From assembly GCA_947172415.1 (NCBI GenBank), contig OX359196.1, positions 5,025,901 through 5,089,900 on the forward strand: a stretch of 64,000 nt of DNA, written 5' to 3'. The position numbers were made by a program, and so were the translations under genes. This stretch comes from Chondrosia reniformis (taxonomy: Eukaryota > Porifera > Demospongiae > Chondrillida > Chondrillidae). Within the stretch, counting starts at the first letter, position 1. Each line of letters begins with the position of its first letter. The notes under the pieces were generated by a model that ran no database searches, was not told the DNA's origin, and saw nothing but the letters and a program-made list of their open reading frames with translations. Below are positions 1 to 64,000 of this stretch, in pieces.

Positions 1-100
1 CCACTGCATGAACCAGACAGCTGCACGTTTCTGGGAATTCCAACCATCATCAGCAAACCTGGGATATTTGTCCTTTCCTTGATCTTTTGTGAGTCCTTGG
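1..100 (+). repeat. Dispersed repeat R, copy 1 (partial)
   Basis: About 95 bases resemble 48,520-48,605, including the run ATCTTTTGTGAGTCCTTGGC. Related copies, some inverted, lie at 8,458, 35,935, 48,410, 50,112, 50,460, 56,985 and 61,335. The element type is not recognised. Confidence 0.6.
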
Positions 101-189
101 CATATATGTACATATCACAATTAATACAGCTACTTTATCATTTTGTGGAAAAGTTAAATCATGCACATTATATAATATTATGAGCTTAC

Positions 190-2892
190 TCTTTCTTGAT
201 TGGTTTTCCTGTTGGGATTGTGCAATTGCAATAGCACCAGGTTCAGACCCTTTTGGAAATAAAAGAATTATTGTGAGTACTTGACCAATACCTATGTCTA
301 TAAAATGTATACACAGACCTGTTGGAGGAGATTGAGGGGCTACCATCTGAGAACCTTCAGAGGGAATCTGTCTTGAGAGCTCTGAAATAGGAAGTAGAAA
401 TTAACCAATAGTGCACACTGATTGGCTAATATAACTTACCTGGCATAACATTATCCTGCAAGACCCAAAACAAATCATTATTGGTGTTTGTATTGTTGTT
501 TACTGTTTCCCACTAAAAAGTAAGAATTTGAAAGAACAAATTTAATACACTATAAATATTGAATCATTACTGAGAAAGTAATTACTGTAAATGGAATATT
601 AACAAGACCTGTATGTTATTGATGTGCAAGTTTGACTTTATACCTTTATATGACGATGCTCATTAACTGGTACAACCCAGATCTTCATTGATGGAGTGTA
701 ATCTCGGCGGTTATCTTTTGTGCACATCAGAAAGTGGTCATCAGAGGAACGAGCAGGAGCAAGATGTGGCTTGTCTGGATCACAGGTACAGCTGAACCCC
801 ATGGTAGGGCACAATCTCTCACCAAACATAATCTGGCACACTTTCTTGAGGCTTTTAAACATGGCACTTCTAATTTCGCTGCAACACTTGTGTAGCTCAG
901 CCAGGCGGGAGGCTGCATCATATGGGTGGAAATACTGTGAACAGAGGAGTGAGAGCTCTATGTGGCTAGGCTTTTCCATCAGGTAGAGATCGAACTCCCT
1001 CCGGTCATTCCATATAAAGCGAATGGTGGTCCTGTCGCTGTTCTCTGGTTTGAGGTTGGGCTTCAGGGAGAGCTCGTGTGAGTTGCAATCAGCGAGTGCA
1101 ACAACAAGGCGGCAGAAGATCCCATTGGGAATATCTAGTAGCTCTTGTGATGCTAAGCTATTTGAATCCTGTTGGATACTAAAGGCAAAGCAGAGATTCT
1201 GGACTACTCTGCAATCTGGAACATCTACCCTTCCATAGGGCAGAACACTTGGCATGAAATACTCCTGTGAATCTGAATGGACTTGAGCAGCCAGACCTAT
1301 GTGGTGGAGCAGATCCAGTAGCCATTTGTAACAGGATTCTGGAATAGCTATATCAAGATTTTTGAAGAGGAGGGCAAAATTCTTCCTGATCATCCCTTCC
1401 TGCTTGAATTTCTCAACGATTCCTGCTTCGGGCTCATGAAACTGAATGCAAAGGATCTTTCCAAGTTCCTTCAATATGGTAGTGACATCTGTGCAGATCC
1501 AGTTGTCCTCCATTGATCTTCCTTTCAGAGCAAAGTAGACATACATTCCCAGCATTGAGAAAAGCTCCAGCATGGCTTGAAACTGACTGTCAGCATCCTC
1601 TTTATCAATGTAGCCACTTTCAATGCAAAAGGCCTTGAATTTGTCATAGTGAACGAACTTATTCTTGCTTCTACTGGTAATGACATCCAGGAGGTACCAC
1701 ATCAGTGGCATATCTAGCTCCAAGACACTTTCAGGGCTTTCAGTGACCTTTGACCTCAAATAATTGAGAGCACTCTCATCAGCCGGATCAGCCTTCTCAG
1801 AACGCAGCATCATATTATTAATGAGGTGGAGAAGATTCTCTCCAGTGATCTTCCTGGCATTCTTTGGATCATTCAAAATGAAGCGATCAAAATATGGCTT
1901 ATCTTTCAGAACAGACAAACTTCTTCTGTGATTCTCAAGAATTTCCTCTTTCCTCTCGCTGGCCATCAGCTTATCTTTGTTGGTACCAACTAGCAAAATG
2001 TTCAATTGCGGAATTTTGGCAACGACAGACTCTAGCTTTGGATTGATGGGCTTTAGACTGGCAACATGGATACTGGAGAGACACTTTAGGATCATGTTCA
2101 TGGTAGTCATTCTGTGAGTGTCTGGCAGCCTCTGACATTGCTGCTCCTTTGGACGATAGGTGATATCAGCTAGTTGGTTGATGTCCTCAGAAGCATTGAA
2201 TGTGAGGAGGTAATTGCATGGCAGGGTGAACAGGAGTGGAAGAGCATCATGGAAAGCTGGCTGACCTCCTGAGTCTAGGAAATGAACCATGGTAGCTTCC
2301 TTCAGATTTACAAGATCTGTTTCTTCTTGATTCTGTAAGAGCTGATCTCGATGCTGAGAAAATTCTATAATAATGGATGATTTCCCAGGCTTACTAGCAT
2401 CATTAGGCAATGGGTGAGGATCTTTAGGCAATGGAAGGTAGGAACAATTTTCATCAAATTGAGATCGCTTTGCTGCAGTTCTCACGCATTTCTCAATGAG
2501 AGAATCAGAATAAAGGATCCACTTCTGATTATTGTAGAAGTAGCGCTCTATGGTAACCTGTTCAGACTGAGGAGGTCCCTGAGGCTTATTAAGTGATTCC
2601 TAAAGTTAATAAAAGGGTGTATATTTCAAATGTGCCATACATCAGAATCACTATATATTCAATCTGTCTTACCTGATCAGACATTGGTGAGATCATCACT
2701 ATCTCGGGTGTTTCTGCTAATCCTGTGCTAGTAGTAATTTCCTTGGATTCATTGTGAATCAGAAGGCGTTTGCAACATGATTTCCCAGCTCCAGAAGGGC
2801 CAATGAAAAAGCATCTTACAATTTTGACTCTCACAGATCCACGTGCTTTCAGAGCCTTTTTGTAACTATCACGCCAATGTGTTAAGTTCCAC
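190..2892 (-). CDS. ROC-COR (ROCO-type) GTPase, 3' exons
   Basis: Exons read by eye on the minus strand: 2673-2892, 644-2599, 440-455 (16 bases), 319-381 and 190-249. The frame is continuous across all junctions. The first exon carries the P-loop GPSGAGKS; the large exon has the G3 motif DSGGQ and the G4-like TNKD, so this is a Roc-type small GTPase domain. It is followed by several hundred residues resembling a COR dimerisation region and a Cys-rich stretch (FSCTCDPD). The last small exons encode a Pro/Ser/Gln-rich tail, and the end of the gene lies left of 190 or was not found. In other ROCO proteins GTP binding drives conformational signalling; the effector here is unknown. The exon at 2892 starts in phase 0 after a good acceptor, so an upstream exon exists; the CARD-like exon at 5051-5389 is the candidate. 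Confidence 0.8.
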
Positions 2893-3970
2893 TATAGAAA
2901 GTCCAAAGTCTGGTTCAACCCACTGTTAATAATGGGCCATCAGCAGTACACTATACGTATATGTATATCTTTTTCCTGAACCACATTGACTAATTAATTA
3001 TAAAACTACTTGCAGTCTAAAGATTATACATTTTAGTTGAACCACTAATTGATGCATGGATACAGCATTGATTGAAACACATACCTAACATGACAGGTAT
3101 ATACGTACATATAACCTACTTAAGGCAAGGAGATAAACAACTAAATATATACATAAATTATTAAAATATCCTTGTATATACATATGTACGTATATAAAAC
3201 CTGTTATGCATGCTGCATAGTGCAATATATTGTCACTGATGCTTACATACACATTCAATACATATATATAGTTAGATTACCAAGTTAAATTATTTTAGAG
3301 ACTATGTACACATGTGTAAAATGTACCTAAGTAATTTCTTGAGGGCCAAATGAATGTGCTTGACTTCAAAATATCTCTATAATTTTGGCCTGTTTCTTCT
3401 ATTGTTCAGGGTTGTTTTATTGTTCATAAAAGTTCAGGATGTAAAACTCATTTTAAAGTAAGTGATTTTTATTAGGACATTGTTCGATAGAAAACAGAAG
3501 ACAAAGTCTGCCTATAAAAGGCCATAAAACTATAGTAAGTAGTAAACTTTTCTGACTTAAACAAAGACAAAGCTCCTTCACTGAATGCAAAGATACTGTT
3601 CAGCTCATAATGGGGGCCATCAACTACTGTATACAGTGAGATTTACTATTTAAAAGGCTATATGGTGTGACAGGTAGAAAATAAATCTTTATTGTCTTTA
3701 TTACAGTAGTCCTTCATGCTTTTTTAGCCATTTCAATCCCAGGCTGCCCTAATGCCATGGCAATGGGGTATAATAGAATTGGTATAGGACTAAGTTGTTG
3801 GTATAGATATATATAATTAATTATGTGTTATTAAGAATTTTCCAGGTATTATAATTGCCACCATTTGAAGATTTAGTTTGCTGTAAACACAACACACTAA
3901 ATACATATTTTGTTATTACTGGCTATTCCAATTGGGATTGTCAATAATTACCAATTTCTCATCAACTTAC
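2893..3970. other. Intron or intergenic DNA, left junction of block A
   Basis: No convincing exon was seen. Sequence left of about 3,338 is found only here; from 3,338 rightward it matches 30,698 onward. This marks the left edge of the large direct duplication. Confidence 0.6.
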
Positions 3971-4030
3971 AGTGTGGCTTTCTTTAAACTTTGGTTTTGA
4001 TGGTAAATGACTCTCTGATGGTGTTTTACT
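3971..4030 (-). CDS. 60-base linker exon (copy 1)
   Basis: An acceptor ending TTTAG and a donor GTAAGTTG flank exactly 20 codons (SKTPSESHLPSKPKFKESHT), phase 0 on both sides. Copies recur at 28,865-28,924 and 31,330-31,389 with the same splice sites. It is probably a spliced linker downstream of the CARD-like exon. Confidence 0.6.
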
Positions 4031-4696
4031 CTAAATGAAAATATCAGAAGGAGAAGCGTTATATATATCTATTTCACTCTCTCTATATACATACGTATGC
4101 AGTAAAGTGGTCATTCTTTGTTTGCAAACTCCTCCTGCAGCTTGCATACGATCAATCCGAAACTTAGAACTCTTAAGGAGTGCCAAAAGGAGTGTCATAA
4201 GGGGAGGAAACATTGGCAGTGACTAGCTACTTGTGTTATACTTTGCATTTAAATGATTAATATTGTCACAGATGTTACTAGGAATTTTCCAGGTGAAAGT
4301 CTTATGAAAAGGAGAGGTAAACTTATAATTGGTTATTGGAAGTTAGTAGTATTTACATATTATTACTTGTTAATTTTGTTCTGAAATATTTATTGGGTAT
4401 ATATATTAATGGCATGCGTACCAGTTCAAGAAAGAAGAGTACATTATATACCCAGGGCTCTCAATTAAATATTCTTTGATTTTTCTAGATGAAGAGGTCA
4501 TAATATGGGTGCTTAACAAAGTATTCAAAACATTTATACAGTATAGTCTACTATATATCATCATAGCCTTTGCACATGCAGGTTAGGCACAAATAATTCC
4601 CTTTTATAGTTGATATAGTCCACTATCTAGTTGTAGGTCTAAGGTGTATCCGCACATTGAAGTGAAGTCAGGCTAAGGTTTGCAGCACACATAATG

Positions 4697-4806
4697 AGGG
4701 CTCCCAGGGTAAGGCTAGACTGGATGCGCTAAAGGACCCTGACATGGCAAATACAGTAATCAATGAAGTGAAGGGCAGGCTCAGTCATGTCGACAGCACG
4801 AGCATC
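4697..4806 (+). mobile_element. LINE ORF2 fragment
   Basis: Plus-strand frame reads ARLDALKDPDMANTVINEVK, resembling the 'LKDP' linker between endonuclease and reverse transcriptase of non-LTR retrotransposons. The same piece occurs at 32,058-32,166 and, partly inverted, next to a longer LINE fragment at 22,150-22,670. It lies between the CARD-like and linker exons. Confidence 0.5.
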
Positions 4807-5050
4807 GAAACATGTTTTGGTATTTGCAAAAACGACTGCAAAACACTCGAATGCAACCGGAAATCCTATCGTTGTTAATTTATGAGGTGTTAATTGATAA
4901 TACATTGGCTTGGCCATTCCTCCTAGGAGAATACGGAATGATATTTTTTAGGAATCTCCTGATAATGTTGTAACACACACAAATCAGATCATTTATGTGT
5001 GTTACAGCATCATTGACAATAAATGCACACACAGTACTTATAAAATTTAC

Positions 5051-5389
5051 TTCAGACTTTCTTGATAATGACTGAATTCTCACTTTATGGACTGCGCCTT
5101 CTAACTTTTGAGCAATCTCCTCGTGGACTTCATATCTCGAAGAGGTATCTCGGAGAACTTTAATGAATCTCTCAACCAACTCTACCGTCCCGCTGGTATA
5201 CAAGTGATCGATCAGTACTTCGTTTGCCCCTTTTAAATTGCTCTTATTCTGAATGGTCTGTTTAAGCGGCATGTCGATAATTCCTTGAGCAAAGAGGTCT
5301 TCTCTGATATCCTTTGTGCAGAGCTGATTCACCAAGATGGCGTAAACCGGCTGAATGGCATCTCGTAATGGAGAGCGAGAGAGAGCCAT
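5051..5389 (-). CDS. CARD-like death-fold first exon (block A)
   Basis: Starts with ATG at 5389 (MALSRSPLRDAIQPVY) and encodes 113 codons to a putative donor GTAAAT at 5045-5050, phase 0. Residues 1-100 form an all-helical pattern with the spacing of a caspase recruitment domain, including LIDHLYTSGTVELVERFIKV. The frame stays open past the donor to 4880, but that part is antisense to a LINE fragment. Neighbours on the same strand are the 60-base linker exon and the ROC-COR exons, all phase 0, so a CARD-ROC-COR protein is plausible but not shown. It is nearly identical to 32,421-32,759. The CARD call rests on pattern, not on a profile search. Confidence 0.6.
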
Positions 5390-5399
5390 GTATTTCGAA

Positions 5400-5882
5400 C
5401 AGTTACAGGCTCAAGGGATCTCTTGATCATAAGAGTGCACGTTTTTCTACAGGATCTCCATAGTGGTTTAGGTGGGTGTGCCAGTATTGGCTACGCCCAC
5501 ATCCTGGGCTACTGCTAACTAATTATAAGGTTTTCTAACTGTATATACACATGGAAATGACACACATGAAAATGTTAACAGAAAACATAAGAAGTGAAGA
5601 CGGAGCTTAAATTATCAAAGTTTTAATACGATCGCCTAAACGAATCTCTTTTGTATCAATATGGGAACAATTCTGCCTCAAACTTTAAGGGAACGTATAC
5701 TAATACACTTTATCTAACATTTGCTACAACTAGCTTATTCTGTAGCTTGACAAATTATTGAGATTAACATCATTTTGAGAACAAACAATTCCAATTAATT
5801 TTGTTCTTCTAATTGTTACATTCACTACTATAATTCTAACAACCTAAATTGGTACAATTGCAACACTTGTACTGTTAGTAAT
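5400..5882. other. Upstream DNA of the CARD exon and transketolase 3' end
   Basis: No gene seen. The 100 bases upstream of the CARD start codon are conserved in block A' and probably hold its promoter. The rest is AT-rich 3' flank of transketolase. Confidence 0.4.
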
Positions 5883-6262
5883 CTAGTAAGCAATAAATGA
5901 CTTGACTGCAGCAATGATAGCAGTGGAATCAATCTTAAATTCCTTCATCAATTCATCCTTCTTCCCACTCCTTGGCACATCATTCACAGCCATCCTCCTC
6001 ACTTGGATACCCTTCTCTTCACTGACAGCACCAGCCACAGCCTCTCCAAGACCACCTGCAAGTGAAAAGTTCAAAGGTCAACTTATCACCCTCACTTATT
6101 ATTGCTATTACAATATAACATGTTTGTCCCTAACAAAGCCCCAACCTTCCTTCTATCCAGACATTATGGCCCAACTCCAGTTTGCCCGACCTCTAATGGA
6201 TTAAGCCTCTATATGACCTAGCCTCTATTCAAGACCAGCTTCTATAAAAGAGTGGCCCATGT

Positions 6263-6362
6263 AACATACCCTAGCTCTACAGAATGTAACATACCCTAGC
6301 TCTACAGAATGTAACATACCCTAGCTCTACAGAATGTAACATACCCTAGCTCTACAGAATGC
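6263..6362. repeat. 25-base tandem repeat, about 4 copies
   Basis: Unit contains AACATACCCTAGCTCTACAG. It lies in the last intron of the transketolase copy. The other copy has only about one unit at 33,637-33,665. Confidence 0.85.
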
Positions 6363-6749
6363 AACATGCTTTACAAATGTGTTAAGTATTCTGGCTTCCA
6401 GTTAAGGATATACTGCAGATGAAATTCAATAAATATGCTATGCACTTCTGGAGGGTTCTCCTTCCATTATTAGCTCTTAGAATTGACATAGATTATTCGT
6501 AAGAGGTTAAACCTTTGAAGGTTACCTTCAGGATAATGGTCTTCAACTGTGATGATCTTGCCATTAGTTTCTTTGGCGCTAGCAATGAGCAGCTCCTTGT
6601 CAATCGGTTTGAGGCAGAATGGATCAATGACACGGATGTTGATGCCATCCTTCTGAAGAGCATCAGCAGCAATCATGGCCTCTTGGAGGGTGACTCCTGC
6701 TCCCACAACAGTCACCTTGTCACTGTCACTGGAACGTACACACTGCAAA

Positions 6750-6870
6750 AATATGTGTGTGAGAGAGAGGAGAGGGGGAGGGGGAGAGAGAGAGGGGAGA
6801 GAGGAGAGAAGAGAGAGAGAGGAGGGCAGACAGAGGGGAAGAGAGGGAGGGAGGGAGGGAGGGAGGAGTG
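6750..6870. repeat. Purine-rich GA microsatellite
   Basis: Imperfect (GA)n, GGGA and GAGG tract in a transketolase intron. The equivalent tract at 34,058-34,158 has a different length. Confidence 0.85.
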
Positions 6871-8330
6871 TGTATTACTATGTACTATAATATAACTAAA
6901 CTAAGTAACAATAACTTCATGTGTGTGCGCACACATACTGCTAACCTTTCCCTTTCCAATCTCAAAGACCTCGTCCTTCTTGTAGATGACTGGAGTTTCA
7001 GGTCTGCTTGTACGTGTGAAGGTGATTCCCCTGTAGTTGGCAGCCAGTTCAATGGCTCTCTCGCAGGAGACCGCATCACTGGGGTAGAAACACACAGCAC
7101 GAGGAACAGTACGGAAACAGGCAAAGTCCTCCAGGGCCATCTGAGAGGGACCATCCTCACCTACAAGCAAGCAAAAAAATCTCAACCTGAATCCACCAAA
7201 TATTTCTCATTAAAAGTTACAAGATGAACACTCAATCAACAGCTAAATGATAATCTACTACTATAGAGTGTAATAACCAATATATCCCCAATTATTGTGA
7301 CATGCCATACAAAGAACTGAAATCAGAAAAAAGATGACCCAACCAGGTTTGGTTTACAAGTCACATAGAGTATATTGTAAAGTATATACACACACACATT
7401 GTAAAGTACTTGTACTAACAAATGAACATCTACATGAACATCTACGTAAACTGTACTAACAAATGAACATCTACATGAACATCTACGTAAACTGTACTAA
7501 CCAATGAACATCTACGTAAACTGTACTAACCAATGGAGCATCCAGCATGTGACCCAACAAAGTTTACTTCGGTCTGAGAGATGGCTCCCATCCTGATCTG
7601 GTCAAAGGCTCTTGTGAAGAAAGCCGCAAAGGTGCTCACAAAAACAATGTTACGATGGCGTGTACCCAGCCCAATGGCCACTCCCACAAGGTTCTGCTCG
7701 GCAATGAAGCATTCCACATAGCGATCAGGAAAGGCATTCTTGTAGGTTAGGGAGAAGGTGGAGTTCTTAGTGTCTCCATCTAGTGCAACAATACGCTCAT
7801 AGGATTTCCCAATACTGACCAAGGCATTACCATAAGCCTTACGAGAGGCAAACTGTAGTATGAACAAGAATTATAAATAGTCATAAGGTGCTTTTAACTG
7901 TTTATGTATTAGCATAAAGGCATGGTGATTGTGCAATAAGCAATAACTATTGCGCAATCATACCAGGCTGGCCTATTAAGTATGTGATGCTGTAAAACCT
8001 ATCACAATACTTGCATAACTGAGATTAACAAATCAACCAGCAATACAGACGAAGAGCAGTCGATCCCTATTAAGGTGGACTAGCTGCTTATGCCCACCTT
8101 TGAGCCAAACTCATAGTTGGGTGGAGCAGAGAGGGTCACTTTGGGGAAGTTGACTGTGGGAGCATCATCAGTGAAAGGCTGCATGGTGAGTTTCACATTT
8201 GGGTTCTTGATCAGCTTCTTGCAGGCCTCAATAGAAATGTCAGCCTTGGCCCCTAGGGGCTTACCGTGCCAGTTCTCCAAATCCTCAACACCTGGAAAGC
8301 CCTTTCCTGCAACCAGAGACAACAGAGCAG

Positions 8331-8430
8331 CAGTAGGGCCTCAATACTGGATATGAGCAGGTCCTACTAACACAGAGCAGCAGTAGGGCCTCAATACTGG
8401 ATATGAGCAGGTCCTACTAACACAAAGGAT
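8331..8430. repeat. 50-base tandem repeat, 2 copies
   Basis: Unit begins CAGTAGGGCCTCAATACTGG. Two units here, five at 35,651-35,900 in block A'. Confidence 0.9.
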
Positions 8431-8457
8431 CCCTATTCCTATTGGTACATACATTGT

Positions 8458-8620
8458 AGGACTCACAAAGATCAAGAAGAAGACAAAGATTCCCAGGATC
8501 ACTGATGAAGGGTGGAATTACCAGAAACGACTGTCTGACCCAAAGGAGAAAGGAAGAAAAGAAGCCTAACTGTATCCTCTCCTCCTCCTCCAAAGCTCTA
8601 TATCTTTATAGGCACAATAA
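8458..8620 (-). repeat. Dispersed repeat R, copy 2
   Basis: Reverse-complement relative of 48,480-48,605, in a transketolase intron. It is duplicated with the block at 35,935-36,095. Confidence 0.6.
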
Positions 8621-9699
8621 CTACCCTTTTCAGAATATGGTGTTTAGATTATTCATATATACATGTACATGTACACAGGACTGACTATTAAAATCACATA
8701 GGTAGGTGTACTACTGTGTAGTGTACATTAAGTGAATTATGCATGCACCAGACAACCTAGCACAACAGGGGCAGCCAGGGTACATTATTCACTTACTAAA
8801 CTAATTAGTATGCCAACCCTTCAAAATACCGACTATCATTATCTCAACCACAACTATCCAAATCCTCTACTAGCTTGGGATGAAAAGGTTTGAATAACGG
8901 AGGATGTACTGTATTAGGTTTATAAGTAGATGGGCCGGCTACCTTTGTATGTCTTGCAGATGAGAGTGGTTGGTTGGCCCTTGCAGTTAGCAGCATCATG
9001 GAAGGCCTTGTTCAATACCTCCACGTCATGTCCGTCCACCACAATAGCATTGGTACTAAGGACGAGTCGGAACAAACCTTAAATACACAACCTTACACTA
9101 CAGCAAACATACACTAGTCTGCATTTAATAAGTAACAGACCAAATATACGTATGTAGACATTTGAATACATCTGCTCAATAATAAACATGTTACGATGCA
9201 TCCCTCTCCCATTTTGTTACTGGGTATCAAGGATAGTAGCCATTGATTAGCTAAAACTTTAAAATAAGAAATTTGAATTTGAATGCTACTATCATCACAG
9301 CTTAAAAATTATACCACTTTCAGGTAACTATATACCACACCTAAAAATTGATTCTCCTGACTTTTCAAAGACTTCACTTTATGCAAATATTACATCAGCT
9401 ATTTCTAGTACAATTTGATGGAAATGCATCTCACCCAAAAGCATCACATCTCTTGCGGTACACTTCCATATTATGCCCCAACATGGCTGCTTCTGATTGG
9501 CCAAGACGGTTAATGTCCAATATGATGCAGAGATTGTCCAGCTTGTAGTAACTGGCAAAGGACATGGCCTCCCAAACGGACCCCTCAGCAGTCTCGCCGT
9601 CACCAAGGATACAGTACACACGATAGCTAAGACAGGGAACAGTCAGTGGTCGATTGATTATACAAACATCAAGGCTTAAATGTAACAGAATGTACAGTA

Positions 9700-10030
9700 T
9701 AGCTAACCTATGTACAGTATAGCTAACCTATGTATAGTATAGCTAACCTATGTACAGCATAGCTAACCTATGTACAGCATAGCTAACCTATGTACAGCAT
9801 AGCTAACCTATGTACAGCATAGCTAACCTATGTACAGCATAGCTAACCTATGTACAGCATAGCTAACCTATGTACAGCATAGCTAACCTATGTACAGTAT
9901 AGCTAACCTATGTACAGTATAGCTAACCTATGTACAGCATAGCTAACCTATGTCCAGTATAGCTAACCTATGTATAGTATAGCTAACCTATGTACAGCAT
10001 AGCTAACCTATGTCCAGTATAGCTAACCTA
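9700..10030. repeat. 20-base minisatellite, about 16 copies
   Basis: Unit AGCTAACCTATGTACAGCAT with small variants, in a transketolase intron. Block A' has about one unit at the same place, so expansion (or contraction) followed the duplication. Confidence 0.95.
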
Positions 10031-10436
10031 TGTCCATATACGTACCTTGATTTGTCATAGTACTTTGCATTGTAAGCCATACCAGCTGCAATGCTAAGAC
10101 CTTGTCCAAGTGAACCAGTGGCAACATCAATGTAGCTTTGGCGCTGTGAAAGGAGACATGCTATCAAATCAAATGTTTTCTCTAACTGTTGTCACTCAGG
10201 TCCACTTACTGGAGTGGGGTGGCCTTCTAGGTCAGAATCAAACTTCCTCAGAGTCTTCAAGTGTTCCTCGGGGATCACTCCAGCCTCTACCAGAGCTCCA
10301 TACAAACCAGGGCAGGCATGACCCTATGACATCACATGACATCACACCATGAACACACATTCACTCTGATAATCACTACTAGTTCATACCTTTGACAAGA
10401 CCAGTCTGTCACTGGATGGATGACGTACAAAGTTGG

Positions 10437-11745
10437 CTACACACAGACAGAGACATGCCAAGAGTACCACATGGAGGCAAGCAAGGAATACATGTAAATG
10501 GAGTTAAGGTAGGATGGTATAAAAATGGCTGCCGCTTGAGTAGAAACAGAAAGGGCTGTACTGTGAGACCAAACAAACAGGCTCACAACAGAATGTAGGC
10601 TTCAGCAAGTAGGTGGGTATAGCATGTGGAAATTCTTGTTTGGAATGGAATGAGTTTGAGGAAGTCACCATACCACTTGTCAGTGATATATTATTACACT
10701 TTCATATTTGGACAAGATAGTTAGCTAAAGAATCCTGCTAACTGTGTTTAAAGACAGTCAAGGAGGCTATGCCTTCTGTAATTAGCTACATCAGGAAGGC
10801 ATCTACTGGTATACCTAGTGAGTTTTACTTTCCTATTCTCCCTAAAATGCTAATATCTATGTGGGAGGGGACACAGCCTCTGTGCCCATCCAGTCACATG
10901 ACATCAAATGGAGAGGGCTGGCTAAGATGAGACGGACACAGTCTGCCCCCATCTTCTAGTTTAAATATTACAGGTTGCTGATATATTATGAAGATAGGCT
11001 ATGGACTGAAAATGATTTCAAGGAAGCCAACAGTTTCAGGAATATCTATTAACATTCTGTCCACAGTCAATTTGTACAAGAACACCACTAAATTGAAAGC
11101 AATCTACTCTTGCCAAATCTATAATCCCATTAATCCATTCATAAGCCATCAAATTCACATGGCAGCCTATACATGTACAAGCTGAACATTACAATACAGT
11201 TGAGCATGATGGTCTAATAGTAATGTGAAGTGCAGCTGTTGAGAGCTTGTTGAAAACCAATAACACAAGAATGAATTGAAAGGTTACAACAAGAAGACTT
11301 TGAAATATATAACTGGATGTGACAAAAACATGTTTTCCAGAACATCTTTAATAAGCTTTTAGTCTTCTTTGCTGACAACACTCAATAGAAGAGTATCATA
11401 CAACTAAAATATTAACTTTTCTATCATGGATAACTCTACAATAACTACCAACAAACAATTGTAATTACAACAATTAGTAATAGAGGCTTTTTGCAACAGA
11501 TTAGACTGTCTCAGAGATAGCATTACACGGGCGTACCAAAGCACACACCTTATTCACACTACAGTCAGCACACTGTAACAACAGACTACTGCAAAGCTCA
11601 CACCACCATACACTATATTGTATTGTGGCTTTGTGTTATTGTATTTGTATAGGCAATCACTTCAATATTAATACTCATACATTGTCATTGAATTACTACC
11701 ACAAATAAAATTGCAGTTCTTTGACTCAAACTTGATAATAAAAAC
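10437..11745. other. Partial transketolase intron up to the block A edge
   Basis: Matches 37,645-39,005. No exon seen. Similarity stops at about 11,745, before the sequence equivalent to transketolase exon 2. Confidence 0.7.
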
Positions 11746-12676
11746 AAATTTCTTCTATAACTTCAGTAGACTGCCATTTTTAGTAGGTGCTATTACTGTC
11801 ATTCAGTCAGATATGGTAGCTAGATGCAAATCGTCCAGGGATTTTGGGATCAGCCTGGTGAGTGTTCGTTCTCAGAAAATAGCTGATGCTTTCCCTATAC
11901 TAGATTCTGTATAACTCTAGTGTGCAAGTCGATTTTAAGTTATACTGTATATGCATGTGTTAGCGTTTTAAGTAGCTTTGATAAATATAAGCCAAGCGTG
12001 GCCGGCCAAAATTTTTACATTTACACTGAATTCTAATTTTGTGCAACTACTATGAGTCATGCATGACCTTGCAACTGAAGTGGTTCTAAGCAGTTTGCTA
12101 TATACATGTATATTATATTTCAGTTTGTAGACCCATGTGCAGGAAACAGTTTAGAGGTGTGTCAGTTTATACAATTATATAAACACCAAGTACAACAGAT
12201 CCTGTCAGGTGATACTCCATAATCGGTACTTTCCAAGGGTAAACACCTTACTACATTTTTATTTTAGTAGTTACTTGGTCTGAATCATAATAGATCTGGC
12301 AATTTTACAGTGAAAAGGGGCAAGTGAGTATTATTATTATTTTATCAGGAATGTCCCTTCAGCTCTCAGCTGGTCTTCCAGGGAGTCCTGTAATTACAAA
12401 CATCACAGCTAAACAAATTATAAATTAGTTAAAATCAGTTATAATCAGTCAACAATCAGTTTGGGCAGGTGTTAATGTAGGGGGTGTCTCTTTCTTTCTT
12501 TTTCTCTCACTGCCCTGGAGGTGAGCCCTGGCCATCCCATTGCTTTATAATCTGTATCTTCACTGTTAGCTTCCAGGCCACCAGCACCCCCTATGTGTAT
12601 ATATGAATGCATACATCATAGCTAGTGATTAATAATAGTATGTATCATTATATACTCTCATTTCCCTTCAATTAGT
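11746..12676. other. Unique spacer
   Basis: No coding region or recognisable element seen. AT-rich, with some C/T-rich stretches near 12,490-12,540. Confidence 0.5.
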
Positions 12677-15600
12677 ATGCAACTTAAAGAGTTTGCTAGT
12701 AGACTTTGTAATCCAACTGAACGGCAAATTGAAAGATTTCTTCATTATCTTCCTCGATATAAGAGACTCTTGAAGTTGTTGTGTTTCATAAGCATTGTAA
12801 TGTCTATACTACTGCCTATCATTACTTTTACTTTAATGGGTATTGGATATTCAATGAGCAATTCTACTATCTGCACCGATTTTCTAAACTGCAATGGTTC
12901 AGTTTCTATTAATCCTACAACAATATTGGTAAATGCAACTGATCCTTACTATAAATTGAATATCACCTGTCCTCATAATATAACTATTACCTATGAAAGT
13001 ATAAAAGACAGACATCAGCTGGTATTATATAGAAATCCTGATACAAGAAGCTTCTTTAAACACACTATTGAGTTAGGTGAAAGGTTTTGCATCCCAAATG
13101 CAAGTTCTGCTACACCATCATGTCCACCACTGACATTCTCAGAAAACTACTTTGGATTTGGGCTTATGGATAATATCACAAGTCAGATAATTATTTACTA
13201 TGTCTTCAAGATCAATTATCTAGAACAGATAGGATATCAACACTACAGTTTAACAAATCCATCCATATCCATTCTTGAAATTTGGAGAAGTGTTGCATGG
13301 TGTTCTCCATGCCATGGGTTACCTTGGACAGCCATACCAGACTTCATTATTACAGTATCTGTAGTAGTTTTTCTGCTAATGTGTTGTTCTACGGTATATA
13401 GCACATGGTTTCAAGGTATGTACAGTATATGCATATATCTATTGTAAAGCTATCACTACCATGCCTATGTGCAATTGGGGGCAGTGGAAAATGCATTGTA
13501 TATGTGGAGGTGGTTTACTATAACCTATAATTTCATTGTCACACTGATAAATAGTTTCTAGAATACAGTATTACCAGAGAGCTAGTTGAGGTTTTGTACA
13601 TTTTAGCTTGTTTACAAAGGTATGGTACAATTCCACTTGCATGACCTACTGAGGTTTAAACCAATTGCAAACTAATGGACATAGTTTACATATACAAGCT
13701 TTTTGTAGAATCCCTAGATCTTGATTATTAAGTCTAATTTCTCAAATTTAAGAGCATGGGTTGCCAAAGGTAGATAATAGATTTTAAAGTCACTTTTATA
13801 AGGTATAATATCTTAAAAAAAAAACAAAATGAGCAAACTTTATTTTATTTTACATTGAAAAAAGTGAGCTTACAGGATGGATATTAAGAGGGTTGGAATT
13901 TTGGTCCTCTGTATGATCACAAGTGATTCTAAAATGTATAAATTAAAATTGCTACCTCCACTGCTTTTCCACTGCCCTTTTACATAATATTTAAACTTGT
14001 AACATTTAGTGATGTCAATACGGTTGGTGACTAAGCTGAGCTCAGGTTTGGGTTGAATGGAGGGACAACAGGATGCCAGTGACTTTGTACAGTTAGTATT
14101 ATACATATATATTATATACATGGCCTCTCTAATTGATATATAGTTTGCTGGATATTTTGTGATCAAATGCTGCAAGCTAGGGTAAACATTTGGATTTCTA
14201 CACGCTTGTGCAAAGTAGAACAGTAGCTAGACCATGCACACAACCTACCAATTTACTCTTTCACATTCACGAATATTTTCAATTTAAAATCAATAAAATA
14301 GCTAGTATTATGTTAAACTAATAATCAGTTGTCAAATTCTGTTTGCATTAACATATGTATTTGTGTTAAATTGTAGCTTTTTGCATTATATATATATATA
14401 GGGACTCTGTTTTCTAAGTTTGCTTAATGTAAAGTGATAATTCGTGTAAAGTGTGTTTGTATTAGCAAGTCTATATATACAAATTTAAAGTTTCTATGAT
14501 GGTTAATTTGTCCTCTGTGAGATCTCTTTGAATATGTGTATACGAATATATTTTTGTGTGTGATCATGACCTGATAGGTATGAAAAGAGAATTAATAATT
14601 AATTCTAAGGCCATGTGATAGTAGATATATATGGAGTTAATTGCACTTGGCCTTATAGCTTTGCAAAGGCTATTGATGATATATAATCTTGGCTGGGGAA
14701 CTGAAGTCCTATTAAATTGGCAACCAGTGATTGCCTCCCAGTCATCAAAAAAAATCATCAAAGAACCACAGACAGCTGTTTTGCCCCCAGCCAAGATTAG
14801 ACTGTGGTCACTTGGCTAGTTTGTGTAGCTAGTGTAATACATTCCAGTGATTATTTGCTTAACACATGTGTGTTCATTCAAATATTACATGATAGTATGC
14901 ATAAATTTGCCCTACATTTGCTAAGTAATAAAGACCTATCTAGAAGTAAAATTTACTTTTCTCAAAGAGCTTGTCCCTGTCTCATAAATCTAGAAGGAGA
15001 TATGATGCATTTACACAAGAATTGAGACCATTATTAAGGGGATCTCAAAACTTTGAAGAATTCCAAGAAGATATGGCCAACACTAGTTACTACTTGGAGA
15101 GGTATAGTTCAATGTATCTGTATGTAGTTGGAAATTAGCTCTGTAATATCTTTCACATTCTTTCTTGTTTCTAAGCCCTTCAACAAATAATACAGAAAAT
15201 TCCACAAATAAGATTGAAGTTGAAATACATCCAGCTAGAGTAAAGGGTAATCACACTATATATGTTTGTTTATTAGAAAACTATTATACGTATGTCGTAA
15301 GTGTACTTTACATGAATGCAGTGAGTTTTGTATATTTAGAAGGAAAGATCTATTGAATACAGTTTTAAGCAGATTTAACCTTCTGTATAAAGTCTGGTAG
15401 TACAGTAAACGTTTTATATACTAAATGATGGACTAATATCTTTGTTGTAGAGCCATCCACTCCTGCTGACACCAAGAAGAGTCCCGAAGTCCAGGCTAAT
15501 CATAGATTACTTGTTACAGATCCAAAAAACGGTAATTAATATTTCAGAGTCATATAGATACATTAAAATTATACTCTCAAGATGTCAAAATACTAGTAAG

Positions 15601-16446
15601 AATGTTTGGTATTTTGATGGCATGCTAAATTAACAGAAAATTTTGAAATTAAGGACCAGTATAGCTTGATGCTTGTACATATTTTTTAATTATCTATTAT
15701 ATATATAGTAACTGGAAGATATTATGCCAACCAATCAAATGAAATAAGTCTAATCTTGGGGTTGGAGTCCTATTAAAACGGCAACCAAGCATCCTATTCA
15801 TCCAGGATAGAAAAATTATCAATGAACCATAGACAGCTAGGTTCATCAGTGTGGTACACTTTAATTGGTGTACATGTACTTTCTCCTCATAGCCTTTGTA
15901 CAGACTTAGTGTAATTACAGTATAACTCCAATTCATTTTGAGCGCTCAGTCTCGTTTAGACTGTAGCCTCCACCTTCACTTCTTATAAACCACAAATGTT
16001 TTACTTGTGATGGACTATATAATGAGTAAAAGGCAGTAGTTGCCATTTAAATATGAGACTTCAGTCCCCCAACCAAGATAAGACTTCATGCAGTCACTTG
16101 GATAATTCATTTTTTCATATAAGGGTTATACGCACTTCCATACTGTTCATGTATCTCCTTGTTAACACAATATAGATATAGAGTTATCAAGCTTTGAAAG
16201 TATTACATCGGCCAAATCTGAGCAACACATCAAGTTGGTTTCCTTTAAGTGAGATATGTATGTACGTATGTGGTACAACTACTTATCTCCTAAACTAACA
16301 GTCCATCTCAGAGGACTAGTCAGAAATGTAAAGTTAAAACTGATGATCAGCCAAGTAGTACCTGTTCTACTTCCACTGAGGATGAACGAACAAGGGTTAG
16401 AGTAGAAAATGTACAACATTATGTTCCAGCAAGTGAGGAATTTTGA
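12677..16446 (+). CDS. Unrecognised two-pass membrane protein with acidic Ser/Thr tail
   Basis: Exons read by eye: 12677-13415, 15020-15101, 15176-15246, 15451-15531, 16176-16248, 16302-16446. Phases agree at every junction and the last exon ends in TGA. The first exon encodes a short N-terminal segment, a transmembrane helix near residues 36-58 (LCFISIVMSILLPIITF), and an ectodomain with at least seven N-glycosylation sequons and several cysteines. A second helix lies near residues 223-242 (FIITVSVVVFLLMCCSTVY). Later exons encode a hydrophilic, probably cytosolic tail ending ENVQHYVPASEEF. I do not recognise the family. The start may be further upstream, because an acceptor-like ATTAG sits just before the ATG. 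Further exons downstream offer an alternative C-terminus. Confidence 0.65.
14684..14799. mobile_element. Short MITE-like element with 15-base inverted ends
   Basis: TAATCTTGGCTGGGG at the left end and its complement at the right end flank about 85 bases. It lies in the first intron of the membrane-protein gene. A longer relative is at 15,746-16,086. Confidence 0.6.
15746..16086. mobile_element. Longer MITE-like relative, imperfect inverted ends
   Basis: Ends resemble AAGTCTAATCTTGG in inverted orientation. The left internal part matches the element at 14,684 (AGTCCTATTAAA, GGCAACCA, AGACAGCT). Confidence 0.5.
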
Positions 16447-16560
16447 CTATTTACGTACATACTTTTTAACCACACTTTTACACTAAACCTATTCTCCCTT
16501 TATATGTACACTTACGTATAATTGTTCGGTATATATCAGAGAGCAAGGTAGTACTCTCAA

Positions 16561-16835
16561 AGTAGGGATGGTCGGCCCAAAAAAACATGGTGGCCGTATA
16601 CGGATAACACCTTACATGTTGTATATAAATCGGCAGTGAATGCAATGAATCTTTAGTTCTTTTAAACTTCTGTTTATTTTTTGTACGATGTCAATTAACA
16701 ATTAAGGGAAAGTTGTTTTGAAGAGCATATAAAATAAAAGCTGTTAGTAAAACAGTTGCAGGTCTATTTCTGGTTTTCGAATTCCTCATTTCATTCATAC
16801 GCATCACTTCCATATTTGGGCACATCATCCCTACT
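16561..16835. mobile_element. Putative MITE with imperfect inverted ends
   Basis: AGTAGGGATGGTCGGCCC at the left faces GGGCACATCATCCCTACT at the right. A second inverted pair around CATCACTTCCATAT lies at 16,802-16,880. Confidence 0.45.
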
Positions 16836-17070
16836 TCAGCTATACCAATGCACCCGGGGGCCAATATGGAAGTGATGTGTATGGTTAAGTCACTTAAATT
16901 TCAGTATATACGTATGCCATTACTGTATGGTTATTTGTCACATGATCCCTTTCTTGTTTTGCTACTTTTTCCAGATGTGCCATCCTACTTTTATTTTATT
17001 TTTTAAATGTTTAAATTTTTAAATATTTAATATATCTTGTATATGTATATTTTTCTACTTTTAACTAAAG

Positions 17071-17550
17071 CTGGCATACAAGAAGAAAGGCAATCTAAAG
17101 TTGCTATTGAAGCTCAAAGTACTGGAAGCACACCTGCAGCAAATTTGGAAGATGAACACAAGTTAGTAAATTAAATCACAAGTACTCAGAGCTATATAAT
17201 GTAACTCTTTCTACATACGTAAATGTAATAGTTCAACAAATACCCAATCCAATGGGATGCCAGTGAATACTCCCAAGAGTGCAAAAGAAGTTAAGAGCGA
17301 AGATGACATTAAGATGCCTGAATCTGAAGATGATATATGGTTTGATAGCAGTATACATGTACGTAAATGAATATTTTCACAATTCTAGCTGTATGTTGAA
17401 GGTGTTCACAAAGGAGCAGCCAAAGACCTAAAAATAAAGTGGATGATCAGCCAAGTAGCACCTGTTCTACTTCCACTGAGAATGAACGAACAAGGGTTAG
17501 AGTAGAAAATGTACAACATTATGTTCCAGCAAGTGAGGAATTTTGATTAT
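17071..17550 (+). CDS. Alternative 3' exons of the membrane-protein gene
   Basis: Exons near 17071-17162 and 17231-17360 encode acidic Ser/Thr/Asn-rich sequence (EERQSKVAIEAQSTG; KMPESEDDIWFDSS). A last exon near 17411-17548 is a close duplicate of 16,302-16,446, with the same ending ENVQHYVPASEEF and stop. The frame of the final exon fits a phase-2 donor, such as those at 16248 or 17162. This suggests alternative terminal exons, but splicing was not observed. Confidence 0.5.
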
Positions 17551-18814
17551 TATGTTACATACATTATATTTTGTAAATAAACCACACTTTTAATTCTCCA
17601 CCTATACTCTAATATGCTTGTCTTAACTCACTGTTTGCACACAATTTTATAAGTGATTGGTATATAATTTTAATAACTTCAAAGATAGTCTATACACCTA
17701 CATACTCTCCATATATGTATGTAACATCATGTGCTTTAATTTAGGTTGTGTATAGCTATATGTGTGTATATCTCTCTAATGTGTAGCTAACAAGAGATCA
17801 ACTCCATCCTGAACCACTGCTAAAATAGTGTCTAAGAGGAATTAGATAATTTAGTTCTTAAATCTATATACATGTATCATGAAATAACAGGTATGATTAG
17901 AGTACTGCTTAAGTTGTAAAGGTCTGCACAACATATAACTGTACATGTTTAATTTCAACTAACTGTATCCCCACTATTAGTAAATTCATGTTGCTGACAC
18001 TCAATAAGACTTTATTCTCATAATGATTGCAACAAGCACTCCTTATTCCTTCATGCATTATACGTATAACAACTATATATACGTATATACGTACGTACAT
18101 CAGATATACGTACATGTACATAAGTCATATGCTGTACCTTTCTATATACAGTTAGTAAAAATACACCACTATACCCTTACAGTATATAAAAAACAAGACC
18201 TTTTTGGCCTATCTACATATTACTGTTTCTGTCTGCTTCACTGGTTGCAATTGGTCTTCATATCATATATACAGTAGAGTACATTTGCTGTGATATAAAT
18301 ATACAATTTTTGGCATGTAAAGGTTTGTCGGACATATACGTATTATATATACCTTAAGACATACAATCATTATTAAAATGCACTGCACCATGAGGAGCTA
18401 GGACACAGAAAAAAGGGTCCAATATAGCACTAGCACATGTCAGAAATCATAAAAAAATTAAAACAAAAGTTTAAAACAAACAGCAGCATAAATCACGCAC
18501 CAAATCTGACATTGAACTAAGATATAATATAGCTTAGAATAACATGATTAGTGCATGCCACAGAAAATACGAAGGCAGCCTGCTTGTCAAGACTGTCCTT
18601 GAAAGCCATTGCAGTGACTGATATCTTCCACAGGGGGTATCCTGAGGTGGTCCCACATGCAGGCAGGGCACCATAACATGAGGCCGGGGCAGAAAGAGCT
18701 GGACTCTCGGCCTGAACCAGAAGGATATTGACACTTTTGCAGTTGATAGGATGACGAGATTATTAGAATGGAATACATTATAGCATGCTCAAATATATCA
18801 ATACAATGAAGACT
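17551..18814. other. Spacer without a recognised gene
   Basis: AT-rich DNA with TATACGTA-type alternations near 18,060-18,120. A less AT-rich stretch at 18,535-18,735 may be an old repeat piece; no frame in it is convincing. Confidence 0.4.
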
Positions 18815-19240
18815 GCAAATTATTGAGATTAACATCATTTTGAGAACAAACAATTTCAATTAATTTTGTTCTTCTAATTGTTACATTCACTACTATAATT
18901 CTAACAACCTAAATTGGTACAATTGCAACACTTGTACTGTTAGTAATCTAGTAAGCAATAAATGACTTGACTGCAGCAATGATAGCAGTGGAATCAATCT
19001 TAAATTCCTTCATCAATTCGTCCTTCTTCCCACTCCTTGGCACATCATTCACAGCCAGCCTCCTCACTTGAATACCCTTCTCTTCACTGACAGCACCAGC
19101 CACAGCCTCTCCAAGACCACCTGCAAGTGAAGAGTTCAAAGGTCAACTTATCATCCTCACTTATTATTGCAATTACATTATATCATGTTCGTCCCTAACA
19201 ACCTTCACTTCTATCCAGACATATTATGGCCCAACTCTAG
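18815..19240 (-). pseudogene. Solitary copy of the last transketolase exon
   Basis: The exon copy is at 18948-19123, with flanks matching 5,752-6,190. The frame is intact ([18 protein letters not shown] and stop), but no other transketolase exon lies nearby. It is a third, small duplication of the transketolase 3' end. Confidence 0.85.
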
Positions 19241-19590
19241 TTTATTTTTATTTACAATGGCATGCAGTCTCTTATGTCACTTGTCAACCTAAATATTTGC
19301 TCAGTTTTTTGCAGTAACTGTTCTATTATAATGTTTTAGTTTTAATCAAATGCCAATTAAATTAAATGTGGACTACGACTTTTACTATAATTTTATAGGA
19401 ATATGGATTGCCTTCAAATGTACACCCCTTTGATGTTATTCTCCTTAGCCATATCTGGGTTATCCAGAAACCTGAGATAATCGACATGGGAGGTGTTTTT
19501 ATAGGACTTTGCAATTGCTTGATTGTACAGAGTAATGGATACAAGCTGGAAAGAGTAATAGAATAAGGATTACATGTACGTAGGTTCATC

Positions 19591-19697
19591 TTTGGATTTT
19601 TGAGCATCTAGAGTCACCAAAGAAAACCGTCGGATTTAAAACATTTGACAACCATAACAACATCACCAACTGCGTCTCTAGATGCTCAAAAATACCA
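19591..19697. repeat. Foldback sequence
   Basis: GATTTTTGAGCATCTAGA near 19,594 and its near-complement TCTAGATGCTCAAAAATAC near 19,677 form inverted arms about 65 bases apart. Also present, with changes, at 24,717-24,820. Confidence 0.6.
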
Positions 19698-20068
19698 AGG
19701 ACCAATGGCTAAGGACTGGAAAGAGTATAAGAGGACAAGGTGACGAAGAGTGTTTCCATGGTAGACGTTTCATTTTATATGGGGAACCACCTGCATGATT
19801 ACATTCCAGAGATCACCTGTCACCAAGACTACAGTTTCATCAGTGGACTCTGGATTTACCCCACCCACTCATGTCTCAATGAACTAATAAGTGGAGTCAA
19901 AGTTCACTTAACAGGAACCAGATCTAGAGTTTCTCCTTAGCCACAGAGGACTTTATGATTACAATATATAACTTGTTTCATTATAAACTACATTATACAG
20001 TATTTGCTAATAACTATAGTGTATAATTCACTCAGTTATGTAATGTTAATTAATATGTATATGCTCAG

Positions 20069-21764
20069 TTATTTAAACCATCCCATGGGATTCCATGATT
20101 TCTTTCCTGGGGCTACAGGTGGCTGGTTGGTTGCAGCTGTTGGTCCAAAGTCCACTTTATAATTAGGGTCTTCAATATCTTTCATAAATTGGGCATTCTT
20201 TCTGATTTTTTCTAGGGATTGAATTTGTCTATCAAATCCTGGCTTGGCTTCCCTCTTCTCTGATTGTATGAGCAAGTCAATGTAATTAACCTCATTCAAT
20301 GGATCTGGTTTCAGAGCAATTTCATTCAGACGTTTTAATATAGCTCTGGTTTGCTTGATCATATCCTCTACTTGAGTTTGAATATTGGCCAAATCAGATT
20401 TCAGCTTACCAATGAGGCTACTTGAGTCAAACATACCAGTTTTAGCATCATCATACTTTGCCTTCAAATCGTGTGATGTTCTGGTTTCCTTTTCCTGATA
20501 GAGTTCAAATCGGTAAGGATTGTTGAAATGGCAATCCCAATAGCATTGTCCTGGACAAACTGTGCAGTATTTAGTTGAACTGTCCATTGCTACACAGTTC
20601 TTTTTATCTGAGTCATTAGGCAAGGCACAAGGATAGTGACAAGTAAAATTGCATATAAGGCAATTGGTGACATATTCACCAGGTTTTAGATCAACTTTAC
20701 GCTGCTTGTCTAGGAGTACCTCATATACAAAATCCTTGTTAGCAGCCTTCATGTCAGTTTCATGCTGTTTAAGTACTCTCTCTTCTTGCCTAAGTTCATA
20801 CATCTTGCTTAGCCCAGCTCGTATCTTTGGTTGCAAGCCTTGAATAAGTGCTTCCAGCCTTTCCCGCTCATCCAAAACCTGATTTGTCAGTGTCAAGCTT
20901 CGGCAATTCATTTGATTTAACATTTTAAAAAATACATCCAGACTTTGCATTCCCATTTTCCAGAACATCTTGTCAAAAACCACCGAATTTTCTTCAATTT
21001 CTTCCTTGGCATAGTTTAAAGCAAAAAGGGCAGAAAAAGCGAAAAAAGGATTTATCCAGCTTATCAAAGGTAGGAAGCTTTGCCTCCTCCATAGCAGCAA
21101 GTATTGGAGGCTTATGTCTATCTACAAATGTGCACATGACAAAAAAAATTTCACCAATGTCTCGACCAAAGATACTTAGAATTGCATCAAATATATACTT
21201 TTGTGAATGTGTAAGTCGTGCAAGAGATGCCTGGGCAACAAATCCTATGCCATCAATGTGATCTATACCATTTTCACCTTGACAAGAAAATAACTCCTTT
21301 ATTTGGGCAGTGATTTGTTTGTCCCTTTCTATGCCCTGAGTGTCACCAAATCCTGGTGTGTCAATGATCATTAGGTCATAGGTAAGAGGTGATTGTGGCT
21401 CTCGGTGGAATTTGTAAGCTGTTATCCATGTTGTTTGGCTTTTTGCTTGGCTGTGGGCAGTATCTTCATCTACCAGGCGAAAGCGAAAGTCACTTTCCCA
21501 TCTAACCCCATAGATGTAATTGGCCATTCCATTTATATATATAAGTGTTGTCTTTCCAGCCCCAGTTGCCCCAACAACCATAAAAACTCTTTCTTTATCC
21601 CCAGATGCATTTATAGTTGACCCATCAGTACGACCCACTTCTACTATGCTAATTCTGTGGGTTTGATCTTCCTTAAGTACTCTTCTAGGAAGTTGATAAA
21701 CATCAATGGGTTCTGGGTTATTGTGAATTTTTGTGCTTTGTTGCTTCATTTTTTCAGCAATAGC
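20069..21764 (-). pseudogene. AIG1-like GTPase exon, frameshifted copy
   Basis: Same protein as 25,302-26,960: P-loop GATGAGKTTL, switch motif DTPGFGDT, then a coiled-coil-rich part with a Cys cluster and the ending KKSWNPMGWFK. Relative to the other copy, 5 bases are missing near 21,030, which moves the frame just after TFDKLDKSFF. Short in-frame insertions occur after the P-loop and near 21,460. Upstream exons (SAM-like, linker, CARD) are absent. It is likely a pseudogene, unless the shift is a sequence error. Confidence 0.75.
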
Positions 21765-22149
21765 CTACAGAAAATACATGGATGAAAGTCTCATGAAAAA
21801 GAGTGGTAAGCTAAAGCTTATAAGCAACTATTTATAATTGCTTACAGACATCACCAGTTAGTTGTATTTACAAATTATTACTTGCTAATGGGCTCTTAAT
21901 TAAATATTCCATGATTTTTCCAGATGAAAGGTCATAATATGGGAGCTGAGCTGATTAAGTATTCAAAACATTGGATACTACCTATGTACAGTATATATAT
22001 ATACTCCACAATTTATCATCATAGCCTTTGCACATGCAGGTTAGGCACAAATAATTCCCTTTTATAGTTGATATAGTCCACTATCTAGTTGTAGTTGTAG
22101 TTGTGTCCGCGCATTGAAGTCAGGCTAAGGTTGCAGCACACATAATGAG

Positions 22150-22670
22150 GACTGGGCCTGCACTTCACTTGATTAATTACACTGTCTCTGCCATGTCAGG
22201 GTCCTTTAGTGCATCCAGTCTAGCCTCACCCTGGGAGACATGTCAACAGCACAGCTGCATGACTACTCACTGTTTGCTGCAGCTGCCAATGATGTCTGCA
22301 GGGAACACCTACCAACTGTCCAAGCCAGGAAGAGAGAAAAACCATGGGCTGACCAGGATGTTCACGCAGCTAAGGATACAGCACACACAGCTAGATATTC
22401 GGGACTCAGTAATGAAGAACAAAGATAGTAGAGGCTATAAGGACTCTGTCCACTGTCTACACCAAGAAGCAGGAAGAGAACTACTCACACCAGTGAAGTG
22501 TCGGCCACCGTGGTGGAGGGAAGACATATTGCATCACGGAGCGCCATTAACACTATAACCAGGCTTTAGACAATGGGAGCACACCCCTTAGGAATGGAGG
22601 CAGGCATGTCTGTTACCCCTCTTCAAAAAGGTGATAGGAACTGTTGTGCCAACTACAGAGGGATTTTGCT
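22150..22670 (+). mobile_element. LINE fragment with inverted 5' piece
   Basis: Plus-strand frames give AREKPW-like linker sequence (ARKREKPWADQDVHAAKD) and then PLFKKGDRNCCANYRGILL, a typical start of a non-LTR reverse transcriptase domain, in different frames. The first 90 bases are the reverse complement of 4,697-4,780. It stops at the kinase fragment that follows. Degenerate and truncated at both ends. Confidence 0.7.
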
Positions 22671-22678
22671 TGACCACA

Positions 22679-24365
22679 GGCTGTATCAAGCTGATTGACT
22701 TCGGTTCGGGCACCTTCCTCAAGGATTCTTTGTACACTGAATATGAAGGTATGCATTTAGCTATCAGATTCCTGTTGTTATGAGTATGTGTGCTATATGT
22801 TCAACTGTTTGCCCTTAGGTATTGTATAATTGATCCATTGAGTGTTGCAATGCATGTGTGTGTGAGTGATTGAATGTGGATAGACACAGGTGGTCCTTGT
22901 GTACTGTTCAGTTTTACCTTTCTGTTAATGTGTCAATCTCTTAAATACACAGAATCTAATTTTGTTGGCAACTTGTTAGCATTTTCGGTAATAGTTTGCA
23001 CCTAGAGGTATTAGGGTATTAAGGCATGAAAGACCTTGTTATTCACTTAACACATGAAACCTCTCCATTGAGCACCTGAACTGAAGCCCTGTGCTGTAGC
23101 TAGCAATGCATATCAGTTAACATTCTGTAGATAATATTGGGATGGATACTGCCTACTCATCTCTTAAATGCTTCCCTTGGCATTCTTTAAAGGAAATGTG
23201 TAGTCTCTGTCTATAGTTACAGCCTCTGTCACTGACTGATATGAAATGGTGTGTATAGATTGGTGGCTAATCATGTTGATAGGCTCTACAAATTGCCAGC
23301 CATTCACCTCTTTTAGTTCTCTCAATGTCTGTTTTGGCTCTTGTAATGACCTGGATCATTTACTGAACATGTGTCTTGAGAAAGTGTTCCTTGTACCTTA
23401 TGAAGTGGGCAGCTAGGTGCCTCAACTTGGGGACTGTTATCGATATCCGTTTGCTGTGTTGTCATAATACAATAGATGCCAAATGTATCACATAATGATG
23501 GAGTATGAGATGTGGGTGAAGTTAGGTTCACCTGATGATCTATCTGCCTTTAGGGATACCAATGAGTTTATCTTAATATAGTAACATGATGTATTTGCTA
23601 AATATAGTAACATAACTTCATTGCATTGAAATAATTATCTTTTTCTCTACCTGGTACAGGCACTAGAGTATACAGTCCACCAGAATGGATTAGGAAGAAG
23701 CGCTACTTTGCCAGACCGACTACAATCTGGTCGCTGGGCATTCTGCTCTTTGAGATGCTACAAGGGGATATACAGTACCCTTTGAGGAGGATGATGACAT
23801 TGTGAGAGCAGTACCCAAGTACTACAGACCCCTATCACAAGGTAATTCACATTCAATACTGATCTAATTAAAAGATGAAATGATTTTTAAGAGTGTTGTT
23901 GTGATTCTTTCTACTGTTCATCTTTTTTCTTTTTTTCTTTCTCCAGAGGCCAAGCACCTTATTAATTGGATGCTCTCTTTGCGCTCAAAGGATCGTCCCT
24001 CACTTGAGGAGGTCTTTGATCACCCATGGGTGACTGCCTCCACCTCAGGGATGTCACAAATTCTTATACTGTCCTCATCCCCGAGGCCAGCTCAATCTAT
24101 CAAGCCAGCACACTCCTCTTACTCCAGTACACCGGCATCCTCTCCAGGCAGCACACCATCCTCCTCTCCGTCACTGCTACCACTGAGGCAGAAGATGAAC
24201 CAGCCCTTTTTGCCTCCCTCCAGCCCGAGACCAGAGAGGAAGGGAGTTGTGTATGTACAGAAATACATTGGCAGTCCAGTGCCTTCTAGTAAATTATGTC
24301 ACTTAGCTAATAAAGTGCCAATTGCAAACACATCAAGTAGAAACATATCCTCATCCCCAACCTGA
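22679..24365 (+). pseudogene. PIM-type Ser/Thr kinase, C-lobe remnant
   Basis: Three exon-like pieces, about 22679-22748, 23660-23841 and 23946-24365. They read [51 protein letters not shown] and LINWMLSLRSKDRPSLEEV, the order and wording of the PIM kinase C-lobe. The DFG metal-binding motif and the APE-equivalent PPE are present. The N-lobe (glycine loop, lysine, hinge) is missing; a LINE fragment sits directly upstream. After GDI an extra five bases break the frame before the PFEEDDDIV-like segment. A Ser/Pro-rich tail follows. It is broken and is lodged between blocks C1 and C2. Confidence 0.8.
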
Positions 24366-24387
24366 TGGGATTTAAGTGGAATTATTA

Positions 24388-27310
24388 TTTTATTTACAAT
24401 AGCATGCAGTCTTTTATGTCATTTGTCAACCTGAATCCTAAGTATTTGCTCAGTTTTTTGCAGTAACTGTTGTATTATAATGTTTTAGTTTTAATCAAAT
24501 GCCAATTAAATTAAATGTGGACTACGACTTTTACTATAATTTTATAGGAATATGGATTGCCTTCAAATGTACACCCCTTTGATGTTATTCTCCTTAGCCA
24601 TACCTGGGTTATCCAGAAACCTGAGATAATCGACATGGGAGGTGTTTTTATAGGACTTTGCAATTGCTTGATTGTACAGAGTAATGAATAAGGATTACAT
24701 GTACGTAGGTTCATCTTTGGATTTTTGAGCGTCTAGAATCATCAAAGAAAACAGTCATATTTAAAACATTTGACAACCATAAAAACATCACCAACTGCGT
24801 GTCTAGATGCTCAAAAATACCAAGGACCAATGGCTAAGGACTGGAAAGAGTATATGAGGACAAAGTGACGAAGAGTGTTTCCATGGTAGACATTTCATTT
24901 TATATGGGGAACCACCTGCGCCATGCATGATTGCATTCCAGAGATCACCTGTCACCAAGACTACAGTTTCATCAGTGGACTCTGGATTTACCCCACCCAC
25001 TCATGTCCCCTGAGGAGCTCAATGAACTAATAGGTGGAGTCAAAGTTCACTTAACAGGAACCAGATCTAGAGGTTCTCCTTAGCCACAGAGGACTTTATG
25101 ATTACAATATATTTTATTATTATTATTATTATTATTATTAAAGTGCCCATGCATGTACATACATTGTGGTGTAGATATATGCCAACCAGTTCTGGCTATA
25201 TTACTTGTTTCATTATAAACTACATTATATAGTATTTGCTAATAACTATAGTAGTAGTATAATTCACTCAGTTATGTAATGCTAATTAATACATACATAT
25301 GTTATTTAAACCATCCCATGGGATTCCATGATTTCTTTCCTGGGGCTACAGGTGGCTGCCTGGTTGCAGCTATTGGGCTATAGTCCATTTTATAATTAGG
25401 GTCTTGAATGTCTTTCATAAATTGGGCATTCTTTCTGATTTTTTCCAGGGATTGAATTCGGCTTTTAAATCCTGGTTTGGCTTCCCTCTTCTCTGATTGT
25501 ATGAGCAAGTCAATGTAATTAACCTCATTCAATGGATCTGGTTTCAGAGCAATTTCATTCAGACGCTTTAATATAGTTCTGGCTTGTTTGATCATATTCT
25601 CTACTCGAGTTTGAATTTTGGCCAAATCAGATTTCAGCTGATCAATGAGGGTATTTGAGTCAAGCATACCAGTTTTAGCATCATCATACTTTGCCTTCAA
25701 ATCGTGTGATGTTCTGGTTTCCTTTTCCTGATAGAGTTCAAATCGGTAAGGATTGTTGAAATGGTGATCCCAATAGCATTGTCCTGGACAAACTGTGCAG
25801 TTTTTAGTTGACCTATCCATTGCTGGGCAGTTCTTTGTGTCTGGGTCATAACAAGGATAGTGACAAGTATAATTGCATGTGATACAATTGGTGACATATT
25901 CCCCAGTTAGATCAACTTTACGCTGCTTGTCTAGGACTACCTCATATGCATAGTCCTTGTTAGCCTTTATGTCAGTTTCATGCTGTTTAAGTACTCTCTC
26001 TTCCTGCCTAAGCTCATCCATCTTGCTTAGCCCGACTCGTATCTTTGGTTGCAAGCCTTGAATAAGTGCTTCCAGCCTTTCCCGCTCATCTAAAACCTGT
26101 TTTGTCAGTTTCAAGCTTCGGCAATTCATTTGATTTAACCTTTTGAAAAATACATCCAGACTTTGCATTCCCATTTTCCAGAAAAAGTTGTCAAACTCCA
26201 GGGAAACTTTATCAATTTCTTCCTTGGAATGGTTTAAGGCAAAAAGGGCAGAATTATTAAAGCAAAAAAAGGATTTATCCAGCTTATCAAAGGTAGGAAG
26301 CTTTGCCTCCTCCATAGCAGCAAGTATTGGAGGCTTATGTCTATCTACAAATGTGCACATGACAAAAAAATTTTCACCAATGTCTCGACCAAAGATACTT
26401 AGAATTGCATCAAATATATACTTTTGTGAATGTGTAAGTCGTGCAAGAGATGCCTGGGCAACAAATCCTATGCCATCAATGTGATCTATACCATTTTCAC
26501 CTTGACGAGAAAATAACTCCTTTATTTGGGCAGTGATTTGTTTGTCCCTTTCTATGCCCTGAGTATCACCAAATCCAGGTGTGTCAATGATCATTAGGTC
26601 GTAGGCAAGAGGTGATTGTGGCTCTCGATGGAATTTGTAAGCTGTTATCCATGTTGTTTGGCTTTTTGCTTGTACCAGGCGAAAACGAAAGTCACTTTCC
26701 CATCTAACCCCATAGATGTAATTGGCCATTCCATTTATAAGTGTTGTCTTTCCAGCACCAGTTGCCCCAACAACCATAAGAACTCTTTCTTTATCCCCAG
26801 ATGCATTTATAGTTGACCCATCAGTACGACCCACTTCTACTATGCTAATTCTGTGGGCTTGGTCTTCCTTAAGTACTCTTCTAGGAAGTTGATAAACATC
26901 AATGGGTTCTGTGTTATTGCGAATTTTTGTGCTTTGTTGCTTCATTTTTTCAGCAATATCCTACAGAAAATACATGGATGAAAGTTTCATGAAAAGGATT
27001 GGGAAGCTTATAATTGGTTATGGACATTGGAAGTTAGTAGTATTTACAAATTATTACTTGTTAATGTTGTTTTGAAATATTTCTTGTATATATATATACG
27101 TATAATAATGACATGCATAGCAGTTAAAGAAAGAAGAGTAAATTATATACCCAGGGCTCTTAATTAAATTTTCTTTGATTTTTAGATGAAGAGGTCATAA
27201 TATGGGAGCTAAACAAAGTATTCAAAACATTGGATATACAATACCTATGTATATATAGTCTACTATTTATCATTATAGCCTTTGCACGTGCAGGTTAGGT
27301 GCAAATAATT
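24388..27310. repeat. Duplication block C2
   Basis: Direct duplicate of C1 (19,243-22,140). It contains the intact AIG1-like exon. A (TTA)n microsatellite at 25,110-25,140 is specific to this copy. Confidence 0.85.
25302..26960 (-). CDS. AIG1-like/septin-like G-domain exon with coiled coils
   Basis: One open exon of about 553 codons, from an acceptor TTCTGTAG (first residues DIAEKMKQQSTK, phase 0) to a TAA stop. Residues 50-70 hold the P-loop GATGAGKTT, followed by DTPGFGDT (G3) and an FVDRHKP segment where G4 is expected. Residues about 260-350 and 430-510 are charged and heptad-like. Between them lies a Cys/His-rich patch (CITCNYTCHYPC, CTVCPGQCYWDHHF) that may bind zinc. The fold fits AIG1/GIMAP or septin-like GTPases of the type seen in fish and invertebrate immune-related families; its function is unknown. 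Same-strand, phase-0 exons upstream (27,873; 28,865; 30,125; 31,330; 32,421) could make a CARD-SAM-AIG1 protein. Confidence 0.75.
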   Translation of the reverse strand, partial: DIAEKMKQQSTKIRNNTEPIDVYQLPRRVLKEDQAHRISIVEVGRTDGSTINASGDKERVLMVVGATGAGKTTLINGMANYIYGVRWESDFRFRLVQAKSQTTWITAYKFHREPQSPLAYDLMIIDTPGFGDTQGIERDKQITAQIKELFSRQGENGIDHIDGIGFVAQASLARLTHSQKYIFDAILSIFGRDIGENFFVMCTFVDRHKPPILAAMEEAKLPTFDKLDKSFFCFNNSALFALNHSKEEIDKVSLEFDNFFWKMGMQSLDVFFKRLNQMNCRSLKLTKQVLDERERLEALIQGLQPKIRVGLSKMDELRQEERVLKQHETDIKANKDYAYEVVLDKQRKVDLTGEYVTNCITCNYTCHYPCYDPDTKNCPAMDRSTKNCTVCPGQCYWDHHFNNPYRFELYQEKETRTSHDLKAKYDDAKTGMLDSNTLIDQLKSDLAKIQTRVENMIKQARTILKRLNEIALKPDPLNEVNYIDLLIQSEKREAKPGFKSRIQSLEKIRKNAQFMKDIQDPNYKMDYSPIAATRQPPVAPGKKSWNPMGWFK

Positions 27311-27872
27311 CCCTGGGGGAAGCTCTATAACAGAGTGTTATTCAATTTGATAAGTGGAGAAGTCAAACCATTACTATATGTTACAACCAGAATGGTTTCT
27401 TTAAACATTAACCAGTCACTCCCCCCCCCCCCCTTTTTAATTTCAAATATTCTACTGTATTTTTCATTGATTAAAAATGGCTGCCTGTAAATGTTTATCA
27501 ATCGCATTTTCACACCATGTAGACTACAGTAGTCTATATAATGTGCTATCATAATGCCAAAAATAGTATTCACAGTTGGTGATAAATTCTTCTGAAATTC
27601 TTTTAATATGTTGGGAAATTTGTCAGTTTACAATGCAATGTGCCCACAACCGTTATCCAAGCAATTTAACCTTATTGACAGTATGCATAAAGTCTGTCAT
27701 TTCAACATGGTTATTCTTGCAGATATACATATAAGTCAGACTAAACAGAATCAGTTCTTTATAGTATATACATAGGCCCCCTCATTTATCAAAGTCACTT
27801 TAGGATTCAGAATTAAAATCCTGCTTTTGCACAAATAACATATTTAAGGAAAGGGTGTGTGCTTGTCCTTAC
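27311..27872. other. Intronic DNA upstream of the AIG1-like exon
   Basis: No exon seen. Contains a poly-C run at 27,421-27,433. Confidence 0.5.
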
Positions 27873-28067
27873 TAGAGTTGTATGTTGATTCCAATGGTTG
27901 GGGGGAGAAGTAGTCATTTTAGAGTTCTGAGGAGTAGGAAAATTTTGCGTAGGTTGAATTGCATGCTGAGGAGACATCAAGATGGTACTACCCATTCCAG
28001 CAAATGTAGGGTTTTGATTGTACATTCCTTGAGAGTTATGACTTTCAGGCCTTTGAGTATTTGTTAC
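27873..28067 (-). CDS. Pro/Gln/Asn/Thr-rich linker exon
   Basis: 65 codons between acceptor ACTATAG and donor GTAAGGAC, phase 0 at both ends (VTNTQRPESHNSQGMYNQ... to NHWNQHTTL). Low-complexity, likely a disordered linker. A possible further exon at about 28,240-28,325 (YYDDDIDALRSALDLEV) is weaker. Confidence 0.55.
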
Positions 28068-28534
28068 CTATAGTAAAACAAAAAAGAAAGTTTTCATTAA
28101 AATATATCAGTAGACAATTAAAAAATATGCACATATGTACACTAAATCAGAAAGTAGGCATGGTGCCGTACTCTCTTATAAGCACACACAAGTACATGTA
28201 TGATTCAAAGATATGATTGTGTGTACCACTGTAATATGGAAAAATAGGGGAACTTCAAGATCTAAAGCCGATCTTAAAGCATCAATGTCATCATCATAAT
28301 ACCCAGAGTTTAATGATTGTGTGTACCACTGTAATATCACCTCATGTAGAAACCAGTCAAAAGTATTCAAGTACTATATATGCAAATACAAATAGTTGAT
28401 TTAAATATCACAAAATTGCTTGGTTTTCCTAATTCATTTATCGCAATACTAGAAATATGCATGTGTCATTCTTGTAGATGATAGGAAAACAACGTAAGAG
28501 TGAGCGAAATCGTTAAATAGCTAATGGCTAAGTG

Positions 28535-29140
28535 AAATTTTCTGACTTTAACAAAGACACAGTTCCTTCCCTGAATGCAAAGATACGTTTCAGCTCATAA
28601 TGGGGGCCATCAACTACTGTTTACAGTGAGATTTACTATTTAATAGGCTATATGGCATAACAGGTAGTAAAATAAATCTTTATTGTCTCTATTACAGTAG
28701 TTCTTCGTGCTTTTTTAGCCATTTCGATCCCAGGCTGCTCAAATTATAATTGCCACAATTTGAAGACTTAGTTGCTGTAAACACAACACACTAAATACAT
28801 ATTTTGTTATTACTGGCTATTCCAATTGGGATTGTCAATAATTACCAATTTCTCATCAACTTACAGTGTGGCTTTCTTTAAACTTTGGTTTTGATGGTAA
28901 ATGCCTCTCTAATGGTGTTTTACTCTAAATAAAATATCAGAAGGAGAAGCGTTATATATATCTATTTCACTCTCTCTATATACATATACATATGCAGTAA
29001 AGTGGTCATTCTCTGTTTGCAAACTCCTCCTGCAGCTTGCATACGATCAATCCGAAACTTAAACTCTTAAGGAGTACCAAAAGGAGTGTCATAAGGGGAG
29101 GAAACATTGGCAGTGACTAGCTACTTGTGTTATACTTTCA
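28535..29140. repeat. Partial copy of block A left part
   Basis: Matches 3,545-4,245 and 30,900-31,610 with a roughly 120-base deletion. Carries the second copy of the 60-base linker exon. Confidence 0.8.
28865..28924 (-). CDS. 60-base linker exon (copy 2)
   Basis: SKTPLERHLPSKPKFKESHT, phase 0 both sides, with the same acceptor and donor as copies 1 and 3. Lies between the SAM-like and Pro-rich exons. Confidence 0.5.
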
Positions 29141-30124
29141 CTTTGTCACAGATGGCCTGGACGGTTTGAGTCCCAAGCAGTCCAGTTTTTCGCTTTTGTT
29201 CAAATTTATATACATATATGAATTTCCTTAATACTGACATGACCAGCCACAAAAGCAATACAAATTGTTTAGTAACACAACAGATTTGATGTACATGCTT
29301 TGCAATTGAGGGGAAAAAATTTATATTATTCTCCAGAAAGAATATAGGTACTGTTATTGAAGCTACAATTAACATACTACATAGTAAATTGGTTAACAAA
29401 TAACTCTATAGTATTCACTATCACAACCTACTTATAGTACTTATATACTAAGAGGAGGTACTTCCTAATTAAACAAGTATTTTGAGTTCAAAAAAACTCA
29501 TGGGGCACCCCAAACATGGTTAAAGAGACTATTAATTTGGTAACTTGCACACAAGGACATACGTAGAAAGCTGAGGCCTTTATATATGTCATATGATGTC
29601 CCTTGTGTTGATTGTAATTAATAATTTGTAGTTGTACTGTGTAGTGTACTTGATTGTAATTAATAATTTGTAGTTGTACTGTGTAGTGTACTTGATTGTA
29701 ATTATGTATCTGAGTGACTTGTAGCTTCAATTCATTTCTATAACAACTTTCTGAACACCAGTTTCACCCTTCCCCAGGATATATGCATATTAATTAATAT
29801 TCTACATCTGTATTGAAGTACGTATCGTGCCATTATGTAACCATTTTATCCACCTTTGTGTAAGGTTAATTTTTAATAATTTCAGCTGGAGGAAGGATGA
29901 AATATCCCAAAACTTTTGTGAAGTGTTTCATGCAGTTTAAATAGTGCACTCTGATTAATTAAGAAATGTAACAATGGGCATAATTTTTATGACAAAAATT
30001 GAATGAAGTTATTTCTTATGACAACCTGGGCTTACTGCATAAAGCTTTGATCTATAATGGTAACATTTCTTGTACATACTGGGATATATAGGCTTTGATA
30101 AAACAAGTATATGGGAAGTCTTAC
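29141..30124. other. Intronic DNA with a 41-base tandem repeat
   Basis: At 29,608-29,705 the unit containing TTGTAGTTGTACTGTGTAGT recurs about 2.3 times. No convincing exon. Confidence 0.5.
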
Positions 30125-30391
30125 CATTGATGTCTTTAACTGTGCCTGTAACAATTCAACTCGTTTACGAGATCCTAATTTCGGGAAAAGTTCCTTAAAT
30201 TCATCACTGGTCAGGTTCACAAATAGCTCCTTATCAATTCGATTATCTATTAAGGTAGCAGTGGATTCTTCATCAAGGTTTGCTCTGATGTATTCATAGA
30301 ATTCACTTTCTTCATCATCTTCTTGGGTAGCAATTTTGGACGACTTTGTAGAGCCAGGGAATGTTTTAGCAGCCATAGGTTTGGGAACATC
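30125..30391 (-). CDS. SAM-like domain exon
   Basis: 89 codons between acceptor ACAACAG and donor GTAAGACT, phase 0 at both ends. After a Ser/Lys/Asp/Glu-rich start it reads FYEYIRANLDEESTATLIDN, ELFVNLTSDEFKELFPKLGS and RKRVELLQAQLK, the helix spacing of a sterile alpha motif. SAM domains usually oligomerise. It would sit between the CARD-like exon and the AIG1-like exon in a spliced product. Confidence 0.6.
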
Positions 30392-31329
30392 CTGTTGTTC
30401 AAAATGTTTAAAAGCCAGTAAATGTACATATAAACATACATACTACATATATATTACAACTGCACAAATGGAATTTTCTATGCATATATACAGTACACGC
30501 TGAAATAATGCATACACTCGTGAGGGTCAAGGTCAATGAACTCTAACAGTCAAGTGAAGGGCTGGAATAAATCTTAACAAAAACTTGACTTCGAGGGCAC
30601 TAGTGCAAGGTCTATAAGGTCTTGCCATATCTACACCTTTTTTGTATTTTGAATAAGAATAATATCGTGCTTAATCAACATTTTTTATTTATCGAATCTC
30701 TTGAGGGCCAAATGTACTTGACTTCAAAATATCTCTATAATTTTGGCCGGTTTCTTCTATTGTTCAGGGTTGTTTTATTGTTCATAAAAGTTCAGGATGT
30801 AAAGCTCATTTTAAAGTAAGTGATTTTTATTAGGACATTGTTTGATAGAAAACAGAGGACAAAGTCTGCCTATAAAAGACCATAAAACTATAGTAAGTAG
30901 TAAAATTTTCTGACTTTAACAAAGACACAGCTCCTTCCCTGAATGCAAAGATACTGTTCAGCTCATAATGGGGTCCATCAACTACTGTATACAGTGAGAT
31001 TTACTATTTAATAGGCTATATGGCGTGTCAGGTAGTAAAATAAATCTTTATTGTCTTTATTACAGTAGTCCTTCATGCTTTTTTAGCCATTTCAATCCCA
31101 GGCTGCCCTAATGCCATGGCAATGGGGTACAATAGAATTGGTATAGGACTAAGTTGTTGGTATAGATATATATAATTAATTATGTGTTATTAAGAATTTT
31201 CCAGGTATTATAATTGCCACCATTTGAAGATTTAGTTTACTGTAAACACAACACACTAAATACATATTTTGTTATTACTGGCTATTCCAATTGGGATTGT
31301 CAATAATTACCAATTTCTCATCAACTTAC

Positions 31330-31389
31330 AGTGTGGCTTTCTTTAAACTTTGGTTTTGATGGTAAATGCCTCTCTAATGGTGTTTCACT
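31330..31389 (-). CDS. 60-base linker exon (copy 3)
   Basis: SETPLERHLPSKPKFKESHT, phase 0, flanked by the same splice signals. Directly downstream of the CARD-like exon in block A'. Confidence 0.55.
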
Positions 31390-32057
31390 CTAAATAAAAA
31401 TATCAGAAGGAGAAGCGTTATATATATCTATTTCACTCTCTCTATATACATACGTATGCAGTAAAGTGGTCATTCTTTGTTTGCAAATTCCTCCTGCAGC
31501 TTGCATACGATCAATCCGAAACTTAGAACTCTTAAGGAGTGCCAAAAGGAGTGTCATAAGGGGGGAAACATTTGCAGTGACTAGCTACTTGTGTTATACT
31601 TTGCATTTAAATGATTAATATTGTCACAGATGTTACTAGGAATTTTCCAGGTGAAAGTCTCATGAAAAGGAGAGGTAAACTTATAATTGGTTATTGGAAG
31701 TTAGTAGTATTTACATATTATTACTTGTTAATGTTGTTCTGAAATATTTATTGGGTATATATATTAATGGCATGCGTACCAGTTCAAGAAAGAAGAGTAC
31801 ATTATATACCCAGGGCTCTCAATTAAATATTCTTTGATTTTTCTAGATGAAGAGGTCATAATATGGGTGCTTAACAAAGTATTCAAAACATTTATACAGT
31901 ATAGTCTACTATATATCATCATAGCCTTTGCACATGCAGGTTAGGCACAAATAATTCCCTTTTATAGTTGATATAGTCCACTATCTAGTTGTAGTTGTAG
32001 TTGTCTCTGCACATTGAAGTGAAGTCAGGCTAAGGTTTGCAGCACACATAATGAGGG

Positions 32058-32166
32058 CTCCCAGGGTGAGGCTAGACTGGATGCGCTAAAGGACCCTGAC
32101 ATGGCAAATACAGTAATCAATGAAGTGAAGGGCAGGCTCAGTCATGTCGACAGCACGAGCATCGAA
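32058..32166 (+). mobile_element. LINE ORF2 fragment (block A' copy)
   Basis: Same as 4,697-4,806: plus-strand ARLDALKDPDMANTVINEVK. Confidence 0.5.
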
Positions 32167-32420
32167 ACATGTTTTGGTATTTACAAAAACGGCTGCAAAA
32201 CACTCGAATGCAACCGGAAATCCTATCGTTGTGGATTTATGAGGTGTTAATTGATAATACATTGGATAATACATTGGATTGGCCATTCCTACTAGGAGAA
32301 TACGGAATGATATTTTTTTAGGAATCTCCTGATGATGTTGTAACACACACAAATCAGATCATTTGTGTGTGTTACAACATCATTGACAATAAATGCACAC
32401 ACAGTACTTATACAATTTAC

Positions 32421-32759
32421 TTCAGACTGTCTTGATAATGACTGAATTCTCACTTCATGGACTGCGCCTTCTAACTTTTGAGCCATCTCCTCGTGTACTT
32501 TATAGTTTGAAGAGGTATCTCGGAGAACTTTAATGAATCTCTCAACCAACTCTACCGTCCCGCTGGTATACAAGTGATCGATCAGTGCTTCGTTTGCCTC
32601 TTTTAAATTGCTCTTATTCTGAATGGTCTGCATAAGCGGCATGTCGATAATTTCTTCAACAAAGAGGTCTTCTCTGATATCCTTTGTGCAGAGCTGATTC
32701 ACCAAGATGGCGTAAACCGACTGAATGGCATCTCGTAATGGAGAGCGAGAGAGAGCCAT
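32421..32759 (-). CDS. CARD-like death-fold first exon (block A')
   Basis: 113 codons from ATG at 32759 to the putative donor GTAAAT, phase 0. Differs from the block A copy at about ten residues (for example DLFVEEIIDMPLMQ against DLFAQGIIDMPLKQ), none disrupting the frame. Downstream on this strand lie a linker, SAM-like, linker and AIG1-like exons, all phase 0. If spliced together the product is CARD-SAM-AIG1 GTPase, the layout of an intracellular sensor or scaffold; this is inference. Confidence 0.6.
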
Positions 32760-33251
32760 GTATTTCGAACAGTTACACGCTCAAGGGATCTCTTGATCAT
32801 AAGAGTGCACGTTTTTCTACAGGATCTCCATAGTGGTTTAGGTGGGTGTGCCAGTATTGGCTACGCCCACATCCTGGGGCTATATACTGCTAACTAAGGT
32901 TCTCTAACTGTATGTACACATGGAAATGACACACATGAAAATGTTAACAGAAAACATAAGAAGTGAATACGGAGCTTAAATTATCAAAGTTTTAATACAA
33001 TCACCTAAACGAATCTCTTTTGTATCAATATGGGAACAATTCTGCCTCAAACTTAAAGGGAACGCATACTAATATGCTTTATCTAACATTTGCTACAACT
33101 AGCTTATTCTGTAGCTTGACAAATTATTGAGATTAACATCATTTTGAGAACAAACAATTCCAATTAATTTTGTTCTTCTAATTGTTACATTCACTACTAT
33201 AATTCTAACAACCTAAATTGGTACAATTGCAACACTTGTACTGTTAGTAAT

Positions 33252-36200
33252 CTAGTAAGCAATAAATGACTTGACTGCAGCAATGATAGCAGTGGAATCA
33301 ATCTTAAATTCCTTCATCAATTCATCCTTCTTCCCACTCCTTGGCACATCATTCACAGCCAGCCTCCTCACTTGGATACCCTTCTCTTCACTGACAGCAC
33401 CAGCCACAGCCTCTCCAAGACCACCTGCAAGTGAAAAGTTCAAAGGTCAACTTATCACCCTCACTTATTATTGCTAATGGGGGGAGTCATTACAACATGT
33501 TTGTCTGTAACAAGCCCCAACCTTCAATTCTAACCAGGCATTATGGCCCATTTCCAATTTGACCGTTCTCTAATGGATTCAGCCTCTATATGACCTAGCC
33601 TCTATTCAAGACCAGCTTCTATAAAAGAGTGGCCTACGTAACATACCCTAGCTCTACAGAATGTAACATGCTTTATAAATGTGTTAGGTATTCTGGCTTC
33701 CAGCTAAGGATATACTGCAGATGAAATTCAATAAATATGCTATGCACTTCTGGAGGGTTCTCCTTCCATTATTAGCTCTTAGAATTGACATAGATTATTC
33801 GTAAGAGGTTCAACCTTTGAAGGTTACCTTCAGGATAATGGTCTTCAACTGTGATGATCTTGCCATTAGTTTCTTTGGCGCTAGCAATGAGCAGCTCCTT
33901 GTCAATCGGTTTGAGGCAGAATGGATCAATGACACGGATGTTGATGCCATCCTTCTGAAGAGCATCAGCAGCAATCATGGCCTCTTGGAGGGTGACTCCT
34001 GCTCCCACAACAGTCACCTTATCACTGTCACTGGAACGTACACACTGCAAAAATGTGTGTGTGTGAGAGAGAGGGGAGAGGGAGAGAGGGGGGAAGAGAG
34101 AGAGGAGAGAAGAGGGCAGATAGAGGGGAAGAGAAGGGAGAGGGAGGGAGGGAGGAGTGTGCATTACTATGTACAGTGGGGATTAAAAGTAAATAACAAT
34201 TTAAATGCGTGCTACTCATGTGCCCTTCGAGTACTTGTTCAAGTAAAATAATACTCGCAATCTTTAACACCTTCGGCGCAATGATTATATTATACATACA
34301 TTGCTAAACTAAGTAACAATAACTTCATGTGTGTGCACACACATACTGCTAACCTTTCCCTTGCCAATCTCAAAGACCTCGTCCTTCTTGTAGATGACTG
34401 GAGTTTCAGGTCTGCTTGTACGTGTGAAGGTGATTCCTCTGTAGTTGGCAGCCAGTTCAATGGCTCTCTCGCAGGAGACCGCATCACTGGGGTAGAAACA
34501 CACAGCACGAGGAACAGTACGGAAACAGGCAAAGTCCTCCAGGGCCATCTGAGAGGGACCATCCTCACCTACAAGTAAGCAAAAAATCTCAACCTGAATC
34601 CAGCAAATATTTCTCATTAAAAGTTACAAGATGAACACTCGATCAACAGCTAAATGATAATCTACTACTATAGAGTGTAATAACCAATAAATCCACTATT
34701 ATTGTGACATGCCATACAAAGAACTGAAATCAGAAAAAAGATGGCCCAACCAGGTTTGGTTTACAAGTCACATAAAGTATATTGTAAAGTGTACATATGA
34801 ACATCTACGTAAACTTTACTAACCAATGAGCATCTATTGTAAAGTGTACTAACCAATGGAGCATCCAGCATGTGACCCAACAAAGTTTACTTCAGTCTGA
34901 GAGATGGCTCCCATCCTGATCTGGTCAAAGGCTCTTGTGAAGAAAGCTGCAAAGGTGCTCACAAAAACAATGTTACGATGGCGTGTGCCCAGTCCAATAG
35001 CCACTCCCACAAGGTTCTGCTCGGCAATGAAGCATTCCACATAGCGATCAGGAAAGGCATTCTTGTAGGTTAGGGAGAAGGTGGAGTTCTTAGTGTCTCC
35101 ATCTAGTGCAACAATACGCTCATAGGATTTCCCAATACTGACCAAGGCATTACCATAAGCTTTACGAGAGGCAAACTGTAGTATGAACAAGAATTATAAA
35201 TAGTCATAAGGTGCTTTTAACTGTTTATGTATTAGCATAAAGGCATGGTGATTGTGCAATAAGCAATAACTATTGCGCAATCATACCAGGCTGGCCTATT
35301 AAGTATGTGATGCTGTAAAACCTATCACAATACTTGCATAACTGAGATTAACAAATCAACCAGCAATACAGACGAAGAGCAGTCGATCCCTATTAAGGTG
35401 GACTAGCTGCTTATGCCCACCTTTGAGCCAAACTCATAGTTGGGTGGAGCAGAGAGGGTCACTTTGGGGAAGTTGACTGTGGGAGCATCATCAGTGAAAG
35501 GCTGCATGGTGAGTTTCACATTTGGGTTCTTGATCAACTTCTTGCAGGCCTCAATAGAAATGTCAGCCTTGGCCCCTAGGGGCTTACCGTGCCAGTTCTC
35601 CAAATCCTCAACACCTGGAAAGCCCTTTCCTACAACCAGAGACAACAGAGCAGCAGTAGGGCCTCAATACTGGATATGAGCAGGTCCTACTAACACAGAA
35701 CAGCAGTAGGGCCTCAATACTGGATATGAGCAGGTCCTACTAAAACAGAGCAGCAGTAGGGCCTCAATACTGGATATGAGCAGGTCCTACTAACACAGAA
35801 CAGCAGTAGGGCCTCAATACTGGATATGAGCAGGTCCTACTAAAACAGAGCAGCAGTAGGGCCTCAATACTGGATATGAGCAGGTCCTACTAACACAAAG
35901 GATCCCTATTCCTATTGGTACATACATTGTAGGACTCACAAAGATCAAGAAGAAGACAAAGATTCCCAGGGTCACTGATGAAGGGTGGAATTACCAGAAA
36001 CGACTGTCTGACCCAAAGGAGAAAGGAAGAAAAGAAGCCTAACTGTATCCTCTCCTCCTCCTCCAAAGCTCTATATCTTTATAGGCACAATAACTACCAT
36101 TTTCAGAATATGGTGTTTAGATTATTCATATATACATGTACATGTACACAGGACTGACTATTAAAATCACATAGGTAGGTGTACTACTGTGTAGTGTACA

Positions 36201-39200
36201 TTAAGTGAATTATGTATGCACCAGACAACCTAGCACAACAGGGGCAGCCAGGGTACATTATTCACTTACTAAACTAATTAGTATGCCAACCCTTCAAAAT
36301 ACAGACTATCATTATCTCAACCACAACTATCCAAATCCTCTACTAGCTTGGGATGAAAAGGTTTGAATAACGGAGGATGTACTGTATTAGGTTTATAAAT
36401 AGATGGGCCGGCTACCTTTGTATGTCTTGCAGATGAGAGTGGTTGGTTGGCCCTTGCAGTTAGCGGCATCATGGAAGGCCTTGTTCAATACCTCCACGTC
36501 ATGTCCGTCCACCACAATAGCATTGGTACTAAGGACGAGTCAGAAGAAACCTTCAATATACAACCTTACACTACAGCAAACATACACTAGTCTGCATTTA
36601 ATAAGTAACAGACCAGATATACGTATGTAGACATTAGATTACATCTGTTCAATAATAAACATGTTACGATGCATCCTTCTCCCATTTTGTTGCTGGGTAT
36701 CAAGGATAGTAGCCATTGATTGGCTAAAAATTTAAAATAAGAAATTTGAATTTGAATGCTACTATCATCACAGCTTAAAAATTATACCACTTTAAGGTTA
36801 CTATATACCACACCTAAAAATTGACTTTTCAAAGACTTCACTTTATGCAAATATTACATCTGCTAGTTCTAGTACAATTTGGTGGAAATGCATCTCACCC
36901 AAAAGCATCACATCTCTTGCGGTACACTTCCATATTGTGCCCCAACATGGCTGCCTCTGATTGGCCAAGACGGTTAATGTCCAATATGATGCAGAGATTG
37001 TCCAGCTTGTAGTAACTGGCAAAGGACATGGCCTCCCAAACGGACCCCTCAGCAGTCTCGCCGTCGCCAAGGATACAGTACACACGATAGCTAAGACAGG
37101 GAACAGTCAGTGGCCAATTGATTATACAAACATCAAGGCTTAAATGTAACAGAATGTACAGTATAGCTAACCTATGTATAGTATATAATGTACATACGAA
37201 TGAATGTAAATGTACAATATTAAATACAATTCCATATACGTACGTACCTTGATTTGTCATAGTACTTTGCATTGTAAGCCATACCAGCTGCAATGCTAAG
37301 ACCTTGTCCAAGTGACCCAGTGGCAACATCAATGTAGCTTTGGCGCTGTGAAAGGAGACATGTTATCAAATCAAATGTTGTCTCTTCTGATAACTGTTGT
37401 CACTCAGGTCCACTTACTGGAGTGGGGTGGCCTTCTAGGTCAGAATCAAACTTCCTCAGAGTCTTCAAGTGTTCCTCGGGGATCACTCCAGCCTCTACCA
37501 GAGCTCCATACAAACCAGGGCAGGCGTGACCCTATGACATCACATGACATCACACCATGAACACAGATTCACTCTGATAATCACTACTAGTTCATACCTT
37601 TGACAAGACTAGTCTGTCACTGGATGGATGACGTACAAAGTTGGCTACACACAGACAGAAACATGCCAAGAGTACCACATGGAGGCAAGCAAGGAATACA
37701 TGTAAATGGAGTTAAGGTAGGATGGTATAAAAATGGCTGCCGCTTGAGTAGAAACAGAAAGGGCTGTACTGTGAGACCAAACAAACAGGCTCACAACAGA
37801 ATGTAGGCTTCAGCGAGTAGGTGGGTATAGTATGTGGAAATTCTTGTTTGGAATGGAATGAGTTTGAGGAAGTCACCATACCACTTGTCAGTGATATATT
37901 ATTACACTTTCATATTTGGATAAGATAGTTAGCTAAAGAATCCTGCTAACTGTGTTTAAAGACAGTCAAGGAGGCTGTGCCTTCTGTAATTAGCTACATC
38001 AGGAAGGCATCTACTGGTATACCTAGTGAGCTTTACTTTCCTATTCTCCCTAAAATGCTAATATCTGTGGGAGGAGATACAGCCTCTGTGCCCATCCAGT
38101 CACACGACATCAAATGGAGAGGTCTGGCTAAGATGAGACAGATATCTATGTGGGAGGAGACACAGCATCTGCAGCCATCCAGTCACATGACATCAAATGG
38201 AGAGGGCTGGCTAAGATGAGACAGACACAGTCTGCCCCCATCTTCTAGTTTAAATACTACAGGTTGCTGACCTATTATGAAGATAAGCTATGGACTGAAA
38301 ATGATTTCAAGGAAGCCAACAGTTTCAGGAATATCTATTAACATTCTGTCCACAGTTGATTTGCATAAGAACACCATTAAATTGATACCAATCTACTCTT
38401 GCCAAATCTATAATCCCATTAATCCATTCATAAGCCATCAAATTCACATGGCAGCCTATACAAGCTGAACATTACAATACAGTTGAGTGTGATGGTCTAA
38501 TAGTAATGTGAAGTGCAGCTGTTGAGAGCTTGTTGAAAACCAATAACACAAGAATGAATTGAAAGGTTACAACAAGAAGACTTTGAAATATATAACTGGA
38601 TGTGACAAAAACATGTTTTCCAGAACATCTTTAATAAGCTTTTAGTCTTCTTTGCTGACAACACTCAGTAGATGATTTTCTATCATGGATAACTCATAAC
38701 TACCAACAAACAATTGTAATTACAACAATTAGTAATAGAGGCTTTGTGTAACAGATTAGACTGTCTCAGAGATAGCATTGCACCAGGTACCAAAGCACAC
38801 ACCTTATTAACACTACAGTCAGCACACTGTAACAACAGACTACTGCAAAGCTCACACCACCATACACTATATTGCATTGTGGCTTTGTGTTATTGTATTT
38901 GTATAGGCAATCACTTCAAAATTAATACTCCTACATTGTCATTGAATTACTACCACAAATAAAATTGTAGTTCTTTATTGACTCAAACTTGATAATAAAA
39001 ACAAACTTCCCAAGCCATAATAGATTCATTCAAGCAGCCTTACTAACAAGTTGCATGCAAGCGAGTCACATAGGTCATACTGGATTATGCTAGGATAAAT
39101 GACTTTAATTAGCCAGCTACAAATAACCCTTTAATTTAAGGAATATATAGTTGCAGGGGATCATCTGGAAATGGTCCATCTCAACTTCCCAGCTGATTTC

Positions 39201-39471
39201 CTGAAACCCAAACTGCATACTCACGGTCTATCTTCAGATATTGGAAGAAGAGCACAGAGCAGATTTCAGCCATCGAGGCGGAGGAGGTTGGATGTCTGAA
39301 TATGAGAGAGTGGAAGAGCAGCATCCGTTACTGGATATTAACTCAGTTAACACCACTAACTGCTTACCCCGAGTTTGCGGCACTTGTACAAGTAACGCTA
39401 TGAATCCTGATCTTATTGGCGACATCGCGGAGATCTGAAGCTCGCTGTTCGGTTAGGGATTGGTAGGCCAT
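33252..39471 (-). CDS. TKT: Transketolase, complete gene
   Basis: Transketolase moves two-carbon ketol units between sugar phosphates in the pentose phosphate pathway, using thiamine diphosphate. Exon 1 (39368-39471) starts [20 protein letters not shown] and ends AANSG. Exon 2 (about 39229-39291) gives [20 protein letters not shown]. After a 1.6 kb intron the next exons (37598-37644 onward) continue [28 protein letters not shown] with the ThDP Mg site, ECFIAEQN with the catalytic glutamate, and the C-terminal domain ending VKSFIAY and a stop at 33252. The sequence follows animal TKT throughout. Its start codon lies about 150 bases from the 3' end of URB2. The 3' ten exons are duplicated in block A. 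Confidence 0.93.
34058..34158. repeat. Purine-rich GA microsatellite
   Basis: Counterpart of 6,750-6,870, with different length and interruptions. Confidence 0.8.
35651..35900. repeat. 50-base tandem repeat, 5 copies
   Basis: Units start CAGCAGTAGGGCCTCAATAC at 35651, 35701, 35751, 35801 and 35851. Only two in block A. Confidence 0.95.
35935..36095 (-). repeat. Dispersed repeat R, copy 3
   Basis: Block A' equivalent of 8,458-8,620. Confidence 0.6.
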
Positions 39472-39621
39472 TGCGGGAGACCGACTTGCAGAAGACTAGG
39501 ACGGAGCGTTTGATGAAGAACCTTGCTGACCTTGAAGGAAGTGCAGGAGGAAGTAGGTCACGTGATAATTGTACATGCTTGTGACGAGCGGCAGATCACG
39601 TGACTATAAAAAGTACAAAAT

Positions 39622-42600
39622 TCAAATCTTTCCTGTAAATTTAAAATGTTTGATGTAGTCACTGTACAGAGATTCAATGATTTCCCTAACAGAAGGATCA
39701 ACAGCAGCCTTCAGGAAAGCAAGATCATTATTTCCACAAACATTAAACATATTGTGCAGTGCTGTAGTTAGCAGCTGCAGGAAGAGAAAGAAAGGGTGAG
39801 GTGGTGAGGGTGAGTGTGATGGTGGTGATGCAGGGGAAGTGAGTGTTGGTGAGGGTGAGTGTGATGGTGGCGATGCAGGGGAAGTGAGTGTTGGTGAGGG
39901 TGAGTGTGATGGTGGCGATGCAGGGAAAGTGAGTGCTGGTGAGGGTGAGTGTGATGGTGGTGATGCAGGGGAAGTGAGTGTTGGTGAGGGTGAGTGTGAT
40001 GGTGGTGATGCAGGGGAAGTGAGTGTTGGTGAGGGTGAGTGTGATGGTGGCGATGCAGGGAAGTGAGTGCTTGGTGAGGGTGAGTGTGATGGTGGTGATG
40101 CAGGGGAAGTGAGTGCTGGTGAGGGTGAGTGTGATGGTGGTGATGCAGGGGAAGTGAGTGTTGGTGAGGGTGAGTGTGATGGTGGTGATGCAGGGGAAGT
40201 GAGTGCTGGTGAGGGTGAGTGTGATGGTGGTGATGCAGGGGAAGTGAGTGCTGGTGAGGGTGAGTGTGATGGTGGTGATGCAGGGGAAGTGAGTGTTGGT
40301 GAGGGTGAGTGTGATGGTGGTGATGCAGGGGAAGTGAGTGCTGGTGAGGGTGAGTGGGAGAAGAAGTGAGGATGATAGTGAGGACAAGAGTGAAGGTGTT
40401 TTACCTAATCACAACAAGCACTATATGTACATGCTAAGTCAGCTGAACTTACTTTACTGATGTTACCATGACAACCAGACTGAAGAGTGTTGACTATATC
40501 GTTCACAACATAAGGTGCATACTACAACCATTGAAGAAACACACAGGTCAGAGAATGCCATCTTGAGGTAATTCTGCTGTACACTTACTCGAGCTAACAC
40601 TGTTCTCTTGTTTTGGAAGCACTCTGTGATCCTTATGAATGTCTTGCAGCAATCCTCCTTGTCGGGGGAGGCATCCTCTGCTGTCACTCCTACTTCTTGT
40701 AAGATCTTCCTCAGAATGGCCACAAAAGTGATGTAATCATCTAATAAGGTATCTTCATAGTGTCGCCATAGCAACAGTGAAACCTTGGCCAGTGACCCAA
40801 GAAGCTTATATGTAGTCTTTCCATTCAAAGATTGCTGCCGTAGTTGCATACAGCTGAGACCATGGAGTAAAACCCTTACTGATTGTGTATCCATGCCAAC
40901 CTATTGTATTAGGTACATTAACATGGTCAGTCAAACCATACCAGCACATATCTAGGCACCTACGTGTGAAGGGTAGTCACTCAGAGCTTCCACGACACCC
41001 AACAGCATGAGCTGTATCAGATACTCATCTCTACTACACAGGAGCTCACTACAGACTAGGACTACCTTTCCCATCCAAGTGCGCACCTCCCTCCTCCCTT
41101 CATCCCTTAACTTGGCCGCTAGGACCAGCCTCCAGACCTCAAGGAAGACCACCACCTCAGCATCACTGGGCCTAACATCCTGCAGGAGATAGGTCAAGTG
41201 GGTTCAGGAAACTTAATTTCTAGATCGTCAGACATTTTAACACTTTTGTAGAGGTTAATTACTACATTGCAATGAGCAGTCTTTACATTTCCATCACACT
41301 ACAGCAAGCATAACTTACTAAGAGAGACATGAGTGACTTGAACATGGCATTCAGGTCCTCTCTGAAGCTTGTCTGCAGGACTAGCCGGAGAGAGTCCTTT
41401 ATTCTTTGGCTGAGGATAGATTTATTGTCATCCGTTAGCAAGCTCTTCTCAAGGTTGCACTTAAGATGGAGATACGTCTCCCAAATGTCACAGGGTGACA
41501 GCGCTTCTTCCTGTTTCTCGACTACAGCCTCACTTCCTGCTAGCAGACAAGGTTGCAACAGAATACTAACACAGGAAGCAACATTGTCCAGGCTCTCTAG
41601 ACCACTCTCATCAAAGTCATAACTTTTCAAAATGTCAGATATCTTGGAGTAAAATGGCAGAAGGTCCAATATTGAAAGTCTAAAATAGGATACATCACAC
41701 AAAATGTATGTATAATAAAATGTCTTCAATGATCCACTTACTGCTGATCAGAATCTGGTACTTCCCTGCAACACTGCAATAATGCTATGAGGAGACCAGA
41801 TAAGGTCAGGATGGGGTCCACATGACTGTCACATGACATAAAAGGCAGCTCCTCCTTGCCCTGGTCATGGGATGTGATTTGCTTGTACAGAAACTTTACA
41901 AGTGAGTAGACATCACTCAAAATGTCTTTTCCTTCTTGTTTGAGTTTATTTTTTGTCAAAGCAGCTCTTAAAATCTAAATACAAAGCGAAGCAATCTTCA
42001 ATACCTTGATGACAAAGTTCAAAATATTAAAATGCATGTATTGATCAAACTACTCACTGAACAGTACTCTTGGACAATAACCTGAAGAAAGAGATTATTT
42101 GCACAACTTGTTTTATGAAGCTGTTTGATGTCATTCATGAGAACGACACTGTCCACATGCGGCACAAGTTGTGTCATTGTCTGAACCAGCAGCAGAGATG
42201 GAGCCAGCTGAGTGTGACAGATATAGTAAATGAAACATGTGATAACACTTTTAGGCGTGGCAGTGCCTACCTCAGTGATCATGCTTCCAGTTGACCACAC
42301 CCACCTAAAGAGCCAAGAGTACCAGGCATGGGAAATCCCCTTTCCTTTCCCTAATCTCAAAACCCACGCAAGCACAGTTCTGATGTGTCCTTCATACACA
42401 CTTCCCTCTCCTGCACCCAGCTAAGGAGGGGAGGGGAGAAAAGTATCATTATAGGGACCTCCTCACACACATGTATACAAGTATCATTATAGGGACCTCC
42501 TCACACACATGTATACAAGTATCATTATAGGGACCTCCTCACACACATGTATACAAGTATCATTATAGGGACCTCCTCACACACATGTATGCAAGTATCA

Positions 42601-45600
42601 TTATAGGGACCTCCTCACACACATGTATGCAAGTATCATTATAGGGACCTCCTCACACACATGTATGCAAGTATCATTATAGGGACCTCCTCACACACAT
42701 GTATACAAGACAAGTGTTCATTCTGCTTAGAAAAGAATGTTGCCCTAGACCTGTTACTTAGAGAATGTTGCCCTAGACATGTTGCTTAGAGAAACCTATT
42801 AAGCTTTTTGACCTTGCTTGTGACAGTTGCTATGACATCAGCAGCTGCAAGAGTGTGGATCAATTGGTTCAATGTCTGCGTAGAAAGCCCTTGGATTGGA
42901 ATAAGTAAAACCATCTACATGAAGTAAATAATTGTAGAATTAAGGCTCTTGTTTCCATAGCAACAGGTTAAGGAAATCTTTCTGCAACAGTGCAGACACA
43001 TCTTTCAAACTTACTTCTACAAGACCCTTCAAAATCACTTTGGTATCCATAGCAACACTAGAAGATAGAGCATCTAAACCACTAAAGAATTCTGAGAATT
43101 TCATGCAATTTAATTCTTCATCTGATTTAACTCCACTTAGAAGGGTCATCACAAATGCCCTTAAATTCTTTTTCAACCTGAAATGACACAAACTATAATC
43201 TTAAAACACTACATTCCAGTGCTGTTGGCATTAATTTGTACTTGTATGTCTTTGGCATTCTTTTCACAAAACTTTGCAGAGAGTTAACGATGGAGATGTG
43301 GAGAGGCTGCATGTTCTGAAAGCTGTCTGACCTCAAGAAGTCACAACACACAGCATGTAGCGTGATGGCCTTTGAACTACAAAGTTGATAGGCAGGTGAA
43401 TAGCAAAGACACGGATATACATACATTCAGATGCCCTACCTCTCTTCTCTCACTGGGACTGCAGTCAGCACCTGTATGATCAGGTCTGATAACACTGTCA
43501 AGTCATCCTCAGATATAAGCTGCCACAAGTAAGGCAGTCCCTTGAAGACGGTATGAGCAGTGGCCAGTAGGTCTACTTCATCAGTTATGGACAGTATCTG
43601 ACACAGGCCAGAGTCACATGATCAGTACAATATACATGCAGCAGTGGCACCCAGCTCACATTCCCATTCCAAGATGCACCTTCATATTCAATCAGCTGAG
43701 TCAGTTCTGAAATGGAATCCAGAACTGAGCATTCCTCTCTGGTGTCCACTGGGCCGCTCATCACATCCAGCACACAGAGCTGCCTGTTGACATAGCCACA
43801 GAGCAGGGAGGAGGAGACAAGACGGCTCCTGTCTCTAGTGACCCATACTGGCAGCTCTGGGTCTGTTGCCATGGCATCTTGGAGGGAAATGGAGAGCCTG
43901 TATGTGGCATGCATTACCAGCATGACACAGGTACACAAGCACTTGTACACCACGGAATCCTCAGGCTAGAGGAAAGAGTTGAAGAGCAGTGTCAAGTTCA
44001 TTTGATAAATTAAGATTAGCACTTCAGAGTCTTACAAGTGTCTCTATGGTGTCCAGAGCTGATGGAATGTAACTGTTGTTCAGATTGTCTAGAGCTTCCA
44101 CTGCTGGTTCACTCCCATCTCCCTGCCACACCCTCACTGGTACATTGCACAATACCAACCCTATCAGGTGTCCCAACTGCACAAGAGACACACACTGTCT
44201 GTCAGAGACTTTACTCATCTTTCTCCTCTTTGCCTTCTCTAATGGAAGAGAGACACCAGTAATCACTGTGACTTAAAGATGATGGTCTCACTCACTGGGA
44301 AGATCCTCGCTGCTACCCAGCCAAGGGTGAGAGGCCTCCATTAACCTACCAGATACCATCTTCACAATCTCTCTACACTGACCGAGGGGCGTATGGGACA
44401 GGGCAGGTACAAAGGTGCTTCTGCTTGCACTAGGAATCAGTTCCGCTACCTCACCACTGCCAACACCTTCCTCATCCTTGCAACCATCAAGAACCAGCTC
44501 AAGAAACTTCCTCATCTAGTTCAGGGGCACACAAATGGTCTGTTTTAGACAGCTTCTCGGTAAACTCCATATACTACTTACCTGGTGTAGCTTGAAGTAC
44601 GTGTCAATGACTGCATTACAAAACCTACCACATGGAATTTCCTATAGCCACAGCAAAGTACCAAACAGAAAATCTTAGATCAAGCCAAGATCACATGACT
44701 ATCACATGATTGATCTTACCTCACTCCCAGTGACTCTTTTCCAAAGTCTCACAAGCGATGGTTCCACAGCCGAGTGGTTCAACTGGATCACTGTCTCAAA
44801 ACACTCATAAAGAACTGACATTTTGACGAACTCATCACCAACTAGGGCCAATTGAGCAAATGATTGTAACCATAGCAACTGACTACCATCATCTTCAACT
44901 GCCTATATAATAAAACAATATTACTTATTCACAGAAATACTATACCTAAATATGGTTGATACTTACTACATATACACTAAAGTCCTTTAAGAGCTTAAGA
45001 CACTGTGCAAGGCTGCCTAATGCCAATTCTAATTCTTCACTGTTCCATTGGTCCCATGCTGTGGTCACATGACCGTCAGGTGCACAGGTATAGCCCAGCA
45101 TGGCAGCAAACTTTACCACAAGAAGGAACTGTGCAGATCTCTTCATTGCTGATGAGTCTTGACAGGCCTGCAGGACCTGCTCCAACAAGATGGGGAGGTA
45201 CGCCAGGCAGGCTGCTCGGCTCAGTGGAGAGGCAGTGAGCGACTCCAACACAGTAAACAGCACTTCAACATAGCTGAACACTGTGGTTTTCTTCTTCCTC
45301 CTAGCAGCTTCCTTTGTCAACTGAGAGAGAAGGTAGTTCTGCAGCTCTGACAGACAGTCACTACAACAACAATAACATCAGAACATGCACATTCATTTAC
45401 TAAAAGCACATTATTACTGGGAAAATGAGAGTTCACTGTATTTGTTCAACACTTACTCCACAGTGAGGTGTTGTGTAATACTTCTTAGCTGATACTGCAC
45501 TTGCACAAGATCACTGGCACCACCTTGAAGGCGATGATGCAATACTATGACTGGCTCAAGTAAGTTACTTGTGATGGAAGTGAACAATTTCCTTCCCATT

Positions 45601-46086
45601 CCATGAGTGCTGACCAACTTCAGGAACTGACCCAGTAAAGCCTTGAGAACAATCAAGGCATCACTTGTGTCAGCATCCTCATGGGCTGAGGTATCCATGG
45701 ACTCAAACACCACGTTGGCATGGAATAGAGCTGCTGACAGATACTGTAATACTGTGTCATATTTTGCAAACATAATCTCAGATATCGGGAGCTCCTGCAG
45801 CGACTTTACGCAGGCGAAGATGTGTCTTCTTGTCTCTGCTGATATCTCTCCCTCCTTTAGAGACTTGCTAATCTTATTAACCAGTTGTGGCGGGAGTCTA
45901 AGATTCAGTCCTTGCTTTCTGCTCCAATCCGAAGAGAGCAGCTGGGCCAATTTACTCCAGGTATCATCCAAATGGTCATCTAACGAGGGATCTCTGCATT
46001 AAAATTACGAATTATGACCATTTAGTCTCTTTCAGCTTCGAAGCTACTTACTTAAATTTCTTTAGCAACTCCTGTAGCTGCGCCAT
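39622..46086 (-). CDS. URB2: URB2-like nucleolar ribosome-biogenesis protein
   Basis: A gene of roughly 17 exons starting MAQLQELLKKFK (46052-46086) and ending SLYSDYIKHFKFTGKI before the stop at 39622-39624. Large helical exons include 45457-45993, 44972-45360 and 44290-44520. The segment LLEPVIVLHHRLQGGASDL matches the URB2 N-terminal region (LLQPCLVLRHLLSGG in human), and the C-terminus resembles the YxDYxKxHKFxGK-type ending of URB2/NPA2. These proteins act in early 60S pre-ribosome assembly in the nucleolus. Several introns carry minisatellites (39,838; 42,441). Exon boundaries in the middle are approximate. It is divergently paired with TMEM177. Confidence 0.8.
39838..40360. repeat. 45-base minisatellite, about 12 copies
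   Basis: Unit contains GTGAGTGTTGGTGAGGGTGA, with T/C variants. Lies in the last URB2 intron. Because 45 is a multiple of three, frames stay open on both strands: a 15-residue GECDGGDAGE-type unit on plus and THFPCITTITLTLT on minus. Confidence 0.95.
42441..42712. repeat. 38-base minisatellite, 7 copies
   Basis: Unit starts AAGTATCATTATAGGGACCT and is nearly invariant. In a URB2 intron. Confidence 0.95.
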
Positions 46087-46136
46087 TTTTTTACATATTC
46101 GCGTTTAAAACGTTTGTGGCGCGAAATTCGCACAAG
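46087..46136. promoter_or_regulatory. Bidirectional promoter region URB2/TMEM177
   Basis: Only 50 bases separate the two divergent start codons. The stretch contains GTGGCGCGAAATTCGC, an E2F-like GCGCGAAA. Transcription starts must lie very close to or inside the coding ends. Confidence 0.55.
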
Positions 46137-48639
46137 ATGTCTGCTCACGGGTTCGCTTTTCACCGAATGGGTAAGGCGGTGGTTTTGGCGGCAGCAGGAA
46201 TGTTGGGGATCAACCTGCTGCCACATCTGAACCCAAAGCTGACTGTTAACACGTAAGGGGCAAGATTAGATCTTGGAAATATGTCTGTACTGGTACTTCT
46301 CACTTTAGATTTCAGTTGGAGAGTGTACAGGCACCAGAAGAACTACAGGAGCATGTTAGAAATATTGCCAGATCGATGGTGAGCGGCGATTACAGGGACA
46401 TGGGTAGGCGTGACTTGCTCTATTAGAAAGATTGTGTTGCCATGTTTTCATACAATATTCCTTGTTTTGCTCTTAGAATTTACCAAACCCTGAAAGAATA
46501 TCAGTCTTTATTGCATCAGGATTGAGATGTATGCATTTGTGGTGCTGAACAATAGACTACAGTTTGAGAGCGTATTGTATATGATCTATAGTGTGTATAT
46601 TATAATTATTCTATGTAATATAGTGTGTTATAAGTTGTTTCTACCTTAGCAATGTCATCTGGTCATACAACCCTGCCCAGAGGAGCAGCCATTGGTCTGC
46701 CTAGGTGAGGTCTACCTGTATGAGAATCTAGCTTAATCTATTCCTGGATGCACGCAGCTATTGTACATGTATTTATGTACATCTCAGTGCCTCCTCTCAA
46801 CAATGAGGTACTATGTGTTTTTAGCCACCACTGTTTCACCGTCTTACCCTCTGCAGGACAGTGCTGTATCAAGATGCCAAAGACGTGGTTGACTCAGGAT
46901 TAAACTACTTAGGTAACTGATTGTACATGTGATGTGTTGTAGTGAAAGGAGTGGATCATTAGCAGTCATTGTTGTACTTTGTTCTCTTGCTGAAGGAGAA
47001 GCGGTTGATTGGGACTCTGACATTGGCAAGGCAATTCAAAAGTCAGCTCTTCCAGCGAAAGATGAAATAAATTTTGTAATTGGTAAGAAAGGATGAAGCA
47101 ATCATATGGAATCTAAATAGACACTGTAATGATTGAAGAGGTGTAGATAGATCTTTAGCTAGTCTAACAGGAATCATACAACATTAGTTCACTTTGGATC
47201 CATCCCATGTTCCTTTAAGTGGACCTTGGTTCTGTCTGTTTACCTTTTTACTCCTCGGGAGACATGAACGAGTAACTCTACTAAAATTGTAATAGTATAT
47301 TTTACATATAGTCTATTGCTTTTGCTTGACTGATTGTGTCATGTGACTCTATTGTATTCCCACACATTGTGTCATGTGACTCTATTGTATTCGCACACAT
47401 TGTGTCATGTGACTCTATTGTATTCCCACACATTGTGTCATGTGACTCTATTGGACTCCCACACATTGTGTCATGTGACTCTATTGTATTCCCACACATT
47501 GTGTCATGTGACTTCTCTTGTCTCTTTTGCTAGCTCACGAGGTGGCTCACCTGAAGCATAAGGATTACATTTTCTTCTCCTTGCTCTCCCCGATCACTCT
47601 CATCCTCACATATATCACAGCTCGGATTGTTCCACTAGGTGATGACATCACACATCACATTCCTTTCCCTTTACACATATCATGCCATTCTATCTGTAAT
47701 ACACTGAATAACTTTAATAATAAATATATATAACCAGTTCTTGGAGAAGCTTATGGAAGAATATACGTATATGTATTATTATTTGACTAGCAATTAGCCT
47801 GTTTAAGGGGCACAGGGCTATACTTGGACCTGTATAAGCCATTGCCACTTTTAAGGTTACCAGTCTGTCCACCTAGGTATGTAACCCGACTGCTGTATGT
47901 AAGACTAATATTAGATAGGTCATGACATATCTCCCTATACTGCTCTACCTTAAAAATCATTGATGATTGAGTAATTGGTGTTACCTATTTGTAATTTCCA
48001 TGTATAAGCTGTTCAATTGCCCTCCTTCCCTGTAGCTATGTTTCCTGTTCAATATGGACCGGTCGTGTCAGGAGGGATACTGATTTCTGGAATAGTGATA
48101 TTTGTGTATTTTAAGGGCCTTCTTGGTAGAAGACAAGAGTTTGGAGCTGATAAAGCAGCTGCTTCAACTCACCCCTCCTACAGGAAGGGCGGCATTCGGT
48201 ACATGGAGAAAAAACTGCTACTGGAAGCACACATCAAGTGCGTACCACATTATAGACTGTGCTGTGTCCAGACATTAAATAGTGGTGACTGCATGTCTAT
48301 TTTCACTTATCAGCCCTACTGGTCCGAGTAGGCTAAGAACAGACACTTTGTTTGCAGGCAGTCATCCTCCTTTTCAAGGTATGTCAATAATCTACAGTAA
48401 CATACCATTTTTCAACATGCTATACTTAGAGAAAGGCCTATAGGGAACTAGATCTAGTGGAGCTCTGGATGAGAATACAGGAGTTTTCTCCTCTTTCTCT
48501 TCTTCTCCACTGGACCAGGCAGTTGTTTCTGGGAATTCCATCCTTCATTAGTGACCCTCTAGGAATCTTTGTCTTCTTATTGATCTTTTGTGAGTCCTTG
48601 GCTCTCTGTTCATTAGTGTATCTGACAAGCTACTTGTAG
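46137..48639 (+). CDS. TMEM177: TMEM177-like protein with M48 metalloprotease motif
   Basis: Exons read from 46137 (MSAHGFAFHRMGKAVVLAAA, a hydrophobic N-terminus that could target mitochondria) through pieces near 46309, 46478, 46651, 46857, 46997, 47534, 48034 and 48314. The series TTLPRGAAIGLP, EAVDWDSDIGKAI and KGGIRYMEKKLLLE aligns in order with human TMEM177 (LPAGAVVGIP, HTVDWRSPAG, GGVEFYEKLL). TMEM177 is a mitochondrial inner-membrane partner of COX20 in cytochrome oxidase assembly. Unlike the human protein as I recall it (REVVYLES), this one has AHEVAHLKH, an HExxH zinc site, and QEFGADKAA, the third zinc ligand region of peptidase family M48. The last exon (about 48431-48639) encodes a hydrophobic tail and overlaps a dispersed repeat, so the C-terminus is uncertain. 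Confidence 0.72.
47334..47512. repeat. 33-base minisatellite, about 5.5 copies
   Basis: Unit contains ATTGTGTCATGTGACTCTAT. In the TMEM177 intron just before the HEVAH exon. Confidence 0.95.
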
Positions 48640-48640
48640 C
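48410..48640 (+). repeat. Dispersed repeat R, longest copy
   Basis: Includes GGCCTATAGGGAACTAGATC, a C/T-rich middle and the GATCTTTTGTGAGTCCTTGG end. It joins parts otherwise found apart at 50,112, 50,460, 56,985 and 61,335. Overlaps the putative last TMEM177 exon. Confidence 0.6.
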
Positions 48641-49074
48641 AGGCACAAGTGTAACTATAGTGAATTTGTAATCTTGTATCTCCTTTGTATCATGTAGACA
48701 GACTACAAAATATACTGGAACTTGAAGAACTCAATAATAACTATATTAAATGAATTGTTGGGTGTTTCATCTTGTATAATATCAATTTTTTACAATTTGT
48801 AACAATGCTATATGCATACAGTTTAATATCTACAACCAAGTTTTTTGTCCATTAGATAAAATAGAGTATAGAGTTTATCTCTGAAGTGTTCATAAGATGT
48901 AGTTAAAGTGAAAAGTTGCAAGTCAAGAGCTGAGAAAAAAATAACTTTGTAGCACTACCATTTGTGACACATGCCGAGATCATACGTACGTATATGTATG
49001 CATTTTGGCTGCCACATTTTTTCAATATAATACATCCAATATCCCCCAAAAAATAAATCACAGTTTGGAATCTT

Positions 49075-52000
49075 TCAAAATTTTAACAGTTTATCAATAT
49101 TTCTTCTGAACTGCTGCCCAACCAGTGATCCATTCTTGTAAAGTACACAAGGCTCTCCAAGAGGAGCTTTTATCAGCTGCCATCTGTCATTACCTTATAA
49201 GGATATAGGTAAATAGGTACATATGACTTCTGACTACAGCTGCTACACCAGGTCTACACCAGAGGTGTCTACACTACAGCTGCTACACCAGAGGTGTGGG
49301 GAGCTCAGTATACCTTTATATATTGCTTGAGTCCATAAGTGTACCCAATCATTTTCAGACGGTAGGAACACTGGGACATGGTCCTCCAGTAGAGTCTCCA
49401 GTGGGTTGTGAAGGGGTGCTACCAGAATCTCTCCGCCAATCATGTACAGCTTACTACAGTTTGAAGTAAATCCTTGGTCATAATCTACAATGTACATAGT
49501 ATCATAATTTTGGAATTTTACTTAACCTTTTACCTTAAGTCTTGCTGGTAGATGGCAGTGTTGTTGGGAAACTCAAGCATCAAGTGCCGTATTACTGGCC
49601 ATCCAAATTCATACGCTTCCTGCATCAGTTGCCTGCGATAGAAGCCCCAAGCCTTGTAGACCTTGGTCATCCTAAAGAAGTGATCCAGTGTCTCATTGTC
49701 AGTGTCAAACTGCCAGTTCACCTCGGGCAGTGAGCCAGGGTGAGTCCGAAGGAGAGGAGTCAGGGAAGACAATTCTACCCATCTCATGAAGAGAGATTTG
49801 CTTCTCACATACCTACAGTGGACACGTCATGTGACACACATGTGACATGTAAGCACTTGAACGTACTTCAATATAGACACATCTAGGGTGGTATATCCCC
49901 CTGTGTCAGAGTGCATTAGGGAAAATCCCGACAGTCCTGAGGATAGCATGCCAATGATGGCTGTCTGCAAGCCATCATAGTGATCCCAAGTGACTAGCTG
50001 GTCACCCAACCAAAACAACCTTGAGAGCCCAGGACTCAGGTTAGAAGCACTTCTCATAAAGTACACAATATTGGAGGCCTGCAATAGCATACAGACAACA
50101 TGTAGTACTGGACTCACACTGTGACAAAAATATCAAGAAAACGATTCCCAGGATCACTGATCAAGGGTGGAATTCCCAGAAACAGCTGTCTGGCCCAGTG
50201 GAGAAGAAGAGAAGTCAACACACAATTAAACTGTTCTCACGTTGTAGGTAATGCCATCCACAGGTTTGTATGTAGTGATTGCTTCCTTGTTCAGTGTTGC
50301 CCACATCTCAGGATACTTGGAGTGAAGTTTAGCAGGATCCGCTTTGGAGTTGAGGGCAGCATTGAGAGGCAGTGATTCACCAAAGTCAGCCATCCAACCA
50401 CTCACATTAGTGGCTAGCATCTCCTACAACATATAGCATACATGAATAATCTAACACACCATTTCTCGTACATGCTATACAACCACTTTAGAGTAAAGGT
50501 CTATAGGGAACTAAACCTGGCAAGATGAGGATACAAGAGTTTTCTCCTTCTACATCTTATGCATATGGCTACTATGTATAGTGGCATAGAGAGATATGCT
50601 TGTAACATGAGATCATAACTATAACTTAGATGCACTTAAATTCTTAAAATCCTCTAATTTTCATTCATTCAAATTAGGCATGCTTGAATGTGATATGTGA
50701 TAATTACAAAATGTGTATCTACCTCCTGAATCACTTCCATGAACCACTTATATGCCTTCTTGTTGGTCAGGTCCACCAGTGCCCCCTCAGTATACCCCAG
50801 CCACAGCTCTCCGCTATCCAGCTTCACCAGGTAACCGTTCTCAATGCCCTCCTTATACAGGTTACGTCTGTAGGGAGTGCCTCTCTTGGACACATCTGTA
50901 ACCAAGCAGTTGATGTAGATGAGAACCTGCACGCCTTGAGAGGTGAGGTTGGACACCAGACCTGACCAATCAGGATAGTGGGTCTGGTCAACCTGCAAAC
51001 ATTATCATTGAAAAATGGTTACATCAGACCCGCATGGGACACCATGTACAAAGAAGCATGTCTACATAGATGGTACTTTTCCAAATATCAGACACCACTA
51101 ACCTCCCTACTAGGCTATTTATAGTACTTGGGGTTTCTCTTTAGGGTCGAAAACTTGAAAATATTTTGTCCCTCTTGAAGAAAATTCAATTGCCAATTTT
51201 TATTAGCAAACAAACACTGAGCTACCTAGGTTGCCCCATCTATAGGTTGCCCCATCTATAGGTTGCCACCCCCCCCCTGTGATGTTTTCAAAGAATACCC
51301 TGCATATATGGTCAACTATATATTCAGACACAATGAGAAACCCGTCCTTCTGGGCTTACGAACCTCCCAGTTCCACCACAGTCCCACCCTCCCAATGTCC
51401 TTGCCACTGTTGTTGAAACGCCTTTCTCCTGTCCAGTCTTGTAGCCAGACTGCTGCCACATCATCCAGACTACCTTGAGAGGCTTGTATCTTAGCAACAG
51501 TATCCATGACAACTTTAGTTCCCCCTTCCAACCCAATAACAGCTCCTCTGTCCACCCAAAATGGCAGAGGTGCCAATCGACCAGAATATGCAGTGTATGT
51601 AGACAAAAGATCTTTGTATGTCTTTCCTGACAAGAGAAGAAGTGACTAAGGATAACATTCTTATATGTCCATCTCATCTTACTGAATTGAACTATCTTGA
51701 ATTAATAACTCACCATGTAAAATTCGTCCTATCATTTGAGTAGAGTTTAGTTGAATTGTAACTTTGGATTTGTCTGTTAAATCAAAAATTGTATATTCTC
51801 GAGACTCCAACATTAGAGATCTCATCTTAGTGCTGATGTACTGAGGCACATGTGTGTACGTAGTGTACCAGCTGCCACCTATATAAATACATATAATATG
51901 AAAGGGAGTCTGAGATATAACAACTATATATACTGTAGATCAAATTACCTTTCATTTTATCAATTTAATCAAGTGATCATTGTACATTGATAAGCACCGG

Positions 52001-55000
52001 CTTACAAACTCTGTATACATAGCTGTGTTAAAGTAGCCGTAATAAAACAATACGTTATACAACACCTTAGTTATTTCTTTTGCTCGGTGAATGGCAAAAG
52101 GGAGAGGAAAGAGACTGACAGTTAAGGGGGTCCAGGTGTCTGCCAATTGTCATCTTATAACCTTGCCGGTGCTTAATTCACTTTTTTCTCTAAGCACCGG
52201 CAAGCCACAAACTGACAGTTAAGGGGGTCCAGGTGTCTACCAACTGTCCTACGCCCATCTTATAAGCCGGTGCTTAAGTCATTTTTTACTTTAAGCACCA
52301 GCAAGCCCCAAACTGACAGTTAAGGGAGTCCAGGTGTCTGCCAACTGTCCTACGCCCATCTTATAAGCTTGCCGGTGCTTAAGTCACTTTTTACATTAAG
52401 CACCGGCAAGCCACAAACTGACAGTCAAGGGAGTCCAGGTGTCTGCCAACTGTCCTATGCCCATCTTATAAGCTTGCCGGTGCTTAAGTCACTGTTTGCT
52501 CTAAGCACCGGCAAGCCCCAAACTGACAGTCAAGGGAGTCCAGGTGTCTGCCAACTGTCCTACGCCCATCTTATAAGCTTGCCGGTGCTTAAGTCACTGT
52601 TTGCTCTAAGCACCAGCAAGCCCCAAACTGACATTCAAGGGAGTCCAGGTGTCTGCCAACTGTCCTACGCCCATCTTATAAGCTTGCCGGTGCTTAAGTC
52701 ACTTTTAACTCTAAGCACCGGCAAGCCCCAAACTGACAGTCAAGGGAGTCCAGGTGTCTGCCAACTGTCCTACGCCCATCTTATAAGCTTGCTGGTGCTT
52801 AAGTCACTTTTTACTTTAAGCACCAGCAAGCCCCAAACTGACAGTTAAGGGAGTCCAGGTGTCTGCCAACTGTCCTACGCCCATCTTATAAGCTTGCCGG
52901 TGCTTAAGTCACTGTTTGCTCTAAGCACCAACAAGCCCCAAACTGACAGTCAAGGGAGTCCAGGTGTCTGCCAACTGTCCTACGCCCATCTCTTAAGCTT
53001 GCCGGTGCTTAAGTCACTTTTAACTCTAAGCACCGGCAAGCCACAAACTGACAGTCAAGGGAGTCCAGGTGTCTGCCAACTGTCCTACGCCCATCTTATA
53101 AGCTTGTCGGTGCTTAAGTCACTTTTTGCTCTAACCACTGGTAAGCACTAACATAACAGTTAAGTGTATTCAGGTGTCTACCAATCGCCCCCAGAGCACC
53201 ATTCTATGCTACGTATACACGATTAATTTTTACCTTATCTACTTTGATCATCAGTCATCTTGCTATTATTCGTATTAATTAATGATCATCATTATGGTAG
53301 ACACTGAAGATTAGCAGGCTTACCCACAATTTAAAGTCGACACTTTTCTGTCCTAAACGGAATAAAACAAAACTGTCTACATCGTCGTTCAAGGTTTCGC
53401 TCCATTTACAAGCCTAAATACAGAAGTAAAAGCTTTAATCATATCTTGAAGAACAGCTAGACCCCGAGCTATTAATCGAACCTTCAAACATAACGCTCTC
53501 CGAAATCTATTGTTCTTCCTCTTTAAGTCAACTCTTGATTTGCTGCAGGCCATTAAAGAAAGAAAATACAAACGAAAAACCTCGAGTAACTTGGCGTGAG
53601 TATATATGCTAACTCGGCGTTGTCTTGATAAGCATAGATTATATGCGTTAAGTGTAGCTGGTGCTTTAAGTTTATACTATTATACTGTGTACTAAATGTG
53701 TACTATATTTGACGGTGCTTAACCACTTTTGTATACTAAGCACCAGCCATACTTAGGAACTGAATATAGTGCATATTTATAACTAGTATATTTCCACTTC
53801 CATCACCACCGCGCTGGTGGCAGAGTGATGCGAGAGAGAAGCGTATAGAATAAAAGGAAGCTTATGGAATTGGATCAATTACAAAGGTAATCAGTTTTTT
53901 TCCTTTTTTTTCTTTATCATTTCACAACGTTGTTGCATATAAATAGTCCATTTTAACATGACCATTCAGGCCTGCCAGCGTGGAGCCTCGTGTGAGGAAG
54001 TAAGTCCGAACTCGTTGGCTTGGCAGTGTCTAGGTTCCGTAGCTGCCCTGTATCGGTTGGTGCCATGGGGATGTGCTCACCAATTATCGATTTATCGATA
54101 CAACGGAACCCAGGGAGGGATAAGGCCGGTTCTGTCACTCTGTGACTACCAAAGCCGAAACTGCACCAGTTAGGCGTTACCAACGATCCTGGCCCCAGAC
54201 GACCAGCGATGGAAGGACGGCTCGCATTGTGGATGGTAACGTGAACTCCCTGCGTCGAGCAAAATCCAAGTCACACCTCCTCGTGGTGCTCGACGGTAAC
54301 AGCAGTCTCTGCTGGCTAACGTGACTGGTTTTTTCTTTTTCTTATCGTCAGTATATCGCGATATTTGTTGGAACCAACTGAGAATGGACGTTTTTTCTCT
54401 TTTTTCCTTATCGTTAGCATATCGCGATATTTGTTGAAGGGTCTGGGAACCCATTGAGTTCCAAACACGCTTGGGTCGTTTTTTCTTCTTTTTTCTCGTT
54501 GTCATATGTAAAATTAATGTTTAAGAGAATTAATAAAAAAAACTTTTTACAGTATGTAGACTATATTTTTACTCTTATTTTACTTTACAATTTACTAAGA
54601 GAAAATCCAAAGTGCCCATACTGGTACTGAAACATGTGTTAAAGGCTGGTAGTTTCTGTGGTCCTATGAATATCATTATATCTCATGAATATGATTTAAA
54701 GGCAATGAATGTCATTAGTAGTATTAATAATAATTCATTGCTATTAAAATAGATGCAATAACTTGGGAAACATGAGGAAAGTGGCCATGATGGATGTAAA
54801 GTGTTGTAGATCATGCTGGTATCATGTGGAAGAAAACCTTATTTCTGTGCCATGCAGTAATAACAAGTCAATCCCGGCTTACAGTAACAAACCTTACCGG
54901 TACACTAATCCAAAAATTAATGATGCCAGTACCTGTAATGAACGTGTCAATTCTTAAAATACAGTACCAGCGCTTTAATGAGTCATATTGTACCAGTACC

Positions 55001-56410
55001 AGCGCTTTAATGAGTCATATAGTACCAGTACCGGCGCTTTAATGAGTCATATAGTACCAGTACCGGCACTTTAATGAGTCATATAGTACCAGTACCGGCG
55101 CTTTAATGAGTCATATAGTACCAGTACCGGCGCTTTAACTAATAAGGTAATGATGCCGGTACCAGTATCGAACGTATTCAGTCTTAAAATTACCGGTACC
55201 GGTACATTAACGCAATACATTTCGTTACCGGTACCGGTTGTCAGGTATGGTTTCATAAATCTTGTGAGGCCATTCCTGACAGGATATTCTCTGAGAAGGA
55301 CATTTCATGGGTTTGCTCCTAGTGTAGTTGACATCTCATGTATTTGACATGACAGATTACATATTTTAATTTTTGTAATTTCATGACATGACAAGTATTT
55401 AGTACTTATTTATTTTTTCTTATCATAATAAACATTCATATATACTAAATGATTATTCTAGTATATTTCATCCCCCAGATAAAATATCCTAGGATATACT
55501 ATCCTAGAGAAGGATAGGGTAGGATAAATGTTCCTAGGATAAAGTATCCCAGGGTGTCCCAGGGGATACTTTATCCTAGGAAAATTTATCTTAGGGGATA
55601 AACTTTAGGGGGATAGAATTTACTGTGACACCGGCACTCTAGCCACTGCGTTATCAAATGTAAAACTCACTAGCTACATATTTGGTATTTCTTAAGTTTA
55701 ACAGAATATATGGTGCACCTTAATCATTGAATTGAATTGAATTGAATATACAGGAGTGCATATCTAATTCAATCCTTACCACTTCCCTTCGATGCAATGT
55801 CCAGTATTAGTGTAACGGGTTCTAGTCCTCTGCCCACTCCCTGCTCTGTACTGAACAACGGGAGCACCTCGCCCTTCATGTTCAGCTTGCTGTACTGGAA
55901 ACCGAACCCGTAAAATCCTTCATCCACCTCACTGCCGTATACGAGCCAAACCTCGTTATAGGCCGCAGGGCCAAGCAGGGTCACGTTGAACAGCAAATGA
56001 TAATATGTATTCTTCATCACATCCTTAACTTCGACAGCTTGAAAGGAAACGAAGAACCGTACCGCACTGCACAGTTCGCCACTGAAGAAGACGAGAGGAT
56101 AGGAGGAAGAAGGCTGAGTCCCGTGGGACTGGATCTCCGCTGCGTCACAGCTACTTAATATCTCCCTATTGATATTATATACACCTCCGTTCTGCTGAAT
56201 TTGGTAGGTTGTTTGGGCTGCATTTATGAAACTTGAGTTATCGGCAGACGTGTACCACACGAGCTGTCCATTATTATATATGTTCAGGAGCTCTGGCCCT
56301 TCTGGTGCAAACACAATAGAGAAGGGTCCAGTCTTATATGTGATAATTGAGTTTCCAAGCTTAAACAACAGTAATAGAACAAGAAAGGCAAGACTAATGG
56401 TAGCAGCCAT
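49075..56410 (-). CDS. GH31 glycosidase, sulfoquinovosidase (YihQ)-like
   Basis: The start MAATISLAFLVLLLLFKLGN at 56410 gives a signal or signal-anchor segment; an upstream spliced exon is possible. Exons: 55778-56410, about 51715-51880, 51365-51625, 50725-50993, 50238-50424, 49870-50080, 49536-49815, 49316-49490 and 49075-49201. The catalytic part reads WLQDWTGERR, GWMADFGE (nucleophile Asp), WLGDQLVTWDHYDG (acid/base Asp), HSDTGGYTT and ENDWVHLWT, ending KNGSLVGQQFRRNIDKLLKF. This order and wording match E. coli YihQ (QDWSGIR, GGWMADFGE, WAGDQNVDW, HSDIGGYTT) more closely than lysosomal alpha-glucosidase. The Arg and Trp that bind the sulfonate in YihQ appear conserved in GRVGLWWNW, with a two-residue insertion. 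It probably cleaves sulfoquinovosides, from dietary or symbiont sulfolipid, in a secretory or extracellular compartment. Intron 1 is about 3.9 kb and full of repeats. Confidence 0.82.
50112..50215 (-). repeat. Dispersed repeat R, copy 5 (right part)
   Basis: Complement of the 48,510-48,600 type sequence (GGGTGGAATTCCCAGAAACA). In a GH31 intron. Confidence 0.6.
50460..50550 (+). repeat. Dispersed repeat R, copy 6 (left part)
   Basis: AGAGTAAAGGTCTATAGGGA and following bases match 48,425-48,495. Confidence 0.6.
52130..53160. repeat. 105-base satellite, about 9-10 units, each with a hairpin
   Basis: Unit spacing is 105 (for example GCCGGTGCTT at 52371 and 52476). Each unit contains inverted arms CTTGCCGGTGCTTA and TAAGCACCGGCAAG around a loop of about 15 bases. 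Single related hairpins lie outside the array at 51,985-52,005 and 53,712-53,750. Lies in GH31 intron 1. Confidence 0.95.
53161..53980. other. Intronic spacer with a solitary satellite-type hairpin
   Basis: At 53,712-53,750 GGTGCTTAACCAC and TAAGCACCAGCC form a relative of the satellite hairpin. A minus-strand open frame at 53,389-53,571 is not convincing as an exon. Confidence 0.4.
53981..54500. other. GC-rich island of unknown origin with a repeated TATCGCGATA unit
   Basis: Much richer in G+C than its surroundings from 53,981 to 54,325. Next come two tandem versions of a 65-base segment with CTTATCGTCAGTATATCGCG, each preceded by a T-rich run. No protein similarity recognised. It may be the end region of an old mobile element. 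Confidence 0.4.
54965..55140. repeat. 32-base tandem repeat, about 5.5 copies
   Basis: Unit CTTTAATGAGTCATATAGTA plus CCAGTACCGGCG. The flanks carry further ACCGGTACCGGT palindromes at 55,190-55,240. Confidence 0.9.
55470..55620. repeat. Cluster of CCTAGGATA palindromes with a strong hairpin
   Basis: TTCCTAGGATAAAGTATCCC at 55,530 faces its complement ending at 55,582 (20-base arms, short loop). Weaker versions of the motif flank it. A foldback-type sequence in GH31 intron 1. Confidence 0.7.
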
Positions 56411-56632
56411 AATGACACATGTCACGCCTACAACACACCAATAAACTCGATGACATATAGTCTAGCTGATCTATTATTAAAATGCACAATTTAATTGTTG
56501 AGTCTTCATAAAGCCTACAACCTTCTTGTAAAACATATAAATTATACACTGTCATACATCAAAATTCAAGAAAAGTTATTGCCATATAATAAAGAATCAG
56601 TTATAACTTCTAGAAGTTCCTTGCAGAAATTG

Positions 56633-59203
56633 CTATTGTATACTCTCTACGACCTTCTTAGCTGCCTCTCCAAAGGACAGAGCCGCAGACATTGGCACTC
56701 CACTCGTCTCTAGGATCCTCCTGGCCTCCACCACGTTGGTGCCCTCCAGCCTCACTACCAGTGGGACCTTCAGACCAACCTCCCTACAAGCCTTCATCAC
56801 ACCGGTTGCTATGGTAGCACAGTCCACTATACCTCCAAATATGTTTACTAAAATAGCCTTTACCTAACACAGAAGCAAAAAGGATACATTGTATATAGAC
56901 TTTATGTAAACTTTACGTTGATAACATATCAATAATCAAAATCATATCAAAATTCAACATGGTAGACATGTGGAGTGGAGAGGAAGAGAAAGAGAAGGAG
57001 AGAGAAAACTGTTGTATCTTCATCCAAAGCTCTCACTAGGCTTAGTTCCTTATATAACCCTTACTCTAAAGTAGATGTAGCATGCAAGAAAATAATTATT
57101 AATGCACAGGCTGCGGTGCTACTGATAATATTAGCAAATCAAGCTCAAACAGTAACAGATAATGGTATGAACAAGGATACAGTATTATTGACTACTAACT
57201 TGTTGATCACGACTTAGTAGTTTAAATGCTTCCAGGACCTGTGTCTCATTGACTCCTCCCCCTACATCCAGGAAGTTGGCAGGACTGCCCCCATAGTGCT
57301 TGATAATGTCCATCGTGGCCATTGCCAGACCTGCACCATTCACTGGACCAGGAAGGAAAGTGAGCACAAATGTGATAAGTGAGGTATGTATATATACATA
57401 CGGCTAATAGTCTACTATAGCAGAACACGCTGTTATCACTCACTTGTACGTATACACATAAATCCTAGCCTTATGTTTTGGATGGTACAACTCTTTGAGC
57501 ATCAGTTTAAATCTAAAATCAGAGTTAGGTTTATATTTTTTGATCTAATGTTTTGACCCTCGGGATGACAATCCTAACTGTGGTGTTAGATACTCAAAGA
57601 GTTGAAAGATTTACCATCCATTTGACACAGTTAGAAGGAATCGTTATATTTAGAGCTTTAGACATACTTATCAGAGTGTACAGTGTGTGTTCTTACCTAG
57701 GCAGCCAATACTGCCATCCATTCCTATGTAGTTGAGATTGTGCTGCGTGGCCTCAACCTCACGAGGGTCACTCTCTGCATGATCCTCCAGGAGGAAAATA
57801 TCACGCTGCCTGAATTTTGCATTATCATCAAAATTAATTTTGGCATCAAAGCAGACAACTGATAAAGAGAAGGAACATCTGATAAGAATAAAAGGATGTG
57901 CTAAATCACCTGCTGCTACCTCTTCCACCCGGGGTTTCCCCCAAAGGGTTGATCTCCACTTGAGTGGCATCCACACCAACAAAGAGGTTGTAGAGAGATC
58001 TCATCTGAGTCACTGCCTACAAGGAGTACATACATTCACAGTAAAGGTACCACTGCCTCAGTTACTTACAAATTATGAAAATGTCTGACTATCACATGTA
58101 CCTGATCTAGTGCTGACCCTTTGAAATCAAGATTTTCTGCAAGTTTTCTAATACTAGCATCGTCAACACCTTTCTCAAAGTCAATTGGAAGCTACAATGA
58201 GAGACATACTTGTATTATCAAACAAAAGTATTAAATTATCTCAGTAGAATCATATTTCAAAGGCTCTATTTATTATAATAATTAGAAGTGTATGCGTATA
58301 CATTTTCTACAAACATATGGCACAAATGTACATAGGTAAAATACATGTATTGACACTGACTCAGTTTAGTGCCACAAAATTCTCTGTGGATGTACGTACC
58401 TTAAAGATCTTTTCAGGTGATTTAGCTGCCACTTCCTCAATATCCACTCCTCCCTCAGGGCTGGCCACCATAACAGGACCTTGATGAGCCCGGTCCATCA
58501 CAATGGCAAAGTAGGTCTCCCTGGCGATATCCAACGCTTCTGCTACCATCACAGACTTCACCAAGACTCCGTCCCCCGTAGTCTGTTTTGTCTTTAGCTT
58601 GTAGCCAATCATTTGGGAAGTTAAGCCCTTTATAGAGTCCAAACTGTGTGAAGCAGTTCATATATATTGCATACACTCTCCTAAGATGTATGTAATAATT
58701 GACAGGGGCTTACTCTTTTGTGACCTTCACGCCTCCTTGCAAACCACTTGAGAAGGTACCTTTTCCTCTTCCTCCAGCTAATATCTGCGCCTTAACTACA
58801 ACCTCTTCCACTCCTAGCAAAGAGGTAGAAGACTTTACACGTATCACACTATAGGTAGGACATTAGTAGCGACATAGTCCATGGGAGTGATTATGCTACC
58901 ACCACACCTAGCTCCTTTGCAATGCTGCCAGCTTCCTCAGGCGTGGTGGCCATTTTAAACTCTTGAACTGTCACGCCATAGTTCTTCATCAGCTCCTTGC
59001 TCTGATGTTCGTGCAGATTCAAGTGTCTCACAGAGTTTACAGAACCAATCAGCACCTGAAGCAGGCAACGCAATTGGGTTAAACAATGGTTTGCAAACAA
59101 ATTAAATAATCCCATGTGATGAAACCAATGGTTTCTCCTTTTCACCTACCCTCTCATGGCGCGGTAAAAACTGTCTAACTGCTCCCCTGATAAGAGCCGC
59201 CAT
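56633..59203 (-). CDS. SUCLG2: Succinyl-CoA ligase, GTP-forming beta subunit
   Basis: Nine exons, from [18 protein letters not shown] (59203; an Arg-rich mitochondrial presequence) to VVESIQ and the stop at 56633. Conserved blocks in order: [34 protein letters not shown] (ATP-grasp lysine and glycine loop), [66 protein letters not shown], and [16 protein letters not shown]. Residues such as [10 protein letters not shown] and RLEGTNV favour SUCLG2 over the ADP-forming SUCLA2. In the citric acid cycle it converts succinyl-CoA to succinate with GTP formation, together with the alpha subunit, in the mitochondrial matrix. A short MITE-like sequence lies in one intron. Divergent from TMEM243. Confidence 0.93.
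56985..57090 (-). repeat. Dispersed repeat R, copy 7 (left part, inverted)
   Basis: GTATCTTCATCCAAAGCTCT and TTACTCTAAAGTAG match 61,366-61,430 and the complement of 48,425-48,500. In a SUCLG2 intron. Confidence 0.6.
57480..57620. mobile_element. Short MITE-like foldback
   Basis: GGATGGTACAACTCTTTGAG at the left is mirrored by CTCAAAGAGTTG and TTTACCATCC at the right, with imperfect complementarity inside. In a SUCLG2 intron. Confidence 0.6.
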
Positions 59204-59309
59204 TTTAATAATTTCCGTATATTTTCCAATTTTCTGTACCGAATCTCGTATATTGATCTTGGTTTATAAAGTCACATGCCTGGCAAATTTCTGAGCTGTT
59301 TGTAAAGTC
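59204..59309. promoter_or_regulatory. Bidirectional promoter region SUCLG2/TMEM243
   Basis: 106 bases separate the divergent start codons. No TATA box in a sensible place was identified. Confidence 0.5.
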
Positions 59310-60897
59310 ATGGATCAGCCATTATTTGGCGAATCTAGACCGAGAGTAAGTTTGAAAAGGAAGGACTCCTGTATTCGCTATGGCAGGGTAGCTGATAATG
59401 TTTTCCTTTTATCTTTCTAATGCAGCATCGCATTATAAACATAATATTTGGTATAGTCACAGGAGTGTTCGTAGCGGTAAGTCAATAGCACACTTAGAGT
59501 AACATAATACCGATGTGACTTGGCGCACTTCTCTCCGATTATGTTGCCTAGGTAACCTGTGTCATGGCTCTGTTATCCCCAAAACTGGTACCTTCCAAGT
59601 GCTTCGTCCTACAAGGACCAGCCTTCCGATCCGAGTCGTACTGTATCAACCCGCTGGATATAGTCATTTGTGCAGTTATAATCTTATTCTGTGTCCCCTC
59701 GGCATTCATAGTAAGGGAGATTTGTGTCTGTTCCGTATCATGTATATATATATATACGTACGTACGTAGGTACTTTATTACGTTAGTAGTAAGTATATTC
59801 ATATCCCGAGTGTTTATGTGGTTATTTTTAAGATGATGACACTGATGAAGGATCTGCTATAGTCAGCACAATAATCAATAATAGATATACATCCAACCAG
59901 ATGCCCTAACCATAAGGGTCTTCATTATTCATTCCTAGTCTATATTTAATGTTGTTTATGAAACCACTTTTATATTCAAAACTTTAGAATAGTTGAAGTA
60001 TTGCACAGAATAAAGCTAAAATTCTAATATAAAAATCATTAATTAAATTTAAAGTTCTAAGAATTCTAATATAATTAAACTTAAATTTTGCTGTTTCTAT
60101 CCAGAATATTACCTCCTTATTAAAAAGTACACTTTCTTTGACTACTTATTATTATTACTCTTAATGCCAAATACATAGTTGCCAACTTTTCAAAATTAAC
60201 TTCAGGGACACCTTGCGTGTAGTATCTTCATTCTGTAATTTTACCGTCGACTATCGATGAATCATGTTCGTCGACTTCGCGGAGGGAGCGTTCGAGTTGT
60301 GACAAAATGGCGGTCGGGCTACGCAAGATTGGCGTTTGAGGGCCTGTTGTCCTTCAGAAGCATTGCTTCTGTTGAAATTTGTTAGCAATGTAAGTTAAGT
60401 GGTTATAAGTAAAGCTAAAACTAACATGCAATCCATACAATTAGCAAGAAAGACTAATATCAGGTGTATTTTTCTGTTGGGGGTTAAAAACTTTAAATAA
60501 CCGGGACAAGGCAGCCTTACATCCGGGACGCGGGACACAACACACTTTTCCGGGACTGTCCCGGGCAATCCGGGACAGTTGGCAACTATGCAAATACTGT
60601 AGTTAGTGAAGAAAGTTGGTAATTTCATGTATTTTTCTTAATTTTATTGTCATATGATCCTCCAACAGAGCTTGTGTATTTAACTCTGGAACATTTCTTA
60701 CTCTCCTATATTCCTCTTTTTAGGCCTACTGGTACCATCAGGGTGAGCTGACACCAAAATTCAAGAATCTTTTATACTATAACCTAGTTATTACAATACT
60801 CTTATGCATTGTAGCAAACCTGTATTTCTATGACACAGCTGTGTGGGCTAGTTATAGAAATGTAAGCTGCAATAAAACTGCTTGCACTTTTAAATAA
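59310..60897 (+). CDS. TMEM243: TMEM243 orthologue
   Basis: Exons 59310-59345 (MDQPLFGESRPR), about 59427-59477 (HRIINIIFGIVTGVFVA), about 59552-59711 and 60724-60897, all joined in phase 0. The sequence parallels human TMEM243 (RPLFGETSAKDRIINLVVGS; IYWYRQGDLEPKFRKLIYYI; LCICANLYFHD) with YWYHQGELTPKFKNLLYYNL and LCIVANLYFYD. Four hydrophobic helices are predicted by eye. A longer loop between helices 2 and 3 (SKCFVLQGPAFRSESYC) is extra compared with human. The end could be at TGCACTTTTAAATAA (60897) or in a further exon. The family's function is poorly known. The last intron holds a MITE. Confidence 0.85.
60174..60590. mobile_element. MITE with 14-base inverted ends and 6-base target duplication
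   Basis: Left end CATAGTTGCCAACT, right end AGTTGGCAACTATG, flanked by CAAATA on both sides (60168-60173 and 60591-60596). The right part has repeated CCGGGAC motifs. No transposase, so non-autonomous; inserted in the last TMEM243 intron. Confidence 0.85.
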
Positions 60898-61334
60898 TAA
60901 TTTAATGCATTCTGATTCAATATAAGTTTTACTTTCCTTGTACAAAGTACATTTTATTTATCTTAAATTGCACATTAAATGTTTATCAGTTACAATGCTT
61001 ATGTATATCAGTATACTGTAAACTTACATATTTTAGCATGTGATAGATTTCACAAAAGTACCTGTAGCATGTACAGATGAGATATTTGTGGGTAAATATT
61101 TAATGCACTTAATTTATAAATCTTCCACGCAGTGGTAAATAATTTGCAATCTATATTTTCCTGGTTTAATGATGCCCACAAATATCTACCATGAAAATAT
61201 TTGAGTTCGCATTAAGAATGTACAGTATATGTATGCGTATACGTATATGTATCTAATTAGTTGCATATAGCCAGAATGTTAGAAATTTGCATTTTATAAT
61301 ATCTGGCTGTTTGTTCATACTGAAGGACATACAG

Positions 61335-61450
61335 TACGAGTTCTCCATGTAGAAGGAGAAACCTCTTGTATCTTCATCCAAAGCTCTCACTAGGTTTAGT
61401 TCCCTATAGGTCTTTACTCTAAAATAGCATGCAAGAAAAATGGTGTATTG
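61335..61450 (-). repeat. Dispersed repeat R, copy 8 (left part, inverted)
   Basis: Shares GTATCTTCATCCAAAGCTCT and TTCCCTATAGGTCTTTACTC with the other copies. Confidence 0.6.
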
Positions 61451-61646
61451 ATTAGTCATGACTATGGATTAATCATATTCATAGAAAAAAAAAAACAGAG
61501 TGTTTGCACGTTCCATGAACAGAACCTTAACACAGTGAACATATTAAACAAGCTTGTCTGAGGTATAGCAAGAAAAAGAATACAATGAAAACATGTTGAG
61601 AAAGTTACCATCCTTAGTTCATACAAGATAGGTCTACATGAGAACT

Positions 61647-62771
61647 TTATGATGACAAAATACTAAAGAAGTACTCCACTTCCAGACTACAGTCGTCTGG
61701 AAGGTCCGTACAGTGTAGTGCATTCTTAATCTTGTCCTTCCCATACAATGCCCTCAGTGTCTGGGGCCTGAGATGACGAGCTATCTCAGGATCTACAGGA
61801 CCCACAAATGTTCGGAATTCTCTATGGACATCCTCACTCTCACTACCAATCTCCATGGCAACACAAGGCCCAGAACACAGCTCTGTCACCATGCTACTGT
61901 ACTCAGCAACTACTCCTTTATAAACCTCATAAAACTCTTCAGCGTTCACCTTCTCCATGTTGAACAAGCTAACCGCAAGAATCTTAAAGTTGGCACTTGT
62001 AATGGCTTTGATGATGTCCCCTGTAATGCCAGCTAATACAGCATGAGGCTTGATGATGGCAAGAGTGCTGTTCTGCATTCTAGAAGTGCTCCTTCTGGAG
62101 CACTTTGGCCCGAAGAAGAACTCACTCTCTCTGCCGGCTGACACAATAGAGCCTGATCCATGGCAGGCATTTCTTGTGTTGTCAGTTCCAAACAGAGCTC
62201 TGATTGAGTCAGGTGCCTCTCTTCTGGCTTCGGCCGAGTTAGTTGGTCCAAGAAGTGCCCTCCACTTGCTTACAGCTCCTTCTCCAGTCAGCTCAGCCAC
62301 AAGTATGGGTCCTTCAGTCATGAACCTGACAAGGTCATCAAAGAAGGGCTTTCCCTCGTGTTCTCTGTAAAATTCCTGGGCATCCTTGATAGACAACTTA
62401 ACCATACGCATGTTACATATCCGCAGTCCGTTACTATGTACTAGCTGAAGTATTTCTCCCATCTTTGAGATGCAGTCGGGCTTGATGATCGCTAGAGTCT
62501 TCTCCTTCTTCTCTTTCAACTTTCTTGTCGTGAAATCGTCTCCAAAACCGACAATAGAAAGCTGCCTCGAATGTACATTGACAACTGATCCAATAAAGAG
62601 ATCTTGTAAACTCATATTATCGACAACTGACCGCTTCAGGAAGAGACGCTTGTTCTTTATATCAAACATTTCACACGTATTATCCTTTGTGTAATACAGG
62701 AGCTGATATTTTCGAATGAGCGCAGCGTTTGGATCGTACCATTCTGCAAGAAAAGCATACCGTTCCTCCAT
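61647..62771 (-). CDS. NME7: NME7 (DM10 plus two NDPK domains), intronless
   Basis: Single open frame of 374 codons, close to the human length of 376. An N-terminal DM10 domain (residues about 1-90, RYAFLAEWYDPNAALIRKYQ) is followed by NDPK domain A (about 91-225, TLAIIKPDCISKMG) with the phosphocarrier His in NACHGSGS. NDPK domain B (about 236-370, TLAIIKPHAV) has the His in NALHCTDL. NME7 is a component of the gamma-tubulin ring complex and an inner-junction protein of ciliary doublet microtubules. The gene has no introns although its neighbours do. It lies 150 bases downstream of the PARP-like gene on the same strand. Confidence 0.95.
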   Translation of the reverse strand: MEERYAFLAEWYDPNAALIRKYQLLYYTKDNTCEMFDIKNKRLFLKRSVVDNMSLQDLFIGSVVNVHSRQLSIVGFGDDFTTRKLKEKKEKTLAIIKPDCISKMGEILQLVHSNGLRICNMRMVKLSIKDAQEFYREHEGKPFFDDLVRFMTEGPILVAELTGEGAVSKWRALLGPTNSAEARREAPDSIRALFGTDNTRNACHGSGSIVSAGRESEFFFGPKCSRRSTSRMQNSTLAIIKPHAVLAGITGDIIKAITSANFKILAVSLFNMEKVNAEEFYEVYKGVVAEYSSMVTELCSGPCVAMEIGSESEDVHREFRTFVGPVDPEIARHLRPQTLRALYGKDKIKNALHCTDLPDDCSLEVEYFFSILSS

Positions 62772-62921
62772 TTTCTATTATTTGTCCGCTAATAATTATC
62801 ACCATGGCAACCAAGAATGACTACAACACAATTCTTGGAATTACATTAGAGTCCATACTTTAACTTAATAGTTATAGAGGATAAATTCTGTAGCTATTTA
62901 ATGTCTCCAAAAGAGCTATAA

Positions 62922-63947
62922 CTATTGGGGTTTGGCAATCAAAGCAATTCCATCTCTCTCATAGAAGATGATGTACTTTGGAAGGATGGCATCTGGTCTG
63001 AACACAGCCACTTCATCAAAATTGAGACTACCACGCTGACCTGGCCTATGGACGCCTTTCTTCCCAGTTATGCTGTCAAAGCCTCCAGGTGGTTGTGTCA
63101 CATCTTTCATGTTGTCTTTGGCCATGCAACTGCTGCCTTGGGCTACATCACAGCACATCAGTGCTCTATATCTGGAGTAGCCTTCTGTATACTCATGGCA
63201 CTTGGAGGAATTAGTGGCAAAGTAAAATGCTTTACCAAACCTGAGAAACCACTGGATGTGGGTGCCAAGCTTTTGTGGAGCAAAACCAATATGGCTAATG
63301 CCACACACTCCACATGCACTGTTCTGGCAAAGCCGTCCTGTTTCTGCCACATTGCACTTAAGCACAGTCCCATGATAGAAGGTACCCACATTGGCCTGTC
63401 TGAGAGTGGAGGTGTATTGCTCAAACCTCTGCTTCACATCAGGGTTAGTGATAGTGAAAACGGCTTTGACTGTTCCAGGGCTACCTTTACTCTGATCCCA
63501 GAGCTGCATGAATCTTGTTTTCTCACTTCCCTCTTCCTTGCCTGTAGCCCTAGACACTACAGCTCTGGATTCTGCACAGAGAAAGATCTTCTTGAGTGCT
63601 AAGAATGTCATAAATCATATACTAAGTCTTGCATGGAAGCTTATTTCATATTATATCATACATGCTCAATGAACTTCATCTCATTTGTTTGCACTATTCT
63701 TATTGTAACAGTTCCTTTGTTTGGATAAAAACATTACACTATACTTGGGATATACATGTATATCCGATATATAAATTTAGTGTATAACATTTTTACCTAA
63801 CAGGTGCCCCATAGATCTTTAATTTTTAAATAATTTATCTCCTTTCCATAATTGATTATGAATATAATTCCATGTGTGGCATAACATGTACAATTTTAAC
63901 TTACTACTGAAGTTAAGAGGCACAGATATTGGTGTAGGTGTCTGAGG
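62922..63947 (-). CDS. PARP-like ADP-ribosyltransferase, 3' part
   Basis: Exon 62922-63571 encodes the catalytic domain and the stop; exon 63905-63947 upstream adds a Pro/Thr-rich linker (PQTPTPISVPLNFS). The frame is continuous across the intron (phase 1). Motifs: FYHGTVLKCN (NAD-binding HGT), CGVCGISHIGF, RFGKAFYFATNSSKCHEY (the conserved Tyr and Ser of the PARP fold) and ILPKYIIFYE near the end. The third residue of the H-Y-E triad could not be assigned by eye, so mono- versus poly-ADP-ribosylation is open. The gene continues beyond the right edge, and upstream domains are unseen. Confidence 0.75.
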
Positions 63948-64000
63948 CTGAAATGGAAGATATAGAGTAAACTCAAGTATTATAATGTCCTCATATAATT

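Follow-up and report, generated by a model that had tools for sequence, protein, structure and literature searches.

How are new innate-immune receptors put together, given that their origins are usually inferred from ancient domain lists? The question is raised by a 64,000-nucleotide stretch of Chondrosia reniformis DNA (contig OX359196.1, positions 5,025,901 to 5,089,900; hereafter the window), in which two loci, A and A', place a near-identical CARD exon before different GTPase exons. It is a young case, and its traces remain legible in the DNA: the NLR exon that served as source, the junctions, the common intron sequence and a broken copy left as a by-product.

Exon layout and domain assignment at the two loci

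The first-pass annotation had proposed that, at A', the CARD exon is followed by linker, SAM-like, linker, Pro-rich and GTPase exons, all in phase 0. Each of these pieces is present on the minus strand between 25302 and 32759, and reading the sequence bore out phase 0 at all of the A' exon boundaries (Table 1). A' is probably one gene with a first exon derived from an NLR; its predicted product would begin with the CARD, continue through SAM and Pro-rich regions and end in a GTPase of AIG1/septin type.

Table 1. Coordinates of the features discussed, in window numbering.
Feature	Position	Strand	Remark
A' first exon (ATG + CARD, 113 aa)	32421..32759	-	donor GAA/GTAAAT, phase 0
A' linker 1, putative 20-aa exon	31330..31389	-	phase 0-0
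A' SAM-like exon, 89 aa	30125..30391	-	phase 0-0
A' second linker copy	28865..28924	-	internal duplication 28531-29138 ~ 30899-31602
A' putative Pro-rich exon, 65 aa	27873..28067	-	phase 0-0
A' AIG1/septin-type GTPase exon, 552 aa, Cys-rich insert	25302..26960	-	stop TAA
GTPase exon copy B, reading frame broken	20069..21764	-	
Locus A CARD exon	5051..5389	-	
Locus A linker	3971..4030	-	
Locus A P-loop exon	2673..2891	-	acceptor ctatag/TGG inferred
Locus A ROC-COR-like exon, 653 aa	638..2599	-	
Duplicated block, locus A copy (part of transketolase gene + CARD + linker)	3333..11752	-	
Duplicated block, A' copy	30695..39009	-	
Segment X, intron 3' of A' CARD exon	31652..32056	-	
Segment X, immediately 5' of A' GTPase exon	26979..27314	-	83% to 31652-31960
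Segment X, 5' of GTPase copy B	21890..22150	-	

The CARD assignment is weak for the single window sequence and better for its family: the A' exon scores 17.0 bits against Pfam CARD (PF00619), below the cut-off of 23.9, and 17 of the 21 aligned family members match this profile at E<=0.1 (best E 4.8e-05). The AlphaFold2 model of the exon (mean pLDDT 84.7) has the CARDs of NLRC4, APAF-1, CARD8 and caspase-9 among its best PDB matches (best E 0.082, all Foldseek E-values being 0.001 or higher; TM 0.73 for the APAF-1 CARD, calculated over the query), and is consistent with a six-helix death fold that is nearest to CARDs. The SAM-like exon has no Pfam match, and a search of the genome returned one match, itself. 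Folded alone it forms five helices (mean pLDDT of about 80 over residues 31-89 in a single-sequence model), and 28 of its 44 PDB structure matches bear titles that identify them as SAM domains (probability up to 0.96, best E 0.69); three more are SARM1/TIR-1 proteins, which we take to bear SAM domains. A sequence search of the PDB gave a weak BICC1 match (E 0.75) and nothing more useful. The predicted product appears to fit the five-helix SAM fold, with weak E-values. A Pfam scan of the putative Pro-rich exon was without a match, and the putative linker exons, which differ between A and A' at 3 of 60 sites, show no sign of coding constraint.

Judged by its scores, the back of A' is intermediate between AIG1 and septin: as a protein, the GTPase exon reaches 30.4 bits against Pfam Septin (cut-off 26.2) and 25.6 bits against AIG1 (PF04548, cut-off 27), the latter rising to 27.2 bits in the genome search. 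Its translation carries GATGAGKTT and DTPGFGD, which we take to be the P-loop (GxxxxGK[ST]) and the DxxG switch. The sixth codon of this exon is an ATG. The back of locus A appears to be only a divergent, sub-threshold ROC-COR, as it scores 17.6 bits against COR-A (cut-off 35.3), compared with 22.0 bits for a paralogue at C8:5.10 Mb and up to 30.4 for related frames on chromosome 2. Its P-loop exon contains GPSGAGKS, yet the Pfam Roc profile does not match it at E<=0.1; the acceptor of this exon is a putative one, because the paralogue differs in local sequence; nothing informative was found in a PDB search with the ROC-COR-like exon. The earlier claim of one CARD front with two unrelated GTPase backs is supported at the DNA level, but the backs can be named only as divergent ROC-COR and as intermediate between AIG1 and septin.

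Source of the CARD exon

A genome search for further CARD exons, as the first-pass annotation had suggested, identified at least 14 close copies (62-100% identity), of which at least eight lie directly 5' of a NACHT exon on the same strand. These eight loci, whose placement was read from match coordinates, carry the most similar NACHT sequences (67-100%), and the NACHT of the CARD-NACHT loci scores 70 bits in Pfam; the counts are lower bounds, as the best 150 of 228 CARD candidates and the best 77 of 123 NACHT candidates were scored. In a midpoint-rooted tree, the two window CARDs nest among NLR copies, with L011, one of these copies, as their sister (support 95/95), and window positions 32897-32352, which take in the 5' flank, the exon and the first part of intron 1, are 82-84% identical to the NLR loci L013 and L014. 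No window exon is among the 81 NACHT matches listed. By sequence comparison, the CARD exon of the window is a first exon of NLR type. This source, like segment X and the second death-fold-like lineage described below, goes beyond the first-pass annotation. The copied piece reaches about 140 bases upstream of the ATG, so the two window genes may also share NLR-like regulation. Among the matches listed, the closest CARD match beyond the 14-copy family lies on a protein kinase ORF (C14:4461194, 40% identity), making a RIPK2-like kinase a candidate partner.

We also considered whether the CARD front was born in the ROC-COR family and rejected this origin: among the matches listed, a same-strand CARD lies 5' of a ROC-COR match only at locus A, and none lies near the close paralogue at C8:5.10 Mb. 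At least 17 of the 68 ROC-COR matches are followed, within 5 kb on their 3' side, by a CARD match on the same strand.

Duplicated blocks, shared intron sequence and alternative readings

The shared front had been attributed to segmental duplication, and the DNA supports this source. The two blocks, which include part of a gene that is presumably a transketolase, are 92-98% identical in pieces, and the shared sequence stops at 3333 in locus A and at 30695 in A'. Homology between locus A and the ROC-COR-like paralogue reaches no further than window position 3328, which places the locus A junction 5' of the P-loop exon, in the modelled intron. A second shared sequence, segment X, follows the CARD exon on its 3' side at both A and A'; in A' and copy B it also stands immediately upstream of the GTPase exon, and its homology ends near the GTPase splice acceptor. 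Copy B also bears 88 bases of the CARD-side intron, inverted, and no CARD or SAM match was found beside it. As segment X is common to the CARD intron and the pre-GTPase intron, it independently ties CARD and GTPase into one ancestral unit. We rejected a dispersed transposon as its identity, since its four matches genome-wide all lie within the window cluster; very common words are passed over in the search, which makes the rejection strong, not absolute. Comparison of the A' GTPase exon with broken copy B gives dN/dS values of 0.31 and 0.57 in two parts.

These data point to an origin in which a CARD-NACHT NLR segment (5' flank, CARD exon and the beginning of intron 1) would have moved 5' of an AIG1-type GTPase exon, at a landing site that adjoins the transketolase gene; at the level of sequence, this NLR-segment origin is shown by homology, the tree and the shared intron sequence. 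In later duplications, the GTPase exon would have given rise to copy B, and the transketolase-CARD-linker block would have been copied 27 kb away, before a ROC-COR-like gene. The block ends show these duplications in the sequence, and we infer their order.

An unlikely alternative is that the A' CARD exon was duplicated together with its flank as an orphan, yielding a CARD-only decoy or nothing, and that the SAM-like and GTPase exons form a separate gene. The CARD exon has diverged at least as fast as its own introns: 16 of 339 sites differ between A and A', as compared to 50 of 1989 in the non-coding part of the block (Fisher p 0.032), and with a dN of 0.053 and a dS of 0.035 there is no sign of purifying selection on the CARD since the duplication. 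An orphan would also fit the read-through ORF that extends past the donor and meets a stop at 32292 within the intron, the stops in 2 of the 14 close CARD copies (one in L017, two in L020) and the CARD donor, which is GTAAAT without a +5 G in both A and A'; NLR-side donors are GTAAGT in L012, L013, L014, L018 and L019, and the sister copy L011 has GTAATT, also without a +5 G. Against an orphan, segment X links the intron after the CARD with the GTPase exon, both window CARD ORFs remain open over 113 codons with 12 amino-acid differences between them (89% protein identity), and a 602-residue frame elsewhere in the genome joins a death-fold-like domain to the same GTPase subfamily. The donor and the open read-through are also compatible with a single A' promoter that produces CARD-only and CARD-SAM-GTPase transcripts by alternative splicing or polyadenylation, and in the passages seen of the snail study the splice forms of an AIG gene either include or lack DD-CARD (PMC7053062); we regard two such isoforms as possible, though on the doubtful side. 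That the second copy is an assembly artefact, either two haplotypes or a mis-joined repeat, is very improbable. The high identity of the blocks and a k-mer completeness of 69.43% for the primary assembly, taken as a sign of heterozygosity, would be expected of such an error, but the flanks of the two blocks differ, on which ground a tandem haplotype artefact was rejected; moreover, the mean HiFi read, at about 13 kb (10.31 Gb in 0.80 million reads), exceeds the block length of about 8.4 kb, and the unshared SAM and P-loop exons are no more than about 2.2 kb away from the CARD exons.

Similar joins and relation to known systems

Of 44 AIG1 matches, at least 7, among them that of the window, have a CARD match on the same strand no more than 8 kb upstream; adjacency was counted from hand-entered match coordinates that cover 150 of 151 CARD matches. 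CARD-like exons precede AIG1 matches on chromosomes 7 and 9. The chromosome 9 exon scanned (L005) matches no Pfam profile at E<=0.1, and that on chromosome 7 (L025) scores 23.0 bits, just below the 23.9 cut-off; the intron phase after the latter CARD seems different, so this gene may be an independent fusion. The 602-aa open frame, on chromosome 1, begins with a death-fold-like N-terminus. A second death-fold-like lineage is found 5' of NACHT, 3' of ROC-COR and in frame before an AIG1-type GTPase (adjacency over 72 of 73 matches, the GTPase-only match left out). Pfam gave no CARD or death match in the five members scanned or in the N-terminus of the 602-aa frame, and profile comparison with the CARD alignment is weak (probability 16, E 0.0016), so "death-fold" is a provisional name for this lineage.

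To account for these arrangements, we tentatively propose that the sponge makes intracellular immune sensors combinatorially, using a portable first exon composed of a promoter-near flank, the CARD and a phase-0 donor. This exon would spread by segmental duplication among three unrelated nucleotide switches, the NACHT, AIG1-type and ROC-COR-like ones, connecting different sensing modules to one CARD signalling channel under related regulation; we assign these elements a joint probability of roughly 0.35. Based on the families involved, GTP would switch on the A' GTPase through dimerisation or oligomerisation in the manner of septins and GIMAPs, the SAM domain would help to cluster the protein, and clustered CARDs would seed a CARD filament that draws in CARD-bearing effectors. 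One NLR CARD exon before two GTPase genes 27 kb apart suggests that immune-sensor-like genes can be built by exon reuse, and the locus makes testable the idea that early-branching animals freely combine signalling domains with nucleotide switches.

The CARD-AIG1 combination is already known in snails and lancelets, and the sponge locus adds a variant to that kind. Biomphalaria glabrata CARD/AIG1 proteins combine DD-CARD, AIG1 and a coiled coil in one protein, and the passages seen of that paper name no exon common with NLRs; A' differs in its septin/AIG1-intermediate GTPase, its Cys-rich insert and its SAM domain (PMC7053062). Lancelet CARD-AIG1-HINT GIMAPs are linked to apoptosis and inflammation in the sections seen of their description, which calls architectures with an N-terminal CARD and a C-terminal HINT unique to amphioxus among animals; A' likewise pairs an N-terminal CARD with an AIG1-type GTPase, but no HINT domain was seen in it (PMC12373286). 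A full-text literature search found no paper that joins "domain shuffling", NACHT, CARD and AIG1. In the sponge Dysidea avara, the excerpts seen describe CARD-NACHT NLRs (NLRC) that likewise begin with a CARD, whereas in the window loci NACHT is replaced by an AIG1-type or ROC-COR-like GTPase (PMC12909245). In Chondrosia reniformis itself, the CARD exon family of the window also fronts NACHT, linking AIG1/GIMAP-type GTPases to the CARD exon of NLRs within the same animal. According to the portions seen of the respective papers, exon shuffling also affects the ROCO genes of brown algae, candidate immune GTPases of the ROC-COR kind in which LRR exons are shuffled, as opposed to the signalling N-terminus in the window loci (PMC11378527), and CARD/death N-termini are likewise exchanged through exon-intron changes in lophotrochozoan RIG-I-like receptors, which are helicases, whereas the window case concerns GTPases (PMC8998645).

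Exons and domain identities of locus A'

The minus strand of locus A' carries all the pieces named in the first-pass annotation (CARD, linker, SAM-like, linker, Pro-rich and GTPase exons; see table), and the phase 0 proposed there throughout agrees with exon borders read by eye, in which every end has a full codon with AG and GT adjoining. The linker is present twice because the segments 28531-29138 and 30899-31602 duplicate each other.

Putative exons of locus A' and copies of the shared intron segment X (window positions)
Feature	Position	Strand	Basis
CARD exon	32759-32421	-	sequence reading
Linker	31389-31330	-	sequence reading
SAM-like exon	30391-30125	-	sequence reading
Second linker copy	28924-28865	-	sequence reading
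Pro-rich exon	28067-27873	-	sequence reading
GTPase exon, 552 aa	26960-25302	-	sequence reading
Segment X copies	3' of CARD in A' and in A		genome match
Segment X copy	26979-27314, directly 5' of GTPase exon in A'		genome match
Segment X copy	21890-22150, 5' of broken GTPase copy B		genome match

The CARD of the A' exon scores 17.0 bits in Pfam, under the cut-off of 23.9, and 17 of the 21 aligned family members have a Pfam CARD match at E<=0.1. A model built from these 21 rows (mean pLDDT 84.7) contains six helices, and its best PDB matches are the CARDs of NLRC4, APAF-1, CARD8 and caspase-9 (best E 0.082), with a designed protein ranking second. No Pfam family matches the SAM-like exon, but its earlier label is favored by structure: modeled alone it forms five helices, and 28 of 44 PDB matches are SAM by title, as compared to 13 with other folds (best E 0.69, probability 0.96). 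The remaining three are SARM1 or TIR-1 proteins, which contain SAM domains. The GTPase exon, previously called AIG1-like, lies just under the Pfam cut-off for AIG1 but over that for Septin, and septins head its PDB list (best E 0.00013). At locus A, where the near-identical CARD exon precedes a different GTPase, the proposed ROC-COR back holds as a resemblance: COR-A scores 17.6 bits vs a cut-off of 35.3 (22.0 bits in its paralogue and at most 30.4 in related chromosome 2 frames), while the P-loop exon gave no Roc match in the Pfam scan. ROC-COR-like is a fair name.

Origin of the CARD exon and assembly of the two loci

We searched the genome (117,379,552 bases in 15 contigs; the genome note, PMC12181767, lists 14 chromosomes and a mitochondrial genome at 117.37 Mb) for further CARD exons and what follows them, as the first-pass annotation had proposed. 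Among the candidates scored, the search returned 14 close copies (62-100%) and 137 weaker ones, with 150 of the 151 matches listed. An ORF neighboring a CARD exon (NACHT, 70 bits) served as a second query and found eight loci at 67-100% identity; by their coordinates, each of the eight immediately follows a close CARD exon of the same orientation on its 3' side (L011-L016, L019 and L021), the gaps ranging from less than 0.4 kb to 3.6 kb. The six close copies that remain are the window pair, L017, L020 (two stops), L018 and L022; the last two have no NACHT 3' among the matches listed, with 1.5 kb (L018) and 9 kb (L022) read downstream. L017 (C8:1521326-1521661) has one stop and lies immediately 3' of a ROC-COR-like ORF; this copy of the first exon retains its ATG, sits in frame inside a longer ORF, and may be a former first exon that is now internal or last.

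Homology between A' and the CARD-NACHT (NLR) loci L013 and L014 spans 32897-32352; besides the exon itself, it takes in ~140 bases on the 5' side and the first part of intron 1. Among the 14 close CARD exons, a midpoint-rooted DNA tree with three of its 11 inner forks drawn open places the window pair as sister to the NLR copy L011 (support 95/95). Given the NACHT adjacency, the flank homology and the tree, movement of the CARD exon from NLR to GTPase genes would be the simpler direction.

The segmental duplication proposed earlier, which gives one CARD front two backs, is borne out by blocks 3333-11752 and 30695-39009, which are 92-98% identical in pieces and contain the CARD exon, the linker and part of a gene that we take, by its protein sequence, to be transketolase. 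A paralogue of the ROC-COR-like gene (C8:5100500-5102449) is 95% identical, and on its 5' side DNA homology to locus A stops at window position 3328, five bases off the block start, so locus A arose by placement of the block in front of a pre-existing ROC-COR-like gene. Locus A lacks 947 bases that precede the paralogue's P-loop exon (8271-9218 of the paralogue's region, L046), and its predicted P-loop acceptor (ctatag/TGG) therefore differs from that of the paralogue; this segment, possibly a DNA transposon, changes the splice acceptor. Less than 100 bases from the duplication boundary lies a dispersed repeat of ~115 bases (30782-30896) found in at least 39 other places. A third fragment, presumably the transketolase 3' end, is located at 18816-19243 beside the broken GTPase copy B, and an ORF at 61647-62774 presumably encodes a nucleoside diphosphate kinase 7 homologue, which it resembles.

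Segment X (31652-32056) has four genome matches, and a search from the other side recovered identical places. When the four copies are aligned, those on the CARD side and those on the GTPase side remain similar as far as TTTCATGAGACTTTCA, immediately ahead of the GTPase splice acceptor, and diverge from there on; copy B also contains 88 bases of CARD-side intron, inverted and 90% identical. The simplest history would be an older gene of the form CARD, X, GTPase exon, with either later addition of the linker, SAM and Pro-rich exons or rearrangement of duplicates.

Divergence between the copies is uneven. The GTPase exons of A' and copy B (span 20069-21812) differ at 15 of 696 sites in the first part (~2%, dN/dS 0.31) and at 64 of 876 in the second (~7%, dN/dS 0.57), which suggests gene conversion on one end. 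The ROC-COR-like exon and its paralogue have a dN/dS of 0.60. The CARDs of A and A' (dN 0.053, dS 0.035) differ at 16 of 339 sites vs 50 of 1989 non-coding block sites (p 0.032), a pattern that argues against strong constraint since the duplication and reflects either relaxed or diversifying selection. For the remaining 12 copies, counting L017 and L020, the median pairwise dN/dS is 0.28 (66 pairs), so the exon family is constrained overall. The CARD donor is GTAAAT in A and A', GTAAGT in L012, L013, L014, L018 and L019, and GTAATT in the sister copy L011; absence of the +5 G is therefore not unique to the window pair.

Recurrence of the arrangement and a candidate partner

Seven of 44 AIG1 matches are preceded, on the same strand and at no more than 8 kb, by a CARD match (four on C7, two on C9 and one in the window), three have a CARD downstream, and one has a CARD upstream on the opposite strand; the downstream cases read as the CARD of the next gene in tandem arrays. 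The C9 and C7 neighbors are putative genes: of the exons scanned, the one on C9 (L005) gave no Pfam hit at E<=0.1 and the one on C7 (L025) reaches 23.0 bits vs the CARD cut-off of 23.9, and the intron phase on C7 appears different. C1 carries an open frame of 602 aa between stops (9642335-9644140), in which an N-terminal domain precedes a GTPase that shares the Cys-rich insert of the A' GTPase exon (23% identity over 406 columns). The N-terminal domain is not recognized by Pfam; that it is death-fold-like is suggested by where it lies and by a weak match between profiles. For its 71 other copies, the nearest partner within 4 kb is a NACHT match on the 3' side in 30 cases and a ROC-COR match on the 5' side in 15. 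Strands agree in every one of these cases, and no other orientation occurs. ROC-COR matches have a CARD 3' in 17 of 68 cases and 5' in locus A only, making locus A the exception.

CARD-AIG1 proteins are reported from a snail (PMC7053062) and from lancelets (PMC12373286), and no article turned up in a full-text search for domain shuffling that involves NACHT, CARD and AIG1. In the sponge Dysidea avara, IAN/GIMAP genes are among those responding to microbial consortia, in a report that describes Amphimedon as without them (PMC11229196), and CARD-NACHT-LRR genes have been counted (PMC12909245). Exon shuffling of ROCO genes is described in brown algae (PMC11378527).

The gene parts, the origin of the CARD and the recurring arrangement are shown by these comparisons. 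Judging from the protein families, GTP would drive clustering of the A' protein, the clustered CARDs could seed a CARD filament, and the filament would recruit a CARD effector. A candidate RIPK2-like partner is a protein kinase ORF at C14:4461194 (Pkinase 116.5 bits), whose C-terminal segment is 40% identical to the window CARD and scores a sub-threshold 13.2 bits for CARD.

At L024 (C6:6708852), the segment immediately after an ankyrin-repeat ORF has 36% identity to the window CARD and no Pfam match. In C2 0.6-3.6 Mb and C10 1.0-2.6 Mb, ROC-COR-like ORFs form arrays, and directly 3' of many of them lies a CARD or a second-lineage death-fold-like exon.
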